Below the pieces are notes generated by a model. It worked only from the letters and a program-made list of their open reading frames with translations. It ran no database searches and had not been told where the DNA came from. 64,000 bases of DNA. Origin: Shimia gijangensis (GTDB lineage: Bacteria > Pseudomonadota > Alphaproteobacteria > Rhodobacterales > Rhodobacteraceae). Shown one piece after another: positions 1 through 64,000 of the stretch (positions within the stretch are counted from its first letter, which is position 1; the number at the start of each line of letters is the position of its first letter). The position numbers were made by a program, and so were the translations under genes. Location: positions 1-64,000 of the forward strand of contig NZ_FQZQ01000002.1 of NCBI RefSeq assembly GCF_900142085.1, given 5' to 3'.

Positions 1-80
1 CCGCTGCTCTTGCTGAGTGGCGCGGTCTCTGCACGGCATAAAGGGCAGTAACTTTGTCCTAGTGGAGACGAGTTCGAATT

Positions 81-93
81 TGTCTGACAGCAC
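81..93. repeat. 13-bp direct repeat, copy 1 (left of integrase)
   Basis: The 13-mer TGTCTGACAGCAC occurs here and again at 1441-1453, so the two identical copies bracket the integrase gene. An exact 13-bp match within 1.4 kb is unlikely by chance (roughly one to two percent). Candidate roles are integrase arm or core sites, or att half-sites. The flanks on either side do not match, so the identity is limited to 13 bp. Confidence 0.45.
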
Positions 94-149
94 GTCCAGA
101 TTTTCTCTTTTCCAAATTCGTTTGGTTGGGTCATCATCGGTTTTCTTCA

Positions 150-1298
150 TTACTCACCTCCCGTCACATGATCGGCCCACCTCTGCATCAAGTCGCGGCG
201 CTGATCGAGATAGTCGGTGCGGCGATAAGCTTGTTCAACTTTTCCGCCAACGGAATGCGCCAAAGCAATTTCTGCAACCTCGCGCGGCGTGTCCGTCGCT
301 TCTGCACACCATGTCCGGAAGCTTGAACGGAATCCGTGCGGTCGTTCCTCCATTCCCCGACGTTTCATGATGCTGGACATGGCTGCGTCAGAGATTACAG
401 CACGCCGGCTCCAGAAGAAGAAGCCGCTTCTCCGCCACATCTGGGCTATCTCAAGCAACTCCAGGGCCTGACGGGGCAGGGGGATCCGGTGTTCCTTCCC
501 AGCTTTCATGCGATCCGGTGGAATTACCCAGACATCATCCTGGATCTCGCTTTCGTGGCAGTACCGTATCTCACTTGTTCGTGCCGCGGTCAGGATTAAG
601 AGCCGCAAGGCAAGGTTGCCAACCGTTGGCTCAGATAGCGATGCGTAGAAGGCAGGCACGTCCCTCCAGTGCACTGCGGGAATGTTTCGCGTGACGTGCC
701 TTTGCGTGCCCAGAAGCGCTTTGGCTTTTTCGGTCACTTGAATATCCACATCAAGATCCATCGCGGCTGCGTAACGCATCACGATGTTCAGGCGGTTCAT
801 CGCCTTTCGAGCTGTGCTAACTTTATCATGCCAGATAGGGGCAAGCGAATTTTTGATATCCTGCTGGTCGATCATCTCGATTGGCACTCTACCAAGCTTG
901 GGCAGTATGTGCATGTTTAACGGGGACATCCAACGTCCCGCTTTACCATCCCCCTTCAACTCGGCCTGCCGAGCTCTGAAAGCTTGATCTGTAATACTTG
1001 CAAGGGTGTGGTCATCACGTTCGAGCTCACGCCGAATGCGAGCACGTTCCTTAATCGGATCTTTGTTGGCTCGGACCACGGATCGCCAGCGATCAGCCTC
1101 TTCCCGCGCCTCGGCAAGACTTACATCCTGCAACCCCCCCAGACCCATCTCACGACGGCGCCCATGCACTGTGACCCGAAGGAACCACTGGCCTCCTCCA
1201 TCCGGACGTATTTGCAGCCAGAGGCCGCCGCCATCATTGTACTTACCCGGCGCAAGATGCCGGATCTGTAGCATTGTGAGTTTGTTTCTGGCCCGCAT
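150..1298 (-). CDS. Tyrosine recombinase, P4-type integrase
   Basis: Site-specific recombinase of mobile genomic elements, acting on att DNA. Residues about 8-95 match the N-terminal arm-type DNA-binding domain (KYNDGGGLWLQI). The C-terminal catalytic domain, numbered from the longer GTG start at 1319, shows Arg247 (AARTSEIR), His328/Arg331 (HGFR), His355 (ALAH) and nucleophile Tyr365 (QAYRRTD), so all key residues are present. The ATG at 1298 is preferred; a GTG at 1319 would add seven residues. Length of about 382 aa is normal. No other phage or plasmid gene lies to its right, so any cargo would lie left of the window or has been lost. Confidence 0.9.
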   Translation of the reverse strand: MRARNKLTMLQIRHLAPGKYNDGGGLWLQIRPDGGGQWFLRVTVHGRRREMGLGGLQDVSLAEAREEADRWRSVVRANKDPIKERARIRRELERDDHTLASITDQAFRARQAELKGDGKAGRWMSPLNMHILPKLGRVPIEMIDQQDIKNSLAPIWHDKVSTARKAMNRLNIVMRYAAAMDLDVDIQVTEKAKALLGTQRHVTRNIPAVHWRDVPAFYASLSEPTVGNLALRLLILTAARTSEIRYCHESEIQDDVWVIPPDRMKAGKEHRIPLPRQALELLEIAQMWRRSGFFFWSRRAVISDAAMSSIMKRRGMEERPHGFRSSFRTWCAEATDTPREVAEIALAHSVGGKVEQAYRRTDYLDQRRDLMQRWADHVTGGE

Positions 1299-1436
1299 TT
1301 CACCCACCCAATTATCCACCTTCAGAGCGTAGATTGTATCAGTCTAAAAGGGAAGATATGGGAGGAGAAAATCTTATAGGCATCTGTTATAAAACGATAC
1401 TTCATACTATATCGGATTACATCAGATTAGAGCGCC

Positions 1437-1453
1437 GTGCTGTCTGACAGCAC
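1437..1453. repeat. 17-bp perfect palindrome upstream of integrase (repeat copy 2)
   Basis: GTGCTGTC-T-GACAGCAC is a perfect inverted repeat with 8-bp arms. Its right 13 bp (1441-1453) are the second copy of the repeat at 81-93. It sits about 140 bp upstream of the integrase start and directly before the USP remnant. It could be an integrase or regulator operator, or a recombination core; the sequence does not decide between these. Confidence 0.5.
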
Positions 1454-1680
1454 CCAACACTCTGGTCACAAAAGCTTTGGGCGCTGAGCATAACAGTCGG
1501 GTACGCCATGCGGTTGCCACGGGACGGATTTATGAGGAAATTCTGCACCTTGCAGAGAAGTCGAACGCATCCCTGATCGTTGTTGGGGCGCACAAGGCCG
1601 ATCTGAAAGACTATCTTCTGGGCCCGAATGCCGCGCGTGTTGTGAGGCATGCGAATTGCTCGGTATATGTCGTTAGGTAA
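1441..1680 (+). pseudogene. Universal stress protein (UspA), C-terminal remnant
   Basis: The frame ending at 1680 encodes only the last part of a UspA domain: GRIYEEILHLAEKSNASLIVVGAHK, then LLGPNAARVVRHANCSVYVVR. This corresponds to the final beta strands and the nucleotide-binding G-rich loop of the family. Full USP domains are about 140-150 aa, and the N-terminal half is absent. The frame stays open leftwards with no ATG and no USP-like sequence. The break falls at the palindrome and repeat next to the integrase gene, which suggests the 5' end was lost when the element inserted or rearranged. Probably non-functional. Confidence 0.6.
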
Positions 1681-1971
1681 TGCACCAACCGCTAAGGGGG
1701 CTTAAGAGGACGTGAGTGAGGCCGTTTGAAACCAGCTAGGTGACAGGTACGGCCTGCTGTGATCCAGGCAGGTGGTATCGGGCAATGAGAATACACTCAT
1801 GTTGAAGACCTAAGGCCCCAGGGGCGATTTGAGTGGTCTCAGGAAGATCCGAATTTCCTGTTGTCACGCGCCGTTTTGAGAACTCAAACACTTGCTGGCA
1901 AGTGGGGGAACTGACGCCCGTGCGGTTTCCAACCGTGCGGGGTAGGTCAACGGGTTTGCAACTCATTGATC

Positions 1972-2820
1972 CTAGCCAACTGTGTTAAGCAATGTGCCGA
2001 TACCTGACACCGTCATGCTGACTGTATCGCCTGTTTTTAGGTAACGCTTGGGTGTCCGGCTGCCTCCGGTTCCATCAGGCGAGCCGGTTGCAATGACGTC
2101 TCCCGGACGGAGAGCAAACAAAGAAGACACATAAGCAATTTGTTCACCCACTGAAAATATCATCTCATTTCCTAAGGCAGACTGTACCTGAGTGCCGTTT
2201 AGGGAAACGCTCAAATGCATCTCTTCCGGTGGAGGAAGGTCATCGACCGTTGTAATCCAAGGGCCCCATGCGCCTGAATCGGCAAAATTTTTGCCTGCAT
2301 AAATCGAGTGCCTTTGCCAATCTCGAACGGACCCGTCGTTGAAGACCGAGTACCCCAGAACATAGTCCATCGCAGTTCCTACGGAGACATTGCGGGCAGA
2401 TTTGCCGATCACTACGGCGATTTCACCTTCGTAGTCAAAGCTGTTTGCCGGGTCCCCTGCGGGGATTTCAAGTGCCGCATTATGTGCCTGCAAAGTGTCC
2501 CGTTCTTTTCCAAACAAAATAATGTTTTCAGGATTGGGAGGGGCGACACCGTCAACCGGATAGGGTTTGGGGTAGTTCATGCCGACACAGATAATCTTGC
2601 GCGGGTTCGGGATTGGGGGCAGAAACTCTATGCTGTCGCAATTGATGCGGTTTGTATGGTCTTTCGCATCTTGAGCAAGCCTTTCCAGCGCGCCTGCGTC
2701 CAACGCGTCTCGCAGCGTTGGAAAATCTGCAAGAAACTCAGCACTGACGGGCGAAACTTGTTCCTCGTCGAAGACGCCATAGAAAGCTCTGCCATCATAG
2801 ATAAACGAGCCGATATTCAT
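1972..2820 (-). CDS. Fumarylacetoacetate hydrolase (FAH) family protein
   Basis: Metal-dependent hydrolase, decarboxylase or isomerase acting on 2-oxo or beta-dicarbonyl acids. The start MNIGSFIYDG at 2820 lies one base after the stop of the upstream gene (TGA-c-ATG), giving 282 aa. An N-terminal FAH cap domain is followed by the catalytic domain with metal ligands in DYEGEIAVVIGK and in NDGSVRDWQ, then the family signature RPGDVIATGSPDGTG. It is the last gene of a three-gene operon with the MttB homologue and the PanE-like reductase, so it probably cleaves or hydrates a product of that route. The exact substrate is unknown. A second FAH paralogue in this window belongs to the hpa operon. Confidence 0.85.
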   Translation of the reverse strand: MNIGSFIYDGRAFYGVFDEEQVSPVSAEFLADFPTLRDALDAGALERLAQDAKDHTNRINCDSIEFLPPIPNPRKIICVGMNYPKPYPVDGVAPPNPENIILFGKERDTLQAHNAALEIPAGDPANSFDYEGEIAVVIGKSARNVSVGTAMDYVLGYSVFNDGSVRDWQRHSIYAGKNFADSGAWGPWITTVDDLPPPEEMHLSVSLNGTQVQSALGNEMIFSVGEQIAYVSSLFALRPGDVIATGSPDGTGGSRTPKRYLKTGDTVSMTVSGIGTLLNTVG

Positions 2821-2821
2821 G

Positions 2822-3751
2822 TCAGGATGCTCCAAAGGCTGCTTCGCGCTGGCGCAAAATTGCGGCAAGCGTGTCGTTAATCGGCGTGGGAATTCCCAAT
2901 TCGCGTCCCATCACGGGAACGATTCCATTGATAGCGTCCAGTTCTGAGGCTCTGCCAGCCATGTGGTCCAGCAACATGGACGGGCGCGCATTAGGCATGC
3001 CACCGCCGAATTGCGAGACATAGGCGATGGGGTCGTCAAAGGATAATGGCACATCCTTGGCCCGAGCGATCTCGTAGGCTTCTGACATAGCTCCCAATGC
3101 GATTTGCCAATGGTCGGGGGTGGACATCAATTCGCCAACGGTCTGGTTAAAGGTTGTACAAGGCGCACTGAAAGTCACATTGCACAGGAACTTTTCCCAG
3201 ATCAGTTGTGTGATGTTTTCAAAAGCCTTGGCGTTAAAGCCTGCGCCCTGCCAGACGGCTTCGACTTGACGTAATCTGTCTGTCAGGCCGCCATTGATTT
3301 CGCCGATACGGATCAGTTTCATGGCATTGTGATGCGCGTGTCCCGGGCCTTTCATCGAGGCGCCAAAACCATCGGCAACCCCAAGCAACACATTTTCAGC
3401 CGGTATGTGTTGGGCGATGCGCTCGCCGGCGCCTAGTCCGTTTTGGATCGTCAAAACAAGCGCATCGGGGCCGATCACTTTGGCCGCCTCTTGTGCGGCA
3501 GGGCCGACACCCGACGCCTTGGTTGCAATCAGGCACAGATCACAAGGCCCAACGTCTGCGATTTGTCCTGTGGCGCGCAAGGTTTCAACGGTTCGGTCAC
3601 CGCTGGCCCCCTCGACCCTTAGACCATTGGCATTTATTGCGTCCACATGGTTTGCCCATGTGTCGACGGCCCAGACCTCGTGGCCTGCATCTGCCAGCAA
3701 CGCCGCATAAATCGACCCCATGGCCCCAACGCCCATTACAGCGATCTTCAT
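2822..3751 (-). CDS. Ketopantoate reductase-like (PanE/ApbA) NAD(P)H dehydrogenase
   Basis: PanE/ApbA-fold reductase of 309 aa. The Rossmann motif GVGAMGSIYA is at residues 7-16. The C-terminal domain carries the family Lys-Asn pattern in WEKFLCNVTFSAPC. True PanE makes pantoate, but the operon position between an MttB methyltransferase and a FAH protein points to a catabolic 2-oxo/2-hydroxy acid substrate instead. Its ATG overlaps the MttB stop by 4 bp (ATGA, 3748-3751), so translation is coupled. Substrate not determinable from sequence. Confidence 0.82.
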   Translation of the reverse strand: MKIAVMGVGAMGSIYAALLADAGHEVWAVDTWANHVDAINANGLRVEGASGDRTVETLRATGQIADVGPCDLCLIATKASGVGPAAQEAAKVIGPDALVLTIQNGLGAGERIAQHIPAENVLLGVADGFGASMKGPGHAHHNAMKLIRIGEINGGLTDRLRQVEAVWQGAGFNAKAFENITQLIWEKFLCNVTFSAPCTTFNQTVGELMSTPDHWQIALGAMSEAYEIARAKDVPLSFDDPIAYVSQFGGGMPNARPSMLLDHMAGRASELDAINGIVPVMGRELGIPTPINDTLAAILRQREAAFGAS

Positions 3752-5301
3752 GAGTTCTGCGTCCTTGTGGCTGTGAGGCGTATGTCAAATCGCGCCCGCA
3801 ATTCTTGTTCTGTTTCTGCCGATATGTGGCACGGGAAATGCGTGGCCAGAATACGACGCGCCGCTTCTTTTGCAGTGGTGTTGATTGTCGGGGCACCGCT
3901 CGCGATCCACGCCTCAGGCGCCTGACGATCGGCGTGTTCCGGGTAAACAAAGTCCGATTTCATACGGGCATAGGTGTCTGTATGTCCCAAAAAGTGGCCT
4001 TCGCCTTGCACCGCCTCGGCAATGGCATTCGTTGAGAGGGTCGTGGCATTGACTTCGACTGGGCTAGCTGATCGGAGAATGGCTCCAAGCATATCATTAT
4101 CGACGACATAGGCCTCCATGGACGTAGCAAGAAGCCCGGCCTGAGTGCCCGCAGCCTGAGTGATCAGATTTGCGCCTGCCTGCACGGCCATGGTGATGGC
4201 CATGGACTTTTCAAACCCAGATTGCGCGTCGGCAAGCTTGCTGTCCGTCGCCCCCGCGATTGTTGAGTTTGGCAAATTATAAAACCGAGCCATTTGGGTC
4301 GCGGCCGCAGTCAGGATTGCTTGTTCTCCGCTGCCGCCTGCCATGCCGCCTGTGCGCAGATCTGTCACCATTGGGCGCGCTCCGTAGATCGCCCTGACAT
4401 CAGGATCGCGCGCCCAGGCAAAAACCATGCCAGCCAGAGTTTCCGCATTGGTTTGCGCCAGACACCCCGCGATAGTTACCGGGCTCGAGGCGCCCATTTG
4501 CCCAAAAGTGTTAACCATCACTGGCAGGCCAAATGTAATGGCTTCTGTCATGACGTCACATGCATCGGGGTCAAATCGTAAAGGGGGTACAACGTGATTG
4601 ATGTTCACGGACAGAAACGGACGGTCTCGAAACGCTCCTTCCGATCCTGCGATTGCGTAACATATTTGTGCGATGTCGTGGACGTGGGACGCATGGCTAA
4701 TGCTGACGATGACATGTTTGGAAGTCCCGGCGAGAGAAGCAAAAGCTGTGTTCAGATCCAGTGATCTGGAGTCCGGCATATCGCTTGCGATCATGGATCG
4801 CGAGAAAAACTGAACATGCTCCAAAGTATCGACCAGTCGAGCCGCATCATAAAGATCGTTCAGTGTCGCAGCGCGGTAGCTTCCGCTTTCAAGATCAACG
4901 ACCTGAGGCGACGCCCCCCCGGACCCCGTGTGCACTTTGGCTCCAGACAATTCAATATCCCGGCCTGGTGCGCGTCCACAGAGCGTGATCTTCCGTGTTA
5001 TCTGTTGTAATGCCGTTGTCACCAAAGGGCGTGGAAAAGTTAAGCGACCATCACTCGTGTGCTTTCCTCCGTGACGACAAACGATTTCGATCACGCCTTG
5101 GGGCGCATCGCTAAGACCTATATTTTCGAGGATATCCAGCGACGCTTCGTGAATTTGCGCGACATCGCTATCTGTCAACGGCTTGAAGCGCCCCGCTTCA
5201 GGAGCCGTGCGGGAGGCGGGCAGTTTGTGTGCCGCAACGCTTTTCTTTCTACGCCCTCCAGATTGGCGGGGCCGATGAGAAGAGGCTGACTCAGTGTTCA
5301 T
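3748..5301 (-). CDS. MttB-family (trimethylamine methyltransferase-like) protein, non-pyrrolysine
   Basis: COG5598 / MttB superfamily TIM barrel that in characterised members (MttB, MtgB) moves a methyl group from a tertiary or quaternary amine to a corrinoid protein. The reading frame is about 517 aa from the ATG at 5301 with no internal amber codon, so this is a pyrrolysine-free homologue whose substrate cannot be read from MttB itself. The N-terminus (RRKKSVAAHK) is basic and low in complexity. It is first in an operon with PanE-like and FAH genes. A start at 5331 would add 10 residues. No corrinoid protein is adjacent. Substrate unknown, probably a quaternary or N-methylated amine. Confidence 0.85.
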   Translation of the reverse strand: MNTESASSHRPRQSGGRRKKSVAAHKLPASRTAPEAGRFKPLTDSDVAQIHEASLDILENIGLSDAPQGVIEIVCRHGGKHTSDGRLTFPRPLVTTALQQITRKITLCGRAPGRDIELSGAKVHTGSGGASPQVVDLESGSYRAATLNDLYDAARLVDTLEHVQFFSRSMIASDMPDSRSLDLNTAFASLAGTSKHVIVSISHASHVHDIAQICYAIAGSEGAFRDRPFLSVNINHVVPPLRFDPDACDVMTEAITFGLPVMVNTFGQMGASSPVTIAGCLAQTNAETLAGMVFAWARDPDVRAIYGARPMVTDLRTGGMAGGSGEQAILTAAATQMARFYNLPNSTIAGATDSKLADAQSGFEKSMAITMAVQAGANLITQAAGTQAGLLATSMEAYVVDNDMLGAILRSASPVEVNATTLSTNAIAEAVQGEGHFLGHTDTYARMKSDFVYPEHADRQAPEAWIASGAPTINTTAKEAARRILATHFPCHISAETEQELRARFDIRLTATRTQNS

Positions 5302-5407
5302 AGGCGCAATCCAAAGCTGATGACTCGACATTCAACGTTGCGTTCTGGCTCGACAAGCAGTTTGTGAGATTTTGTATTAAGAAAAATGTTGCTATAGGGT
5401 TTCTCAT

Positions 5408-5417
5408 TGTCGCGACA
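5408..5417. promoter_or_regulatory. Palindrome upstream of the MttB operon
   Basis: TGTCGCGACA is a perfect 10-bp palindrome lying about 107 bp upstream of the MttB start at 5301 and immediately in front of the decayed LysR reading frame. A divergent LysR gene with an intergenic operator is the usual arrangement, so this could be the relic operator. The motif is short and the inference weak. Confidence 0.25.
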
Positions 5418-5641
5418 TGTTCCCAAAAAATGTTCAACTGACCACTTTGCGGACTTTTGAGGTTGAAACAAGACGACTAATCTCAAAAGAGGCTACAGAA
5501 GAACTGAGCGTCAGCGTAAGCGTATTGATGCGCACTGGCCAATTGGGGTCTTTTCGAAGCCAAAGAATGAGCCATGCGCAGTTCTCAAAGAATGCACGGT
5601 CTACTCCGAAGGGTCATTGTTCATGCGGCCATTTTCGATGA
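5417..5641 (+). pseudogene. Decayed LysR-family regulator, N-terminal HTH remnant
   Basis: The frame reads VQLTTLRTFEVETRRL, EATEELSVSVSV, then QLGSF, which aligns with the LysR HTH pattern (LRTFEAAARHLSFTEAAEELNVT...QLESF) seen in the two intact LysR proteins of this window. Similarity stops after about 55 residues and the frame ends at 74 aa, against about 300 for the family. A neighbouring frame briefly continues with LysR-like residues (WGLFEAKE), suggesting frameshift decay. It diverges from the MttB operon, as its regulator would. The rest of 5302-5733 holds nothing else recognisable. Confidence 0.45.
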
Positions 5642-5733
5642 CTTCTTTAGCAACAATCGGCAGGAAAAGTGGGAAGCAGCCTGTGTTCTGGCAGAGAGGG
5701 GTGTGTCTCTGCCAGGGCATTGCTTTCGGTCGA

Positions 5734-6342
5734 TTACTTTTTGATCCCAGCCGGGTTTTCGATATCCCGGCCTAGGGCCGCCAGGTCCGAATACCGATCT
5801 CCGATGCGATGGTGCGGACGCCCGCCTGTTGCGGCCCCAAGTGCAACGACCAGCTCATTTTCAGCAGGGGCATCATAGATCGAGAACTGCGTTGTCAGAT
5901 AATGCGAGCGTCGGCCTGTGTCGTGCTTGTCCATCAACGGAATTTGCACTTGGGAGTTGGCAGGCCCACGCGTGTTGGTGAAGCCAAGATAGCTTTTGGC
6001 ACCGACGGCTTCGCGGTAAAAATTACCAAACTGCAGCGTGTGTATCAGCGCCGAGGCATGTTCCAATTCGCAGTTTGCACCTGCGATACATGCTTTTCCG
6101 TAAGCTTCGATCGCGTCGCCAGACCCGGCCAACGCAATCAGCCGATCCGTCAACATCTTGCCAAGCGGAGGCGCCATGCGTTGAATTTCGGGTTGCAGGT
6201 CTTCGACATAACCGCGCCCGGCCCAAGGGTTGGCGACAACCGCCGCTACACCAATCACCCGCAAAACCGGGTCCGCAGCGCGTTCACCATCGCGGTATAT
6301 GTCTTCGTCAAAAGTTACGACTTTTCGTAGTTCAGGCAGCAT
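5734..6342 (-). CDS. Amino acid synthesis family protein (AA_synth, DUF1185)
   Basis: A 202-aa protein matching the AA_synth/DUF1185 family along its length, with typical segments KVVTFDEDIYRDG at the N-terminus, VIGVAAVVANPWAGRG, and ALGAATGGRPHHRIGDR near the C-terminus. Despite the name, the biochemical role of the family is not established. It is the distal gene of a four-gene operon after RidA, an alpha/beta hydrolase and the CoA-transferase/flavin-reductase fusion. Its place beside flavin-monooxygenase genes suggests a part in breakdown of a nitrogen-containing ring or amide, which is an inference. Confidence 0.75.
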   Translation of the reverse strand: MLPELRKVVTFDEDIYRDGERAADPVLRVIGVAAVVANPWAGRGYVEDLQPEIQRMAPPLGKMLTDRLIALAGSGDAIEAYGKACIAGANCELEHASALIHTLQFGNFYREAVGAKSYLGFTNTRGPANSQVQIPLMDKHDTGRRSHYLTTQFSIYDAPAENELVVALGAATGGRPHHRIGDRYSDLAALGRDIENPAGIKK

Positions 6343-6359
6343 TACGCGTTCCTATTTGT

Positions 6360-8471
6360 TTAGTGTTTCGATTGGTGCATTCCGGCAACCTTGTGGACAA
6401 GTCCCGAGGCCTCGTCGCCTTGATAAATGCCAAAGCTGCCGTGTTTGTACTCGTCCCGGTAGCGGCTCAGCATGCTGCGTTCCGCCGTACTGGGGATGTT
6501 TTCCAAGGGAAGTTCGGAAAGTTCAAAATATGCCATGTTTTCAGGGGCATTTCCTGAAACTGTACCATGGTAATAGATCCCGTGGTGGCCGGTCTCGCTT
6601 TCGCTGTAGATCGCATAAAGATAGTCCAGCTGAGCAGTCAGACCTTTGGTTTTCAGCATGTCTGTTAAGCGATCCAGACTGCTGTTGCCTTCTACCGTAT
6701 GTGGCACGCAAAAGTCGCCGTCAGGAAGTTTCTGCAATAGGATTTTCTGGTCGCGTTCCATGACGGCCCCGATTGAAACTTTGCCCCCGGCGCCAGCGGC
6801 ATTGACCAGCGGTTCCTCCAGGCCAATCGAGAAGTACGACCCCCCGAAATATCCCAAGGGCTGGCTGTCGCTTTTGGCGTGTTCTTTCACGAGGCCGATC
6901 AGGATCAGGTGATCCCCTGCATCCACTAGTTTGTGACGTTCGCATACAAAACTGCCCAGAGACCCGTCGAGTACCGGCATCTCGGCATATCCAGGATGCC
7001 AGTCAGCCTGTTCGAACTTGTCCGGCGCACGTGAGGCAAAAAGTCCTGACACTGCTTTTTGGTCTTCGCTCAGGATGTTCACCGCGAAATGATCCGCTTC
7101 GGCAAAGGTGTCGCAGCTAAAGGCGGATTTTGCGATGCAGACCAACAAAAGGGGCGGGTCCAAAGAGACAGAGCTGAACGAATTGGCCGTGAACCCGCGT
7201 GGCGTGCCGTCTTTTTGGCGTGTGGTTACCACCGTAACGCCGGTGGCAAACGTCCCAAAAGCACCGCGCAGAGATCGCTTTTCCTCGTCGCTCATTGGGG
7301 GCGTTTCCGCGGCGTTGAGAAATGTCTCCGTGTGCTCGCCCAATCGGGGGGGAGACGCAAATGCCGTGGGCGGATGCCCACCAAACCTAAGAGGGTTTGC
7401 CGCCACGGTCCAAGGGGAGCGAGATGGATCCGGGTGGGGCACATGCGTGAGCATCTTACGAGCCGCAACATGTGGGTCACGAAAGATATCTTCGATGGTG
7501 TTCAGCGGGCCAAAAGGAACGTTCCCGCCTAGTATTTCAGTCAGATCAGCCTTGCTGCGCTGGGCCGTCCAGTCCCCAACCATTCCATTGACTTCTGTCG
7601 CATTTCCCGAGCGCGCCGCGCGGGTGGCATAGCGCGGGTCTGTGCCTAATTCTGGTTTGCCCATCGCTGTTGCCAGAACTTGCCAAAATGAGTCATCCAC
7701 AATACCAAGCGCGACCGAGCCGTCATTGGTTGGGAACAATCCAAACGGGGCCAGCAATGGGTGACCGTTGCCCTCAGGTTTCGGAATTTCACCCGTCATA
7801 TCATGCAGGTAAACTGCACGTTCGCACAACGAGATCATCGCGTCATACATGGCAACGTCAAGGAATTGGCCCTTTCCTGTGGCCTCCGCTTCGCGAAGCG
7901 CTGTCATCACTCCAAAGGACATCATCATCCCGGCAAACACGTCGCCAATTCCGGGGCCAACTTTGGTGGGGGTGTCTGCATCTGGGCCGGTCACAGCCAT
8001 CAATCCACCCATCGCCTGCGCCACCACATCGTAGGACGGCCATTTGCCATAAGGGCTGTCGCCGGTGCGTGGATCACCAAACCCTCGAATGGCGGCGTAG
8101 ACTAAAGCCGGATTGGTTTCGGCCAAAGATTCGTAGGATAATCCCAAGCGGTCCATCACGCCGGGGCGAAAGTTCTCGACGATCACGTCTGCAGAGGCTG
8201 CAAGTTTGCGAAATGCCTCTTTGCCGGCTTCGCTTTTGAGGTCCAGCTGAACGCTTTTCTTGTTGCGATTTAGGCTGACAAAATATCCGGCCCAGTCGTG
8301 TTCCGGATCATCATCGCGAAAGGGGCCGTTGTTGCGACTGGTGTCGCCGCGCTTGTCTTCGATCTTGATGACCTCGGCGCCGTGATCGGCCAGCATCATC
8401 GTGCAGTAAGGGCCAGATAGCATGCGGCTGAGATCCAGCACGCGCAGCCCTTTCAGAATCTGAGTGCTCAT
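6360..8471 (-). CDS. Fusion: class III CoA-transferase (CaiB/BaiF) + flavin reductase + Nudix-like domain
   Basis: A single 703-aa frame with three parts. Residues 1-390 are a CaiB/BaiF CoA-transferase with LRVLDLSRMLSGPYCTMMLADHGAEVIK cut here to its key N-terminal pattern LDLSRMLSGP, VIVENFRPG and the expected catalytic Asp177 (GIGDVFAG). From about Met393 (codon 7293-7295) comes a flavin-reductase-like FMN domain (FGTFATGVTVVTT, GFTANSFSSVSLDPPL). From about residue 565 there is a Nudix-like C-terminal domain. The usual last 15 or so CoA-transferase residues are missing and replaced by the junction NAAETPPMSDEE. The start overlaps the upstream hydrolase stop by 4 bp. The reductase part probably feeds reduced flavin to the luciferase-like monooxygenase encoded across the divergent promoter. 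Confidence 0.85.
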   Translation of the reverse strand: MSTQILKGLRVLDLSRMLSGPYCTMMLADHGAEVIKIEDKRGDTSRNNGPFRDDDPEHDWAGYFVSLNRNKKSVQLDLKSEAGKEAFRKLAASADVIVENFRPGVMDRLGLSYESLAETNPALVYAAIRGFGDPRTGDSPYGKWPSYDVVAQAMGGLMAVTGPDADTPTKVGPGIGDVFAGMMMSFGVMTALREAEATGKGQFLDVAMYDAMISLCERAVYLHDMTGEIPKPEGNGHPLLAPFGLFPTNDGSVALGIVDDSFWQVLATAMGKPELGTDPRYATRAARSGNATEVNGMVGDWTAQRSKADLTEILGGNVPFGPLNTIEDIFRDPHVAARKMLTHVPHPDPSRSPWTVAANPLRFGGHPPTAFASPPRLGEHTETFLNAAETPPMSDEEKRSLRGAFGTFATGVTVVTTRQKDGTPRGFTANSFSSVSLDPPLLLVCIAKSAFSCDTFAEADHFAVNILSEDQKAVSGLFASRAPDKFEQADWHPGYAEMPVLDGSLGSFVCERHKLVDAGDHLILIGLVKEHAKSDSQPLGYFGGSYFSIGLEEPLVNAAGAGGKVSIGAVMERDQKILLQKLPDGDFCVPHTVEGNSSLDRLTDMLKTKGLTAQLDYLYAIYSESETGHHGIYYHGTVSGNAPENMAYFELSELPLENIPSTAERSMLSRYRDEYKHGSFGIYQGDEASGLVHKVAGMHQSKH

Positions 8472-9277
8472 GTTGCGACTCCTTGGGTATGGGCGTGCAG
8501 AAAGCGACGGATTGGGGCGTTTACCGCGACAGGATCCTCGGCCAAAGCCATATGTCTGAGACCAGGTAAAATCAGAGCTTCTGCGCCGTTGATTTCGGCG
8601 GCAATTGCCTTGGTCATTTCAGGGCCATTGCCGTAATCTTCATCCCCTGTGATGACTAGCGTCGGGCAGGAAATTGCTGGGGTGGGTGCTGTGATTTCGT
8701 CAATCCCGTCGGCCAAAACCCGGTAGATCGTGTGGTAAATCTCGATCTTGTTGGCCGTGACCCAGCCCCGCACCAGTTCCATCATTTGGGGGTTGGCTAG
8801 TCGAAAGTCTTTTGTAAACCAACGATCTAACGCGGCTTCTACAGTGGATGATGGGCCTTGTTCGCGTGCCATTTCAACACGGTCCAAAATTGCAGTCTGG
8901 GCCGCCTCGGTTCTTTGATGGGGGGAATGCAGAATGACCAAAGAAGTCGCCCTTGTTGGCACATCCTGTGCAAATCGACGGGCTATCATTCCACCCAAAG
9001 AAAAGCCCGCAATCGACGCTGTTTCTGCTCCAAGGTAATCCAGAAGTGCCGCCAACTGACGTGAAAACATCGCCAGCGAGGGCGTTTCGTTTGGAGCAGG
9101 GCTTTGGCCGTGGCCAAACAAATCGTAAGCCACGACGCGATATTGATCTCTTAGTGCTGGAGTTGTCCATTGCCAGCAGGCGCGGTTCAGGCCAAGCCCG
9201 TGGATCAAAACCACCACCGGCGCAGTCTCTGGCCCGCTGACATCATAGGCGGTTCCGTCAGGTGCAAACTGGGTCAT
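8468..9277 (-). CDS. Alpha/beta hydrolase (PcaD/RutD/TgnD-like)
   Basis: A 269-aa alpha/beta hydrolase starting MTQFAPDGTA at 9277, one base after the ridA stop. It has the oxyanion region LIHGLGLNRACW, the nucleophile elbow GFSLGG, the acidic residue in TGDEDYGN and the catalytic His in GLRHMALAEDP, all typical of 3-oxoadipate enol-lactonase-like enzymes. A longer upstream frame to 9436 overlaps ridA out of frame and is not credible as coding. In Rut- and Tgn-type pathways a hydrolase of this fold removes amide or carbamate products after monooxygenation, which fits its neighbours. Substrate unproven. Confidence 0.85.
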   Translation of the reverse strand: MTQFAPDGTAYDVSGPETAPVVVLIHGLGLNRACWQWTTPALRDQYRVVAYDLFGHGQSPAPNETPSLAMFSRQLAALLDYLGAETASIAGFSLGGMIARRFAQDVPTRATSLVILHSPHQRTEAAQTAILDRVEMAREQGPSSTVEAALDRWFTKDFRLANPQMMELVRGWVTANKIEIYHTIYRVLADGIDEITAPTPAISCPTLVITGDEDYGNGPEMTKAIAAEINGAEALILPGLRHMALAEDPVAVNAPIRRFLHAHTQGVAT

Positions 9278-9278
9278 A

Positions 9279-9680
9279 TCACACGCCGCTTTCCAAAGGG
9301 CGATAGGCGACGACCTCGATTTCGACCCGGATATCCACCAGAAAATCACTGACCAGAGCTGAGCGCGTCGGGGGCTCAACAGGGAAATACTCGCCATAGA
9401 CTTCATTGAAGCCCGGGAAGTCCGCTCGGTCACCAAGCCAGACCATGGATTTTACAACATCGCTCAACTCACAGCCCGCTTCGGCCAAGGTTGCCTGAAT
9501 GCCGTCAAGAACTGCGCGGGTCTGATCTTCGATGCTTCCGGCGGTCATTGGAACCCCGTCCTGCATCGGAATTTGCCCGGTCAGAAACACAAAATCACCG
9601 GCTCGAATTGCCCGGGAAAGGGACAAAACTCGCCCCCCGATTTCGAGCGGTTTTCCTACGATTTGTTTTTTGTTCGCCAT
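9279..9680 (-). CDS. RidA family (YjgF/UK114) enamine/imine deaminase
   Basis: A 133-aa RidA-fold protein with conserved VFLTGQIPM, QTRAVLDGIQATLAEAGC and the carboxylate-binding Arg in PTRSALV. RidA proteins hydrolyse reactive enamines and imines to carbonyl compounds and ammonia. It is the first gene of the minus-strand operon at 5734-9680 and diverges from the aldehyde dehydrogenase operon. As with RutC in pyrimidine breakdown, a RidA beside a flavin monooxygenase set suggests clearing of an unstable aminoacrylate-type intermediate. Confidence 0.88.
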   Translation of the reverse strand: MANKKQIVGKPLEIGGRVLSLSRAIRAGDFVFLTGQIPMQDGVPMTAGSIEDQTRAVLDGIQATLAEAGCELSDVVKSMVWLGDRADFPGFNEVYGEYFPVEPPTRSALVSDFLVDIRVEIEVVAYRPLESGV

Positions 9681-9735
9681 TTCGCTGTCTCCCTTATTGA
9701 AAGGTTAGACGGCGTTTTAGGGCATTTTATTCCCA

Positions 9736-9760
9736 AATTTCGACATAATACGACGAAATT
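9736..9760. promoter_or_regulatory. Inverted repeat in the divergent ridA / aldehyde dehydrogenase promoter region
   Basis: AATTTCG (9736-9742) and CGAAATT (9754-9760) form a perfect 7-bp inverted repeat with an 11-bp spacer, in the 142-bp gap between the two divergent operons. The same elements TTCGACA and GACGAAAT (or its complement) recur in the 15.3 kb promoter region beside the CdhR-like regulator gene, suggesting one regulator may serve both. Candidate operator only. Confidence 0.4.
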
Positions 9761-9822
9761 ACGCATGTTAAGTACGTTGAACCCGTAAGAATGAGAATCA
9801 CGGGACCAAAAGGAACGGCGAT

Positions 9823-11304
9823 ATGAGCGACATCCGCACTTACAAAATGTTGATAGACGGCGACTGGGTTGATGCGTCTGACGGAAAAACCTTTGACAGT
9901 ATCAACCCGGCAACCGGTGAAGTCTGGAGCCGCGTTCCGGAAGCCACGGCCGGTGATGTCGATCGCGCCGTTCGTGCCGCATATCGGGCGTTTGACACCG
10001 GGCCTTGGGCGAAAATGACCCCGACGGATCGGGGCCGTTGCCTTCGCAAACTGGCGGATCTTCTTGCCGACAAATCTGAAGATCTGGGACGCACCGAATC
10101 CATCGACAGTGGCAAGATGTTCAAAGAAACGCGCTGGCAGGCGAAGTATATCGCCGAATATTTTCATTTCTATGCGGGCTGCGCCGACAAGGTCAGCGGC
10201 GAGACCCTGCCCATCGATAAACCCGACATGTTTGTCTTTACCAAACGCGAGCCGCTGGGCGTTGTCGCAGCCGTGGTTCCTTGGAATTCACAGCTGTTCC
10301 TTGTGGCGGTCAAGATCGGCCCGGCGCTGGCGGCAGGCAACACTGTTGTTTTGAAAGCCTCGGAACACGCCTCTGCCGCGATGCTGGAATTTGGCGAACT
10401 CATCGAAGAGGCGGGGTTCCCGCCCGGTGTCATCAACATCGTTTCAGGGCACGGCGACCCGTGCGGCAAGGTGCTGACCAGCCATCCACAGGTGGCGCGG
10501 ATTTCCTTTACCGGCGGGCCCAATGCGGCGCGTCTGGTGCTGGAAAACTCCAAACAGAACTTTGCTGAAGTCTCATTGGAACTGGGCGGCAAATCGCCCT
10601 TCATCGTCTTTGACGACGCCAATATCGAAAGTGCGGTCAATGCATCGATTGCGGGAATTTTCGGGGCCACAGGGCAAAGCTGTGTCGCGGGATCGCGGCT
10701 CTATCTGCACGAAGACATTGCGGATGAATTCCTTGAACGCATGACCGGCATGGCGCGCAACATCCTGATTGGTGACCCGCTGGCTGAGGAAACCCAGATG
10801 GGCCCTTTGTGTACGCAAGGCCAGCTGGATCACATCCAGCGCGAAGTGGCCTTTGCCCGGGAAGAGGGCGGCAAAGTCCTTGTGGGTGGCAAGCAACCCG
10901 AGGGGTTGGAAGGTCTGTTTTACGAGCCGACAATCATCGAATGCCCGCGTCAGGACATGCGCATTGTCGACACGGAACTGTTTGGCCCGGTCCTGAGCGT
11001 TCAACGCTTTAGGACCGAGGAAGAAGTCCTGGCGCTGGCAAATGACAGCGAGCACGGACTTGCCGCCGGGATTTTCACCCAGAACAGCGCGCGAAGCTTG
11101 CGCATGTCCAGCGCCGTGCGCGCCGGCATTGTGTGGGTCAACACCTATCGCATGGTGTCACCGATTGCCGAATTTGGTGGCAACAAAGGCTCGGGCTATG
11201 GCCGCGAAGCCGGCTTCCAGGCGATTTACGACTACACCAGACCGAAAACGGTCTGGATAAACACATCGGATGAACCGATGGCCAACCCATTTGTCATGCG
11301 CTGA
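9823..11304 (+). CDS. NAD(P)-dependent aldehyde dehydrogenase
   Basis: A 493-aa ALDH oxidising an aldehyde to its acid. The cofactor motif VPWNS (Asn155), Lys178, general base Glu253 (LELGGKS) and nucleophile Cys287 (GQSCVAGSR) are all present. It leads a plus-strand operon with a luciferase-like monooxygenase, an enoyl-CoA hydratase and a carnitine dehydrogenase, and faces the ridA operon. By analogy with TgnC, which oxidises the ring-opened aldehyde of trigonelline, it may act directly after the monooxygenase; betaine-aldehyde-type substrates are an alternative. Start chosen at MSDIRTYKM after AAAGGAA. Confidence 0.9.
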   Translation: MSDIRTYKMLIDGDWVDASDGKTFDSINPATGEVWSRVPEATAGDVDRAVRAAYRAFDTGPWAKMTPTDRGRCLRKLADLLADKSEDLGRTESIDSGKMFKETRWQAKYIAEYFHFYAGCADKVSGETLPIDKPDMFVFTKREPLGVVAAVVPWNSQLFLVAVKIGPALAAGNTVVLKASEHASAAMLEFGELIEEAGFPPGVINIVSGHGDPCGKVLTSHPQVARISFTGGPNAARLVLENSKQNFAEVSLELGGKSPFIVFDDANIESAVNASIAGIFGATGQSCVAGSRLYLHEDIADEFLERMTGMARNILIGDPLAEETQMGPLCTQGQLDHIQREVAFAREEGGKVLVGGKQPEGLEGLFYEPTIIECPRQDMRIVDTELFGPVLSVQRFRTEEEVLALANDSEHGLAAGIFTQNSARSLRMSSAVRAGIVWVNTYRMVSPIAEFGGNKGSGYGREAGFQAIYDYTRPKTVWINTSDEPMANPFVMR

Positions 11305-11330
11305 TTTCAGCGAAACACGGAGTACGACCT

Positions 11331-12365
11331 ATGAAGTTCCAAATTGCAGTCAACATGGAGCGTATGGATGCCAGCCTTGATATGAAGGCGGTCCGCGATC
11401 ACACTCTGGACATGGTTAAGATGGCTGAACAGGGCGGTTTTGAAATCGCCTGGGCGGCTGAGCACCATGCCATGGAAATGACTATTGCGCCGAACCCGTT
11501 TCAGATTTTGACGTGGTGGGGTGAGCACACAAGTAAAATTCGCTTGGGCACCGCTGTGGCTGTGGCGCCATATTGGTCTCCGATCCGTCTGGCTGGCGAG
11601 GCGGCCATGACCGACCTTCTGAGCGATGGTCGTCTGGAGTTCGGAATCGGATCGGGCGCATATCAACGCGAGTTTGATCGGATGCATCCCGGGCTCAAGC
11701 AAAGCGACGCATGGCGGTACATGCAGGAAATGCTGCCTGCAGTGCGGGCGCTTTGGGCGGGCGATCACGAGTTGGACGGTGATTTCTGGAACTATCCAGT
11801 GTCAACTTCGGTGCCGAAACCTGCTCAAAAAGACGTGCCGATCTGGGTGGCTGCCCGCTCGCCGATTACCTTCGATTACGCAGTGAAAAATGGCTACAAT
11901 ATCCAATCTTGGCCGCTCACCCGCCCAATGAGCGAAGCCGAGCTTTATATGGAGCGCCTGCAGGAAGCGGTTGACGCCAATCCGGGTTGCAAGCGGCCAA
12001 CGATGGCGATGATGCGTCACACGGCGGTTTATGACAAACCCGAAGACGTGGATGTGCCTTTGGCCGCAGCTCGGACCCAGTTGGGGCAGTTTGAGAATTA
12101 TTTCAAAAACTTAGGTGATGTGGAAAACGGATTTGCGAAACCAATTCCACTGGAAAGCCTGGAAAACCGCGCGGAATACGATGCGGACATGCTGACCGAG
12201 AACCTGATGTTTGGCACGCCAGACGTGGTGATCGAAAAGCTGAAAAAGTACGAGGCTATCGGTGTCGATAGCTTCATCTACTACGCCAGCCTGGGTCTGG
12301 GTCACAAAGAACAGAAACGCTCGCTCGAGCTGTTTTGTGACAAGGTCATGCCAGCCTTCTCGTAA
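11331..12365 (+). CDS. Luciferase-like (LLM class) flavin-dependent monooxygenase
   Basis: A 344-aa protein of the bacterial luciferase/LLM family that uses free reduced FMN and oxygen. Landmarks are FEIAWAAEHHAMEM at the substrate and flavin face, LTWWGEHTSKIRLGTAVAV, and DGRLEFGIGSGAYQREFDR. It carries no reductase domain, so it needs a partner; the flavin reductase in the fusion protein at 6360-8471 is the obvious one. It lies 26 bp after the aldehyde dehydrogenase, with an ACGGAG ribosome-binding site. Likely role: oxygenative opening of an N-heterocycle or oxidation of a methylated amine, by analogy with TgnA and RutA. The substrate is inferred only. Confidence 0.85.
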   Translation: MKFQIAVNMERMDASLDMKAVRDHTLDMVKMAEQGGFEIAWAAEHHAMEMTIAPNPFQILTWWGEHTSKIRLGTAVAVAPYWSPIRLAGEAAMTDLLSDGRLEFGIGSGAYQREFDRMHPGLKQSDAWRYMQEMLPAVRALWAGDHELDGDFWNYPVSTSVPKPAQKDVPIWVAARSPITFDYAVKNGYNIQSWPLTRPMSEAELYMERLQEAVDANPGCKRPTMAMMRHTAVYDKPEDVDVPLAAARTQLGQFENYFKNLGDVENGFAKPIPLESLENRAEYDADMLTENLMFGTPDVVIEKLKKYEAIGVDSFIYYASLGLGHKEQKRSLELFCDKVMPAFS

Positions 12366-12411
12366 GGCTGGTTTCGGAAACGCACGAATTACGTAAGAAC
12401 AGGAAGACAAC

Positions 12412-13215
12412 ATGACTGAAGGTGTCACAACCCGTCGCGACGGGCATGTTTTGGAGATCACTCTTGATCGCCCAAAGGTCAACGCAATTGACGTTGCCAC
12501 GTCTCAGGCCCTTGCTGCGGCCTTCAAAGAACTGCATGACGACCCGGAGCTTCGGGTCGCCATTCTCACCTGCGGAGGGGACAAGATCTTTTCCGCAGGC
12601 TGGGATCTCAAGGCGCTGAATTCGGGTGAAATGCAGCTCGATAACTGGTGGGAAACCGATGATTACGGGGATGGCGGGTTCACTGGCCTGACCGAGAACT
12701 GGTTCCTGAACAAGCCGGTGATTGCCGCAATCAATGGTCTGGCCATTGGCGGCGGGTTCGAGATGGCGCTGGCCTGTGATCTGCTGATCGCCGCCGATCA
12801 CGTTGAATTTGGTCTGCCGGAAATGCCGCTTGGTATTGTGCCGGACGCAGGTGCATTGCAACGTCTGCCACGTCGCATCCCTCACAACATCGCGATGGAG
12901 ATGTTCTATCTCGGGCGTCGCATGCCTGCGGCTGAGGCTGCGCACTACGGGCTGGTCAACAAGATCGTGCCCAAGGATCAACTGATGGATGCTGCCCGCG
13001 AGTGGGCGGCGTCGCTGGCTTGGTCTGCACCTCTGGCTATGCAAAGCGTCAAAGAGGTTCAGCGCACTATCGAATGTGTCCCTTTGGAGGATGCGTTCCA
13101 CAAAATGCGCACTGATCCCATGCCAACCTATCGCAAGATGCTGAAATCGGATGATGCGGCCGAGGGCGTGGCGGCATTTGTCGAAAAACGCGAACCCAAC
13201 TTTAAGGGTGAGTAA
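12412..13215 (+). CDS. caiD: Enoyl-CoA hydratase, CaiD-like (crotonobetainyl-CoA hydratase)
   Basis: A 267-aa crotonase-fold enzyme. It follows Escherichia coli CaiD closely in blocks such as HVLEITLDRPKVNAID, FSAGWDLKA, KPVIAAINGLAIGGGFE, LGIVPDAG and FVEKREPNFKG at the end. CaiD interconverts crotonobetainyl-CoA and carnitinyl-CoA. The neighbouring carnitine dehydrogenase starts one base after its stop, which strongly supports a carnitine role. The CaiD-specific name is based on remembered family similarity rather than a search, so a general hydratase remains possible. Confidence 0.8.
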   Translation: MTEGVTTRRDGHVLEITLDRPKVNAIDVATSQALAAAFKELHDDPELRVAILTCGGDKIFSAGWDLKALNSGEMQLDNWWETDDYGDGGFTGLTENWFLNKPVIAAINGLAIGGGFEMALACDLLIAADHVEFGLPEMPLGIVPDAGALQRLPRRIPHNIAMEMFYLGRRMPAAEAAHYGLVNKIVPKDQLMDAAREWAASLAWSAPLAMQSVKEVQRTIECVPLEDAFHKMRTDPMPTYRKMLKSDDAAEGVAAFVEKREPNFKGE

Positions 13216-13216
13216 C

Positions 13217-14167
13217 ATGTTCAAAGCACCGAAGGACGTTAAGCGCGTCGCCAGTATTGGCGGCGGGCCCATCGGGGGGGGCTGGACCGCGCATTTTCTG
13301 GCGCGCGGCTATGACGTCACCACCTATCTGCACAGCGAAGCGGAAATTCCGGCCTTTCGTACCATTTTGGACACGGCCTGGATCAGCCTGACCGCGCTGG
13401 GCCTTGCCGAAGGCGCCTCGCTGGACCGGCTGACGATTGAGACGGATATCGAAAAGGCTGTTGAAGGCGCTGATTTTATTCAGGAAAGCGCGCCTGAGAA
13501 CCTTGAGATGAAGCAAGAGCTTTATCGCAGGCTGGGTGAGGTTGTGCCAAAGGATGTGGTCATAGGGTCTTCGACCTCGGGTCTGATGATGAGTGACATT
13601 CAGGCCAAATGTGCAACCCCTGAGCGCACGGTGATCGGGCATCCGTTTAACCCGCCCTATCTCTTGCCGTTGGTCGAGATCGTTGGTGGAGACAACACTG
13701 TGCCCGAAGCGGTTCAGTGGGCCGGAGAGTTCTATCGCATCGCGGGTAAAGCACCCCTGATGATGAAAAAGGAAATCCCCGGTTTTGTCGCCACGCGCCT
13801 GCAAGAGGCTTTGTGGCGCGAGGCGCTGCATATGGTGGCCAATGGCGAGGCAACGCCCGAAGACATCGACATTGCCCTGATGAACGGTCCCGCACCGCGC
13901 ATGATGGCGCAAGGTCAGTGCATGGCGTTCCACGTCGCCTGTGGCGAGGGCGGCATGGCGACGAACCTTGATCAGTTTGGCCCGGCGCTCAAGCTGCCAT
14001 GGACCCGGCTGGAGGCACCGGAGCTGACGCAAGAGCTACGGGACCGTATGGTCGAGGGCTGCAACGACATCGCGGGCGACCAGCATTTCTCGGATATGGC
14101 CACGCAGCGCGACAAAGAGATCGTGGCGTTGCTGAATGCGCTTAGGGCTTCTCGCGACGACGGGTGA
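13217..14167 (+). CDS. lcdH: L-carnitine 3-dehydrogenase (3-hydroxyacyl-CoA dehydrogenase family)
   Basis: Oxidises L-carnitine to 3-dehydrocarnitine with NAD. The 316-aa frame begins MFKAPKDVKRVASIGGGPIG at 13217, one base after the upstream stop; a longer frame from 13151 overlaps the hydratase and is rejected. The Rossmann loop GGGPIGGGW, the catalytic HPFNPPYLLPLVE region and the ending typical of carnitine dehydrogenase (no second HCDH domain) are visible. Many homologues are fused to a betainyl-CoA thioesterase domain (CdhB); this one is not. The partner enzyme CdhC is encoded 1.2 kb away beyond the regulator. Confidence 0.85.
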   Translation: MFKAPKDVKRVASIGGGPIGGGWTAHFLARGYDVTTYLHSEAEIPAFRTILDTAWISLTALGLAEGASLDRLTIETDIEKAVEGADFIQESAPENLEMKQELYRRLGEVVPKDVVIGSSTSGLMMSDIQAKCATPERTVIGHPFNPPYLLPLVEIVGGDNTVPEAVQWAGEFYRIAGKAPLMMKKEIPGFVATRLQEALWREALHMVANGEATPEDIDIALMNGPAPRMMAQGQCMAFHVACGEGGMATNLDQFGPALKLPWTRLEAPELTQELRDRMVEGCNDIAGDQHFSDMATQRDKEIVALLNALRASRDDG

Positions 14168-14186
14168 CCCTCTTAAGCAGAACCAA

Positions 14187-14227
14187 AACGCCCTGTGCCC
14201 ACACCCGGTTACAGGGCGTTTTTCTTT
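14187..14227. terminator. Bidirectional terminator between convergent lcdH and the CdhR-like gene
   Basis: AACGCCCTGT (14187-14196) and ACAGGGCGTT (14211-14220) form a perfect 10-bp stem with a 14-nt loop, followed by TTTTTCTTTTG. On the other strand the stem is followed by a shorter T-run. The regulator stop codon lies at the edge of the loop, so its last codons form one arm. A single hairpin probably ends both converging transcripts. Confidence 0.8.
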
Positions 14228-15273
14228 TGTTGTTTGAGCTGTAGGGACGCAATGAATTCCGATAGCGTTCCCGGCCAGCTAGGTGCGGATTCGTCCTGGG
14301 GCCAGGCTTCGCGATACTCGGATGGCCGCCTGTCGAAGAATTTGCCGAACGAATAGGCAAAATGCGACAGGGTGTTGAACCCAGAAGCTGTGGCGATCTC
14401 ACGGACACTCAAATTCGTTGAAATCAAAAGCAAACGTGCCCTTTGCAGACGGAGTAAAAGGCCAAACTGAACGACGGTACACCCGATCTGTTTTTTGAAA
14501 TTCCTCTCTAGCTGGCGTTGTGACACGCCCAAAGCTTCTGCAATCTCAGGTACGCTTAACGGTTCCTCGATGTTGCGTTCGATCAGCGCGATTGCCTCGC
14601 GTATGACAGGAGGCAGGGTCACGGTGCCATGCCCCATTGTGCGCCGCTGTGGTGCGGATTTTTCGCGGATCGAATGCACCATCATCTGGTCCGCAATTTC
14701 ACCTGAAAAGGCGCTACCGTGAATAATCTCAATGATGTAAAGCATCATATCGACAACGGCCATCGCGCCGGCACAGGTCAGAACGCGATTGTTGGTGGTA
14801 AAGACCTGTTCCTTGACGTCGATATTGTCAAAAGTTTCCTTGAATCCATTCATCCAGGACCAGTGGGTTGTTGCTTCTTTTTCGGCCAGCAAACCGGCCC
14901 TTGCAACCGGGTAACAACCCAATTCGACAGCGCAAATCGTTTCCCCCTGACGAGACCGTCTGCGCAGCCACGATACCAGATTTCGGTTGTTGTAATGCTC
15001 GGCCCCCCAGCTCGCCAGAACGGACACATAATCCGCAGAGCGTATATTTTCGGTGTCCGTCGAAGCTGTCACCGAAAGGCCGCTACTGGCGATGACCTGT
15101 GCGCCGTCAAAGGACACGATCTCCCACGAAAAAGATTTTTGCGACGACAGGTAGTTGGCGATGCGCATGGTCTCGATCATGTTGACCAAAGTGCCCAAAT
15201 TGAATCGGGGTATGACCACAAACACCATGTGAGTCTCGCCGCGCTCCATGGGCTGATCTAGTTTCAGGTCCAT
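14209..15273 (-). CDS. GlxA-family AraC-type regulator, CdhR-like (carnitine catabolism)
   Basis: A 354-aa regulator. Residues about 15-190 form a DJ-1/PfpI-like sensor domain, with a Cys in VELGCYPVARAGLL. Residues about 225-325 form the AraC double helix-turn-helix (LSVPEIAEALGVSQRQLERNFKKQIG and LSVREIATASGFNTLSHFAYSF, shortened here to their recognisable cores). The family includes CdhR and GbdR, which control carnitine and betaine genes in pseudomonads. It diverges from the dehydrocarnitine-cleavage gene, the classic place for a pathway activator. Its C-terminal tail forms part of the shared terminator. The ligand is inferred to be carnitine or a derivative. Confidence 0.85.
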   Translation of the reverse strand: MDLKLDQPMERGETHMVFVVIPRFNLGTLVNMIETMRIANYLSSQKSFSWEIVSFDGAQVIASSGLSVTASTDTENIRSADYVSVLASWGAEHYNNRNLVSWLRRRSRQGETICAVELGCYPVARAGLLAEKEATTHWSWMNGFKETFDNIDVKEQVFTTNNRVLTCAGAMAVVDMMLYIIEIIHGSAFSGEIADQMMVHSIREKSAPQRRTMGHGTVTLPPVIREAIALIERNIEEPLSVPEIAEALGVSQRQLERNFKKQIGCTVVQFGLLLRLQRARLLLISTNLSVREIATASGFNTLSHFAYSFGKFFDRRPSEYREAWPQDESAPSWPGTLSEFIASLQLKQQKKNAL

Positions 15274-15309
15274 TTTATTCTTTCTGCAGAATCATCAAAT
15301 TGGTGCATT

Positions 15310-15349
15310 ATTTCGTCACTATTAAGCAATATGAGGCGAATATTCGACA
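15310..15349. promoter_or_regulatory. Candidate operator region of the carnitine operon
   Basis: The 130-bp gap between the divergent CdhR-like gene and the BKACE gene contains ATTTCGTC (15310-15317), a perfect 10-bp palindrome CGAATATTCG (15337-15346) and TTCGACA (15343-15349). TTCGACA and the complement of ATTTCGTC also occur together in the 9.74 kb promoter region, pointing to a shared binding site. No clear sigma-70 boxes were assigned. Confidence 0.4.
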
Positions 15350-15403
15350 ATTTTTTTGTTGTCTCGTTCACAACAATGGAGGAAAGAACAAGGAAACGCG
15401 CCA

Positions 15404-16294
15404 ATGAACTACGATGTTGTTGTGACCTGTGCGGTCACGGGAGCAGGGGCCACTACTGATCGCAGCCCGCATGTACCTGTCACACCAAAAGAGGTGGCGG
15501 ATGCCGCTATTGAAGCCGCCAAGGCCGGAGCAGCGGTGGCGCACATCCATGTACGTGACCCGGAAACAGGGCAGGGGTCGCGAGATCCGAAGTTGTTCAA
15601 AGAGGTGGTGGATCGGGTCCGTGACAGCGATACAGACGTCGTGATCAACCTGACCGCAGGTATGGGTGGCGACTGGATTCAGGACGCTGATAACCCGGCG
15701 ATGCCCGGTCCCGGTACCGACATGATCAGCGCCGAAGAGCGCCTGATCCACATCGAAGAATGCCGCCCTGACATTTGTTCTCTGGATTGTGGTACGCTGA
15801 ATTTTGGCGATGGCGACAATATCTATATCTCGACCCCGCCAACCTTGCGCTACATGGCCGAAAAGGTGCGGGAATGGGGCGTAAAGCCCGAGTTGGAAGT
15901 GTTCGAATTGGGCCACATTCGCTTTGCGCGTCAGATGATCAAGGAAGGCCTGATCGCGGACCCACCCATGTTCCAGATTTGTCTGGGTATTCCATGGGGC
16001 GCGGATCAGAGCGTCGACACGATGAAGGTCATGAAGGACCACCTGCCGCATGACGCCAGCTGGGCCGGGTTTGGCATTTCGCGCATGCAGATGCCGATGG
16101 CTGCTGCTGCGGTTGCAATGGGTGGCAACGTGCGTGTCGGTCTGGAGGACAACCTGTTCCTGGATCGCGGCGTTCTGGCCACAAACGGTCAACTCGTTAC
16201 TCGTGCGGTCGAGATTATTGAACGTATGGGCGGTCGCGCGATCACACCACAGGAAGCGCGCAACAAACTGAAGCTGCGCGGAGCAGAGATCTAA
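15404..16294 (+). CDS. cdhC: 3-keto acid cleavage enzyme (BKACE, DUF849), probable 3-dehydrocarnitine cleavage enzyme
   Basis: A zinc-dependent BKACE enzyme of 296 aa from [15 protein letters not shown]. It shows the metal-binding His47/His49 ([11 protein letters not shown]), the [10 protein letters not shown] block and the late Glu in RVGLEDNLF. Family members condense a beta-keto acid with acetyl-CoA and release acetoacetate plus a new CoA ester. With dehydrocarnitine the products are acetoacetate and betainyl-CoA. The position between a CdhR-like regulator and a transporter, with carnitine dehydrogenase nearby, supports this specificity. A start at 15356 is less likely because a GGAGG/AAGGA tract precedes 15404. 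Confidence 0.85.
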
Positions 16295-16295
16295 C

Positions 16296-17300
16296 ATGTT
16301 TGAAGCCAATAGCGACAAAGGCAGCCTTCAGGTTCGCGACGTATCCAAGTTTTTTGGCACGTTTTGCGCGGTCAACGGGGTCGACCTTGAGATTCAGCGC
16401 GGCGAGTTCCTGACCCTTTTGGGCCCATCAGGCTCCGGCAAGACAACGCTTTTGATGATGATTGCCGGATTTCTCGACATCACCTCAGGCGATATCGCGC
16501 TCGATGGAACCTCGATCTCGGGCGTACCAGCTGAAAAACGCAATTTTGGTATGGTGTTCCAGGGCTATGCTCTGTTCCCCCATATGACCGTGCGGGACAA
16601 CATTGGGTATGCCCTGAGCGTGCGCAAACGCCCCGAAGCAGAAATCCGCGAAAAGGTCGATGAAATGCTCGATCTTGTGCAACTCGTTGACTTTGCCGAT
16701 CGTAAGCCCGGGCAGCTCTCGGGTGGTCAACAGCAACGTGTCGCCCTTGCGCGCGCCCTGTGCTTTGAACCTCCGGTGCTGCTGTTGGACGAACCCCTTG
16801 GGGCATTGGACAAGAAGCTGCGCGTCGAAGTGCAGGATCAGCTGAAAGACATCCACAAGCGCGTTGGAACCACGTTCATCTATGTGACCCACGATCAGGA
16901 AGAAGCCCTATCGATGTCTGATCGCATCGTCATCATGCGCGACGGCGCGATTGAACAGGTGGGCACACCTTATGAATTGTACGAGAAACCGGCCAATGAA
17001 TTTGCCGCGGGTTTCCTCGGGAAAAGCAACTTTTTGCAACGCGCAGACGGCGTCTATGCGCTGCGCCCAGAGAAGATCGACATCCGCGCCTCCGGTACAG
17101 GAGAGGGCGAGCCACGTCTTAGCGGCACAATCCAGTCGATTACGTATTTCGGCTCGATGCAGCGGATCATGTTCCTGACCAATGGCGGTGAGGAGCTAGA
17201 GGTCGATATCGATTCTTGGCGCAACCGGGATCCTCTTGAGGAAGGTCAGAGTGCTGACCTCTACTGGGATAAGGGCGCAGCCGTAAAACTTGAGGGATAA
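16296..17300 (+). CDS. ABC transporter ATP-binding protein (PotA-like)
   Basis: A 334-aa ATPase of the polyamine/opine/iron-type ABC class energising uptake across the inner membrane. Walker A GPSGSGKTT, Q-loop VFQGYALFPH, signature LSGGQQQR, Walker B VLLLDEP and H-loop YVTHD are intact, followed by a TOBE-type C-terminal domain (ALRPEKIDI). It starts one base after the cleavage-enzyme stop and belongs with the binding protein and two permeases downstream. The operon context suggests import of carnitine, gamma-butyrobetaine or a related quaternary amine rather than polyamine. Confidence 0.9.
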   Translation: MFEANSDKGSLQVRDVSKFFGTFCAVNGVDLEIQRGEFLTLLGPSGSGKTTLLMMIAGFLDITSGDIALDGTSISGVPAEKRNFGMVFQGYALFPHMTVRDNIGYALSVRKRPEAEIREKVDEMLDLVQLVDFADRKPGQLSGGQQQRVALARALCFEPPVLLLDEPLGALDKKLRVEVQDQLKDIHKRVGTTFIYVTHDQEEALSMSDRIVIMRDGAIEQVGTPYELYEKPANEFAAGFLGKSNFLQRADGVYALRPEKIDIRASGTGEGEPRLSGTIQSITYFGSMQRIMFLTNGGEELEVDIDSWRNRDPLEEGQSADLYWDKGAAVKLEG

Positions 17301-17386
17301 CCAGAAGATCACCCAATAGAGCGTCAAAAAAGGCGTCATATTTCAAATGCTGGAAAAGAACCGGCACACCAACAAGGAGACTGACT

Positions 17387-18496
17387 ATGCAAGACAAGCA
17401 GTTTATGCGCGAGACACTCGTGGATGGCGCAAAGGCCTTTAAAGAAGGCAAGATGAAACGCAGGACCTTTCTAACGCTTTGCGCGATGACCGGATTTTCT
17501 GCCGCGGCAAGCTTTCCGGGCGGTGCCGAAGCCGCAGCGGATTACATTGTAATGTGGAACTGGGGTGGCCAGTCCGAAGAATGCCATGGCGGCGCGATCG
17601 GCAAGCCGCACGAAGCTGCTGGCGGCCTGCCACTGCGCTTTGACACATCCGGCCCTCTGCAGGGCAAAATCAAAGAGATGGTCGACAGCGGTAATGTTAC
17701 TGCCGACGTCTGCGATGCCGACCTGTTTGACGCTGTTGCGCTTGGGGCGTCTGGCCATCTTGAGGCGATCGACTACAACGTGGTCAGCAAAGACAAAACC
17801 CTGCCGAACTATGCGCTGGATCACGGCGTTTCGATCATCCTTTATGGCTATGCCTTCGTTTATGACACCGAAGCTTATGGCGACAATCCACCCAACTCAT
17901 GGGCTGATTTCTTTGACACAGCCAAGTTCCCTGGCAAGCGGTCGCTCTACAAATGGGCCAACGGTTCGCTTGAGGCAGCTCTGATGGCGGATGGTGTTGA
18001 CAAAGACGCGTTGTATCCACTGGATATGGATCGTGCCCTGAACAAGATCAAAGGCATGAAGGACGACAGCCTGTACTGGGGCTCTGGTTCTGAAGCGCAC
18101 TCGATGTGCGTGAACGGCGAAGTTACCATGGGTATGGTTTGGCAGAACCGTGGCCGTAACATCGAAGAAGATACTGAGGGTCGCTACAAATTGGTGATGA
18201 ACCAAGCTTTGGCAATGCCGGGTGCGTACATCGTGCCAAAAGGCAACCCAGCGGGCCGCGAAGAGATCATGAAGTTCATTGCTCAGGCGCAGGACCCGGA
18301 TGCTCAGTTGCAGCTGCTCGATTGCCTTGGCATGACGCCTTCGAACCCGGCAGCCTTCGATGGCATCCCAGAAGGTCAGCAACCTTATGCCATCACCTCG
18401 GCTATGAACATCGATGGCGTCGCCTTCAATGACCCAACATGGTGGGGCGAAAATGGCGGAGATGCTGTAAACGCCTTCCTCGAAGCGATCAGCTGA
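17387..18496 (+). CDS. Periplasmic solute-binding protein (PotD-like), Tat signal
   Basis: A 369-aa extracellular binding protein of the spermidine/putrescine type. A twin-arginine signal with core MKRRTFLTL (residues 23-31), a hydrophobic stretch and the cleavage region GAEAAADY precedes the mature domain starting IVMWNWGGQSEE. Aromatic residues (WNWGG, YKWANGS, NDPTWWGENGG) could build a cage for a quaternary ammonium, which fits the carnitine context. The start at 17387 is chosen for its strong AAGGAG site seven bases upstream; MKRRT at 17453 would be a shorter alternative. Confidence 0.88.
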   Translation: MQDKQFMRETLVDGAKAFKEGKMKRRTFLTLCAMTGFSAAASFPGGAEAAADYIVMWNWGGQSEECHGGAIGKPHEAAGGLPLRFDTSGPLQGKIKEMVDSGNVTADVCDADLFDAVALGASGHLEAIDYNVVSKDKTLPNYALDHGVSIILYGYAFVYDTEAYGDNPPNSWADFFDTAKFPGKRSLYKWANGSLEAALMADGVDKDALYPLDMDRALNKIKGMKDDSLYWGSGSEAHSMCVNGEVTMGMVWQNRGRNIEEDTEGRYKLVMNQALAMPGAYIVPKGNPAGREEIMKFIAQAQDPDAQLQLLDCLGMTPSNPAAFDGIPEGQQPYAITSAMNIDGVAFNDPTWWGENGGDAVNAFLEAIS

Positions 18497-18506
18497 TCGC
18501 ACCTCG

Positions 18507-18533
18507 GCCTGCCCGGGAGTAATTCGGGCAGGC
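18507..18533 (+). terminator. Intercistronic hairpin after the binding-protein gene
   Basis: GCCTGCCCG (18507-18515) and CGGGCAGGC (18525-18533) form a perfect 9-bp GC-rich stem with a 9-nt loop, followed by ACCTCTTTCCTT rather than a full T-run. It sits between the binding protein and the permease genes of one operon. Such hairpins often act as weak terminators or 3' RNA stabilisers that keep binding-protein levels above permease levels. Confidence 0.6.
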
Positions 18534-18566
18534 ACCTCTTTCCTTAGATTGCGGATCACGGCCCTC

Positions 18567-19412
18567 ATGAGTGCGCTAAGAAGACATATTCATCCCGGTT
18601 GGGCCCTTGTGGCGCCTTTCCTGTTGCTGGTTGCGGCTCTTTACCTCGGCCCAATCCTCAACATTCTCTGGCTTAGTGTGACTGACCCCGAGCCGGGTTT
18701 GGGCAACTATCAAAAGCTTTTTGAAAGCGACTCTTTGCTGCGCATCTTCTGGACCACGATACGCATTTGTCTGATCACTACCGTCGGCAGCGTGTTTCTA
18801 GGCTACTCGATCGCCTATGCGATGGTTCACTGCCATGAAAAGCAAAAGAGCTACATGCTGACACTGCTGTTAGTGTCCTTTTGGATATCTATTCTGGTAC
18901 GTACCTTTTCATGGTTGATGTTGTTGGGCCACCGTGGGTTGGTCAACAATGCGCTTGAGGGAATGGGCGTTATTGCCGAACCAATCGCGTTCATGCGCAA
19001 CGAGTTGGGCGTTTTGATCGGTATGATTCACTACATGATCCCTTATGCAGTGCTGCCACTGCTTGTGAACATGCAGTCGCTGGACATGCGCGTCATGAAT
19101 GCCTCGCGCAACCTTGGCGCCACGGGTTCTCAGACGTTCTGGCGGATCTATCTGCCGCTCACGACGCCAGGCATTGTCGCCTCATCCCTTTTGATTTTCA
19201 TCCTCAGCCTCGGGTTCTATGTCACACCGGCAGTTCTTGGTGGCGGCAAGGTATTGATGATCGCAGAATATATCTCTGTGCAGCTTCTTGTGACGCTGAA
19301 ATGGGGCACCGCTGCAATGCTGGCCGGGCTGATGCTCTTTGGCGTGCTGGCCATGCTCTACATCATGTCGCGGTTTATGAAGCTTAGCACCGTCTTCGGG
19401 GGGAGTTCGTGA
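18567..19412 (+). CDS. ABC transporter permease (PotB-like)
   Basis: Inner-membrane permease of 281 aa with about six hydrophobic segments (first at WALVAPFLLLVAALYLGPIL) and the EAA-type coupling loop in the region NASRNLGATGSQTFWRIYLPL. It pairs with the second permease downstream. The ATG at 18567 (MSALRRHIH) is preferred; a TTG at 18549 would extend it by six residues, and neither has a strong ribosome-binding site. Substrate as for the transporter as a whole. Confidence 0.88.
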   Translation: MSALRRHIHPGWALVAPFLLLVAALYLGPILNILWLSVTDPEPGLGNYQKLFESDSLLRIFWTTIRICLITTVGSVFLGYSIAYAMVHCHEKQKSYMLTLLLVSFWISILVRTFSWLMLLGHRGLVNNALEGMGVIAEPIAFMRNELGVLIGMIHYMIPYAVLPLLVNMQSLDMRVMNASRNLGATGSQTFWRIYLPLTTPGIVASSLLIFILSLGFYVTPAVLGGGKVLMIAEYISVQLLVTLKWGTAAMLAGLMLFGVLAMLYIMSRFMKLSTVFGGSS

Positions 19413-20209
19413 TGAAAACCGGATTGTTCTCTCACTTTAACCGCGCAGGCGCTTGGGTTCTGCTGATGTTTCTGGTGACTCCGGCTCTGATCGCGATCCC
19501 AGTTTCGCTGACGCCCAAACGCTTTTTGTCGATGCCGAAGGGCGAGCTGTCTTTGCGCCACTTCGAAAAACTGTTTAGCAGCCCAGAATGGATGTCGAGT
19601 TTTTTCCAGAGTGCTGTGATTGGTGTCTCAACCGCCTTGTTGGCCACAGCACTTGGCACACTCTGCGCGATTGGCCTATGGCGGGTGTCTTCTAAATACA
19701 GCGAGGTCGTGCGCGCCTTTTTGCTCCTGCCGCTGATCATCCCGCAGATCATCTCGGCGATGGCCTTCTATCGCTTATGGATACCGATGGGGATCATCGA
19801 CAGCTATATCGGCCTTATTCTGGCGCATACCATTCTGGCCACGCCCATGGTTCTGATCACGGTCAGTGCGTCACTGGCAAACTTTGATCCCAAGCTGGAG
19901 CAAGCCTCCAAAAACCTTGGTGCGTCCAACTGGACCACCATGCGGCGGGTCATCCTGCCGTCGGTCAAACCGGGTGTTTTTGCCGGAGCCTTGTTCGCGT
20001 TCATCCTGAGTTGGGATGAGATTGTTGTGACGCTGTTTATCTCCAAATTCAGCGTCTACACCCTGCCGCGCCGCATGTGGAACGGCATCCGGGAAAACAC
20101 CGATCCGACCGTGGCCGCCGCTGCCGTGGTTCTGATCGCCATCACCATCCTTGCGTTTGCGTTCTCGGCTTACATGTCGCGACGCAACGCCAGCAAAGAC
20201 ACCGCTTAA
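19412..20209 (+). CDS. ABC transporter permease (PotC-like)
   Basis: Second inner-membrane permease, 265 aa, with about six transmembrane helices and the EAA loop in KNLGASNWTTMRRVILPSVKPG. Its ATG overlaps the upstream permease stop by one base (TGATG), so translation is coupled. A GTG one codon earlier is possible. Together with the PotA-, PotD- and PotB-like proteins it makes a complete importer. Confidence 0.88.
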   Translation: MKTGLFSHFNRAGAWVLLMFLVTPALIAIPVSLTPKRFLSMPKGELSLRHFEKLFSSPEWMSSFFQSAVIGVSTALLATALGTLCAIGLWRVSSKYSEVVRAFLLLPLIIPQIISAMAFYRLWIPMGIIDSYIGLILAHTILATPMVLITVSASLANFDPKLEQASKNLGASNWTTMRRVILPSVKPGVFAGALFAFILSWDEIVVTLFISKFSVYTLPRRMWNGIRENTDPTVAAAAVVLIAITILAFAFSAYMSRRNASKDTA

Positions 20210-20221
20210 CCGGAGACCGAA

Positions 20222-21382
20222 ATGAACATGACCATTTCGCATGAAGACGAGCTTCTTCAAAGCACAGTACGTAGTTTTATCGCCGACGTCGTCATCCCTC
20301 ACGAAGAGGTGACTGATACATTGGGCGAGGTTCCCGAAGAGATTGGCCGCGAGATTGAGGCCAAGTCCAAAGAACTTGGCCTTTATGCATCGAACCTACC
20401 CGAAAACGTTGGCGGTGGCGGTCTGAATTATACGCAGTCTTCCTTGGTCGAGCGTGAGTTTGGCCGCACCAGCCATGCGCTGCATTCGTGGATTGCACGC
20501 CCTACTGAGCTGTTGATGGCTTGCGCGGGCGATCAGATCGACACTTATCTGGCGCCCTGCGTCACTGGTGAAAAACGCGAGCTGTTTGCACTGACCGAGC
20601 CTGAGGCCGGATCAGACGCGATGGGCATGAAAACCAATGCGCGCCGTGATGGCGACGACTGGATATTGAACGGCTCCAAGCATTTTATCTCGGCCCCCAC
20701 GATGGCGGATTTTGCGATTGTGTTTGCTGTCACGGGTATGGACGAAACCCCGCGCGGTAGCCGCAAACGGATCACCGCGTTTCTGGTAGACCGCGACATG
20801 CCCGGTGTGGTGTTCCGCGAAGGCAACAAATGTGTGTCGAACCGGGGATACAAAACCTATGAGCTGATCTTTGAAGATGTGCGCCTTGGGCCAGGCCAGG
20901 TCTTGGGTGAAGAGGGCAAAGGGTTCGATCTTGCCGGGCAATGGTTGGGTATGGGTCGTATTTGGGTTGGTGCCACGTGCTGCGGCAAAGCCGAACGCAT
21001 GCTGGAACTGGCCACCGACTGGGCTGCGAACCGTAAACAGTTTGGCAAACCGATTGGTAGTTTTCAGGCCACGGGTTTCCGGCTGGCGGATATGACCATC
21101 GGTCTGCGTACCGCTGACCTTTTGGTGGCCGATGCGGTACGACGCGCTGATGCGGGCATGATGGAAGATCAGGACGCGGCGATGGTCAAAGTTTATTGCT
21201 CGGAGATGCTGAACAAAGTGGCCGACGACACGGTGCAGATCTTTGGTGGCATGGGGCTCATGGAAGAGCTGCCGATCCAGCGTTTGTGGCGCGACAGCCG
21301 TATTGAGCGTATCTGGGATGGCACCAGTGAAATTCAGCGCCACATCATCACGCGTTCGATCCTCAGGCCACTTGGCGCATGA
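20222..21382 (+). CDS. Acyl-CoA dehydrogenase (probable gamma-butyrobetainyl-CoA dehydrogenase)
   Basis: A 386-aa FAD enzyme of the ACAD family. Signature segments are ALTEPEAGSDAMGM, the FAD/substrate region WILNGSKHFIS, QIFGGMGLMEELPIQRLWRDSRIERIWDGTSEIQRH (shown by its parts QIFGGMG and IWDGTSEIQRH) and a C-terminal LRPLGA. At the place where medium-chain enzymes have the catalytic Glu (YEGTS) it has Asp (WDGTS), so either Asp serves or the base lies elsewhere. It overlaps the acyl-CoA ligase by 4 bp. Pathway logic suggests it makes crotonobetainyl-CoA from gamma-butyrobetainyl-CoA. Confidence 0.8.
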   Translation: MNMTISHEDELLQSTVRSFIADVVIPHEEVTDTLGEVPEEIGREIEAKSKELGLYASNLPENVGGGGLNYTQSSLVEREFGRTSHALHSWIARPTELLMACAGDQIDTYLAPCVTGEKRELFALTEPEAGSDAMGMKTNARRDGDDWILNGSKHFISAPTMADFAIVFAVTGMDETPRGSRKRITAFLVDRDMPGVVFREGNKCVSNRGYKTYELIFEDVRLGPGQVLGEEGKGFDLAGQWLGMGRIWVGATCCGKAERMLELATDWAANRKQFGKPIGSFQATGFRLADMTIGLRTADLLVADAVRRADAGMMEDQDAAMVKVYCSEMLNKVADDTVQIFGGMGLMEELPIQRLWRDSRIERIWDGTSEIQRHIITRSILRPLGA

Positions 21383-23475
21383 CCCCCGCTCAGCGCCGGA
21401 ATTTTGACCGGCTTTTAAGCCCCGACCAGATTGCCTTTGTCGGTGGCAGTGACGCGATCACTGCCATTAAAGAGGCCCGCCGGCGTGGCTTCAAAGGAAA
21501 GATGTGGGCGGTTAATCCCAAACGTGAGACGCTGGCGGGGCTGACTTGTTATCCGACTTTGGATGATTTGCCGGGCGTGCCTGACGCGGTATTTTTGGCT
21601 ATTCCGGCTAAGGCTGCGGTTCCAGCGATTAAGAAATTGGCTGATATGGGGGCAGGTGGCATTGCCTGTTATGCGGCAGGTTTCAAAGAGGCCGGCGGCG
21701 AAGGTGTTGCGGCAGAAGAAGCATTGAAGGGTGCCGTCGGAGACATGGCCCTGATCGGCCCCAATTGCTACGGCGTTATCAACTACCTCGGCAATTCCGC
21801 GTTATGGCCTTTTGAACACGGTGGTTCGTCGCCCGGATATGGCGCGGCGATCATCACGCAGTCTGGTATGTTCTCGTCTGACATCACCATGAGCCAGCGC
21901 TCATTGCCAATGGCCTATATGATTTCTGCAGGAAATCAGGCGGTTATGGGGCTAGAAGACTATTTGGATGTGCTGAGCGACGACCCGGCTGTGCGGGCTA
22001 TTGGACTGCACATTGAGGGTTTGCGCGACATCCCGCACTTTGAAAGGGCTGCGCTGAAGGCGTTAAAAAATAACACGCCGGTTGTCGCGTTGAAAACCGG
22101 GACTTCCACCATTGGCTCTGCACTGACCATCAGCCACACCGGATCGCTTTCAGGATCAAACGAACTCTACGAGGCGCTGTTCGACCGCACTGGGGTGATC
22201 AGCGTATCCAACCCCTCGCAGATGCTCGAAACGCTCAAATATCTTTGCGTTGTCGACGCACCCAAGGGGACAAGAGTGGCAGGATTTACGTGCTCCGGGG
22301 GCGGTGCCACAATGCTTGCGGATCATAGCGAAAAGATTGGTCTGAGCTTTCCACCCATTGCTGAACAGACCTTTGATATACTGACGGAACTACTACCCGA
22401 CATTGCGACTGTGTCAAACCCTCTGGACTATACAACGCCGATCTGGGGGCAACCTGAAATTACCTATCCCGTCTTTCTGGAGGCGATGAAAGACTCTGGC
22501 GTGGAGATGGCGGTCTTGGTGCAGGATTATCCCGCTGCGAGCATTGACGACTCTAAAATCTACTACCAAAACGATGCTGGCGCTTTTGCTCGCGCCGCAC
22601 GCGAATTGGGAATTCCCGCCGCGATTTGCGCAACACTTCCGGAAAACATTGATCCCGAAACCCGTGAGTTCCTGATTTCCGAAGGTGTCGCGCCGATGCA
22701 GGGCATCCACGAGACGCTGAATGCCATGCAACAGGCCGCGCAATGGAACCAAGTCAGACAGCGCATTCTGCAGTCGCCACCCGAACCGTTACAGGCTGCA
22801 GCTGACGCTAAAAACCTCGTCATGATTACGGAGGACAAAGGCAAGGTCTGGATGGCCAATGCGGGTGTTGCGGTGCCCGCTGGACGGTGTGTCAGCGCCA
22901 ATGAAACGGCAGAGGTCGCCGGTGAGATTGGTTATCCTGTTGCCCTTAAAATGATGAGCCCCGACCTCGCCCATAAGACCGAAGCGGGCGCCGTTACGCT
23001 GGGTATCGAGGGTGAAGCCGCGTTGGAGAAAGCCGTTCAGGACATGCGAGCGAGTGTCACCGCTTTTGCGCCCAAAGCTGTGACGGACTGGTTCCTTGTT
23101 GAACAAATGTCAGCCCCCCCACTGGCCGAATTGATTGTTGGTTTGCGCAGGGACCCACAGTTCGGTTCCGCACTCACCTTGGGAAGTGGCGGTATTCTGG
23201 TTGAGCTGATCGCAGACGCACAAACCCTGTTGCTGCCTTGCTCAGTTCAAGACATCAAAATCGCGATCACCGGCTTGAAAGCCGGGCATCTTCTGAATGG
23301 GTTTCGCGGACGTCAAAGTGCCGATTTGGACAGGATTGCCGCAAGCCTGCACAATTTGTGTCAAGAGTTCCTGAAACACAGTGATAGTTTGGCGGAAATT
23401 GAGGTGAACCCGATGTTTGTCTATCCAGGTGGAATTGTCGCGGTGGATGCTCTGATCCACGAAGTGACCCGGTGA
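21379..23475 (+). CDS. ADP-forming acyl-CoA ligase (acetate-CoA ligase family)
   Basis: A 698-aa single-chain ADP-forming acyl-CoA synthetase. A CoA-binding Rossmann domain comes first (IAFVGGSDAI), then succinyl-CoA-ligase-like domains with the phosphohistidine His253 in ISHTGSLSG, then a C-terminal ATP-grasp domain (GYPVALKMMSPDLAHKTEAGAV, given by its core PVALKM and HKTEAG). It activates a carboxylic acid to its CoA ester. Coupling by overlap with the acyl-CoA dehydrogenase before it and the serine hydrolase after it indicates one pathway, plausibly gamma-butyrobetaine or carnitine activation. No AMP-forming ligase is present here. Confidence 0.85.
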   Translation: MTPAQRRNFDRLLSPDQIAFVGGSDAITAIKEARRRGFKGKMWAVNPKRETLAGLTCYPTLDDLPGVPDAVFLAIPAKAAVPAIKKLADMGAGGIACYAAGFKEAGGEGVAAEEALKGAVGDMALIGPNCYGVINYLGNSALWPFEHGGSSPGYGAAIITQSGMFSSDITMSQRSLPMAYMISAGNQAVMGLEDYLDVLSDDPAVRAIGLHIEGLRDIPHFERAALKALKNNTPVVALKTGTSTIGSALTISHTGSLSGSNELYEALFDRTGVISVSNPSQMLETLKYLCVVDAPKGTRVAGFTCSGGGATMLADHSEKIGLSFPPIAEQTFDILTELLPDIATVSNPLDYTTPIWGQPEITYPVFLEAMKDSGVEMAVLVQDYPAASIDDSKIYYQNDAGAFARAARELGIPAAICATLPENIDPETREFLISEGVAPMQGIHETLNAMQQAAQWNQVRQRILQSPPEPLQAAADAKNLVMITEDKGKVWMANAGVAVPAGRCVSANETAEVAGEIGYPVALKMMSPDLAHKTEAGAVTLGIEGEAALEKAVQDMRASVTAFAPKAVTDWFLVEQMSAPPLAELIVGLRRDPQFGSALTLGSGGILVELIADAQTLLLPCSVQDIKIAITGLKAGHLLNGFRGRQSADLDRIAASLHNLCQEFLKHSDSLAEIEVNPMFVYPGGIVAVDALIHEVTR

Positions 23476-24620
23476 TGTCCGAACAAGACGTCCATGTGAA
23501 CCCTGACCTTCGAGTCGGTGAGGATAACAAGCAGCGTTGGAACCAGCCCGCGCGTCGCCGCCACGGGTTTCATAATGCCCACAAGCTCATGCGGCGTATG
23601 CATATGGTGCGATCGCGCCATGTGATGGAGCTGATCGACGATCCACAAGACCTCGTAAACTGCGTAGAAGGGTTGAATGACCTCATCAGTCACCCGGCGT
23701 TTTCTGCGTTGATCTGTGTTCAGGGCAATCGCGTGGTGTTCGAACGATGCGCCTCTGATTTTTCGGTGCTCCAACCTCACTCGATCCAGTCTGTCACCAA
23801 ACTGCATATCCATTTGATCGTTGGTCGTCTGGTGGCGCAGGGGCTCTTGGATTTAGAGCAACCCGTCAGCCATTATCTCCCCGAGATCGGCGCGGGATAT
23901 GCGGATGCCCCGGTGCAGCGGCTTTTGGATATGGCCATCGACAACGACTTTTCCGAAGACTACAGCGATCCGCTTTCGGACTGCTACGCTGAAGAGATCG
24001 CGCTGGGCTGGCGGCTGCCAGAGGACGGTGTGGCCGAGATCTCTTTGTCCGAATTCGCTTCTCGTATTTCGGGGTATCGGCCAGAGACGGCGATGGAGAC
24101 TATTCAATACAAGTCGGCCAACACCGATGTTCTGACCCTGATTTGCCACAAAGTTTGTCCACATGACCTGAAGGTTGAAATCGAGGCAATCGCCGATGCT
24201 GCGGGTTACGAAGGGGCCTTCCACATCAGTCTGTCACCTGATCAAATGCCTGCGTTCTCCGGTGGGGGGTGCCTGAGCGCGCGCGATCTCGCACGATTTG
24301 GGTTGCTCTTCGCGCGCAAAGGCCTGGACGTTCACGGCAAGCCATTTGCAAACCAGGCATTTCTGAACGCAACCTTGGGGCGGGCGGCTTTGCCAATGTC
24401 GCCTCCGAAAGACTGGCTAAAGTACTCCAACCACACCATGACAAACGGTCAGCTTCTGGGCCACGCAGGTTACGGCGGGCAGTTCCTTTTGGTGGACTGT
24501 GAAAATGAGATTTCATGCGCCTTCCAAAGTGTGTTGGAGAACGAAGCCGGGTATGACGACGACTATATGGCCGATGTTGTGTTGGCTTTGTCGAAGCTTT
24601 GTGAGGCGATTTCACGCTGA
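23475..24620 (+). CDS. Serine hydrolase of the beta-lactamase / penicillin-binding family
   Basis: A 381-aa serine hydrolase with the SxxK motif Ser106-V-T-Lys109 and a family tyrosine region YKSANTDVLT; the late HAGYGGQF probably replaces the KTG-like box. No signal peptide is visible, so it is likely cytoplasmic, unlike true beta-lactamases. Its ATG overlaps the ligase stop by one base. A role such as an esterase, amidase or thioesterase-like step in betaine-CoA metabolism is possible but unproven; the absence of a recognisable betainyl-CoA thioesterase nearby makes this worth testing. Confidence 0.75.
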   Translation: MSEQDVHVNPDLRVGEDNKQRWNQPARRRHGFHNAHKLMRRMHMVRSRHVMELIDDPQDLVNCVEGLNDLISHPAFSALICVQGNRVVFERCASDFSVLQPHSIQSVTKLHIHLIVGRLVAQGLLDLEQPVSHYLPEIGAGYADAPVQRLLDMAIDNDFSEDYSDPLSDCYAEEIALGWRLPEDGVAEISLSEFASRISGYRPETAMETIQYKSANTDVLTLICHKVCPHDLKVEIEAIADAAGYEGAFHISLSPDQMPAFSGGGCLSARDLARFGLLFARKGLDVHGKPFANQAFLNATLGRAALPMSPPKDWLKYSNHTMTNGQLLGHAGYGGQFLLVDCENEISCAFQSVLENEAGYDDDYMADVVLALSKLCEAISR

Positions 24621-24786
24621 TATCTTTGGATGTCGGCTTGAGGAAATTCAGACTATGATGCCATACTAGCAGAGGGGAAGCTGATCTCTGTGTTGGTAGG
24701 GGTTTTCTGGAATTTGGCGTCAAGTAATTGATTTTATTCGATTGCTCTTTGACCACTCTGATACGAGTTTGGTACAAGAATAGAAC

Positions 24787-24816
24787 TTGACAGCTAAGCC
24801 GGTAGTTAACTAATAT
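24787..24816 (+). promoter_or_regulatory. Sigma-70 promoter of the hpa operon
   Basis: A -35 box TTGACA (24787-24792) and a -10 box TAATAT (24811-24816) are separated by 18 bp, about 170 bp upstream of hpaE. The -10 box lies inside the palindrome at 24805-24829, so a repressor bound there would block RNA polymerase. The rest of the gap 24621-24987 shows nothing else recognisable. Confidence 0.65.
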
Positions 24817-24829
24817 CATTTTAGTTAAC
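24805..24829. promoter_or_regulatory. Palindromic operator overlapping the hpa -10 box
   Basis: GTTAACTAA (24805-24813) and TTAGTTAAC (24821-24829) form a perfect 9-bp inverted repeat with a 7-bp spacer. TAGTTAAC also occurs as two direct copies 19 bp apart, and a weaker AAGTTAAATAA follows. This form suits a MarR-type dimer such as HpaR, the known repressor of hpa genes, but no marR gene lies in the window. Confidence 0.6.
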
Positions 24830-24987
24830 AAGTTAAATAAAGATCAATTGGAGTTATGCCGAGATTACCTGCACTTGTTTAGGTCGTCATAGAGCATCGC
24901 TCATCCCGAAGCGGGCCGGATAAAAGCACCGTTGAATGCGATCTTTGTTTTGAATCCAAACGCCCGTTCTCATCTGGAGGCACCTGA

Positions 24988-26496
24988 ATGGCCGCACTGA
25001 GCGCCAATATCGAAAAGTTGAATGGCTACTTGAGCCGTTTCAAGAACACCGGCATCATGAACCGCATTGCCGGAGAAGACTGTGCTGGATCAGCAGGTGT
25101 ATTTCAGTCGATCTCGCCGGTGGACAAAAGTGTGGTTTGCGATGTAGCGCGCGGCGATGTGTCTGATGTCGACGCGGCGGCCAAGGCGGCGGCGGATGCC
25201 TTTCCGGCGTGGCGCGACATGCCAGCACTTGAGCGTAAGAAGATTCTGTTGAAAGTGGCCGATGCCATTGAGGCGCGCGCCGAAGAGATTGCACTTTGTG
25301 AGTGCTGGGACACAGGCCAGACATTGCGTTTCATGTCCAAGGCTGCGCTGCGCGGTGCTGAGAATTTCCGCTATTTTGCCGATCAGGTGACAGCGTCCCG
25401 TGATGGTCAGCATCTGCAATCGCCAACGCTGATGAATGTTACCACGCGCAAGCCTATCGGCCCCGTCGGTGTCATCACGCCGTGGAATACGCCGTTTATG
25501 CTGTCTACATGGAAGATCGCGCCCGCGTTGGCGGCGGGCTGCACGGTTGTGCACAAGCCAGCCGAAGACAGTCCTTTGACTGCGCGTCTATTGGTTGAGA
25601 TTGCTGAAGAAGCAGGTTTGCCGCCCGGTGTTCTGAACACAGTGAACGGCTATGGCCACGATGCAGGCAAACGTCTGACTGAACATCCCGCGATCAAGGC
25701 GATTGCTTTTGTTGGAGAAAGCCGCACGGGATCGATCATCACCAAGCAGGGCGCCGATACGCTCAAGCGCATGCATCTGGAACTGGGTGGGAAAAACCCT
25801 GTTATCGTGTTTGACGACGCTGATCTGGATCGTGCGCTGGATGCGGTGATTTTCATGATCTACTCGATTAATGGAGAACGCTGCACGTCATCTTCGCGCC
25901 TGTTGATTCAAGACACGATCCGCGAAGAGTTTGAAACCAAACTGGTTGAGCGCGTGAACAACATCAAGGTCGGCCACCCGCTGGACCCAGTCACCGAAAT
26001 CGGCCCGATCGTAACCGAGGAACACTACAACAAAGTGACCTCGTATTTTGACATCGCCAAAGAAGACGGCGCGACCGTCGCAGCGGGCGGCGTCAAAGTC
26101 GGTGATGAAGGGTATTTTGTGCGTCCGACCTTGTTCACCAACGCCAATAACAAGATGCGTATCGCTCAGGAAGAGATATTTGGCCCGGTTCTGACATCGA
26201 TTCCCTTCAGCACAGAAGAAGAGGCGTTGGAAATGGCCAATGACACTCAATACGGGCTGACCGGCTATGTCTGGACCAACGATCTGACCCGCGCCTTGCG
26301 GTTTACGGACAGTCTTGAAGCGGGCATGATCTGGGTAAACTCGGAAAACGTGCGCCATTTGCCAACCCCGTTCGGAGGGGTGAAGGCCAGCGGCATTGGT
26401 CGTGACGGCGGCGATTGGAGTTTTGAATTCTATATGGAACAAAAGCACATTGGATTTGCCACCGGCCAACACAAAATCATGCGCCTCGGCGCGTAA
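24988..26496 (+). CDS. hpaE: 5-carboxymethyl-2-hydroxymuconate semialdehyde dehydrogenase
   Basis: Aldehyde dehydrogenase of the homoprotocatechuate meta-cleavage pathway, 502 aa. Motifs: ITPWNTPFML, Glu265 in LELGGKN and nucleophile Cys299 in NGERCTSSSR; the HpaE-like C-terminus PFGGVKASGIGRDGGDWSFEF (core GGVKASGIGRDGG) is clear. It is placed directly before the HPC dioxygenase, as in enterobacterial hpa clusters, which supports this substrate over general ALDH activity. A GGAGG site lies seven bases before the ATG. Confidence 0.88.
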   Translation: MAALSANIEKLNGYLSRFKNTGIMNRIAGEDCAGSAGVFQSISPVDKSVVCDVARGDVSDVDAAAKAAADAFPAWRDMPALERKKILLKVADAIEARAEEIALCECWDTGQTLRFMSKAALRGAENFRYFADQVTASRDGQHLQSPTLMNVTTRKPIGPVGVITPWNTPFMLSTWKIAPALAAGCTVVHKPAEDSPLTARLLVEIAEEAGLPPGVLNTVNGYGHDAGKRLTEHPAIKAIAFVGESRTGSIITKQGADTLKRMHLELGGKNPVIVFDDADLDRALDAVIFMIYSINGERCTSSSRLLIQDTIREEFETKLVERVNNIKVGHPLDPVTEIGPIVTEEHYNKVTSYFDIAKEDGATVAAGGVKVGDEGYFVRPTLFTNANNKMRIAQEEIFGPVLTSIPFSTEEEALEMANDTQYGLTGYVWTNDLTRALRFTDSLEAGMIWVNSENVRHLPTPFGGVKASGIGRDGGDWSFEFYMEQKHIGFATGQHKIMRLGA

Positions 26497-26518
26497 GGTT
26501 AATAGGGAGGAGAACACC

Positions 26519-27373
26519 ATGGGAGAACTCGTACTTGCGGCCAAGATGACCCACGTGCCGACATTGCTGATGTCTGAACAAGAAGGTCGGGTCAAAGGCA
26601 AGCGCCAGCCAGCCATCGACGGTCACGCTGAAATTGCCCGTCGTGCCAAAGAGCTAGGCGCAACCACGGTTGTCATCTGCGACACCCATTGGGTGATCAA
26701 CGCAGGCTTTCACATCAATGCAAATGACCGTTTCAAAGGGTTGTTTACGTCCAATGAATTTCCGCAATTCATTCAGGATATGCCCTATGAATACGATGGC
26801 AATCCCGGTTTGGGTGATGATATTGCACGGATCGCCTCGGACAAGGGAGCCTATACGCTGTGCCACCATCTCGACAGTCTTGAACTGGAATATGGCACCC
26901 TGGTGCCGATGCGGTTCATGAGCCGTGAACACGACATGAAGGTCGTGTCGATCGCGGCCTGGGCCACGGTGCATGAACATGATGAAAGCCGTCTTGTAGG
27001 CGAAGCTATCCGCGAAGCGATTGAAGCCAGCGATGAAAAAGTTCTCTTGGTCGCGTCAGGCTCTCTCAGCCACAAGATCTGGGCCAACAAAGATTACGCC
27101 GCCAACAATGGCACTTTCACCATCAGCTCAGAATTCAATCGCCAGATGGACTTGCGTGTGCTTGAATTGTGGGAAAACGGCGACCATGCTACTTTTCTCA
27201 AGATGCTGGGCGACTATGCGGAACTGTGCTGTGGAGAAGGGTCCATGCATGACACGGCAATGCTATATGGCGCGTTGGGCTGGGATAAATATGACGCCAA
27301 ATGCGAAGTGGTGACACCATACTTTCCATCCTCTGGAACCGGCCAGACAAATGTCATTTTCCCGGTTTTATAA
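26519..27373 (+). CDS. hpaD: 3,4-dihydroxyphenylacetate (homoprotocatechuate) 2,3-dioxygenase
   Basis: Class III extradiol dioxygenase (LigB fold), 284 aa from MGELVLAAKM, 22 bp after hpaE. It follows E. coli HpaD along its length. Metal ligands are His12 (MTHVP), His57 (CDTHW) and a late Glu in CGEGSMHD, and the catalytic-base region ASGSLSHK is present. It opens the ring of homoprotocatechuate to 5-carboxymethyl-2-hydroxymuconate semialdehyde. A longer frame starting at 26396 overlaps hpaE and is rejected. Confidence 0.9.
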   Translation: MGELVLAAKMTHVPTLLMSEQEGRVKGKRQPAIDGHAEIARRAKELGATTVVICDTHWVINAGFHINANDRFKGLFTSNEFPQFIQDMPYEYDGNPGLGDDIARIASDKGAYTLCHHLDSLELEYGTLVPMRFMSREHDMKVVSIAAWATVHEHDESRLVGEAIREAIEASDEKVLLVASGSLSHKIWANKDYAANNGTFTISSEFNRQMDLRVLELWENGDHATFLKMLGDYAELCCGEGSMHDTAMLYGALGWDKYDAKCEVVTPYFPSSGTGQTNVIFPVL

Positions 27374-27380
27374 TTCCAGG

Positions 27381-27449
27381 GCCACTGCGGGGATTTTGGT
27401 CTTTGCGGTGGCAAAATAGCCTTCTGTTTTACGTCGGTAAAACGTCGGT
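27381..27449 (+). other. Intercistronic hairpins and direct repeat inside the hpa operon
   Basis: The gap of about 150 bp after hpaD holds two potential RNA hairpins: GCCACTGC/GCGGTGGC (27381-27388 and 27405-27412) and GTTTTAC/GTAAAAC (27426-27432 and 27437-27443, tetraloop GTCG). ACGTCGGT is also repeated at 27431-27438 and 27442-27449. They may mark an RNA-processing point, weak terminator or second regulator site. No promoter was assigned. Confidence 0.4.
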
Positions 27450-27525
27450 GTCTGATGGCCAAGGCGTCATGGCCCCGAAATATCTGTGCAGGGGTGGCAT
27501 TGGGCCCACCGACGAGGAGTAAGCA

Positions 27526-28380
27526 ATGCGTTTTGCAACCTACACCGCTAATGAACAGACCTTTTATGGTGCGGTCACTGACGAGGGCATGATTGCCCTG
27601 AATGACGCCTTTCCACAGTGGACCACGCTGTATGATGCCGTGGCTGCAAATGGTCTGGTGCAATTGACCGAAGCCGCTGAAGGGCAGGCGGTCACACATG
27701 TCGATTTTGTCTATGAGATGGTGATGCCGAACGCGCCACGCATCCTTTGCGTGGGTGTGAATTTCCCGGATCGTAATGCCGAGTACAAAGATGGGAGTGC
27801 TCAGCCGAAATATATGTCGCTGTTCCCTCGTTTTGCCAGCGGGTTCACTGGGCATGGTCGCAATCTGGTACGTCCTCCGGAAAACCATACATTAGACTAT
27901 GAGGGCGAAGTGGCCATCGTCATTGGCAAGCAAGGCCGTCGGATCAGTCAGGAAGACGCCTATGATCATATCGCTGCGTTAACACTGTGTAACGAAGGGA
28001 CCATTCGCGATTGGGTGCGCCATGCCAAATTCAACGTCACCCAAGGCAAGAACTGGGATCACTCGGGCGCGATTGGCCCTTGGTTGGTACCTTTCACTGA
28101 AGCCAAACAGCTGGATGACGCGCGCATTGTGACCCGTGTGAATGGCGAAGTACGCCAGGACGATACGCTGAACCGGATGATGTTCCCGATCCGCCGCGAG
28201 ATTGAATACATCTCGACTTTCATGACGCTGGAACCCGGCGACATCATTGTCACCGGCACGCCAACCGGCGCAGGCGCGCGTTTTGATCCACCCAAGTATC
28301 TGAAACCCGGCGATGTGGTCGAGATCGAGGTCGAAGGCATCGGCACGCTGCGCAATGGTATCGAGGACGAAGTGGTATGA
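27526..28380 (+). CDS. FAH family decarboxylase/isomerase of the hpa pathway (HpaG-like)
   Basis: A 284-aa FAH-fold protein with metal ligands in LDYEGEVAIVIGK and NEGTIRDWVRHAKF and the signature LEPGDIIVTGTPTGAG. In hpa operons a FAH-type protein (HpaG) decarboxylates and isomerises 5-oxo-pent-3-ene-1,2,5-tricarboxylate. E. coli HpaG is a tandem two-domain protein, whereas this is a single domain. Its stop overlaps hpaH by 4 bp. An alternative is a general acylpyruvate hydrolase. Confidence 0.8.
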   Translation: MRFATYTANEQTFYGAVTDEGMIALNDAFPQWTTLYDAVAANGLVQLTEAAEGQAVTHVDFVYEMVMPNAPRILCVGVNFPDRNAEYKDGSAQPKYMSLFPRFASGFTGHGRNLVRPPENHTLDYEGEVAIVIGKQGRRISQEDAYDHIAALTLCNEGTIRDWVRHAKFNVTQGKNWDHSGAIGPWLVPFTEAKQLDDARIVTRVNGEVRQDDTLNRMMFPIRREIEYISTFMTLEPGDIIVTGTPTGAGARFDPPKYLKPGDVVEIEVEGIGTLRNGIEDEVV

Positions 28381-29177
28381 CGCCGGAAGATCACGCCCAA
28401 GCTGCCGTTGATCTTTTGGCGGCAGAGCAATCTGGCGAGCAGATTGGCCTGTTGACATTGCGCCATCCGGACATGAGCATGGACGATGCCTATGAGGTGC
28501 AAAACGCGATCTATCGCGCCAAGCTTGCCGCGGGGCAAAAGGTGATTGGCTGGAAAATCGGGCTGACCTCAAAGGCGATGCAATACGCGCTGAACATCGA
28601 TATTCCTGACAGCGGTATCCTGTTTGATGACATGCTGTTTGAGCATGGTGCGATCGTGCACGCTGGGCGCTTTGTCCAACCCCGGATCGAAGCTGAGATT
28701 GCCTTTGTGATGAAAGCACCCTTGGGTGGCGAAAACATCACCAGAGCGGATGTGATCGCTGCGACAGACTATGTGGCGCCGTCGATTGAAATTCTCGACA
28801 CACGTATTCAACGGCAAGACCCCAAGACAGGCAAGGTGCGCACCGTCTATGACACAATCAGCGATAATGCCGCCAATGCGGGTATCGTTCTAGGGCGTGA
28901 AAAACACGGTGTTGAAGATCATGATCTGCGCTGGGTCGGTGCGCTGACCTTCCGCAATGGAGAGATCGAGGAAACCGGGCTGGGTGCAGGGGTGCTGAAC
29001 GATCCGGTGGAAAGTGTGGTCTGGCTGGCGCGGCGCATGGCGCAGTATGGCCAAAGCATTGAACCCGGTCAGGTGATCCTGTCAGGCAGCTTTATCCGCC
29101 CGGTCGAATGCCCGTCCGGGACAGACATCCACGCGGATTTTGGAGCTTTTGGGTCCGTTGACATACGGTTTGCATAA
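28377..29177 (+). CDS. hpaH: 2-oxo-hept-4-ene-1,7-dioate hydratase
   Basis: A 266-aa hydratase of the MhpD/HpaH family, related to FAH proteins. Segments GWKIGLTSKAMQ, RIEAEIAFVM, APSIEILDTRI and VILSGSFIRPVECPSG match HpaH. It hydrates the decarboxylated ring-fission product ahead of aldol cleavage by HpaI, which is not in the window. Translationally coupled to the FAH gene. Confidence 0.88.
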   Translation: MTPEDHAQAAVDLLAAEQSGEQIGLLTLRHPDMSMDDAYEVQNAIYRAKLAAGQKVIGWKIGLTSKAMQYALNIDIPDSGILFDDMLFEHGAIVHAGRFVQPRIEAEIAFVMKAPLGGENITRADVIAATDYVAPSIEILDTRIQRQDPKTGKVRTVYDTISDNAANAGIVLGREKHGVEDHDLRWVGALTFRNGEIEETGLGAGVLNDPVESVVWLARRMAQYGQSIEPGQVILSGSFIRPVECPSGTDIHADFGAFGSVDIRFA

Positions 29178-29337
29178 ATCGGAAATCTGACTGTCAGGGG
29201 GCCAAAAACGTTCTCGGCCTTCGCCGTCGCCCATGCGTAAGCGAAGCTTGCGGTGCAGGGTGCCTTCTGCTTAATAGAGGTCACCATTTTCCGGTTGTAC
29301 TTTTGCTTTGCAACCCCCTCAAGAGGCCCATGCACTC

Positions 29338-30171
29338 ATGCTGATCGTGTCACTTTCTTCCATCCCTACACGGTTCGACAAACTGGGTCCGACTTTGGAA
29401 TGTTTGCTAAGTCAAACGGCCAAGATTGACCGAATTATTCTATATATTCCAGAGAATTACAGGCGGTTTCCAGATTGGGATGGAACCTTGCCAGAAGTGC
29501 CGGAAGGCGTTGAAATTCGGCGGGTTTCGCAGGATCTGGGCCCTGCGACCAAGGTGCTTTATGCCACCAAGGAATTTCGGGGCGTGGATTGCGATATTCT
29601 GCTGTGTGATGATGATCGGCGTTACAAGTCTCATTGGGCGCAGGCCTTTTTGGATGCGCGGGCTGAACACCCCGACACCTGTATTGCCATTGCCGGTTTC
29701 GAGGCCGATCGGTACGGCCAAAGCCAGATGCTGAATCGTCCCCAACCTCGCGCAAGGCGCAAACCGCGGGCATTAGATTTCAAGTTTAAGGCCAAGATGA
29801 TTTGGGAGTTTCTGTTCCCGCCTGTTGAACGCAAATATTTGCGTGAGCCCACGCGGGTGACCTTTAGCCAGTCTGGCTATGTGGATTGTTTTGAAGGGTT
29901 TGGCGGCGCATTGATGCGGCCAGAGTTCTTTGATGATGCGGCCTTTGATATTCCCGAAGTGATCTGGGCCGTGGACGATGTATGGCTTTCCGGTAATTTG
30001 GCCCGGATGGGCGTGCCAATTTGGGCCTTGGCGGATCAGCATGACACTCAACACACGCCTGCAGGCATTTCTGATGCTTTGCACAAGGCCGAAATTGAGG
30101 GGGCTGATCGCGACATTGCCAACAAGACCTGCATTGCCCATTTTCGAGACACCTATGAGCTTTGGCCATAA
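29338..30171 (+). CDS. Glycosyltransferase-like protein, tandem paralogue 1
   Basis: A 277-aa protein, the first of three adjacent paralogues of almost equal length. Shared blocks: MLIVSLSSIPTRF at the N-terminus, ILYIPENYRRFPDWDGTLP (core RFPDWDG), LGPATKVL, the acidic LLCDDDRRY likely equivalent to the metal/nucleotide-binding DxD of GT-A enzymes, SGYVDCFEGFGG, RPEFFDD, and VDDVWLSGNLARMGVPIWA. No signal peptide or membrane anchor is seen. It is probably a cytoplasmic glycosyltransferase for a surface glycan. Neither donor nor acceptor is known. A start upstream of 29338 lacks support. Confidence 0.7.
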   Translation: MLIVSLSSIPTRFDKLGPTLECLLSQTAKIDRIILYIPENYRRFPDWDGTLPEVPEGVEIRRVSQDLGPATKVLYATKEFRGVDCDILLCDDDRRYKSHWAQAFLDARAEHPDTCIAIAGFEADRYGQSQMLNRPQPRARRKPRALDFKFKAKMIWEFLFPPVERKYLREPTRVTFSQSGYVDCFEGFGGALMRPEFFDDAAFDIPEVIWAVDDVWLSGNLARMGVPIWALADQHDTQHTPAGISDALHKAEIEGADRDIANKTCIAHFRDTYELWP

Positions 30172-30186
30172 AGCAGGACACTGTTG

Positions 30187-31020
30187 ATGCTGATTATTTC
30201 TCTTACTGCTATTCCGCCGCGCTTCGAAAAAATGCGCGCCACGCTGGACAGTCTGATGACGCAATCGGCCAACGTGGACAAAATTCTTCTTTATATTCCG
30301 AATGCATACCGTCGGTTTCCCGACTGGGACGGGACGTTGCCGGAGGTGCCGGACGGTGTCGAAATCCGCCGGACGGAAGATGACTTTGGCCCCGGGACAA
30401 AGGTGCTTTGCGCAGCTAAGGAATTTAAGGGTGTCGATTGTGACATCCTGTTTTGTGATGACGACCACATCTATGCGCCGCATTGGGCACAAAGCTATGT
30501 CGATCTTAAAGCCCGCCATCCCGGATGTATCATTGCCCAAGGTGGGATTCAGGCGCATGTCGTGGCCGGAGGAACCGGAAAACGTGAACTACAGCCCCGT
30601 GCTGTGAGACGTTGGCGCATCACGGATATCGGCTTTCAACTGCGGTATCTGTGGCAGGATATACGTGCTGGAAAGCGGCGGCACGAACTGACGGCGCCGC
30701 CGCGCTGTGTGTTCAAAAAATCCGGCTATGTGGATGTTTTCGAAGGCTACGCTGGAGTGTTGGTGCGCCCTGAAATGTTTGACGATGAATTCTACGACAT
30801 CCCGCCTGTGCTTTGGGGGGTAGACGATGTGTGGCTGTCAGGCATGATGACCCGGCGCGGCATACCTATCTGGCTTGAGGGGCGCCTTTTAGATCCGCGC
30901 GATAGCGAGGCAGAACGCCATTCGCCATTGGCGCTCTCGGTGATTGATGGAGCGGACCGTCAAACCGCCAATCGCGAAGGCATGCTGTATTTCCGTAAAC
31001 ACTTTGGTTTGTGGCCCTAG
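30187..31020 (+). CDS. Glycosyltransferase-like protein, tandem paralogue 2
   Basis: A 277-aa paralogue of its two neighbours. It begins MLIISLTAIPPRF, contains RFPDWDGTLPEVPDGVEIRR (core GTLPEVPDGVEIRR), FGPGTKVL, CDDDHIY, a distinct basic middle section (RAVRRWRITDIGFQLRYLW, core RRWRITD) shared with copy 3, then SGYVDVFEGYAG, RPEMFDD and VDDVWLSGMMTRRGIPIW. A TTG one codon earlier is an alternative start. Only 15 bp separate it from copy 1, so the three are probably co-transcribed. Confidence 0.7.
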   Translation: MLIISLTAIPPRFEKMRATLDSLMTQSANVDKILLYIPNAYRRFPDWDGTLPEVPDGVEIRRTEDDFGPGTKVLCAAKEFKGVDCDILFCDDDHIYAPHWAQSYVDLKARHPGCIIAQGGIQAHVVAGGTGKRELQPRAVRRWRITDIGFQLRYLWQDIRAGKRRHELTAPPRCVFKKSGYVDVFEGYAGVLVRPEMFDDEFYDIPPVLWGVDDVWLSGMMTRRGIPIWLEGRLLDPRDSEAERHSPLALSVIDGADRQTANREGMLYFRKHFGLWP

Positions 31021-31023
31021 GCT

Positions 31024-31860
31024 ATGCTGATTGCGACGCTTTCTTCGATCCCGCCAAGGTTCGCCAAAATTGGTGCAACTTTGGAGTGTTTGAAGCGCCA
31101 GAGCGTCCCTTTTGATCGAATTATCCTTTATATTCCAAAAAACTATGCACGCTTTCCAAATTGGGATGGGCGTTTGCCGGATGTGCCAAATGGCGTGCAA
31201 ATTAGACGCTGTGAAACGGATCTGGGTCCGGCCACCAAGGTTTTGCCCGCGGTTCGTGACTTTGCCGGTCAGAACGTACAATTGCTGCTGTGCGACGATG
31301 ACCGGGCCTATACGCCGGAGTGGTCCACGCGGTTGTTGCGCGCCAGCCAGACCAAACCAAAAGCTGCAGTTGCCGCCCTTGGATTGCATAGTGAATGGGT
31401 AGATGGAGCCTCAACTCAACGGTCTCTAAAGCCCCGTGCGATCCGGCGTTGGCGGATCACAGACGTTGAGTTTCAGCTGCGATTTTTTGCCAAACAAATA
31501 GCCGCGGGGCGCAGTTGGCGCGATGTTCAGGCCCCGCATCGCCGTGTGTTTTGTCGCTCGGGTTATGTGGATATTTTCGAAGGCTGTGGCGGTGTTTTGC
31601 TGCGCCCTGAAATGTTTGACGATTTGGCGTTTGATATCCCGGATTTGGCCTGGAGCGTGGATGACGTGTGGTTGTCAGGCATGTTAGCGCGGCAGGGTGT
31701 GCCGATCTGGGTGCCCGCCAATATGTATGAACCGGATCACACCGAAGCCGAAGTGTTTGACCCATTGGTCACGTCATCGGTAGGTGGGAATGATCGCAAT
31801 AGTGCGAATAGAGCGGCGGTTGCCTACTTGCGAAAAACTTACGGAATTTGGTCTTCCTGA
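31024..31860 (+). CDS. Glycosyltransferase-like protein, tandem paralogue 3
   Basis: A 278-aa protein starting MLIATLSSIPPRF three bases after copy 2. It keeps the family blocks RFPNWDGRLPDVP, LGPATKVLP, LLCDDDRAY, SGYVDIFEGCGG, RPEMFDD and VDDVWLSGMLARQGVPIW, and shares the RRWRITD section with copy 2, so copies 2 and 3 look like the most recent duplication. The sequence has drifted in the region after CDDD, perhaps reflecting acceptor change. It converges on the GlxA-type regulator 38 bp downstream. Confidence 0.7.
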   Translation: MLIATLSSIPPRFAKIGATLECLKRQSVPFDRIILYIPKNYARFPNWDGRLPDVPNGVQIRRCETDLGPATKVLPAVRDFAGQNVQLLLCDDDRAYTPEWSTRLLRASQTKPKAAVAALGLHSEWVDGASTQRSLKPRAIRRWRITDVEFQLRFFAKQIAAGRSWRDVQAPHRRVFCRSGYVDIFEGCGGVLLRPEMFDDLAFDIPDLAWSVDDVWLSGMLARQGVPIWVPANMYEPDHTEAEVFDPLVTSSVGGNDRNSANRAAVAYLRKTYGIWSS

Positions 31861-31897
31861 AATACACTGCGAGCGTGTCGTGGAGTCAATTTTTTGG

Positions 31898-32896
31898 TTA
31901 TGAAGACCGAGAGCCTTTGGGCAGGGAACGGCGACGCGCACGTGCCGCACTTGGGGACATTCCAAACTCGGACCGATATGCATTTGAAAGCGTGGCCGCA
32001 GATCCAAACCCGTTTGCCAATGCAATTTCGACAAGGCTCAATTTGGTTCCGGTGACCAGAATATGGGCACGCTTTACGCGCAAATGTTTATAATATTTGC
32101 CGGGTGAGGTGTCTAACTTGGTTTTAAATAGTCGCTCAAGCTGACGGACTGAAATGCCAACACGGTCCGAGATGTCAGGTATAGGCAGCGGATCGGCGAG
32201 GTTTTCTTCCATAATCCGGATGGATTGTTCAATTGAAGGCTCAAATAGATTGCCGAGAAAGCCAACACCTTTTGGTTGCTCGGCAGCACCATCGCGCAGG
32301 GTCTCGAACAAAAGATGGCTGCCCAATTCCGTCAACTGACCGGGATCGAGCAGGTCTGATATCAAATCCAACACCAATTCCATTGTGAAACTGAACCCAG
32401 CAGAAGTGGTGACGCCATTTGCCGGCATTGAGTAGCTTGTGGTGAGATGCGGGAAATAGCCTTCTTCTTTGAGAATGCACACATCGCTCCAATGAGTTGC
32501 GGTCGGCCCTTGCGAGCCGCCCAATGATCGGACATAGGCGGTGGCTGCGTCGGAAAAGATGACAACAGGCCGTTTGAGCCGCTGCATCGCCCGAACCCGT
32601 GCCAGCCAGCCTTGTGAATTGCATTTTTCGCCGCCGGTGATCACCAGAAAATCGGCCAGCTCATGGTCAAACACGGCAGGCGCAGCCCGCGCGATTGTCC
32701 CGCAGGCTCCGTTCACCAAGCCCGGCGTATCAGACACAATCCGCCAGCTGAATGCCGGTGCCGCGCAAACTTTGTTAGCAAATTTCAACGTTGTCAGAAC
32801 CGAGGACAGCTCAAATTCAGAAAATCCGGCCTGCACGAAAACTTCAAAGACCACTGGCGTGGTCTCCTTTGGCTTTCGGGGGGCAGGTTTTGGCAA
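31898..32896 (-). CDS. GlxA-family AraC-type transcriptional regulator
   Basis: A 332-aa regulator with an N-terminal DJ-1/PfpI-like domain (residues about 15-185: VFEVFVQAGFSEFELSS, DFLVITGGEKC) and a C-terminal AraC double HTH (PIPDISDRVGISVRQLERLFK and LSLVEIALANGFGSAATLSN, given by cores ISVRQLERLF and ANGFGSA). Related regulators sense quaternary amines and amino acid derivatives. Downstream on the same strand nothing follows. Upstream lie the minus-strand deacetylase and DoeA-like genes, so it may control those or the methylamine genes beyond. Target unknown. Confidence 0.82.
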   Translation of the reverse strand: MPKPAPRKPKETTPVVFEVFVQAGFSEFELSSVLTTLKFANKVCAAPAFSWRIVSDTPGLVNGACGTIARAAPAVFDHELADFLVITGGEKCNSQGWLARVRAMQRLKRPVVIFSDAATAYVRSLGGSQGPTATHWSDVCILKEEGYFPHLTTSYSMPANGVTTSAGFSFTMELVLDLISDLLDPGQLTELGSHLLFETLRDGAAEQPKGVGFLGNLFEPSIEQSIRIMEENLADPLPIPDISDRVGISVRQLERLFKTKLDTSPGKYYKHLRVKRAHILVTGTKLSLVEIALANGFGSAATLSNAYRSEFGMSPSAARARRRSLPKGSRSS

Positions 32897-33097
32897 GACA
32901 GTTCTCCATTGCAGAGACGATACAGGAGTCAGTGTTGGCCGTGCCTGACAAGGATGTCTCTAGGGCGGGCCTTTTACTGCAAATATCAGTTGCGGCGGCC
33001 CGGCCACAACCGGAAATCTCTAATAAACCCTCTGCGCGATGTTTGTCGCGGCATCAATTCCGGTCGTGCCAAACATGTTGCACCAAAAATATTGGCG

Positions 33098-34252
33098 TCA
33101 CAGCCTGTCGCCAAGCCGGCTCAGCATCGTCAAACATTGAGATAGCTGATCTAGTGAAAGAAATTCGTCGGCTTTATGGGCCTGCTCGATCGATCCCGGC
33201 CCACAGACAACGACGTCTGTGCCAAGCGCCTGAAAAATTCCCGCTTCGGTGCCAAAGGCCACAAGGTCTGCTCCATTGGCCCCTGTCAACTCGCTGACAA
33301 TCTGGCGGGCTTCGTTCTTGTCTGTCGGGATAAGACCCGCAACTTCGCCAATCGTCTCCAATTCTATTGTGGCCTCTGGGTGAACGGTCCGCATTTTTGG
33401 CAAGAAGTCAGTTTCGCAAGTCTGGCGCAGCGCTGATTTCACAAACTCAGCATCTGACGCCTGTACAGGGCGCATCTCCCAGTCTACCTGCGCTTTGGAG
33501 GCGATGACATTATGAGCGACGCCGCCATTCATGGCTCCGACGTTGACGGTGGTCCAGGGCGGATCAAAGGGGCTGTCGGAAGGGGCCATACCCTGCAACG
33601 CCTGTTTGAGTTCCAAAAGCCGAGCCACATATTTCACGGCAAATTCGACCGCGTTCACGCCAAGATCCGGTGCCGATCCATGACCTTCGAGACCTCGAAA
33701 ATGGGTGGAGTATTCGTAACATCCTTTGTGACCTTCGATGATTCGCATCTGTGTAGGCTCACCAATGATCGCGACACCGGGCGTCAAGCCGCGATCCTGC
33801 AGCTTCTGGGCCAGATGCTGGGCCCCGAAACAGCCAACCTCTTCGTCATATGTAAAGGCAAAATGCAGCGGGCGAGCTTTGATTTGCGCCGCAAAATACG
33901 GTGCCATGGCAAGGGTCGCGGCAATAAAACCCTTCATGTCGCACGTGCCACGCCCGAAAAGGTGCGTGTCGCGTTCCGTCAAAGCGAAGGGATCGGAACT
34001 CCAGTTTTGATCAGTGACAGGCACCACGTCACTGTGGCCGGACAGCAATATGCCACCATCCACTTCGGGGCCCAAAGTGGCGAACAGGTTGGCTTTGTTC
34101 CCACACGGGGCGGTGATCACATCCACTGTGGCACCGCAGTCTTGCAATAGGTTAGCGATATAAGCGATCAGGTCCTGATTGCTGTCGCTGGACACGGTGG
34201 GAAAAGCGACCAGGTCGCGCAGGATTTCGATGGTGCGGGCAAGTGTGTCCAT
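33098..34252 (-). CDS. M20 deacetylase, acetylornithine deacetylase (ArgE)-like
   Basis: A 384-aa zinc peptidase-family enzyme. Metal ligands are visible in LSGHSDVVPV, GRGTCDMKGF, TYDEEVGCFGA and the late GPGSIEQAHKADE. It removes an acetyl or related acyl group from an amino acid derivative. It begins 3 bp after the DoeA-like gene. In ectoine breakdown the M24 ectoine hydrolase is followed by a deacetylase for N-acetyl-diaminobutyrate, so an M20 enzyme taking that role here is plausible; ornithine-type or N-methylated substrates are alternatives. Confidence 0.82.
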   Translation of the reverse strand: MDTLARTIEILRDLVAFPTVSSDSNQDLIAYIANLLQDCGATVDVITAPCGNKANLFATLGPEVDGGILLSGHSDVVPVTDQNWSSDPFALTERDTHLFGRGTCDMKGFIAATLAMAPYFAAQIKARPLHFAFTYDEEVGCFGAQHLAQKLQDRGLTPGVAIIGEPTQMRIIEGHKGCYEYSTHFRGLEGHGSAPDLGVNAVEFAVKYVARLLELKQALQGMAPSDSPFDPPWTTVNVGAMNGGVAHNVIASKAQVDWEMRPVQASDAEFVKSALRQTCETDFLPKMRTVHPEATIELETIGEVAGLIPTDKNEARQIVSELTGANGADLVAFGTEAGIFQALGTDVVVCGPGSIEQAHKADEFLSLDQLSQCLTMLSRLGDRL

Positions 34253-34255
34253 GGT

Positions 34256-35440
34256 CTAACTCTTGACGAAAAGCTTGCGTTCAACATCGCAGAGCGCCTC
34301 GGCAGACCCATTTTCCGTGATCAGAATGGTTTCCGTGGTCTCAAGCCCCCAGGTGTCCATCCACAAAGCAGGCATAAAATGAAATACCATACCCGGTTGC
34401 AATACGGTCTGGTCTTCGCTGCGGATTGACGCACTACGTTCGCCCCAATCGGGCGGGTAACTGAGCCCGATGGGATAGCCACAACGCCCTTCGCGGTGGA
34501 TGCCGTGTTTCTGCAAAACACCGATAAAGGCATTGGCAATGTCACAGGTGCGGTTTCCGGCGCGTGCGGCCTCCAGTCCGGCAGAGATGCCTTCAAGCTG
34601 GGCTTGTTCAGCGTCCAACATTTCCTGGGGTGGGGTGCCAAGAAATATGGTCCGGCATAGGGGGGCATGGTAGCGGCGGTAGCAGCCGGACAGCTCAAAG
34701 AACGTCGCCTCTCCCTCGCGCATCGGAGTGCCGTCCCATGTCAGGTGTGCTGCTGTGGCGTCCAATCCGGACGGGGTGAGTGGTACAATCGCGGGGTAAT
34801 CTCCCCAAATCTCGCCCACGCCGGTGATTCCAGCGTGGAAAATTTCGGCGACCAAATCGTTCTTGCGCACCCCGGGCGCTGCCTTATCCAACGCGGTAGC
34901 CATGATTTTCTCAGAAATTCGGGCGGCCTTGCGGATAAAGCCAATTTCGTCTTCTGACTTCACCAATCGCTGCCAGTTGACCAACGCCGTGGCATCCTTG
35001 ATTTGTACTTGTGGCAGTTCCTGAACCAAGACCAAATGGGCCTTGGCAGAGTAATAGTAGTTGTCCATTTCAACACCGATCCGGACGCCTTCAAAGCCAA
35101 GCGTACGAATGTGTTTGGCCAAATCCTGCATCGGGTGGCGTTCGGTTGATTGCACATAGTTGTCGGCGTAACCGTGGATGCTCTCAGCCTCCATCCAGCA
35201 GGTCCGATTGGCCCCGACGCTGTCCATATAACGCCCCCACCAGATCGGATCGCCCTCGAGCCCCAGAAGAACGCCTTGATGTACATAAAACGACCAGCCG
35301 TCATATCCGGTGAGCCATGCTTGATTGGATGGGTCGGTGACAAACAGCAGATCCAGCCCAGCGTCCTGCATGGCTGCGCGGGTCATAGCGATGCGGCGGT
35401 CATATTCGTGGCGGCTAAAGGGGGCGTTTTTTGCGGGCAA
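34256..35440 (-). CDS. M24-fold hydrolase, ectoine hydrolase (DoeA/EutD)-like
   Basis: A 394-aa creatinase/prolidase-fold protein close to DoeA: TDPSNQAWLTGYDGWSFYVHQ (core WLTGYDGWSFYVHQ), GRYMDSVGANRT, GDYPAIVPLTPSG, HLTWDGTPMREGE, GYPIGLSYPPDWGE and PGMVFHFMPALW. The usual M24 metal ligands are replaced: the two Asp positions read FFELSG and HAPLCR, and the His motif reads GYPIGL. It should therefore work without metal, like creatinase. No ectoine transporter, DoeC or DoeX lies nearby, so another cyclic or N-methylated amino acid is possible. It diverges from the aminotransferase. Confidence 0.8.
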   Translation of the reverse strand: MPAKNAPFSRHEYDRRIAMTRAAMQDAGLDLLFVTDPSNQAWLTGYDGWSFYVHQGVLLGLEGDPIWWGRYMDSVGANRTCWMEAESIHGYADNYVQSTERHPMQDLAKHIRTLGFEGVRIGVEMDNYYYSAKAHLVLVQELPQVQIKDATALVNWQRLVKSEDEIGFIRKAARISEKIMATALDKAAPGVRKNDLVAEIFHAGITGVGEIWGDYPAIVPLTPSGLDATAAHLTWDGTPMREGEATFFELSGCYRRYHAPLCRTIFLGTPPQEMLDAEQAQLEGISAGLEAARAGNRTCDIANAFIGVLQKHGIHREGRCGYPIGLSYPPDWGERSASIRSEDQTVLQPGMVFHFMPALWMDTWGLETTETILITENGSAEALCDVERKLFVKS

Positions 35441-35602
35441 CGGGCCATCCTTTCACAGGTATGAGGGTTTGTGATGTGAGAAACATCAAAAATACATTGG
35501 AGTCTTTTGAGAAATTGCGCCAGCCTTTCGTCTCAGGCGAAGCGATTCAAATTGTGCCGCGACGAAACAAACAAAACAGACAATGCAAAACGGGATGGTA
35601 AG

Positions 35603-36976
35603 ATGCTGAAGAATGATCAACTGGACAGCTGGGACCGCGAAAACTTCTTTCATCCCTCGACCCATCTTGCGCAGCACGCTAGAGGTGAAAGCCCTAGCCG
35701 GGTGATTAAAACCGCAAGCGGCGTGCATATTGAAGATCGCGATGGCAACAAACTACTGGATGCGTTTGCCGGCCTTTACTGTGTCAACGTGGGCTACGGC
35801 CGCCCAGAGATTGCTGAGGCGATTGCCGATCAGGCCAAAGAACTAGCTTACTATCACTCTTATGTCGGGCACGGGACAGAGGCATCGATCACTCTGTCCA
35901 AGATGATCTTGGATCGCGCGCCTAGCAATATGTCCAAGGTCTATTTTGGTCTTGGTGGATCGGACGCCAATGAAACCAACGTCAAATTGATCTGGTATTT
36001 CAACAACATCCTCGGCCGGCCGGAGAAAAAGAAGATCATTTCGCGCTGGCGTGGCTATCACGGCTCGGGCTTGGTGACAGGATCGCTGACCGGGCTTGAA
36101 CTTTTTCACAACAAATTTGACCTGCCGGTTGAGCAGGTGATCCACACGGAGGCGCCCTATTATTATCGCCGCGACGATCTGGACCAAAGCGAAGAACAGT
36201 TTGTGGCTCATTGTGTGGCTGAACTGGAAGCGCAAATTGCCCGTGAAGGGGCGGACACGATTGCGGCCTTTATCGGCGAACCGGTGTTGGGAACAGGGGG
36301 TATCGTGCCGCCTCCTGCAGGGTATTGGGCGGCTATTCAAACGGTGCTCATGAAACACGACATCCTTTTGATTGCCGATGAGGTGGTGACTGGCTTTGGC
36401 CGGTTGGGAACGATGTTTGGCTCAGATCATTATGGGATTGAGGCCGACATTATTACCATCGCTAAGGGGCTGACGTCGGCCTACGCGCCCTTGTCCGGCT
36501 CCATTGTGTCCAGCAAAGTTTGGAAAGTGTTAGAGCAGGGGACAGATGAAAGTGGCCCGATTGGCCACGGATGGACCTATTCGGCGCACCCCATTGGGGC
36601 CGCAGCGGGTGTGGCCAATCTCAAGCTGATTGATGAACTTAATCTGGTGGAAAATGCGGGCACAGTTGGAGCGTATCTTAAGAAGACGATGCAGGACGGG
36701 TTGTCAGATCATGCAAACGTTGGAGACATCCGCGGCGAAGGTATGTTGTGCGCAGTTGAGTTTGTGAAGGACAAGGACAACCGAATTTTCTTTGATGCTC
36801 AGGATAAGGTCGGGCCGCAAGTTTCTGCCAAACTGTTGGAGCAAAGCAATGTTATTGCTCGCGCCATGCCGCAGGGCGACATACTAGGTTTTGCACCACC
36901 ATTTTGCCTGACGCGTGCCGAGGCAGACACGGTGGTTTCCGCAACGCTTGGGGCTGTGAAGGCTGTCTTGGGGTAA
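35603..36976 (+). CDS. Class III PLP-dependent aminotransferase
   Basis: A 457-aa omega-aminotransferase-type enzyme starting MLKNDQLDSWDRENFFHPST after a GATGGTAAG leader. The PLP Lys is in TIAKGLTSAYAPLSG, with the cofactor Asp region LLIADEVVTGFGRLG and the WRGYHGSGLVTGSLTG loop. Relatives use pyruvate as acceptor for omega-amines, or act on diaminobutyrate in ectoine breakdown. It is transcribed divergently from the DoeA-like gene with a 162-bp gap, consistent with one catabolic locus. Exact donor unknown. Confidence 0.85.
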   Translation: MLKNDQLDSWDRENFFHPSTHLAQHARGESPSRVIKTASGVHIEDRDGNKLLDAFAGLYCVNVGYGRPEIAEAIADQAKELAYYHSYVGHGTEASITLSKMILDRAPSNMSKVYFGLGGSDANETNVKLIWYFNNILGRPEKKKIISRWRGYHGSGLVTGSLTGLELFHNKFDLPVEQVIHTEAPYYYRRDDLDQSEEQFVAHCVAELEAQIAREGADTIAAFIGEPVLGTGGIVPPPAGYWAAIQTVLMKHDILLIADEVVTGFGRLGTMFGSDHYGIEADIITIAKGLTSAYAPLSGSIVSSKVWKVLEQGTDESGPIGHGWTYSAHPIGAAAGVANLKLIDELNLVENAGTVGAYLKKTMQDGLSDHANVGDIRGEGMLCAVEFVKDKDNRIFFDAQDKVGPQVSAKLLEQSNVIARAMPQGDILGFAPPFCLTRAEADTVVSATLGAVKAVLG

Positions 36977-37112
36977 AACAAACACGCCGGTCAAAAACGC
37001 AGATCTACATAAGAATTCGTTTACGCAAAGGGTCACTACTTAGCGGATGTCGCTGTTTTCGAGGCTCCCCTACACTCTGAAATGTTCAGGGACGCAAAAA
37101 TAGGAACGAAAA

Positions 37113-38639
37113 ATGGCAAGACGCTCGAAAAGAGCACGTTCGAGGCGTGGCACGGAACGGCTGTCAGCACCCGCGATAATGATGCCGGGTCCGATTATCC
37201 GCGATATCCCAACATATGAGTTGGTTAGCGAACACCAGTTGGATGCCGTCCACGCCGCCTCAATGCGCATATTGGAAGACATCGGAATCGAGTTTCGCGA
37301 CGCTATGGCTTTAGCGACCTGGCGCGAGGCTGGTGCCGACGTTATCGGATCACGGGTTCGCATTCCGCGCGAGCTATTAATGAATAAAGTCGCCCTGGCC
37401 CCTTCGTCTTACCGGTACCACGGGCGAAATCCCCACCGCTCGGTTGATATTGGTGGACGTTCCATGGGGTTCGCACCGGTATACGGCTCTCCATATGTGC
37501 GCACGCTGGACGGTGAGAGGCGATACGCAACGCTGGCTGATTTTGAGGCGTTCGTTAAGCTGACCTATCTGTCACCGGCCCTGAACATGTCAGGTGGAAC
37601 CTTATGCGAGCCCGTCGACGTGCCGGTCGCGCATCGACATATGGACATGATCTACAGCCACATTCGGTATTCCGATAAACCGTTCATGGGCGGAGTGACG
37701 TCGCCCGAGCGTGCCGAAGACTGTTTGGCGATGTGTCGAATTCTTTTTGGCGGGGCCTTTCTTGCAAAAAACACAGTGATGACCTCTCTGGTAAATTGCA
37801 ATTCGCCGCTGGTTTGGGACGAAACCATGTTGTCGGTGATACGTGTGTATGCCGAGGCCAATCAGGCCTGCATCATTTCACCTTTTATCATGCAAGGTGC
37901 TAACACACCCATCACCACCGCCGGGGCCTATGCTCAGTTGAATGCCGAAGCGCTTGCCGGGATCGCCTATGCCCAGCTGGTTCGTCCAGGCGCACCGGTC
38001 GTCTACGGAGCCACGCTGTCGACGGTTTCGATGAAAACCGGAGCACCAATGTATGGCACGTCAGAAACGCAACAGTTGATGTTCTTGACTGGTCAAATGG
38101 CCAGGAGATACAAACTTCCGATGCGGACTGGCGGCATGCGCACCGGGTCAAAATCGACGGATTCTCTGGCGGCCTCAGAATCCTTGCAAACTATGTTGCC
38201 GGCCATTCTTGCTGGTGGGAATTTTTTTCTCCACTCCGCCGGGTGGCTGGAAAGCGGCCTGTCAGCTTGCTTTGCCAAATTCATGCTGGACACTGATCAG
38301 CTGACTGTGCTCCAGCGTTTGGCGCGAGGGATGCAGTTTGAAGCGGAAGATCTTGCGTTTGAAGCCGCGAACGAAGTTGGTCCGGCGGGTCATTTCCTAG
38401 GCTGTGAACATACGCTGCGACATTATTCCACTGCGTTTTTTACCCCCGAAACCGCTGATCTTGGAACGTATGAACAGTGGTCGGAGGAAGGCAGCCAGGA
38501 CGCCTTGGCACGTGCATCCACGCTCGTGACTCAAAGGCTGGCCGATTACGAAGCGCCACCTTTGAATGAGGCTATCGACGAGGGACTTCGTGACTTTGTT
38601 ACCCGTCGAAAACGCGAGCTGCCAATGGATAGCCTGTAA
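37113..38639 (+). CDS. MttB-family protein, non-pyrrolysine (second copy)
   Basis: A 508-aa COG5598 protein with no internal amber codon. It starts with an Arg/Ser-rich tail (MARRSKRARSRRG) then PGPIIRDIPTYELVSEHQLD, which closely resembles the third copy (RNIPTYEILKQDGLEAID). Core segments: NCNSPLVWDETML, GANTPITTAGAYAQLNAEALAG, MKTGAPMYGTSE and GPAGHFLGCEHTL. It is probably a methyltransferase for a quaternary or N-methyl amine. It sits alone between the aminotransferase and a LysR gene, with a DgcA-like demethylase gene convergent beyond. No corrinoid partner is nearby. Confidence 0.85.
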   Translation: MARRSKRARSRRGTERLSAPAIMMPGPIIRDIPTYELVSEHQLDAVHAASMRILEDIGIEFRDAMALATWREAGADVIGSRVRIPRELLMNKVALAPSSYRYHGRNPHRSVDIGGRSMGFAPVYGSPYVRTLDGERRYATLADFEAFVKLTYLSPALNMSGGTLCEPVDVPVAHRHMDMIYSHIRYSDKPFMGGVTSPERAEDCLAMCRILFGGAFLAKNTVMTSLVNCNSPLVWDETMLSVIRVYAEANQACIISPFIMQGANTPITTAGAYAQLNAEALAGIAYAQLVRPGAPVVYGATLSTVSMKTGAPMYGTSETQQLMFLTGQMARRYKLPMRTGGMRTGSKSTDSLAASESLQTMLPAILAGGNFFLHSAGWLESGLSACFAKFMLDTDQLTVLQRLARGMQFEAEDLAFEAANEVGPAGHFLGCEHTLRHYSTAFFTPETADLGTYEQWSEEGSQDALARASTLVTQRLADYEAPPLNEAIDEGLRDFVTRRKRELPMDSL

Positions 38640-38776
38640 AGGCGTTGCGCTGAGAACGATGTGGTGCCTCGTTTCCCTGAGAGGCCGCATACGACGGGAA
38701 GCTGCCTGCCGCGGCAACCGACAAAAGGTGGAAACTTTGCATTTACCTGCAGACAGCGAGGTGTAAAAAATACTTT

Positions 38777-39721
38777 ATGGCCAGATTGCGCTTTAAACTC
38801 CCGTCACCGAACCACCTTGTAACTTTTGAGGCCGCTGGTCGTTGCTTAAATTTCACCAAGGCGGGGAAAGAGCTCAATGTAAGTCGGGTATCGGTTAGCC
38901 AGCAGATTAAGGCGCTCGAGGAGCGCCTGGGTGTGAAACTCTTTCTGAGAACCCACAAAACGCTCAAGCTGACCATCGCTGGAGAACGGTACTATCATGT
39001 TGTTTCAAGCGCTCTGAATGACATTCTTGAAGGCACCAGTGAGATTCAAAAGGGGCGCTCATTAAATCGGTTGACTGTCACGACAACCACAGGGTTTTCG
39101 GCGCATTGGCTTTTGCCCAGAATTGGGCTGTTTCGAACGCTGCATCCGGATATCGAAATTCGGCTTCTGGTATCGGATCAAAATATCGATTTCAGCAGCG
39201 AAGAGGCAGATTTGGGGGTGCGCTATGGCAATGGTGAGTGGCCAGATCTTTACTGCGAGCCATTGTTTTACGAAAAGATTTCCCCGGTATGCAGCCCGTC
39301 GTATGTGCAAGACCACCGCATGCCGTTGGGCCCCCACGACATCCTTAAAGAAACCTTGATTGGCCTAGAAGGGGCGTATGATTTGCAAACGGGATGGTCG
39401 TATTGGTTCGAAGCGAACGGAATTGCGCCAGAAAGCCTTACTTATGCATTGTCCGTCAATACTTACACAAATCTGGTTCAGGCAGCGTTGGACGGGCAGG
39501 GGATCGCCTTGCTTGGTCCGCCGCTGATTGAGCAGTATCTTGCAGATGGGTCTTTGATAAAAATCATTGAGTCACAACCGGTTGAAAGGCGTGCGTTCTA
39601 CGTTGTCACGCCTAAGCACAACCAGAAACCTCCGGCGCTTGAGCTGTTTATCGATTGGTTGCGCAGTGAGGCGTCGCAATCGGAGGTTTTTGCCGATCAG
39701 GCTGCATTGCTACAGGGCTAA
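38777..39721 (+). CDS. LysR-family transcriptional regulator (GcvA-like)
   Basis: A 314-aa LysR protein. The N-terminal HTH (LVTFEAAGRCLNFTKAGKELNVSRVSVSQQIKALEERLG, recognisable core ELNVSRVSVSQQIKALEE) is followed by a two-lobed effector domain of the GcvA type (DLGVRYGNGEWPDL, AALDGQGIALLGPP). It lies 137 bp after the second MttB gene on the same strand and converges with the DgcA-like gene, overlapping its last codon region by 4 bp. Likely a regulator of one or both; ligand unknown. Confidence 0.88.
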   Translation: MARLRFKLPSPNHLVTFEAAGRCLNFTKAGKELNVSRVSVSQQIKALEERLGVKLFLRTHKTLKLTIAGERYYHVVSSALNDILEGTSEIQKGRSLNRLTVTTTTGFSAHWLLPRIGLFRTLHPDIEIRLLVSDQNIDFSSEEADLGVRYGNGEWPDLYCEPLFYEKISPVCSPSYVQDHRMPLGPHDILKETLIGLEGAYDLQTGWSYWFEANGIAPESLTYALSVNTYTNLVQAALDGQGIALLGPPLIEQYLADGSLIKIIESQPVERRAFYVVTPKHNQKPPALELFIDWLRSEASQSEVFADQAALLQG

Positions 39722-41783
39722 ATCGAATTGCTTAACCGCGCCGCATCCAGAATGGCGGAATAGATATTCCGGCTCGATACAGCATCGCCAATTCGGTGCA
39801 GTTGAAACGCAGCATTGGAGGTTTCACTACCAGGCTGTGCTTTTCCGGCAAGCAGGCATTCGATGTCCGTAACGCCATCATTCGCAGAAGCCGCGCGAAG
39901 TTCTTGGTATAGGTCGTCTGCTGGCAGTGTGCCGCGCTCAATCACCACCTGATCTACGGTTTTGGTGACTTGCTTACCTGTTACTTCGTTTGCAAAAGTC
40001 ACCTGCAATTTGTCTCCTGATTCCTGCACCGATTTCAGGAGAAGATCAAAGCTGGCCGGGATGTCCAAATCATACAATCTCTGCTTCCAGGTGACCTGCT
40101 CTGAATAAGTCATTTCCGGACCAAAAGACCCATCCAGCGCGACCAGAGACACTTGCGCACCAGCCACAGCTGCGCGTTCTGCACAGGACATTGCTGGATT
40201 ACGCCCGGTACCATCGTATACAAGAATGCTTTCTTTGGTGGGTGCCGCACCTGTCAGAAAATCCCAGGATGTAGTGCAATGCTCTGCGCCGCTAATCCAG
40301 TCAATATCCGGCAAACCACCCGTTGCAATAATCACCACGTCAGGGTTTTCAGCCTGCACCTCTTGGGCCTCGGCAAAAGTATTCAATCGCACTGTGACCC
40401 CAAGTTGCTCCAACTCTTCTGCACGCCAGTCGACAATGCCTATCAGGTCCTTGCGCCAGGTTGAGCCGCTGGTTGCGATTAGAATTTGTCCCCCAAGGCT
40501 GTCCCCGCTTCCAGCAATACCACGTCGTGGCCGCGTTCCGCACAGATGCGCGCCGCCTCAAGACCGGCCGGGCCGCCACCGACAACGACAACTTTTTTGC
40601 CGGGGCTGGTCGCCTGACCCGCCACATGCGGCAGCTTATTTTCCTGCCCGCTCGCGGCATTATGCAAACAGCGTGGTCGAAACCCGGTCATACAATGCGT
40701 GGCACCAACACAGGGACGAATTCGGTCCTCTTCACCACGCATCAGTTTGGCGACAATATGAGGATCAGCGATATGCGCGCGCGTCATGGCGACGAGGTCA
40801 AGCAACCCTTCTTTGATCGCGTAGCGCGCGGTCGCAATATCTGCAATCTTGGCGGCATGGAAAACTGGCAGGCTGACTTCTTTCTTGAATGCGCCAACAG
40901 CCTGTAACCACGGCGCAATAGGCGAGGCCATGCCCGGCATATTGTCCATCGCTAGCCCACGATATGTGTCCATTTTTCCATAGATTGCGTTGAAAAAATC
41001 GATCTGCCCTTCGCGCTCTAAGATATGGGCGATCTTCACGGCGTCTTCGAACGCCAAGCCTTCGAATTCCTCATCCACGACATAGCGTATTCCGACAATG
41101 AAATCGTCACCAACTTGACGTCGAATTTCTTCGTGTACCATCAGCCCAAACCGGCAGCGGTTTTCCAGAGATCCACCGAATTCATCGGTGCGTGTGTTGG
41201 TAAATGGCGAAAGAAACTGGCCGATCAGATGTGAGCTGGCCAGAGTTTCAATACCATCAAGACCACCGTCTTTACACCGCCGTGCGGCAGCACCATAGGC
41301 CTTCACTACGCGCTGGATATCGTGCTTGTCCATTTCTTTTGGAAAACTACGATGCAGTGTTTTCCGAATTGGCGATGGCGCGATGGATGGCAACCAATTG
41401 TCCGCATGTGGATCCCCTCTACGTCCCAGATGGGTGATCTGACACATCAGCGCCGAGCCGTATTTGTGAACCCGTTCAGACAGTTGCTGCAAATGCGGAA
41501 TTATTTCGTCGGTACCGACATCTAATTGTTGAAAAACCGAAGGTGAATCCGGGGCCACGTTGGACGACCCACCGAACATTGTAAGCCCAATGCCGCCCTT
41601 GGCTTTTTCTTCGTGATATCGTTGATACGCATTTTGGGGAAACCCGTTAACTTCAAGTCCGCAGGCATGGCTGGTGCTCATTACCCGGTTTCTGAGTTGC
41701 AAATGCTTCAACTTGAACGGTCTCAGAAGGGGGTCACCCTGAGCTTTGTTCTGGCGCGTGTCGGGGGAGGCGGATTTAGGCAT
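39718..41783 (-). pseudogene. DgcA / N-methylproline demethylase-like flavoprotein, frameshifted
   Basis: NADH:flavin oxidoreductase of the trimethylamine dehydrogenase/DgcA type. The first frame (40479-41783, 434 aa) holds the FMN TIM barrel, iron-sulfur Cys residues (PCVGATHC, RPRCLHNAASG) and the start of an FAD domain (VVVVGGGPAGLEAARICAERG, core GGGPAGLEAA), then stops after ALGDKF. Adding one G to the C5 tract at 40490-40494 (G5 on the coding strand) restores ALGGQILIATSGSTW and joins the second frame (39718-40413). That frame completes the NAD/FAD domain (VVIIATGGLPDIDW). The intact protein would be about 688 aa. This is either a real mutation or a sequencing error in a homopolymer. 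Confidence 0.8.
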
Positions 41784-42306
41784 ATGGGTTTTTCCGTCAA
41801 GCTATGTCGATTGGCGCAGTGACCGCCTGATTTTTCGGCGACTGATGAAAATGCTAAGTCGACGATTTAGATGTCTCAATAGTGAAAATTCTGACGGGGG
41901 GCGAAAGGCTGCGTTTACAACAGAAAGGAACACGGGTGCGCTGGCGTTGTTTGAGGTGCAATATGCTCTCTTTCTTGACCGACCGGGGTGTGAGGTGACA
42001 ATTGATTGTTCAAGGGCCCTGGCGACCTTCAAAATACGAATGCACCTTTTAGTATGCCTTTGAAGGAAGCCCCAAATCGAAAGTAGAAATGTAAACGTTG
42101 ATGGTAAATTCAACTCCGAACGCCCGCATTCGACGTCCGGAGCCTTGTTTCCGGTTAAGGGACATGCCAGCAAAACAAATCCAACGAGACTAGCAGCCTA
42201 AATGAAACCATGATCCATCTTAACAAGGCTGCAAACTGGTCGAAAATCTAGGACCACCTCTCAAGACCCATATTGCGGGTATAAAGGTCTTGGTAATCGA
42301 GAAAGA
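41784..42306. other. Non-coding gap of about 520 bp
   Basis: Lies between the starts of the frameshifted DgcA-like gene and the end of the glycosyltransferase/methyltransferase gene. Short frames exist on both strands, but none has family resemblance, a plausible ribosome-binding site or neighbours that would support it. It presumably contains the promoter of the DgcA-like gene. No repeat or strong hairpin recognised. Confidence 0.5.
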
Positions 42307-43911
42307 TCAGCGCTTGTGAATTACCGCAACCTGATCGCGTCGCCGCTTTTGAAAGCGGGCCGGCTCTACAATACAACCCGAGATGTCTGGTACCAATGCG
42401 TTGAATTCCGCTTCAATCGCCGGATCAGAATGGCTGAATCTGCGATCATTTTGAAAACTGCGGAACAGAGCCGCGGTTTTAGTTATTCCCGGCTGCTCAT
42501 ACGAAGCCGGCTGCCATCGCAAATCTTCAATCACATAAAGCCCACCAGATTCCAGGCGCGGGAAAATCTCAAGGAATGCATTCTGCTGATGATGCGACGC
42601 ATGACTGGCGTCGTCTATAACAATGGTAGGTGCCGGGGTGATTTTCTCTGCCGCCCTTGCGATTTCAAGGCGGTCATCCATATCACAACGATGGAAGGTA
42701 AAGCGTGGGTCCTTGAACCACGAAAAGTCCGAGATATCTATGCCATGGATGTTGGCTTTAGGAAAATACTCCAACCACATCCGGATTGACGGCGCATCGT
42801 CCGTCTTGCGGTCGGCATCAATGTTATGCTCCGGTCCGCCAATCAACAGTCCCATTTCAAGGAAGGTAATCTTACGCTGACGGTAGGGGTGAAAAAGCAT
42901 GTGATAAAGCTCAGTATATCGGTGCTTGGCTGATCCCTTGTCTGACCCGACCCGATCGGCCAGATCGGTCATGTTAACACCTCCCTTACCCGCGCCCAAG
43001 CTCGGAGCTGCGGGTAATGCCGCCGCTGGTTTAACATCTGCCTTCACGATAGACTTTGCCTTCGCAATTCCTGCTTTCATCTCGCGCGACAAAACAGGCG
43101 CGGCCGCCGTATTTATTTTGTGTTTTTCTAGCAGCATTTCCAAGTAGCTGTCGGGCTCTGGCAATCCGCCGATATCAGCCAGGATTTCACGCACCCTCCG
43201 CCCATAGAAATGAATAGAATACGTATCTGGCGTCAGAGCCTCTTCAATCTTGTGTTGCAAACCACTGCGCATTAACTGCTGGCGATTTCGAAAACTCATC
43301 GGATAGAGACCCTCAACCGGAAAAGCGTACTTGGCCTCGCCGGTTTTTTGAAGGTAGTGCGTCACCGCATGAGGTCCCCACACGCCCCAAACCATATCAC
43401 CCACATGCACCGGGTTCCCCTGATCCTTCAGTATTTTTAGCCGGTCGCGTTCCTGTTCTGTAAACCATTCAGGAATTCCATACTCGTCCTCGGTCATTTC
43501 CAGCAATTGGCCCAGTGCTTCGCTGTCAGATGGCAGGCCTAGCACACCGCCATTAATATGCTTGGAGGATTCCCAGCCAAAGAAGTGACCAGTTTTGGAT
43601 TGAAAGGTCTTCACACAATAGGCATCCAGATCAGCCCAGATCATCCGATCCCGCTGTTTCAGCAGATGATATCTAAAGACATCTGAGAAAAGTGCAAAAC
43701 TGCCAGTGCGCCTGTGTTGAATAAACTTGTCGATTTTCAGGATGGTGTCACCATGGATCAACTCCACACCCTCGGGTACGTTCTGTACGTCTTTATAGTG
43801 ATACAGCTTCACATGATGGCCAGCATCCATAAACGATTGAGCACATAGCGTTTCAACATAACTCAGGGGGCCTTCGATCCACAGCATCCCAATCTCATAT
43901 TCGCCACTCAT
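42307..43911 (-). CDS. Fusion: GT-A type glycosyltransferase + SAM-dependent methyltransferase
   Basis: A 534-aa two-domain protein. Residues 1-270 resemble capsular/Gb3-type glycosyltransferases, with an acceptor region FSDVFRYHLL and the DxD motif Asp94-Leu-Asp96 (MIWADLDAYC). An Ala/Pro/Gly linker (about 293-312) leads to a class I methyltransferase of the macrocin O-methyltransferase-like group: DRVGSDKGSAKHRYTELY (core GSDKGS), FLEMGLLIGGPE, GIDISDF, CDMDDRLE and IVIDDASHASHHQQ. It probably adds and O-methylates a sugar on a surface glycan. The residues read as one uninterrupted frame. Confidence 0.75.
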   Translation of the reverse strand: MSGEYEIGMLWIEGPLSYVETLCAQSFMDAGHHVKLYHYKDVQNVPEGVELIHGDTILKIDKFIQHRRTGSFALFSDVFRYHLLKQRDRMIWADLDAYCVKTFQSKTGHFFGWESSKHINGGVLGLPSDSEALGQLLEMTEDEYGIPEWFTEQERDRLKILKDQGNPVHVGDMVWGVWGPHAVTHYLQKTGEAKYAFPVEGLYPMSFRNRQQLMRSGLQHKIEEALTPDTYSIHFYGRRVREILADIGGLPEPDSYLEMLLEKHKINTAAAPVLSREMKAGIAKAKSIVKADVKPAAALPAAPSLGAGKGGVNMTDLADRVGSDKGSAKHRYTELYHMLFHPYRQRKITFLEMGLLIGGPEHNIDADRKTDDAPSIRMWLEYFPKANIHGIDISDFSWFKDPRFTFHRCDMDDRLEIARAAEKITPAPTIVIDDASHASHHQQNAFLEIFPRLESGGLYVIEDLRWQPASYEQPGITKTAALFRSFQNDRRFSHSDPAIEAEFNALVPDISGCIVEPARFQKRRRDQVAVIHKR

Positions 43912-44356
43912 CGTATTTCCTTTTTTGTACCTACTAATTCATTCACTTTTAGGCGCACATCCGATTAAAGCCTGTCAATACAAAGTAATTACAAAGCCTA
44001 ATTTCGAAACGCGCTAATATCCAGATTAACCTTTTCACTTTTATGCGGCTCTTGGAAATGGGGCTGAACAGACTCCCAACGGCGGATACTGTTCAGGCTC
44101 GTTACCACGAACCGCAGCATGAAAACCATGGTCGTTACGCCTAGGAAACGTTGCAAATCTATCTGAGACAAGGGTTGCTTCAATCAAACGATCGGAATGT
44201 CTCAAAGAGGGAGATTTGATACCTACCTTCAAAACCTGCTAGCTCCTCCAATTCGTTCTACAGAGTGCCTAATTTTCCTGAGAAGACAGTCATCAATCGG
44301 GGTTTTGGTTTTTTCAAGGCAAGACATGATCTTGTTCACCCTTGTTACGGTGGCAT
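43912..44356. other. Non-coding gap of about 445 bp
   Basis: Lies between the start of the fusion glycosyltransferase and the end of the sulfotransferase, both on the minus strand. The sequence is comparatively AT-rich near 43912-44000, consistent with a promoter. No gene, terminator hairpin or repeat could be supported here. Confidence 0.5.
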
Positions 44357-45289
44357 CTAACAATCTGGCCATACAAAGCGTACTTGTGGGTTCTCTTCGA
44401 TAACACCAAGGTCGCGCTCATACATTCGCCCCAAATGAGCCCTTTCATGGTGCGTCCAGGGATCGTAACTGCCAAACTGATCTCCTTTTGGGAATTGCTC
44501 CTGCAACTCCAGCCTGTGCTCCAACGCCGATTCCACCCCATCCTTGTGCATGAGTTGCAAAAGCTCGAAAACAGCCCTTCCTGATGCGGTTGGGCGCTTG
44601 TTTTTATCTTTTGGCTGTTTGAGGTTTTTCACGTTGATTTCAGGGCCACAAATATTAGACAGCACGCGACCTTCTAACGTGCGAAAATCCTCGTACTTCC
44701 AAACAAAAATAGTTGCATCTGGAAAGCACTTACCCATCGATTCAATAACGCTGTGCCAAGCGGGCACATTCTGCATTACCTGTAATCGCATAAGGTTTTC
44801 ATCAATGATCCATGTGCTCGACACGGACCGAAGATATTCGACGTAAGCAGAAGCAAAAAAATCTGCATAGTTTCGAACGCTTAAATGCAGTTCCTTCACA
44901 GTCCACGGAATCTGCGAGGCAAAGGTCTTCAGAAGCTTTTTGTGCCAGCGATAAAGCAGACCTCGTTTGACGCAATGACCGCAGTGGCCAGCTAAGTTTT
45001 CGTCTGACAATATGAGCCTGGTGTTGTCTGGCACATTCAGACCATCAAAGAACTCTGTTGTAATCTGGACGAGTTCTTCATCGGAGATAACCGGATCCCA
45101 CTTCATACCCAACTTAATGTACGTATTGAACTGTGAGGGAACAGTCAGTTTTTTTCGCGTGTCTCTGTGGTGAATGTAATAGGTGCCCTTGCGTTTCAGC
45201 ATGTTAGAGTTTCGAGCGAGAATTGACTGAATGTGACTGGTCGCCGTCTTGTGGAACCCGCCATGCAAGACAACATAAGGGTCACTCAT
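44357..45289 (-). CDS. Sulfotransferase family protein
   Basis: A 310-aa protein whose N-terminus carries a PAPS-binding P-loop (LHGGFHKTATSHIQ, equivalent to the HKTGTT motif), followed by a serine/Arg region LSVRNYADFFASAYVEYLR that resembles the 3'-phosphate loop, and WKYEDFR later. It probably transfers sulfate from PAPS to a carbohydrate or small acceptor. Its start overlaps the upstream hydrolase-glycosyltransferase stop by 8 bp, so the two are coupled and likely act on the same glycan. Cytosolic; acceptor unknown. Confidence 0.7.
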   Translation of the reverse strand: MSDPYVVLHGGFHKTATSHIQSILARNSNMLKRKGTYYIHHRDTRKKLTVPSQFNTYIKLGMKWDPVISDEELVQITTEFFDGLNVPDNTRLILSDENLAGHCGHCVKRGLLYRWHKKLLKTFASQIPWTVKELHLSVRNYADFFASAYVEYLRSVSSTWIIDENLMRLQVMQNVPAWHSVIESMGKCFPDATIFVWKYEDFRTLEGRVLSNICGPEINVKNLKQPKDKNKRPTASGRAVFELLQLMHKDGVESALEHRLELQEQFPKGDQFGSYDPWTHHERAHLGRMYERDLGVIEENPQVRFVWPDC

Positions 45290-47261
45290 TCTGTGTTTCC
45301 TCTTGGAGTAGTGCCTCCCGATCTACTGGTTGTTCGCCTAGACGATTAACCGTACTCAGCATATCGTGGAACTGTCGCCAAGCTGCATCAGCTTTCAGCG
45401 TGTCAATCTTACTGCGATGCCATTTGCATGCATCTTCGTGCAGCTCTGCCAAAACAGGATCAGCCAGTAGTTTTTCAAATTCGTCTTTGGCAGGTTGTAA
45501 CCGTTTCAAAAGGGACGTGTCTTCAGCCATATTCAAATTCAGGTCTGCCCAATATGCTAAGCCTTGGTCGCGATCAATGTGGTTGGTTCGCCCTCGATCT
45601 CTTTTCACCAAAAAGCTTTCTGTAGACCGAACGGCGTAATGGTGTAGCCGAGCGTATGTGTGGCTGAACGCTTTGTGTGCCGACCAACCGGCAGCGAAAT
45701 ACTGCTTTGGCATGATTTGACCGCCTGCGTCTTTCCAAAGAAAGCTGTCGGGTTGTTCGTGAAATTTGGGGCGATGGACGCCTATCTTGAAGATAGCCTC
45801 AGAAGGCCTAAATAGCGTTTTCAGCCCCAGTGCTTTGTACTTGGCGCGAAAAGCCTCTTCGGCAGCCCAGGTGAATTGCTCCGTGACAAATTTGTCTTTG
45901 TACTCCACCTGCCCACCACAGCCAAAAATCTTCCAACACAGGGAAATGGCATCTGAGTCTCCAACGGCTTTAAAAAGATCGTCTAAATGACCTTGTCCAA
46001 CCCGAATATTCAGAAATTCATCGCAGTCAGCGCACAATGCCCAGTCGCTTTCTTGATATACCGGCTGCGCAAGCGCACGGCGCAATGCCACACGTTGCGG
46101 GCTTGCGCCTTTTTTGAAAACGTTGTCAACGTGTTGCGCGACTCCCAATTGCTCCAAGCGCTTGGCAATTGCATCCGTGCCATCATTGCAGTCGTTCGTG
46201 TAAATCAAGAAATCAGTAAATCCAATCGACCGATGATACGCGATCCATTCTAACATGAACGGACCTTCATTTTTCATAGTGGTGACAATTAGCCGTTTGT
46301 CGTTCTGGTGATAGTGCGCGGCCGTTATTTTTGGATCCTCGACGTCAGGGAGAGGTGCTTTTTCATCTTCAGTCTCTGTTCGACTATTCAGTTTCCTTTT
46401 GCGTTGCATAAACGCACTCGAAACTCTTTCTGCCATTTCAAAGCGCCCAAGCTCTGAATAGTAACTTGCTAAAGCGCCCCTAAACCAAGGTAGTTTTTGT
46501 CTTTCACGATATAAATTGTAAAACTCCGTTTTTGTTAACTCGTCAAAAACAGCATGTTTCATTATCGGCTTAAGCGCATCAATCTTTCGCAAGAACACTG
46601 CCGTTTTGTGATTTGAGTATCGGCAATTGAACACCCGGATGTTGTCCCCGGAAAAACGCGCAACATGTTTCGAGTCCAGCTCGTGATAAGGGTCATAGAA
46701 GATATTCAAGCGTTCCAAGTCAGAAGTATCGCTGGCGGCATCAGATCTGGGAAGTGTCCAATCCTGACGTCGTCCCTTGCTATATCTTGTTTCCCAGGGG
46801 ACCAAATTGGTGTCGAGCGTACTCTGCGGATTTATTGCGACAACGTGGGCAGACTTTACCAGAGACCCAAATGTAATCGCGGCGAATCCTCCCATGGAAA
46901 CACCAGCAAAAATGACTCTGTCATAACCGTCAAAGAAGCCATCATCGACTAAGGTTTGCATGCGGTCTATTAGATCGGGATCACGGTACCAATCTCCGAC
47001 ATTCGCCATAATCCCAAGATGAGACACGTTAATGTCCCGAGCAAACTTGAAAGCCCATGGCTCTCTTGCGATGGATGTGTCTCCAACGTTCGAAAGGTTG
47101 TCAAATGTAACAAGCAAACGATTTACTGGGCGCTCAACAAACATCAGGGTGTGTCTGAGCTGTTTTTCAATAAACCCGCGCCCAACAACGCCCGGTCTTA
47201 ATTCATCAATCCAATGCGGATTCCGTAATTCACTAATACTCTTCGGCTGCTTATCCGACAT
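45282..47261 (-). CDS. Fusion: alpha/beta hydrolase-like domain + GT2/GT92-type glycosyltransferase
   Basis: A 659-aa protein. The N-terminal part (residues about 35-260) is an alpha/beta hydrolase-like domain with nucleophile elbow Ser122 in FAGVSMGGFAA. A short charged linker follows (NSRTETEDEKAP). From about residue 322 comes a glycosyltransferase domain (LIVTTMKNEGPFMLEWIAYHR, core TTMKNEGPFMLEW; acidic motif ADCDEFLN; HHYAVRSTESF near the end). The pairing suggests a glycan-modifying enzyme that could remove or move an acyl group and add a sugar. No membrane segments seen. It starts 114 bp before the IS element. Confidence 0.72.
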   Translation of the reverse strand: MSDKQPKSISELRNPHWIDELRPGVVGRGFIEKQLRHTLMFVERPVNRLLVTFDNLSNVGDTSIAREPWAFKFARDINVSHLGIMANVGDWYRDPDLIDRMQTLVDDGFFDGYDRVIFAGVSMGGFAAITFGSLVKSAHVVAINPQSTLDTNLVPWETRYSKGRRQDWTLPRSDAASDTSDLERLNIFYDPYHELDSKHVARFSGDNIRVFNCRYSNHKTAVFLRKIDALKPIMKHAVFDELTKTEFYNLYRERQKLPWFRGALASYYSELGRFEMAERVSSAFMQRKRKLNSRTETEDEKAPLPDVEDPKITAAHYHQNDKRLIVTTMKNEGPFMLEWIAYHRSIGFTDFLIYTNDCNDGTDAIAKRLEQLGVAQHVDNVFKKGASPQRVALRRALAQPVYQESDWALCADCDEFLNIRVGQGHLDDLFKAVGDSDAISLCWKIFGCGGQVEYKDKFVTEQFTWAAEEAFRAKYKALGLKTLFRPSEAIFKIGVHRPKFHEQPDSFLWKDAGGQIMPKQYFAAGWSAHKAFSHTYARLHHYAVRSTESFLVKRDRGRTNHIDRDQGLAYWADLNLNMAEDTSLLKRLQPAKDEFEKLLADPVLAELHEDACKWHRSKIDTLKADAAWRQFHDMLSTVNRLGEQPVDREALLQEETQNE

Positions 47262-47375
47262 CTTTTCTTACTGCTCCAGCCGTCAACTAAGAATTTTATT
47301 GTAGGTGATGAATTTCAAATTAGGTAGAGTGAAGTACAGCCATCCCCCATAATTTGAAATGAAAACAATCTAGGA

Positions 47376-47402
47376 TGAATCGCCCCAGTTTTACCGGAGA
47401 CC
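47376..47402. repeat. IS3 terminal inverted repeat, left
   Basis: Begins TGAATCGCCCC and ends CGGAGACC. It matches the reverse complement of the right end at about 20 of 27 positions, with an internal mismatched stretch. Lies just beyond the OrfB stop. Confidence 0.8.
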
Positions 47403-47414
47403 TATAGCTTCATT

Positions 47415-48320
47415 TTACGCGACCAATTCGAGCACGTCGCGCTGTGCATAGAGGTTCTCTTCAGCCTCTGCTGGCGGGATGTTTCCGATAGGGCCAAGCA
47501 GACGTCTATTGTTGACCCAATCGACCCAGCCGAGGGTGGCCATTTCCAAGTCCTGTATGTTGCGCCAGGGACCTTGCTTATGAACCAGTTCGGTTTTGTA
47601 GAGTCCGTTAATCGTCTCAGCAAGGGCATTGTCGTATGAATCCCCGACGCTGCCGACCGATGGTTCAATTCCAGCTTCAGCCAAACGCTCTGTATAGCGA
47701 ATGGACAAATATTGCCCGCCGTGGTCGCTATGATGTATCAGCCCGCTTTCCTGAACAGGTCGTCGATCATGCAAGGCTTGTTCCAGAGCATCGAGGACAA
47801 AGTCAGTCTTGGCTGACCTCGATACCCGCCAGCCCACGATACGATCAGCGAACGTATCGATCACGAAGGCCACATAAACAAAGCCCTGCCAGGTTGACAC
47901 ATAGGTAAAATCGCTCACCCACAACAGGTTCGGCGCTGGTGCCCGAAAGATGCGGTTCACCTTGTCACGAGGACAGGGCACTGACGTGTCAGGAACTGTT
48001 GTCTTCACCACCTTTCCACGCACGGCACCACGTATGCCGATTTGTTTCATAAGGCGCTGGACGGTGCATCGCGTGACATCAAAGCCCTCGCGCTTCAACT
48101 GATGCCAAGCTTTTCGAACACCATAGACCTGATAATTGTCATCCCAAACCCGTTGAACCTCGGGACGCAGCTCAGCGTCTCGCTGGGCACGCCCAGAGGC
48201 TTTTGAAGGATCAGCGTAACATGCCAGCCGGTGGTAATATGTCGACGGCGCAATCGGCAGAACTCTGCAGATCGACTCGACGCCGTAAACAACGCGCTGA
48301 TCTTCAATGAAGGTGATCAT
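47415..48320 (-). CDS. IS3-family transposase OrfB (DDE integrase domain)
   Basis: A 301-aa transposase with an HTH_21-like segment ([14 protein letters not shown]) and an rve catalytic domain. The DDE residues fall in [10 protein letters not shown] (D), [13 protein letters not shown] (D) and [12 protein letters not shown] (E). The start overlaps the OrfA stop by 4 bp (ATGA), so it is made by coupling or by the family's usual -1 frameshift. No classic A6G slippery run was seen in the overlap. Confidence 0.92.
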
Positions 48321-48658
48321 CGCTTCAGTGGGCGGTCGAGTTCCGCCTGAGCAAAATATGCTGACGCCTTACGCAGTATTTCATTGGCCTGGCGCAACTC
48401 TCGGTTCTCGCGTTCGAGGGCTTTGATCCGGTCCCGTTCCTCGGTCGTCACGCCGTCGCGCATGCCACTGTCTTTTTCGGCCTGCATGACCCATCCCCGC
48501 AGCGTTTGCGGAATACAGCCAATCTTGGGTGCAATCGCCGCGATCGCGGCCGCCTGCGTTTCATATGAACCTTGGTGCTCAAACACCATCCGAATCGCAC
48601 GAACCCGAACCTCAGGCGCATAGCGATTTCCCATTTTGCTTTTTGTCATAACCATCAT
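48317..48658 (-). CDS. IS3-family transposase OrfA (HTH protein)
   Basis: A 113-aa DNA-binding subunit. It has the HTH region [28 protein letters not shown] (core [10 protein letters not shown] and [10 protein letters not shown]) and a C-terminal leucine-zipper-like coil ([22 protein letters not shown]) typical of IS3 OrfA. The likely start is [10 protein letters not shown] or a Met just upstream. Length is normal for the family. Confidence 0.9.
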
Positions 48659-48674
48659 CCTTTCTTAAGTTGAC

Positions 48675-48701
48675 GGTCTCCGACAAACTCGGGGCGATTC
48701 A
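48675..48701. repeat. IS3 terminal inverted repeat, right
   Basis: Reads GGTCTCCG inwards to outwards GGGGCGATTCA, the complement of the left terminus. It lies 17 bp upstream of OrfA. The adjoining host bases gac do not duplicate the left flank. Confidence 0.8.
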
Positions 48702-48991
48702 GACTGCCCATTGTGATGACATTGAGGGAAATGGCTCTCGATGTTCCCGGATTGTTAATCAACAAGGGGCCTCTAGTTTAGTGAGCTGACTGGATCGACC
48801 AAGGGCCACCCGGTTTGAAGCTTGTTGCTTTTCCCCGGTTTTTCCAAGAACACTATGAAAAATTTGCGCATTTTGATTGTTATGTCTTGCAGTGTTGAAC
48901 CCGTTGAAAACCCAACGTTACAATTTGGCCGAACCTAATAATCTGGCGCTCAAAATGATGGCAATTTGGGACATCCCGGATTATTGTATTT

Positions 48992-49036
48992 ACCTTCGGT
49001 CCTACTGAGGCTCTTTATGCTGCGATAGGCGAAGGT
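48992..49036 (+). promoter_or_regulatory. Structured 5' leader upstream of tupB, candidate Moco/Tuco-type riboswitch
   Basis: ACCTTCG (48992-48998) pairs with CGAAGGT (49030-49036), and CCTA (49001-49004) with TAGG (49026-49029), with a 2-nt bulge and a purine-rich inner loop capped by a short GGC/GCT stem. The hairpin ends just before the GAAAGAGG ribosome-binding site of a tungstate transporter gene. Molybdenum/tungsten cofactor RNA elements occur in front of such genes in some bacteria. A consensus match was not established. The preceding stretch 48702-48991 shows nothing recognisable. Confidence 0.4.
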
Positions 49037-49062
49037 CACTCGGGAAAGAGGCAAGCACGAAC

Positions 49063-49767
49063 ATGGCGGATATTTGGGACGGGCTGTCCCAGGCTTGGTT
49101 GCTCCTGATAGGGCTTGATCCAGACCTCGTTGAGATCATCTTACGGTCGCTGCATGTGACCCTCACCGCTTTGGTGATTGCGTCGGCAATCGCCTTGCCA
49201 CTTGGGGCCTTGTTGGCGGTTCGCCGCTTTCGAATTCGCCGCCTGACAATCGCGGTTTTGAATGCGTTGATGGGCCTTCCTCCGGTTGTTGTCGGTTTGA
49301 TCGTCTACATTTGTCTGAGCCGATCCGGCCCGTTTGGGGTTTTTGGACTTTTGTTCACACCGACAGCGATGACCATTGCACAGGTCATAATTATTGTACC
49401 GCTGATTGCTTCAATCGCCCATCAGGCCTTGCGCGAATTATGGTCGGACTACCACGATCTGTTGATCTCGTTGAACACCACCCATTTTCAAAGAATGATG
49501 GCTTTGCTTTGGGACGGCAGGCGGGCATTGCTGACCGCGTCTCTGGCTGGTTTTGGGCGCGCAATCGGTGAAGTCGGCGCCATTATGGTGGTCGGCGGCA
49601 ATATCGACCACCACACGCGGGTTCTGACCACGGCTATCGCTTTGGAGACAGGCAAAGGCGATTTTGCACTGGCGTTGGCGCTGGGTTTTGTTCTGATTGG
49701 AATGGCCATCGCTGTAAACCTGACGATCCACTGGTTGACGCAAACCGAGCAGGAGGGGCGCTGGTGA
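49063..49767 (+). CDS. tupB: Tungstate ABC transporter permease TupB
   Basis: A 234-aa inner-membrane permease with about five to six hydrophobic segments and a typical Tup/ModB coupling region LAGFGRAIGEVGAIMVVGGNI. It works with TupC and TupA in tungstate import. First gene of a tightly coupled operon; the next gene's GTG overlaps its stop by 4 bp. It lies downstream of the IS3 element, but its own leader appears intact. Confidence 0.88.
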   Translation: MADIWDGLSQAWLLLIGLDPDLVEIILRSLHVTLTALVIASAIALPLGALLAVRRFRIRRLTIAVLNALMGLPPVVVGLIVYICLSRSGPFGVFGLLFTPTAMTIAQVIIIVPLIASIAHQALRELWSDYHDLLISLNTTHFQRMMALLWDGRRALLTASLAGFGRAIGEVGAIMVVGGNIDHHTRVLTTAIALETGKGDFALALALGFVLIGMAIAVNLTIHWLTQTEQEGRW

Positions 49768-50477
49768 GCGAACTGTTTCCTATGATTGCACAAAGTGCGA
49801 TCTCTCGCAGGCGTGGCAAAGTGCTGATCGGCCCGGTTGATCTGACCTTGGAGGGCCATGGTATCACGATTGTTATCGGCCCAAACGGGGCGGGCAAAAC
49901 GTCATTGTTGCGGATGTTGCATGGTATCGCGCGCCTGAACGAAGGCAGCATCGTTTGGGCCTGCGACCAGGAAGAGGCGCGGCAAAGGCAGGCATTTGTG
50001 TTTCAATCGCCCGTCATGTTGCGTCGTTCTGTTCGTGATAATCTGGCCTATCCGCTTCGGCTGATTGGCGAGACGCGGGCCGAAGCCGGGAAACTGGCCG
50101 AAGGCATGGCTGAAAAGGTTGGTCTGACCTATGCGCTGTCACGACCTGCAACGGTCCTTTCAGGTGGTGAGCGGCAAAAGCTTGCGCTGGGGCGTGCTTT
50201 GATCCGTTCGCCGGATGTGCTGTTTCTGGATGAACCTTGCGCGTCGTTGGACGGACCTGCCATGCGCGACGTCGAAACCATTCTGAAAAATGCCGCAAAT
50301 GATGGCACACGTTTGATTATGTCGACCCACGATATGGGGCAGGCACGGCGTCTTGCCACCGAAGTTCTGTTCTTACTTGGCGGCAAGATTCACGAACAAG
50401 GCGACGCTGCACAGTTTTTTGAACAACCCAAAACTGCGATGGCAAATGCGTTTTTGAATGGGGACATTGTCGAATGA
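49764..50477 (+). CDS. tupC: Tungstate ABC transporter ATP-binding protein TupC
   Basis: A 237-aa ABC ATPase starting with GTG in a GTGA overlap. Walker A GPNGAGKTS, Q-loop FVFQSPVML, signature LSGGERQK, Walker B VLFLDEP and H-loop MSTHD are intact. It lacks a C-terminal regulatory domain. It powers TupB. Confidence 0.88.
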   Translation: MSELFPMIAQSAISRRRGKVLIGPVDLTLEGHGITIVIGPNGAGKTSLLRMLHGIARLNEGSIVWACDQEEARQRQAFVFQSPVMLRRSVRDNLAYPLRLIGETRAEAGKLAEGMAEKVGLTYALSRPATVLSGGERQKLALGRALIRSPDVLFLDEPCASLDGPAMRDVETILKNAANDGTRLIMSTHDMGQARRLATEVLFLLGGKIHEQGDAAQFFEQPKTAMANAFLNGDIVE

Positions 50478-51277
50478 GAGCATTTTTTACTGGCATAGTC
50501 GCCGCGGCCGCAATCTCCGGAGCCTGCTGGGCTGATGACATGAAAATGGCCGTTACAACCTCATTTCACAATTCAGGCTTGTCTGACGTCCTGCTGCCGG
50601 CAATCAAAAATGATCTGGGCCTTGAAGTGCAACTTCTTGTTGTTGGCACGGGGCAGGCATTGCGTCTGGGAGAGGCCGGGGATGTGGATGCCATTCTGGT
50701 GCATTCGAAAAAGGCTGAAGAGACCTTTCTGGCAGGTGGCAACGGCACACATCGCCGCGAAATCATGTATAATGATTTTGTCTTTATCGGCCCTAAATCG
50801 GATGTCGCCGCTGTAGGGCGCGCGGATAATGCGATCGATGCGCTTCAGAAAGTGGCAACCGCCGAGGCAAATTTTGTTAGCCGGGGAGATGACAGCGGGA
50901 CTCATAAGAAAGAGCTAAGCCTTTGGGAAAATGCCGGACTTGTGTCTGAAGAGTTCGGAAGCTGGTATCGATCTGTGGGTGCAGGCATGGGGGCCGCATT
51001 GAACACGGCCTCGGGTATGAACGCCTATATCATGTCAGATCGGGCAAGTTGGTTGAACTTTGGCAATCAAGGTGATCTTGCACTGCTCTATTCGGGTGAC
51101 CCGACTTTGTTCAACCAATATGCCTATATTCCGGTGAGTCCTGAAAAACATGGCCATGTGAAAAACGATCTTGCTTTGAAGTTGGAGAATTGGTTGGTTT
51201 CCGACACAGCCAAAGATCTGATAAACACATACACGATCAATGGCGAAACGCTGTTTGTTTTTAATGCCAAACAGTAA
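50474..51277 (+). CDS. tupA: Tungstate-binding periplasmic protein TupA
   Basis: A 267-aa binding protein with a Sec signal (MRAFFTGIVAAAAISGACWA, cleavage near WADD). It has the TupA-type oxyanion-binding N-terminus VTTSFHNSGL and conserved SRGDDSGTHKKE. Family members bind tungstate far more tightly than molybdate. ATG overlaps tupC stop (ATGA). Its presence implies use of a tungsten enzyme, none of which is encoded in this window. Confidence 0.88.
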   Translation: MRAFFTGIVAAAAISGACWADDMKMAVTTSFHNSGLSDVLLPAIKNDLGLEVQLLVVGTGQALRLGEAGDVDAILVHSKKAEETFLAGGNGTHRREIMYNDFVFIGPKSDVAAVGRADNAIDALQKVATAEANFVSRGDDSGTHKKELSLWENAGLVSEEFGSWYRSVGAGMGAALNTASGMNAYIMSDRASWLNFGNQGDLALLYSGDPTLFNQYAYIPVSPEKHGHVKNDLALKLENWLVSDTAKDLINTYTINGETLFVFNAKQ

Positions 51278-51306
51278 ACCAGTCTAACTTTGGACCAATC
51301 TGCCGG

Positions 51307-51340
51307 ACACCACGTCACGCCCATGGTTGTGTGACGGTGT
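51307..51340 (+). terminator. Possible terminator hairpin after tupA
   Basis: CGTCAC (51313-51318) and GTGACG (51331-51336) form a 6-bp stem, with weaker pairing outside. There is no clear T-run after it, so this is a weak call. Confidence 0.3.
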
Positions 51341-51478
51341 GCCCTAAGCCCTTTGATATTTAAACAATGCGCCGTCCCAGCGCCCTAGGGCAATGCTTAG
51401 GCGCTTGCGTGCGATTGTGTCCGGGTGTTGCGGCAAGCCAAAATCATTCAGGTTGCTCTTTGCAAGTTTTAAACAGGC

Positions 51479-53092
51479 TTAGTGATTTCTGCGAAGGTTG
51501 AATTGCTTTGTCAGACCAAAGGCAAACCGGGTGTCGTCTTGAGAGACCATTGTACCGTGACCATAGCGCCCAATCGCGTTCGTTGCTGAGAGATCAAGAC
51601 TCCACCCGGCGTCTGCCAGATCGTACCGCAAACCCGCTGCCCAGGCCGGAGTGCGGCCATCCGATACAGGGGTGACTTCACCTATCAACTGAAGACCATC
51701 TGCTATCTCATAGTTTACACCCAGTCCCAGGCCCAGAATGGTTGTATTTCCGAAAGCAGCGGCTTTGGGTTCTACATGAAACGTCAAACGGTCATCGACG
51801 TCAAAGCTGGCTGGTGTCGCAAAATAAAGTACGCCAACATCAAGTGTCTCTAAATCGCGGCCACCGAGAACTCTGAGCGACCAGGAAAACGGACTGCCGT
51901 TGTTCTGGTCAAGCACACGAATACGCCCTCCGAGCATCCAGCGCGCAGAATTCGGCGTGGGGTCATCGACAACAGTCAAAGACCCATCGTTAGAATAGTC
52001 TTCGATTATGGCGTCGATCTGAAAATCCTGCTCCAGACCAATAGATGCAACAAGAGCATAATTTCCATCCGTACCACCAGAAGCTGACAGCCTCAGCGCG
52101 CCAGGTTCAAGTACGCTGCCAGTGCCAACTGTGAAGCCGTCCTGCTGCAATCCCAAATCGCGCAAGGTCACCGGTGCAAGCGGTGTCGGGCGGTAAGTAT
52201 TGCTTAACTTCTGGCCCGGCGTGTAGAGAACACGCAGGCCGAAAAGTGGTTCATCGCCGTCAGGATAGAAGGTCAGGATGCTGGTTGCCGGTGATACGCC
52301 GATGCCGTTGGTGACATAGCCTTCCAGCGCAACTTTGGGGGTGAATGCATAGCGCATGCCCGCAGTGTAGACGAGTTCCTTGGTGATATTTCGGTTGGAA
52401 TCAATCGTATTGCCACCGCTCAGAGGTGTGGAAACCTGGGCAAATGTCTGCAGCCGGTCCGAGTTTTTCCAAGTGAATCCGGCACCGACGCTGGCAACGG
52501 TCCCGTAATACGGAATACCGTTAAGGTCGTCTGGAAACACCGATACGCCGGGCGTCAGGTGAAATTGCAAATTTGGTCTAGCAGTATAGGTGATCGGCAT
52601 CTGGAAAGATCCGATGAAATTGCTGGCATCAGATACGTTCGTTCCAAAATGCTGAGTTCGAAATTCCAAATACTCAAGCGATGCCTGCGCAGCAATCTGC
52701 CATTGAGAGGTGTTTACAAATCGATATTTGACGCTGGCGCCATAGGTGAGAAAACGCGTTGGGTATTGGACACCTAGGATTGGCTTTTCAGTGATGTCCT
52801 CGATTACCTGAGTTGTAAAGCCAAGTTGGAAATCATCCGTGATGGCATAGTCCAGCGCCCCGTAATACAGTTGGCTTCCGGTTCCGCTGCCGCTCCCAAT
52901 CGTCTGGTGGGTGCCCGCGTGAAGCAAAAAAGTATTGTCCGGCAAAGTTTCGGCGGTCTCGAAATTCACGAACCGGGTGCTGAAGCCTTCCAATGGCGTT
53001 TGGGCCAAAACCAAAGACGATGAAAACAACAAAGAAGTGGCGGCTGTAATAGCCGTGCGGCGGATCGTTGAATTCAAGAATGTCTTCGGCAT
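51479..53092 (-). CDS. Predicted outer-membrane beta-barrel protein (unknown function)
   Basis: A 537-aa protein with a Sec signal (TAATSLLFSSSLVLAQ) followed by many alternating polar/hydrophobic strands ending in aromatic residues (YYGALDYAITDDFQLGFTTQ, VYTAGMRYAFTPKVALEGYV and similar). The last strand is near FAFGLTKQFNL, three residues before the true end. Repeated strand patterns suggest a barrel of 20 or more strands. It resembles YjbH-type and other exopolysaccharide-linked barrels in general layout only. It diverges from the Stealth gene, so a role at the surface is plausible. Confidence 0.6.
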   Translation of the reverse strand: MPKTFLNSTIRRTAITAATSLLFSSSLVLAQTPLEGFSTRFVNFETAETLPDNTFLLHAGTHQTIGSGSGTGSQLYYGALDYAITDDFQLGFTTQVIEDITEKPILGVQYPTRFLTYGASVKYRFVNTSQWQIAAQASLEYLEFRTQHFGTNVSDASNFIGSFQMPITYTARPNLQFHLTPGVSVFPDDLNGIPYYGTVASVGAGFTWKNSDRLQTFAQVSTPLSGGNTIDSNRNITKELVYTAGMRYAFTPKVALEGYVTNGIGVSPATSILTFYPDGDEPLFGLRVLYTPGQKLSNTYRPTPLAPVTLRDLGLQQDGFTVGTGSVLEPGALRLSASGGTDGNYALVASIGLEQDFQIDAIIEDYSNDGSLTVVDDPTPNSARWMLGGRIRVLDQNNGSPFSWSLRVLGGRDLETLDVGVLYFATPASFDVDDRLTFHVEPKAAAFGNTTILGLGLGVNYEIADGLQLIGEVTPVSDGRTPAWAAGLRYDLADAGWSLDLSATNAIGRYGHGTMVSQDDTRFAFGLTKQFNLRRNH

Positions 53093-53400
53093 TGAAATGG
53101 AAACTCCAAAAAATTTGCAGACCTCGTCCCGATGAAAAACTATGGGTCCGATCTCTGTGTTCCTTTATTGCCCTGAACTTATCAAATACCGCAAGCATTG
53201 TGTGCCACTTCACCAAAGAAAATGGCCGATGTGACACTGTGAAATGCGAAAAACTGGGCGCCTTCCAAGATGTCCGTGCCATGGGATTGGGTGGGGCGCG
53301 ACAGATTGATCTGACGGCATAATTCCCCAAGAAACCGTGTCTTGGCTTGCAATGTCGGTCGGGCTGTCAGATAGATTTGTTAACATAGGCAGGAGGGCCC
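53093..53400. other. Divergent promoter gap of about 310 bp
   Basis: Separates the barrel gene (minus) from the Stealth gene (plus). An AGGAGG-like site (GCAGGAGGG) just before 53401 supports that start. No operator palindrome or other gene is supported. Confidence 0.5.
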
Positions 53401-54369
53401 ATGTCGCAATTAGCTGAGCCAATTGACCTGGTCTATACATGGGTCGATGATAGCTTTCCGGGCTATCAGGAAACGCTGAATGACTATGTGTCTGACAAGC
53501 ATGACAGCAACCCCAATCGTACGCGCGACAATCTTGATATTATCCGGTATTCCTTGCGGTCCACTGCGAAAAATCTAAAGGGTATCCGTCGAATTTACTT
53601 TGTCAGCTGTCGGCCACAAGTCCCAGCCTGGCTCAATGTGGATCACCCTCAGATCGAAGTGGTGCATCACGACCAAATTATGTCGCAAGATATCTTGCCA
53701 ACGTTCAATTCATTCTGCATCGTCAGCCATTTACACCTTCTGCCGGGCATTTCACGGCGATTTTTGTACATCGAAGACGACATGCTGGTGATGTCGCCTG
53801 ATCTGTTGCCCGCGCTATTTGCCCCCGACGGCATGCCTTATGCTCATTTTAAGCCCTTGCAGGTTCAGACGCTGGACAAACTGGATCCTGTGAAATCAAG
53901 CCCTTGGAACCTGTCTCTGGCAACCGCTAACCAGGCGCTGTCACAACGATTTGGATCTGAGCCGCGCAATCACATCATTCACGGCCCTCAAATTATGGAC
54001 ACCGAGTCCTGCGAGGCGATGTGTCGGAACTATGCAGAGCTCATAGACAAAACCCGCCATTCCCGATTTCGTGCCGGAGACAACGTGCCGCCTGAATGGT
54101 TGTCGCGTCATCTCGCGGTTGAGATCGGAGCCGCCGTTAAAGCAGATTGGTCGCTCAGCCGGAAGATCCAAGGCTATGTGAGCCTTGAGAATTTTGCACC
54201 TTGGACCTGGTGGCAACTGAAGTGGGTCAACAGGCGCAAACCCTTGAGCATAACGTTGAACGACAGTTTTGAAAGTACGCCGAACCCACGAGTCGAGGCG
54301 ATGGTGCGCACGCAGCTTGAGCAATGGTTTCCGGAACCTTCTCCCTTTGAGATAGAAGACTCGGTCTAA
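53401..54369 (+). CDS. Stealth-family sugar-phosphate transferase
   Basis: A 322-aa protein of the Stealth family, which transfers sugar-1-phosphates in capsule and exopolysaccharide synthesis. Conserved region 1 (IDLVYTWVDDSFPGY) and region 2 (RDNLDIIRYSLRST, IYFVSCRPQVPAWLNVDHP, DILPTFNSFCIVSHLHLLPG with core PTFNSF, FLYIEDDMLV) are complete, as is the later HGPQIMD segment. It stands alone, beside an outer-membrane barrel gene rather than in a capsule operon. Cytoplasmic; acceptor unknown. Confidence 0.82.
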   Translation: MSQLAEPIDLVYTWVDDSFPGYQETLNDYVSDKHDSNPNRTRDNLDIIRYSLRSTAKNLKGIRRIYFVSCRPQVPAWLNVDHPQIEVVHHDQIMSQDILPTFNSFCIVSHLHLLPGISRRFLYIEDDMLVMSPDLLPALFAPDGMPYAHFKPLQVQTLDKLDPVKSSPWNLSLATANQALSQRFGSEPRNHIIHGPQIMDTESCEAMCRNYAELIDKTRHSRFRAGDNVPPEWLSRHLAVEIGAAVKADWSLSRKIQGYVSLENFAPWTWWQLKWVNRRKPLSITLNDSFESTPNPRVEAMVRTQLEQWFPEPSPFEIEDSV

Positions 54370-54677
54370 TTCGGATTGGCGATTTGCAAATGCTGGCTCA
54401 GGCGTAATTTGCAAACTTTGAGCCAATATGGATTTGGGTCGGTGTGAACCTGAATGCAAAGTAGAGTGACAGGTCACAAAAAATCTGTGGTGGTTCGTTG
54501 GTTGATCTTCTACCGTTTTCACCGGAAATGCAGCCGATCTCAAAGTGCCCGGTTTGGGGTGCAAGCACGGCCGCTTCACCGGAACTTCGGACACTGAATT
54601 TGATGGATTTGAACGCCCGCATTTTTAGAAGCTGTTTTTGCTACCTGGAAAAGAAAAATAGCAAGGACAAATCCCAA

Positions 54678-55013
54678 ATGAAACAGCGCAAACTGGGTCT
54701 AGACGGCCCCTTGGTCAGCGTGGTTGGTTACGGATCAATGCCATTCACGAACTTCTACGGCCCCGCGACGGATGAAGGCTCGGCGACCATTCCGGGTGCC
54801 TGTGTGGACCTTGGCATAACGCATGTCGATACGGCCAATATCTATGGAATGGGACGTGCAGAGACAGTAATCGGCGATTGGTTGAAGCAACGCGTTGGAC
54901 CTCCGCCCTTTACAATCCAATGTCCGGTTCCAACAGAGCATCATTGCTCATTAGCTGACCCTCAAGTAGCCAGCCCGGTCAAGGGCTCAACCTTTGCAAA
55001 GCTCAGACAATAG
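54678..55013 (+). pseudogene. Aldo/keto reductase, truncated N-terminal fragment
   Basis: MKQRKLGLDGPLVSVVGYGSM and ATIPGACVDLGITHVDTANIYGMGRAETVIGDWLKQR (core HVDTANIYGMG, holding the catalytic Asp and Tyr) match the first 75 or so residues of an AKR. After VGPPPF the similarity ends and unrelated residues run to the stop at 55013, giving 112 aa against about 330 normally. The end overlaps the convergent LysR gene by 27 bp, so the rest was probably deleted. Non-functional. Confidence 0.65.
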
Positions 55014-55895
55014 CCAAACGCGAAAATCTTCGACGACCTTAGAATATGTAGCACCTTCAGGTTGGCACAAATAATAGCCGTGTTGAGGAAGCGGTTCGGT
55101 ATCCAGGGCAGGCACCAGAATTTTGCTATCGATGAACTGTTGCATCAAAGGGGCCCCGAGCAGGCCAACGCCCTGCCCATCCAAAACCGCCTGAACAAAG
55201 TTGATGTAGGAATCAAATGAACTCATCCTCAGCCCGGTTTTCAGGGTTTTGCCCATATCCCGAAAGTAATTTGGCCACGAAGATGATGGATCATAAGCGG
55301 ATTCGAAATCCAACAAGGGGGCCTTGGTCAACTCTTCGATGTCTTCGAACGGTCCGTGATCCTGCAGAAACTTTTGACTGCACAGCGGAGAAATCATCTG
55401 TCGACGCAATAGGGTGCTTGTCGCCCCAGGCCAGTTTCCAGTGCCATAACGAATGGCCAGATCAACATCGGATTTGGCAAGGTTGATCACATCCTGTGAG
55501 ACTAGGAGCCGGAAATCCACCAAGGGCTCTAACAGGCGATAGCGACCGATGTTGGGCATGATCCAATAGGTCGAGACCCCAGACGTGGTGGCCAGTGTCA
55601 CAAGCTGATCGTCGGTCGTGTTGTTAATCGCCTGAATTTCTTCGGCAATTGACTGAAACCCATTGAAGATAACTCGTGCCAGCCGACGCCCGGCGCGGGT
55701 GAGTTCTATGCGGCTTTGGTGACGCAGAAATAGCTGGATGCCTAAAAAGCTTTCTAACTGGCTAACCTGACGAGAAACCGCGACCCGTGTGACATTCAGT
55801 TCTTTTGCCGCTTCGGTAAAGCTGAGGTTGCGGGCAGCTGCTTCAAACGCCAACAAGGACCTTGGAGAAGGTAGTTTTCTGAAACCGAGTGCCAT
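54987..55895 (-). CDS. LysR-family transcriptional regulator (GcvA-like)
   Basis: A 302-aa LysR protein: HTH with core AAKELNVTRVAVSRQVSQLE and a GcvA-type effector domain (DLAIRYGTGNWPGA, FVQAVLDGQGVGLLGAP). It is similar in pattern to the LysR protein at 38777-39721. It faces the hydroxyacid dehydrogenase/FAD oxidoreductase operon across a 248-bp gap, the usual place for its target promoter. Effector unknown. Confidence 0.88.
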   Translation of the reverse strand: MALGFRKLPSPRSLLAFEAAARNLSFTEAAKELNVTRVAVSRQVSQLESFLGIQLFLRHQSRIELTRAGRRLARVIFNGFQSIAEEIQAINNTTDDQLVTLATTSGVSTYWIMPNIGRYRLLEPLVDFRLLVSQDVINLAKSDVDLAIRYGTGNWPGATSTLLRRQMISPLCSQKFLQDHGPFEDIEELTKAPLLDFESAYDPSSSWPNYFRDMGKTLKTGLRMSSFDSYINFVQAVLDGQGVGLLGAPLMQQFIDSKILVPALDTEPLPQHGYYLCQPEGATYSKVVEDFRVWLLSELCKG

Positions 55896-56143
55896 GGGCC
55901 ATCCTTGCGACGAGAAGTTTCTGCGGTAAATCGGAATACCCAGCGTAACTCAGGGTTACGCCAAGCGCGACTTTTATTAAGTCGTTTGATCCAGAATACT
56001 ATGCCAGTGTTCGGCAACCACGATGCCTGAAGCAAGCCCCAAAGCGGTGCATGGCCGGACATCGATACGCGGATCAACGCCCGGACGGCGGTTTGACGGA
56101 ACATTTTTAGCGCTGGTTCATCAGTCAAAGGAAAGAACAACCA

Positions 56144-57073
56144 ATGGCAATCTATTTTCACTGGACTGGATCGTCGATTGATCTGTGGCAATCTGTTTTG
56201 CAGGAAATGGGCATCGAATCACCATTTTATACGTCGGATCAGACGTTTGATCCTGCTGAAATCGAATATGCAATTGCCTGGGCACCTCCGGCGGGTCAAC
56301 TCAGTCGGTTTGACAATCTGCGATATGTTTTTTCTGTTGGGGCTGGCGTGACACACATCACTGAAGATCCCACGTTCAACCCGGAAATTCCGGTGGTCCG
56401 ACTTCAGGATGACATGCTGGTGCAGGATATGTCAGGGCACATTTTGCATTGGGCTCTGCATTTCCATCGCCACTATCATCGTTACGCTCAGTATCAGAGA
56501 CAAAAGAAATGGTTGCGGCATGGCTATCCGGAAAACAGCGAACGCCGCATCGCGATTTTGGGGCTGGGGCAAACCGGTTTGGATGCCTGCGTTCGCCTCC
56601 GGGATCTTGGGTTTTCTGTAACTGGTTGGAGCCAGAGTCCTAAAACACTTGATGGAGTTACCTGTTTGCATGGTGACGCAGCACTTCAGACCGTTGTGTC
56701 CGGTGCTGACATTCTGGTCAATTTGCTGCCCCTTACACCAAAGACCACAGATCTTTTGAACAAGGCCGTTTTTGACAAAATGCCGGCGGGTGGCTTTGTC
56801 ATCAACTGCAGTCGGGGCGCCAGCATCACCGACGAAGACCTGATTGCCGCGCTGGACAGCGGGCATCTTGAAGCGGCGGCATTGGATGTGTTTCGCACCG
56901 AACCATTGCCGGAAGACAGCCCTTATTGGATGCGTCCAGACGTGCATGTCACACCGCACGCAGCTGCTCCGACCAACGAAAAATCCGCCGCGCGTTTCAT
57001 CTTAGGCAACATTCGCAAAGTGCTGGATGGCGGCATCCCGGCCCCAATCGTTGATTTGTCGCGCGGATATTAA
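56144..57073 (+). CDS. D-2-hydroxyacid dehydrogenase (GhrA-like), copy 1
   Basis: A 309-aa NAD(P)-dependent reductase of glyoxylate/hydroxypyruvate type. The cofactor loop ILGLGQTG, catalytic Arg in INCSRGAS, Glu in LDVFRTEPLPED and His in VTPHAAAPT are present, and the substrate loop FSVGAGVTHI is conserved. It reduces a 2-oxo acid or runs in reverse. It overlaps the FAD oxidoreductase gene by one base (TAATG). A paralogue with matching layout sits on the other strand at 59971-60900. Confidence 0.88.
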   Translation: MAIYFHWTGSSIDLWQSVLQEMGIESPFYTSDQTFDPAEIEYAIAWAPPAGQLSRFDNLRYVFSVGAGVTHITEDPTFNPEIPVVRLQDDMLVQDMSGHILHWALHFHRHYHRYAQYQRQKKWLRHGYPENSERRIAILGLGQTGLDACVRLRDLGFSVTGWSQSPKTLDGVTCLHGDAALQTVVSGADILVNLLPLTPKTTDLLNKAVFDKMPAGGFVINCSRGASITDEDLIAALDSGHLEAAALDVFRTEPLPEDSPYWMRPDVHVTPHAAAPTNEKSAARFILGNIRKVLDGGIPAPIVDLSRGY

Positions 57074-58389
57074 TGATGTTGCAGGCCAAGGTTATTCCCA
57101 AACACACCGACAGTAATGGCTGGTGGCATATCCTGCCAGCGGTGGCGGCCCCCAATGTTCTGCAAGGGGCGCACAAGGTCCGTACCGTTGTGATTGGTGC
57201 AGGTGTTTGCGGTATCGCGACGGCTTTTCGATTGGGCGAAATATGCCCGAACGATGAGACCATTCTTCTTGAAGCAGAACGCGCCGGTTTCGGAACTTCG
57301 GGGCGTAATGCTGGGTTTATGCTGAATGTTCATTCGCATGGCCCCCCCAAGAGGTTGGAAATTTTGCGTCGCAATATGCAGCTTTGGGCGTCCGGGCTGG
57401 AAGACTTGCGCCGCCGGGTTAATGAATTTCAGATTCCTTGTGACTGGAGCGAGGCAGGAAGATTCTATGGAGCTGCCGGGCCAGATGGTGAAAAGCACAT
57501 TGACGAGATCGCCGAGACCCTTGGCCAGCTTGGGCTTGAACACCGCTGGCTGGATCAATCTGAAATGCAAACCCGTATTGGGACAGGTTTTTATCAACGC
57601 GGGTTGTTTACTCCGGGAAATGCGCTGGTGAATCCGGCGGCTTTGATGAAGGGCTGTGCCGCCTATCTGCCGCGCAATGTGACGATGTTCGAAGAAACAC
57701 CTGCTCAGTCTATTGCTCGACGGGGGGACGGGTTTGTCGTGACCACGCCCAAGGGTGTTGTGACTTGCGATCGGGTGGTTCTAGCGACCGGCGTTTTCCT
57801 GCGTCACTTTGGGGTGGCCAAAGGCCGCTATGTGCCGATGGCAACTTATGGCAGCCTCACCGGCCCTTTGACGGATGAGCAATTGGCGCAGATAGGAACA
57901 TCCGAGCCATTTGGCTTGCTGGGTGGCTCCGAGTATGGCGCCACAATCCGGCTTATGAAGGATCGACGGTTGTTCGTGCGCAACCATTTCCACCATGCCC
58001 CCAAAAAATCGCTACCTGGGGGAACGGTTCTGGGGCCCATTGCCGATATGCATCGTCGCTCTATGGCCGCACGCTGGCCGGGGCTGGCGGACGTGCCCTT
58101 TGAGCACAGCTGGGGCGGCATAATGGCCTTTACCTGGAACGATGGCGCCATTTTTGGAGAAGTTGACTCGGGTATTTTTGCGGTCTTGACCAACGACGTG
58201 TCACCGATGACGCGTGGCACAGCCAGCGGTCGGCTGCTGGCGGACTACATGGAAGGGCGTGACAGTGATCTGCTGCAACTCCAGCTTGGTATAGATGAAG
58301 CCAAACGCCTGCCACCACGTCCATTTCTGGATGTCGGAATCGCTTATGAACGGGCCAAACTGCGCTGGGTCGCCAAACAGGAATTCTAG
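57073..58389 (+). CDS. FAD-dependent oxidoreductase (DAO family, glycine/sarcosine oxidase-like)
   Basis: A 438-aa flavoprotein. The Rossmann motif VVIGAGVCGIATAFRLGE and the E-containing ILLEAERAGFGTSGRNAGF (core GFGTSGRNAGF) mark the DAO fold. FAD contacts recur in VVLATGVFLRHF and WGGIMAF. Relatives oxidise secondary or tertiary amines such as sarcosine, dimethylglycine or gamma-glutamylputrescine. Next to MttB-type genes, N-demethylation or deamination of an N-methyl amino acid is a sensible guess. Convergent with the ThDP gene 23 bp away. Confidence 0.85.
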   Translation: MMLQAKVIPKHTDSNGWWHILPAVAAPNVLQGAHKVRTVVIGAGVCGIATAFRLGEICPNDETILLEAERAGFGTSGRNAGFMLNVHSHGPPKRLEILRRNMQLWASGLEDLRRRVNEFQIPCDWSEAGRFYGAAGPDGEKHIDEIAETLGQLGLEHRWLDQSEMQTRIGTGFYQRGLFTPGNALVNPAALMKGCAAYLPRNVTMFEETPAQSIARRGDGFVVTTPKGVVTCDRVVLATGVFLRHFGVAKGRYVPMATYGSLTGPLTDEQLAQIGTSEPFGLLGGSEYGATIRLMKDRRLFVRNHFHHAPKKSLPGGTVLGPIADMHRRSMAARWPGLADVPFEHSWGGIMAFTWNDGAIFGEVDSGIFAVLTNDVSPMTRGTASGRLLADYMEGRDSDLLQLQLGIDEAKRLPPRPFLDVGIAYERAKLRWVAKQEF

Positions 58390-58412
58390 GAAATCCCATT
58401 CGCGCTCCAGAT

Positions 58413-59969
58413 TTAGTCAACCGGTTGCAATGCGGCTTCGATCAGAACCGGGCCGGGTGTCGCCAGCCCTTTGCGCAATTCGAAGTCCAGTTCCTCGGCT
58501 GTTTCGCAGCGCAAACTGTCAACGCCATAGCCTTTTGCCAGAGACACCCAATCCAAACGAGGATCATCCAGTTCCAAAAGCGGATTCCTTGGCCCGTCTG
58601 GCTTCATTGCGCCAACGCGGTACATTTCACCCTTTAGAATCTGATAGCTGTGGTTCGCACATATCACGATGGTCACATTCAATTTGTGGCGGGCCATGCT
58701 CCACAGTACTTGATGGGTGTAAGATGCGCTTCCGTCGCCGCTGATACACAGAACGGGGCGATCAGGGCAGGCAATCGCGGCACCAAGTGCCAGAGGCAGG
58801 CCTGCTCCGATGGATCCACCAACATTGGTGAGATAGTCATGTTGTGGGCACCCGCCGATTGTGGCCAAGAGCGCGCGTGTTGTGGTGACGCCCTCTTCGG
58901 CAAGTATCATCCCTTCCTGCATTGCGTTGGCGACCGTTCGCATCAAAGTATCTGTGGTCAGTGGCCCGGATGCGGGGTCGGGGACCGGGGTGGGGTCTTC
59001 GACAATGGCATCGCCGCCAGTCTGGTCTGCGATGTAGTGTAATGCGGCCAAGACATCCTCTCTTGGAGTTACTACATTCAAAAGATCTGCCGTTTCCGGC
59101 ACCACGCAGCTTGGCTTGCCGGGATAGGCGAAAAATGCGACCGGTTCGACCGCGCCAATCATCAGCAATTGTTCATAGGAGGCCAGCATCTCAACTGCGG
59201 CTTCGACAGGGAAAGGAATGCGCTTTGTCGCTGGCAAGCCAGCGCCGCGCTGAACCCGGGCCGAGGCATAGGGGAAAAACAATGTGGCCCCTGTGGCCGC
59301 AGCGATTTGCCCGGCGAGTTTCAATCCTTCACCATAAAGAGCTTCGCGTCCGACAATGAGGCCGGTTTTGCGGCCATTTTTCATAACCCCTATTGCGGCA
59401 TCAAGAATTGCCGGATTGACCTTTTCCCGCTCGACCGAAAAGGCAGGCGTTTTGCCCTTGCGATCGCTCCAGGCAATATCTGCGGGGACAATCAAAGAAC
59501 TGATCTGACCACCATGCGAAACGGCAGCTGAAATCGCCTCGCTGGTGTCCGTGCCAAGAGAGGTCGGCTCTGCCACCGTCCGGATCCACTGGGAATAGGG
59601 TGCTGCGGTCCCTTCGATGTCAGAGTTCAGGGGGGCGTCATATTGCTTGTGAAACGTGGTGTGGTCGCCGATGACGTTGATCATTGGTGTGCCCGCCTTT
59701 TTGGCGTTGTGAATGTTGGCCAGACCATTGGCCAATCCGGGCCCAAGATGCAGCAAGGTGGCCGCTGGTTTGCCCTTCATCCGCCCGTAGCCATCAGCGG
59801 CCCCCGTGGCACCGCCTTCAAACAGGCAAAGTACTTTTTCGATTTCGGGATAGTCCGCTATGGCCGCTGTCAGGTGCATCTCGGAGGTTCCAGGATTTCC
59901 AAAAATCGTGTCCACACCTGCCTCGAGCAAGGCGTCCAACATCAAATGAGAACCGGTTTGCTTTGTCAT
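58413..59969 (-). CDS. ThDP-dependent 2-oxo acid decarboxylase / acetolactate synthase-like enzyme
   Basis: A 518-aa thiamine diphosphate enzyme starting MTKQTGSHLMLDALLEAG one base after the dehydrogenase stop. The activating Glu is in FGNPGTSEMHL, and the cofactor motif is GDGSASYTHQVLW...CANHSYQIL (GDGS to N). It is shaped like benzoylformate decarboxylase and acetolactate-synthase-like proteins (about 520-560 aa), with no regulatory subunit nearby, so a biosynthetic AHAS is unlikely. With the hydroxyacid dehydrogenase it could remove the carboxylate of a 2-oxo acid. Confidence 0.82.
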   Translation of the reverse strand: MTKQTGSHLMLDALLEAGVDTIFGNPGTSEMHLTAAIADYPEIEKVLCLFEGGATGAADGYGRMKGKPAATLLHLGPGLANGLANIHNAKKAGTPMINVIGDHTTFHKQYDAPLNSDIEGTAAPYSQWIRTVAEPTSLGTDTSEAISAAVSHGGQISSLIVPADIAWSDRKGKTPAFSVEREKVNPAILDAAIGVMKNGRKTGLIVGREALYGEGLKLAGQIAAATGATLFFPYASARVQRGAGLPATKRIPFPVEAAVEMLASYEQLLMIGAVEPVAFFAYPGKPSCVVPETADLLNVVTPREDVLAALHYIADQTGGDAIVEDPTPVPDPASGPLTTDTLMRTVANAMQEGMILAEEGVTTTRALLATIGGCPQHDYLTNVGGSIGAGLPLALGAAIACPDRPVLCISGDGSASYTHQVLWSMARHKLNVTIVICANHSYQILKGEMYRVGAMKPDGPRNPLLELDDPRLDWVSLAKGYGVDSLRCETAEELDFELRKGLATPGPVLIEAALQPVD

Positions 59970-59970
59970 G

Positions 59971-60900
59971 TTAGTATCCTGCTTGCACATTCACACTGTG
60001 CGCCGGAACATCGCCTTGTTCCAGTCGCAAGATGTCGTTGGCGATTTGCCGCGGTGCGCTGTCCTGATTTGTGGGGCCCGCAGCATGAGGCGTCATGTTG
60101 ATTTTGGGGTGATTCCAAAAGGGATCGTCCAGGGGCAGGGGCTCAGTGTTGAACACATCCAGCGTCGCTCCGGCCATTCTGCCGCTATCCAAAGCAGCGA
60201 TCAGGGCGTCATTGTCCAACACATCTCCGCGGCCCATGTTGATCAGCGCTGCGCCCGTGGGCAGCATTGCCAGGTTTTCGGCGTCCAAAAGGCCAGCAGT
60301 TTCATTGGTTGCGGGTAACATATTGATGAGGATTTCCGACCGGTTCAGCACCTGATCGAGTCCCTCTGAGCCATGAAAGCATTTCACATCGACGAGGTTT
60401 TTGGGCGAGCGACTCCAACCGGCGACATCAAATCCCATGCCCGCCAATTTCAATGCAATTTGACCGCCAATGGCCCCCAGCCCCAAAATACTGACTTTGC
60501 GCTGGGCTGGCGTCAGAACAGTTTGTCTGTCCCATGTATGTTGCACCTGATGGATGCGGTAGAGATCAAAATGGCGGTGATAATGCAGAACCCAGTAACA
60601 GGCATAAAGCCACATATCCTGAACCGAGACGTCATCTACCAAGCGCACCACAGGTACAGCTGCGGGCAGATCAGGGTCACGCAGAATATGCGAAGCACCG
60701 GCCCCGATGGAAATGATCCCTTTGAGGTTCGGGTACGTCTGTAACTCTCCCAGCGGAGGCAACCAAACCAGCGCATAGTCTATGTCCGCTTTGTTCGGGA
60801 CGTTGGGGTATACATGAAACTTCACGTCGCCCAGATGCTTGGCCAAATCTGCGGCCCAACGGTTCGTATCGCCGCCTTCCCAGACAAATAGAATGTCCAT
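59971..60900 (-). CDS. D-2-hydroxyacid dehydrogenase (GhrA-like), copy 2
   Basis: A 309-aa paralogue of the gene at 56144-57073 with the same length. Cofactor loop ILGLGAIGGQ, Arg region INMGRGDV, Glu in LDVFNTEPLPLDDPFW and His in MTPHAAGPT. The ATG at 60900 (MDILFVWEGG) lies two bases after the MttB stop; a TTG at 60906 would add two residues. It is the middle gene of the MttB / dehydrogenase / ThDP operon. Keeping two paralogues on opposite strands suggests opposite or consecutive steps on related acids. Confidence 0.88.
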   Translation of the reverse strand: MDILFVWEGGDTNRWAADLAKHLGDVKFHVYPNVPNKADIDYALVWLPPLGELQTYPNLKGIISIGAGASHILRDPDLPAAVPVVRLVDDVSVQDMWLYACYWVLHYHRHFDLYRIHQVQHTWDRQTVLTPAQRKVSILGLGAIGGQIALKLAGMGFDVAGWSRSPKNLVDVKCFHGSEGLDQVLNRSEILINMLPATNETAGLLDAENLAMLPTGAALINMGRGDVLDNDALIAALDSGRMAGATLDVFNTEPLPLDDPFWNHPKINMTPHAAGPTNQDSAPRQIANDILRLEQGDVPAHSVNVQAGY

Positions 60901-60902
60901 TG

Positions 60903-62450
60903 TCAAAACTGCCCTGCGTTGATCTCTGTTTCGCGACGGCCGACAAAACTGCGCAACTCTTCGCGTTTGGCCTCATCAAGGGTCGGTGGCTCTTGCTCAT
61001 AGCGATCCAGCATTGAGCGGCACCAGTCGCGACCACGTTCACCGACAGTCTTGGACCCGGTTGCGATCCAGCTTTCAAAGCGTTCATTGTCTTGCACTTC
61101 GTCCAGAAAGGGCAGATTTTCGCGGGTGTAATCCTCGTTAAAGAAATGTCCACCGGGCCCAATCTTGGCCAAATCGTCCAGCACAAGATCCATGTCATCA
61201 AATCTGACACCTTTGAGCATGGTGTAAAAACTTTGCAATTGTTGGCCATCGGCGGCCAGCTTGCCCAGCGACACACACAACGACCCTTCCAGAGTGCCAC
61301 CGCAATGAGTGAGTAGATTGCACCCACCCAAAATGGCCGGATAAACCTTGAGGATCGAGTCGTAACCGGCATAAAGGTCCTCTTGTTTTGCGCCGGTCTT
61401 TGCCCCGTTAGTGCGCCATGGAATGCCATAGTAGCGCGCCATTTGACCGTAGACATACATGGTCAAAGCCACCTCAGGAGAGCCAAAGGTCGGCGATCCG
61501 GTTTTCATGTAGACGCCCATTGGGGCCACCCCCATCACAGCGCGCGAACCGGGACGGATAATTTGCGTAAAGGCCACGCCCGCGAGCGCTTCGGCGACAA
61601 TCTGGGCGGTTCCTGCCAAGATATGAACCGGGCTTGAGGCGCCATAAAGAACGAACGGCGATAAAAGCATCGCTTGGTTGTGGGCGGCGTAGATCCGAAG
61701 CGCCTCAAGCTGAGTCTGATCCCAAACCAAAGGCGAATTGCAGTTGAATATCGCCGTCATGGCGACGTTCTTATCCAAATAGTCCTTACCAAAAACAATC
61801 TTTGCCATCTCCAGGCTATCACGCGCCTGATAGGCGGATTGCGGCGATCCCATGATTGGCTTGTCTGTGGTGTTAAAGCTGGATTCGACCATATGCAGAT
61901 GGCGAACCGGCACATCAACGTCCATTGGTTCCAGCGTGTAGCCACCGTTGTAGTGGATCGCTGGATTGACCTGATGCAACTTCATGATGGTGCGCATGTC
62001 GTCGGCTGTGGCCTGACGGCGAACCCCGTTCAGGTCAATCAGATTGGGGGTGCCATAGGCGGGGCCAAAGATCATGTTTCGGCCGCCCACTTTGACCGAA
62101 CGATCCGGGTTGTGCGCATGATAATCAAATTCTGACGGCACTGTAGCGATTAGCTTGCGGATCAACTCGCGCGGAATGCGTACCCGATGGCCGTCGACAT
62201 CCGCACCGGCATCTGCCCAGATTTTGGCTGAGATGTCGTCGCGAAACTCAACACCAATTGTTTCCAAAATCCCCATGGCGTGATCGTCAATTGCCTCCAG
62301 CCCGTCTTGCTTAAGGATTTCATAAGTCGGGATATTTCTGATCGCATTTGGCAAATAAACAACCGGCCCCCGAAGGCGGGATTCACGTCGGGCAGCAGCG
62401 CCGCCACTCCTTCCGGAACGCTTGCTGCGGGGTTTAACTGGGTCTGCCAT
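60903..62450 (-). CDS. MttB-family protein, non-pyrrolysine (third copy)
   Basis: A 515-aa COG5598 protein from MADPVKPRSKRSGRSGG, chosen for its AGGGAGAA site eight bases upstream. No internal amber codon. The basic low-complexity N-tail and the blocks RNIPTYEILKQDGLEAID, NCNSPLVWDQTQLEAL, ASSPVHILAGTAQIVAEALAG (core SSPVHILAG), MKTGSPTFGSPE and GPGGHFFNEDYT ally it with the second copy more than the first. It is first in an operon with the dehydrogenase and ThDP genes. Likely a methylated-amine methyltransferase; corrinoid partner and substrate unknown. Confidence 0.85.
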   Translation of the reverse strand: MADPVKPRSKRSGRSGGAAARRESRLRGPVVYLPNAIRNIPTYEILKQDGLEAIDDHAMGILETIGVEFRDDISAKIWADAGADVDGHRVRIPRELIRKLIATVPSEFDYHAHNPDRSVKVGGRNMIFGPAYGTPNLIDLNGVRRQATADDMRTIMKLHQVNPAIHYNGGYTLEPMDVDVPVRHLHMVESSFNTTDKPIMGSPQSAYQARDSLEMAKIVFGKDYLDKNVAMTAIFNCNSPLVWDQTQLEALRIYAAHNQAMLLSPFVLYGASSPVHILAGTAQIVAEALAGVAFTQIIRPGSRAVMGVAPMGVYMKTGSPTFGSPEVALTMYVYGQMARYYGIPWRTNGAKTGAKQEDLYAGYDSILKVYPAILGGCNLLTHCGGTLEGSLCVSLGKLAADGQQLQSFYTMLKGVRFDDMDLVLDDLAKIGPGGHFFNEDYTRENLPFLDEVQDNERFESWIATGSKTVGERGRDWCRSMLDRYEQEPPTLDEAKREELRSFVGRRETEINAGQF

Positions 62451-62630
62451 ATGATTTCTCCCTATGGTGCCATCCTTTCTGGTTACGGGTCTGGCCACAA
62501 CGTCACTAATACTTGCGGCTTAGCGTAACGTGAAGTTACGAGCGACGGGAGCAGGTTAGTCCCGGCTTGGATTTGGGGGCACCGTGGGTTCGACATTGCT
62601 CTTACACAAGGAGAATGGCATCCTTGTCTC

Positions 62631-64000
62631 ATGAGTATTTTGAAAAAGCTGATTTTTTGGGTGGCTGGCCTTCTGGCGGCTGCGTTCTGTGTGGCGTGGC
62701 TATTACTTTCGTCTTCGGTTTTGGCCGGACCACGCGCCACCCTGACAGAGTGGTTGATCAGCCGTGAAACCGGTCAGACAATCGAAATCAACGGTGGTGT
62801 TTCTATCGATCTGGGGTCGATTGTGCGCGTGTCCGCAAAAGGTCTGAGAGTGCCCGGCAAAATGGGTGTGGACGATGATCTGGCCAATGTCACATCTCTG
62901 GATTTCGATGTCGCGTTGAGCGAATTAGTCATGGGTGATCTACAGCTAAGCCAGGTTGTGTTGGATGGTGCTGATATCATGCTTTCGGTCGACAAAGACG
63001 GAACTCCGTCCTGGCCAATTGCCCAACAACCTCAGGACATGGCGGAGAAATACAAGCAAACTGGCGCACTAAATCCCGGCGCTGCCCTATCCAACATTCT
63101 TTCAGATCATAGACTTCAGATGTTCAACTCGGGCATCAGTTTCCGTGATGCAAAGTCTGGATTTGAATTTGATTTACGTTTGACGGACCTTGGCCTTAGC
63201 AGGCAATCGGCGTCAGCACCGATTGATCTGAAAGCAACTGGCATGCTGAACGGTCAGGCTCTTGATCTGAGCGGGGAATTTTCGCCAAACGCACCTTTCA
63301 AAGGCCAGCTGTCTTTTGAAAGTATCCAGATTGATGCCACAGGAACTCCGGATCAGCAGGGGTACGAGGCCGGTTTCCGAACAGCAATAAACGCATCGAT
63401 CGATGACTTGCAGCAGTTGCAAAAAATCCTGCTGCTCGATGATGTTCTGGAAGGTACGGCGCATGCCAATGCGGAAATTGTCTATGAAGACGGGAAGCTG
63501 TTCGTTGGCAATGCCGATGCGCTGATATCTCTGATCGGCGGACAAAGCGTTGTTCTGGCACGCACTTTGGGCCCATCAGGCGGTCCGGGCGATGCTACTT
63601 TGGACACGACAATACGGCTTTTCCCAGAAGACAATGAGCCACCCGCAACAACCGTACGTCGGGACTTGAAGTTGGTCAGCATCTATATGCAGCTTGCTAA
63701 TCGCATTGATGATGTTCCTTTGCGAAAAATGGTCATCGCAACAAATGGGATGGTGATCGACACCGCTGGGGTTGGCCCCCCACCCATCACAGTTTCGGAT
63801 GTTTCACGCAGTCAGGATGGATTGCTTCGCCTTGGGGATGTGGTGTTTCGGATCGGCCCAACGGATGCACCCTTTTTGGTCCTGCAAGGGGCCGTCAATG
63901 ACGCGCTTCAGATGGCTCAGGTTGATGTTGAAGGGGACTTAACCTTACCTCTGGCCAGCTTGCTGTCTCCTGAAATATTTCAGGAGTCAGGCGTGCTTGG
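62631..64000 (+). CDS. AsmA-like protein, partial (runs off the window)
   Basis: The frame from ATG 62631 stays open to the end (456 codons). It starts MSILKKLIFWVAGLLAAAF with one N-terminal transmembrane helix (about residues 7-28), then a periplasmic repetitive beta-rich region (INGGVSIDLGSIVRVSAKGLRV, core GGVSIDLGS; LVMGDLQLSQVVLDGADIMLS) typical of AsmA/TamB-like proteins that support outer-membrane lipid transport. An AAGGAG lies 17 bases upstream, rather far for this start. It diverges from the third MttB gene and is unrelated to it. Confidence 0.75.
   Translation, partial: MSILKKLIFWVAGLLAAAFCVAWLLLSSSVLAGPRATLTEWLISRETGQTIEINGGVSIDLGSIVRVSAKGLRVPGKMGVDDDLANVTSLDFDVALSELVMGDLQLSQVVLDGADIMLSVDKDGTPSWPIAQQPQDMAEKYKQTGALNPGAALSNILSDHRLQMFNSGISFRDAKSGFEFDLRLTDLGLSRQSASAPIDLKATGMLNGQALDLSGEFSPNAPFKGQLSFESIQIDATGTPDQQGYEAGFRTAINASIDDLQQLQKILLLDDVLEGTAHANAEIVYEDGKLFVGNADALISLIGGQSVVLARTLGPSGGPGDATLDTTIRLFPEDNEPPATTVRRDLKLVSIYMQLANRIDDVPLRKMVIATNGMVIDTAGVGPPPITVSDVSRSQDGLLRLGDVVFRIGPTDAPFLVLQGAVNDALQMAQVDVEGDLTLPLASLLSPEIFQESGVL

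Follow-up and report, generated by a model that had tools for sequence, protein, structure and literature searches.

Marine algae contain pyridinium betaines, homarine among them, as abundant solutes, and R. pomeroyi takes up homarine quickly (PMC12817926). A conserved pathway for homarine has been published (Ferrer-Gonzalez et al. 2026, Nat Microbiol, as cited in PMC13390433), and a section of the citing article gives N-methylglutamate dehydrogenase a part in homarine breakdown. In trigonelline breakdown an accessory protein, TgnF, belongs to the PF06684 (AA_synth) family, as a portion of PMC7913881 describes. The bacteria that consume each of the pyridinium betaines, and the genes they use for it, are still being identified.

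Here we describe a gene cluster in a 64,000-nt stretch of the Shimia gijangensis contig NZ_FQZQ01000002.1 (the window) that very probably opens the ring of a small nitrogen compound. The first half of the cluster, called here the head, is of a known pathway kind, and its combination with a carnitine-like second half, the tail, which runs from 12412 onward, is unusual. A sequence-only reading had set the end of the cluster at 12365 and so overlooked the tail; the cluster extends to about 23475. The genes named in that reading were all found where it had placed them, with Pfam matches above the cut-offs, and the predicted third domain of the fusion protein was absent from it. The features are as follows.

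5734..6342, minus strand: AA_synth protein (PF06684, TgnF-like; Pfam 228.9 bits; 61.5% identical to the pSymA homologue; PDB relatives 2qtp and 3byq)
6360..8471, minus strand: fusion protein in one 703-aa frame (CoA_transf_3 and Flavin_Reduct by Pfam, plus a predicted Nudix-fold domain)
7302-8471, minus strand: CoA-transferase family III domain of the fusion (Pfam)
about 6825-7256, minus strand: flavin reductase domain of the fusion (Pfam)
6363-6830, minus strand: predicted Nudix-fold domain of the fusion (AF2 pLDDT 80.8; Foldseek Nudix matches)
8468..9277, minus strand: alpha/beta hydrolase in the TgnD position, PcaD-like by sequence (Pfam, NCBIfam, PDB)
9279..9680, minus strand: RidA family protein (RidA/L-PSP; Pfam 86.8 bits)
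9681..9822, no strand: intergenic region of 142 bases between the two divergent head operons
9823..11304, plus strand: aldehyde dehydrogenase (ALDH), TgnC-like (Aldedh by Pfam; 55% identical to the pSymA cluster ALDH)
11331..12365, plus strand: luciferase-like monooxygenase (LLM; Bac_luciferase by Pfam), in its own clade beside the Tgn type (trees); the window LLM
12412..13215, plus strand: enoyl-CoA hydratase (ECH), CaiD-like, tail (NCBIfam crotonobetainyl-CoA hydratase 304 bits, below the cut-off of 500)
13217..14167, plus strand: LcdH-like 3-hydroxy acid dehydrogenase lacking the thioesterase domain, tail (NCBIfam L-carnitine dehydrogenase 313 < 414; carnitine 3-dehydrogenase 256 < 592)
14209..15273, minus strand: GbdR/GlxA-type AraC regulator (NCBIfam GbdR 246.7 < 480)
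15404..16294, plus strand: beta-keto acid cleavage enzyme (BKACE), tail (Pfam 338.1 bits; 56% identical to the best other BKACE of the genome)
16296..20209, plus strand: ABC importer of four genes (Pfam for ATPase and binding protein)
16296-17300, plus strand: ABC ATPase (Pfam)
17387-18496, plus strand: ABC binding protein (Pfam; second-best PDB match the GABA sensor 6dgv)
18549-19412 and 19409-20209, plus strand: ABC permeases (by relation to annotated permeases on two plasmids)
20222..21382, plus strand: acyl-CoA dehydrogenase (ACAD), tail (Pfam, NCBIfam)
21379..23475, plus strand: NDP-forming acyl-CoA ligase, tail (Pfam, NCBIfam)
23472..24620, plus strand: beta-lactamase-family hydrolase, probably closing the operon (Pfam)

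Genes within the head operons overlap by 4 bases or lie 1-46 bases apart, and the plus-strand operon continues past the window LLM, so that LLM, ECH and LcdH form one operon. The scan of relatives kept 80 of 112 loci. The layout in which AA_synth and hydrolase face ALDH and LLM recurs in 34 of these 80, with contig ends cutting many of the remaining loci, and on two plasmids, and the arrangement of the head is therefore more than chance. Tail genes are conserved in many of the relatives that share this layout, and loci from gammaproteobacteria and of the Puniceispirillum type carry them next to the LLM too. AA_synth and the reductase are absent from the gammaproteobacterial, Puniceispirillum and Roseovarius loci within the flanks examined. 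In P. marina pW43B, too, the ligase gene is followed by one for a serine hydrolase. Near relatives lack the window's MttB, KPR and FAA-hydrolase genes (1972-5331) beside the cluster, and these were not counted as part of it.

By homology, the head is Tgn-type. It encodes an LLM with a separate flavin reductase, co-clustered with a Tgn-type ALDH, an alpha/beta hydrolase and a PF06684 protein, and holds five of the six Tgn gene kinds. Our trigonelline-type references are stand-ins, namely S. meliloti pSymA and clusters from the order Pseudomonadales (L157, L158, L160), rather than TgnB itself (UniProt Q6F9F6, as given in a published figure legend). The core of LLM, flavin reductase, ALDH, hydrolase and AA_synth is also present on pSymA, there with a succinate-semialdehyde dehydrogenase (SSADH), and the SSADHs of L157, L158, L160 and L179 score over the SSADH subfamily cut-off. 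The earlier proposal of a Tgn-like two-component flavin monooxygenase route is supported in that the same five-gene core occurs with SSADH in clusters bearing all six Tgn gene kinds. Grouping of the LLM with alkanesulfonate enzymes had been named as speaking against that proposal, and it was not seen: the best 25 of 30 NCBIfam matches do not include the alkanesulfonate model, and none exceeds its own cut-off. The AA_synth protein had been presented as an oddity that sets the cluster apart, a view that does not survive its membership in the family of TgnF (PMC7913881, in part). The trc genes lie on pSym.

The tail is, as judged by its sequences, a paralogue of the gamma-butyrobetaine/carnitine set. 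BKACE, LcdH, ACAD, ligase and GbdR of the carnitine route all have counterparts in the window cluster, a canonical-type LcdH-BKACE-GbdR group lies elsewhere in the same genome, and BKACE, LcdH, ACAD and ligase occur together in 10/14 loci fetched around canonical-type LcdH genes, on ORF maps that hide overlapping frames and may thereby omit genes that are present. The window LcdH does not reach either carnitine dehydrogenase cut-off, and the one canonical LcdH tested, that of L162, exceeds the carnitine 3-dehydrogenase cut-off (741.8 > 592). With rows assignable to neither group removed (three for BKACE, four for LcdH), BKACE positions 173, 218 and 232 are R, A/V and M/I in 38/38 window-type and gammaproteobacterial rows, versus W173 in 14/14, W218 in 14/14 and Y232 in 13/14 canonical rows (F in the other); LcdH position 205 is H in 46/46 rows of the first kind versus W in 13/13 of the second. 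These changes suggest altered specificity, the BKACE sites being putative pocket positions. Against this, window-type BKACE also gains aromatics (Y/F141, F/Y190), and an acidimicrobial BKACE row, among those dropped, retains W173. For ECH, the residue comparison included only two canonical rows. That the tail simply duplicates the carnitine set was rejected as a full explanation of it, since residues and linkage differ.

How could the two halves work together? We propose a two-stage cluster, in which the tail would shorten an imported acid to a betaine that the head would then open; we put this reading, including its order and its substrate, a little short of an even chance. An imported R-CH2-CH2-COO- could be activated by the NDP-forming ligase and the CoA-transferase, then dehydrogenated and hydrated; the LcdH-like enzyme would oxidise C3, after which BKACE and acetyl-CoA would cleave the product to acetoacetate and R-CO-CoA. 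An acetoacetate-CoA ligase gene 3' of the tail in Aminobacter counts for such a BKACE-based explanation. The fused CoA-transferase may return CoA to the incoming acid, replacing the thioesterase part of canonical carnitine dehydrogenase. R-COO- would then be the betaine opened by the LLM: LLM and reductase, as a two-component FMN monooxygenase, would act on a small N-heteroaromatic betaine carboxylate and open its ring, the ALDH would oxidise the freed aldehyde, the alpha/beta hydrolase would remove the N-formyl group, and RidA would hydrolyse the resulting enamine or imine, with the AA_synth protein assisting in the manner of TgnF. Only tentatively do we advance the fuller claim of an unreported pathway, in which a carnitine-paralogous CoA module cuts C2 off an imported acid to yield a heteroaromatic betaine carboxylate for Tgn-type monooxygenase opening, the halves being coupled physically by the CoA-transferase::flavin reductase::Nudix fusion. 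No natural acid R-CH2-CH2-COO- that would meet this need is known to us, nor is any described pathway with a fusion of CoA-transferase and flavin reductase.

Head and tail are closely linked. Two draws of 394 Rhodobacteraceae genomes each, apparently identical and with at most five candidates scored per genome, placed window-type LcdH in 17/394 genomes (18 genes), always with a window-type LLM on the same contig, within 1.2 kb for 17/18 genes and at 6.5 kb for one. Window-type LLM (59% or more) stands without LcdH in 22 of the 394 genomes, and window-type LcdH without a window-type LLM nearby was found in none. The fusion, too, tracks the tail. Among the 35/80 loci with a classifiable reductase, whose rows are related, the reductase is fused in 23, of which 22 have the tail and 1 lacks it, and unfused in 12, of which 1 has the tail and 11 lack it (Fisher 3.3e-7). 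Neither the window nor the two plasmids enter these counts (L084 is fused and has the tail, L083 is unfused and has it), and the 11 unfused loci without tail include L004 and L061, both with a window-type LcdH elsewhere in the genome. For L051, L056, L057, L058 and L067 the label "without tail" reflects a threshold or a contig end: BKACE is seen in 5/5 and more tail genes in 4/5. Counted against the association are L077, which has the fusion and no window-type LcdH in its genome; L080, where the tail accompanies an unfused reductase and the ORF map, which hides overlapping frames, lists no CoA-transferase; and Aminobacter, with tail, unfused reductase and a CoA-transferase only as a 30% relative. 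Xsc-like TPP enzymes adjoin some tail-less LLMs, which the two-stage proposal does not explain.

Does the tail feed the head? That order is favored because the tail keeps its ABC importer in Pseudohalocynthiibacter, where both lie 0.9 Mb away from the head, and because head-only genomes exist while window-type LcdH without a head was not seen. The dependence of the tail on the head fits a downstream tail equally well and so does not discriminate. The importer argument is weakened by the presence of the same ABC family in the pSymA trigonelline-type cluster, and by a second LLM with LcdH beside it (L177) in the genome of the L004 operon, an operon that has its own betaine importer.

Relatives without the tail in the locus bear on the substrate. 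The L004 operon (reductase-ALDH-LLM-AA_synth-hydrolase), whose LLM is 82% identical to that of the window, adjoins a glycine-betaine-type binding protein, and rhizobial and Azospirillum relatives adjoin ProXWV; a betaine substrate fits because of these importers. What had been assumed to be a betaine transporter beside the LLM of L060 proved to be phosphoenolpyruvate carboxykinase. With its five genes, the L004 operon matches the number of enzymes in the name of the homarine operon. The head most likely acts on homarine or a close relative rather than on trigonelline. R. pomeroyi, which takes up homarine, is not represented among the 80 of 112 loci kept, and this counts against the two-stage proposal. 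Alternatively, the head could simply be a homarine (N-methylpicolinate) operon as published, the tail being a separate betaine pathway merely adjacent under related regulation. The L004 operon speaks for this explanation, as do the printed pathway (as cited in part of PMC13390433) and the quick uptake of homarine by R. pomeroyi (passages of PMC12817926), and RidA would suit a 2-imino acid from opening a 2-carboxylated ring. We nevertheless find it unlikely, if worth serious attention, as window-type LcdH is never seen without a nearby window-type LLM in the 394 genomes and the fusion tracks the tail.

A second alternative reverses the order: the ring-opened N-methylated acid from the head, for example N-methylglutamate- or 4-(methylamino)butenoate-like, would enter CoA-linked beta-oxidation and BKACE cleavage in the tail. 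The LcdH-LLM and fusion-tail linkage serves this order as well, LLM, ECH and LcdH share one operon, R173 of BKACE could hold an extra carboxylate, and N-methylglutamate dehydrogenase has its role in homarine breakdown (part of PMC13390433). However, the importer stays with the tail when the tail is separate from the head, and no annotated cluster gene encodes a reductase that would plainly yield the saturated acid; we regard this order as improbable. The trigonelline pathway itself, despite the five Tgn gene kinds present, is very improbable and trigonelline was rejected as substrate, because the window LLM forms its own clade (support 100/100) outside that of pSymA and the SSADH-bearing clusters, at 41% identity to the pSymA LLM, and the window cluster has no SSADH (TgnE), the ALDH at 9823 scoring 400 against the SSADH cut-off of 646 and that at 24988 being HpaE (NCBIfam).

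Of our readings, the two-stage proposal thus remains the preferred one. The data separate three LLM clades, each of which can be assayed individually. An LcdH-like gene beside an LLM is a marker for a yet unnamed substrate, and a CoA-transferase fused to a flavin reductase links CoA chemistry to flavin monooxygenation.

Compared with described systems, the Rut pathway shares an LLM, a RidA protein, a hydrolase and a flavin reductase with the head, but the likeness to Rut noted earlier fails on family scores: RutC 49.8 < 169, RutD 68 < 238.5 and RutF 86 < 255 all fall far below the cut-offs, and RutA is not among the best 25 of 30 NCBIfam matches. The homarine pathway is alike in that its substrate, a marine pyridinium betaine, would belong to the right class, a likeness drawn by compound rather than by hom sequences, and differs in that no N-methylglutamate dehydrogenase is among the annotated genes of the window cluster. 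The route from gamma-butyrobetaine and carnitine to glycine betaine (GbdR, BKACE, LcdH-thioesterase, ACAD, ligase) matches the tail in gene kinds one to one, at identities to canonical loci of 52-56% for BKACE, 36-41% for LcdH, 48-53% for ACAD and 38-42% for the ligase; unlike that set, the window has an LcdH without the thioesterase part and below curated cut-offs, and a BKACE with W173, W218 and Y232 replaced. With the Tgn pathway (TgnA-F, Acinetobacter baylyi), as seen through the stand-ins, the head shares an LLM-family two-component FMN monooxygenase, an ALDH, an alpha/beta hydrolase and a PF06684 accessory protein, and the stand-ins (pSymA and others) also have a reductase with a long C-terminal part. 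Unlike them, the window has its own LLM clade, no SSADH, a RidA protein, a CoA-transferase fused to the reductase and a carnitine-like tail. Reductase C1 of p-hydroxyphenylacetate hydroxylase (NCBIfam 151 bits; PDB 5zc2) likewise has a reductase domain followed by a further domain, but the match is confined to the reductase domain; in the window protein the further domain is predicted to be Nudix-fold, and the reductase and Nudix part as a whole is nearest to S. meliloti 3rh7, which it matches nearly end to end (PDB search, E 2.9e-63).

Two sets of genes make up the cluster in the window, a head of trigonelline-type (Tgn) ring-opening genes and a carnitine-like tail that the sequence-only reading missed. 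Every open reading frame and domain which that reading gave for the cluster was found again in our annotation, which adds the genes from 12412 onward:

5734-6342, minus strand: AA_synth, last gene of the minus operon
6360-8471, minus strand: 703-aa fusion, third gene
8468-9277, minus strand: alpha/beta hydrolase, second gene
9279-9680, minus strand: RidA, first gene of the minus operon
9823-11304, plus strand: aldehyde dehydrogenase (ALDH), first gene of the plus operon
11331-12365, plus strand: luciferase-like monooxygenase (LLM), second gene
12412-13215, plus strand: enoyl-CoA hydratase (ECH), third gene
13217-14167, plus strand: LcdH-like gene, last of the plus operon
14209-15273, minus strand: GbdR-like regulator, 3' of the plus operon
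15404-23475: BKACE, four-gene ABC importer, acyl-CoA dehydrogenase (ACAD) and NDP-forming CoA ligase, in that order

In the fusion, a CoA-transferase of family III is joined to a flavin reductase, followed by a C-terminal part for which a Pfam search gave no match. AlphaFold predicts this part with a pLDDT of 80.8, and Foldseek matched it to Nudix folds (3cng, E 2.0e-10) and to S. meliloti SMa0793 (3rh7, 1.6e-08), whose chain is aligned in sequence almost full length by the fusion's reductase and Nudix part (E 2.9e-63). Other genes flank the cluster. A 389-aa frame at 150-1319 resembles, as judged from sequence alone, a tyrosine-recombinase integrase. Directly downstream of AA_synth (1972-5331, minus strand) lie MttB-family methyltransferase (345 < 525 bits), ketopantoate-reductase-like and FAA-hydrolase genes, none of which was seen next to the cluster in near relatives. 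A homoprotocatechuate (hpa) operon occupies 24988-29177 (HpaE 772 > 638, HpaD 448 > 316, HpaH 374 > 351.5 bits, and an HpaG-like isomerase under its cut-off); the ALDH at 24988 is part of it and was rejected as a cluster member.

The head belongs to the Tgn type. A single search of genome contigs found 112 LLM relatives, of which 80 (65-85% identical) were kept, from Rhodobacterales, other proteobacteria, Acidimicrobiia and one Chloroflexi genome bin; at the set limits, LLM occurs in 23 of 398 sampled genomes of the phylum of genome G286 and in 10 of 390 of its order. We also mapped open reading frames around 22 more distant LLMs (36-43% identical). AA_synth and an ALDH gene, the latter 50-56% identical to the window's, lie near 19 of them and the full five-gene core is visible at 13; three loci (L135, L136, L140) are without AA_synth and without an ALDH of that identity. 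At L157, L158 and L160 a second ALDH passes the SSADH subfamily cut-off (719, 730 and 698 > 646) and falls below the E. coli-type SSADH equivalog cut-off. According to PMC7913881, TgnF of A. baylyi, which promotes the oxidation of succinate semialdehyde by TgnE, is homologous to HcdD, a PF06684 protein for which the authors could not demonstrate a like effect. Since these three clusters hold the core and an SSADH, and TgnF is homologous to a PF06684 protein, all six Tgn gene kinds are present in them. On one strand of pSymA, S. meliloti 1021 carries AA_synth, hydrolase, reductase, LLM, ALDH, NIPSNAP, an ABC importer of the same family as the window's and SSADH (695 > 646), in that order, with identities to the window of 61.5% for AA_synth, 32% for the hydrolase, 40% for the reductase, 41% for LLM and 55% for ALDH. 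The trigonelline genes of S. meliloti, reportedly described by Boivin in 1990, are presumably located on pSym.

The Tgn-likeness seen in the sequence-only reading therefore holds for the head, whose core genes are common to pSymA and the clusters with all six gene kinds. AA_synth, which that reading took for an oddity, is instead an expected component of a Tgn-type pathway, because it recurs in such clusters and on pSymA. The proposed likeness to Rut fails, as the family models score well under their cut-offs (RutC 49.8 < 169, RutD 68 < 238.5, RutF 86 < 255 bits); the RutA model is absent from the best 25 of 30 LLM matches.

Midpoint-rooted trees, with some long branches, separate the LLMs into clades. 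Three sets, each supported 100/100, divide a tree of 51: a set of 23 rows that takes in pSymA and the clusters with an SSADH; a second of 7 rows, from rhizobia, Azospirillum, Caballeronia and Thalassospira, whose operons adjoin ProXWV or amino-acid-type ABC genes; and a set including the window's LLM (21 rows), which grows to 84 of 114 rows in a larger tree (support 100/99). Within the window's own five-row group, the LLM of locus L004 (82% identical) belongs to a five-gene operon (reductase-ALDH-LLM-AA_synth-hydrolase) adjoining an OpuAC glycine-betaine-type binding protein. Given the separate clade and the betaine-type importers beside second-set operons and L004, the natural reading is that the head would act on some betaine other than trigonelline, which to judge by these relationships is probably not the substrate. 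If the ring were carboxylated at position 2, opening would yield a 2-imino acid, a substrate kind known for RidA. Homarine would suit RidA in this way; PMC12817926 reports it as an abundant compound that R. pomeroyi takes up rapidly, and a conserved homarine pathway has been published, per a citation in PMC13390433. On these grounds homarine leads as candidate substrate. R. pomeroyi is absent from the 80 loci listed among the 112 relatives found.

Further genes adjoin some LLMs. Xsc-like TPP enzymes do so in the tail-less clusters L043, L052, L071 and L132 (404-430 bits, under the sulfoacetaldehyde acetyltransferase cut-off of 676) and, by clustering, in L062 and L073; the homarine and trigonelline schemes do not account for them. 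At L177, the site of a second head in the genome of L004, ALDH and LLM are separated by a GbcA-like Rieske oxygenase gene (3963-5168; 132 < 670 bits). Four genomes (G786, G1018, G1057, G1061) have two window-type LLM genes each, one with adjoining LcdH and one without, and in G1061 there is a third LLM, belonging to the 40% type; such genomes may use several related substrates.

The tail matches canonical gamma-butyrobetaine/carnitine clusters gene for gene (ECH, LcdH, BKACE, ACAD, ligase, GbdR); of the 14 regions drawn around LcdH genes of the canonical type, 10 hold BKACE, LcdH, ACAD and ligase together. A single canonical LcdH was scored at full length and reached 741.8 against the curated carnitine 3-dehydrogenase cut-off of 592; the window's is under both curated cut-offs (carnitine 3-dehydrogenase 256 < 592, L-carnitine 313 < 414). 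Elsewhere the window genome has adjacent canonical-type LcdH (38%, 537-aa frame) and BKACE (56%) genes with a GbdR-type gene, and the window set is thus a paralogue. Canonical BKACE rows have W at position 173 (14/14), W at 218 (14/14) and Y at 232 (13/14), whereas the 38 rows of the window type and the gamma group all have R, A/V and M/I there; at LcdH position 205 the canonical rows have W (13/13) and the rows set against them H (46/46). With these aromatic residues lost and an arginine gained, the alignment suggests that the tail's substrate may carry at its far end a group other than trimethylammonium. However, window-type BKACE also gains aromatic residues at 141 and 190, W173 is retained in an acidimicrobial row that was left out of the count, and for ECH the comparison covered only two canonical rows.

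Head and tail go together. By the listed rows of searches of 394 Rhodobacteraceae genomes, LLM at least 59% identical is present in 39, and window-type LcdH (E <= 1e-110, 60-82%) in 17, all among those 39. Each of the 18 window-type LcdH genes shares a contig with such an LLM; the distance is no more than 1.2 kb for 17 of them and 6.5 kb for the one in G836. Tail genes also adjoin LLM at gammaproteobacterial and Puniceispirillum-type loci, in different gene orders. Among 35 loci with a classifiable reductase, fusion and tail are both present at 22, fusion only at L077, tail only at L080 and neither at 11 (Fisher 3.3e-7, the rows being related); for two of the 11, the genome carries LcdH at another site. 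Fourteen genomes were followed up: eight have LLM without window-type LcdH (L012, L018, L022, L027, L029, L030, L075, L077), five have window-type LcdH at 74-77%, and L042 has one of 52%. In one of the five, Pseudohalocynthiibacter, tail and importer (L176) lie 0.9 Mb from the head (L061). Additional CoA-type genes stand beside the cluster in Aminobacter pSR3 (L083, 1835-7078: MmgE/PrpD, ACAD, CoA-transferase, MaoC, CoA ester lyase) and in a gammaproteobacterium (L049, 2995-7015: MmgE/PrpD, ECH, CMD, DAO-type oxidoreductase).

The analysis establishes which gene kinds are present, the clade of the LLM, the linkage of head and tail and the paralogy of the tail; the chemistry and order of the pathway are inferred. 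The tail would act before the head, shortening an imported acid to the betaine that the head opens. This order is favoured because the importer stays with the tail when the halves are apart, head relatives adjoin betaine importers of their own, and the CoA-transferase that accompanies the tail forms one protein with the LLM's reductase, which would suit CoA release and ring opening as successive steps. Canonical LcdH (~500 aa) has a thioesterase part by family model, whereas the window's has 316 aa. The opposite order, with the tail downstream of the head, accounts equally for the tail's dependence on the head; moreover, the pSymA cluster has the same ABC family, which weakens the importer argument, and the L004 genome has a second LLM with LcdH beside it, which weakens that from L004. 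Within this two-stage reading we therefore hold the tail-first order at little better than even. What merits testing is the coupling of the Tgn-type head to a carnitine-like module via a three-domain fusion.
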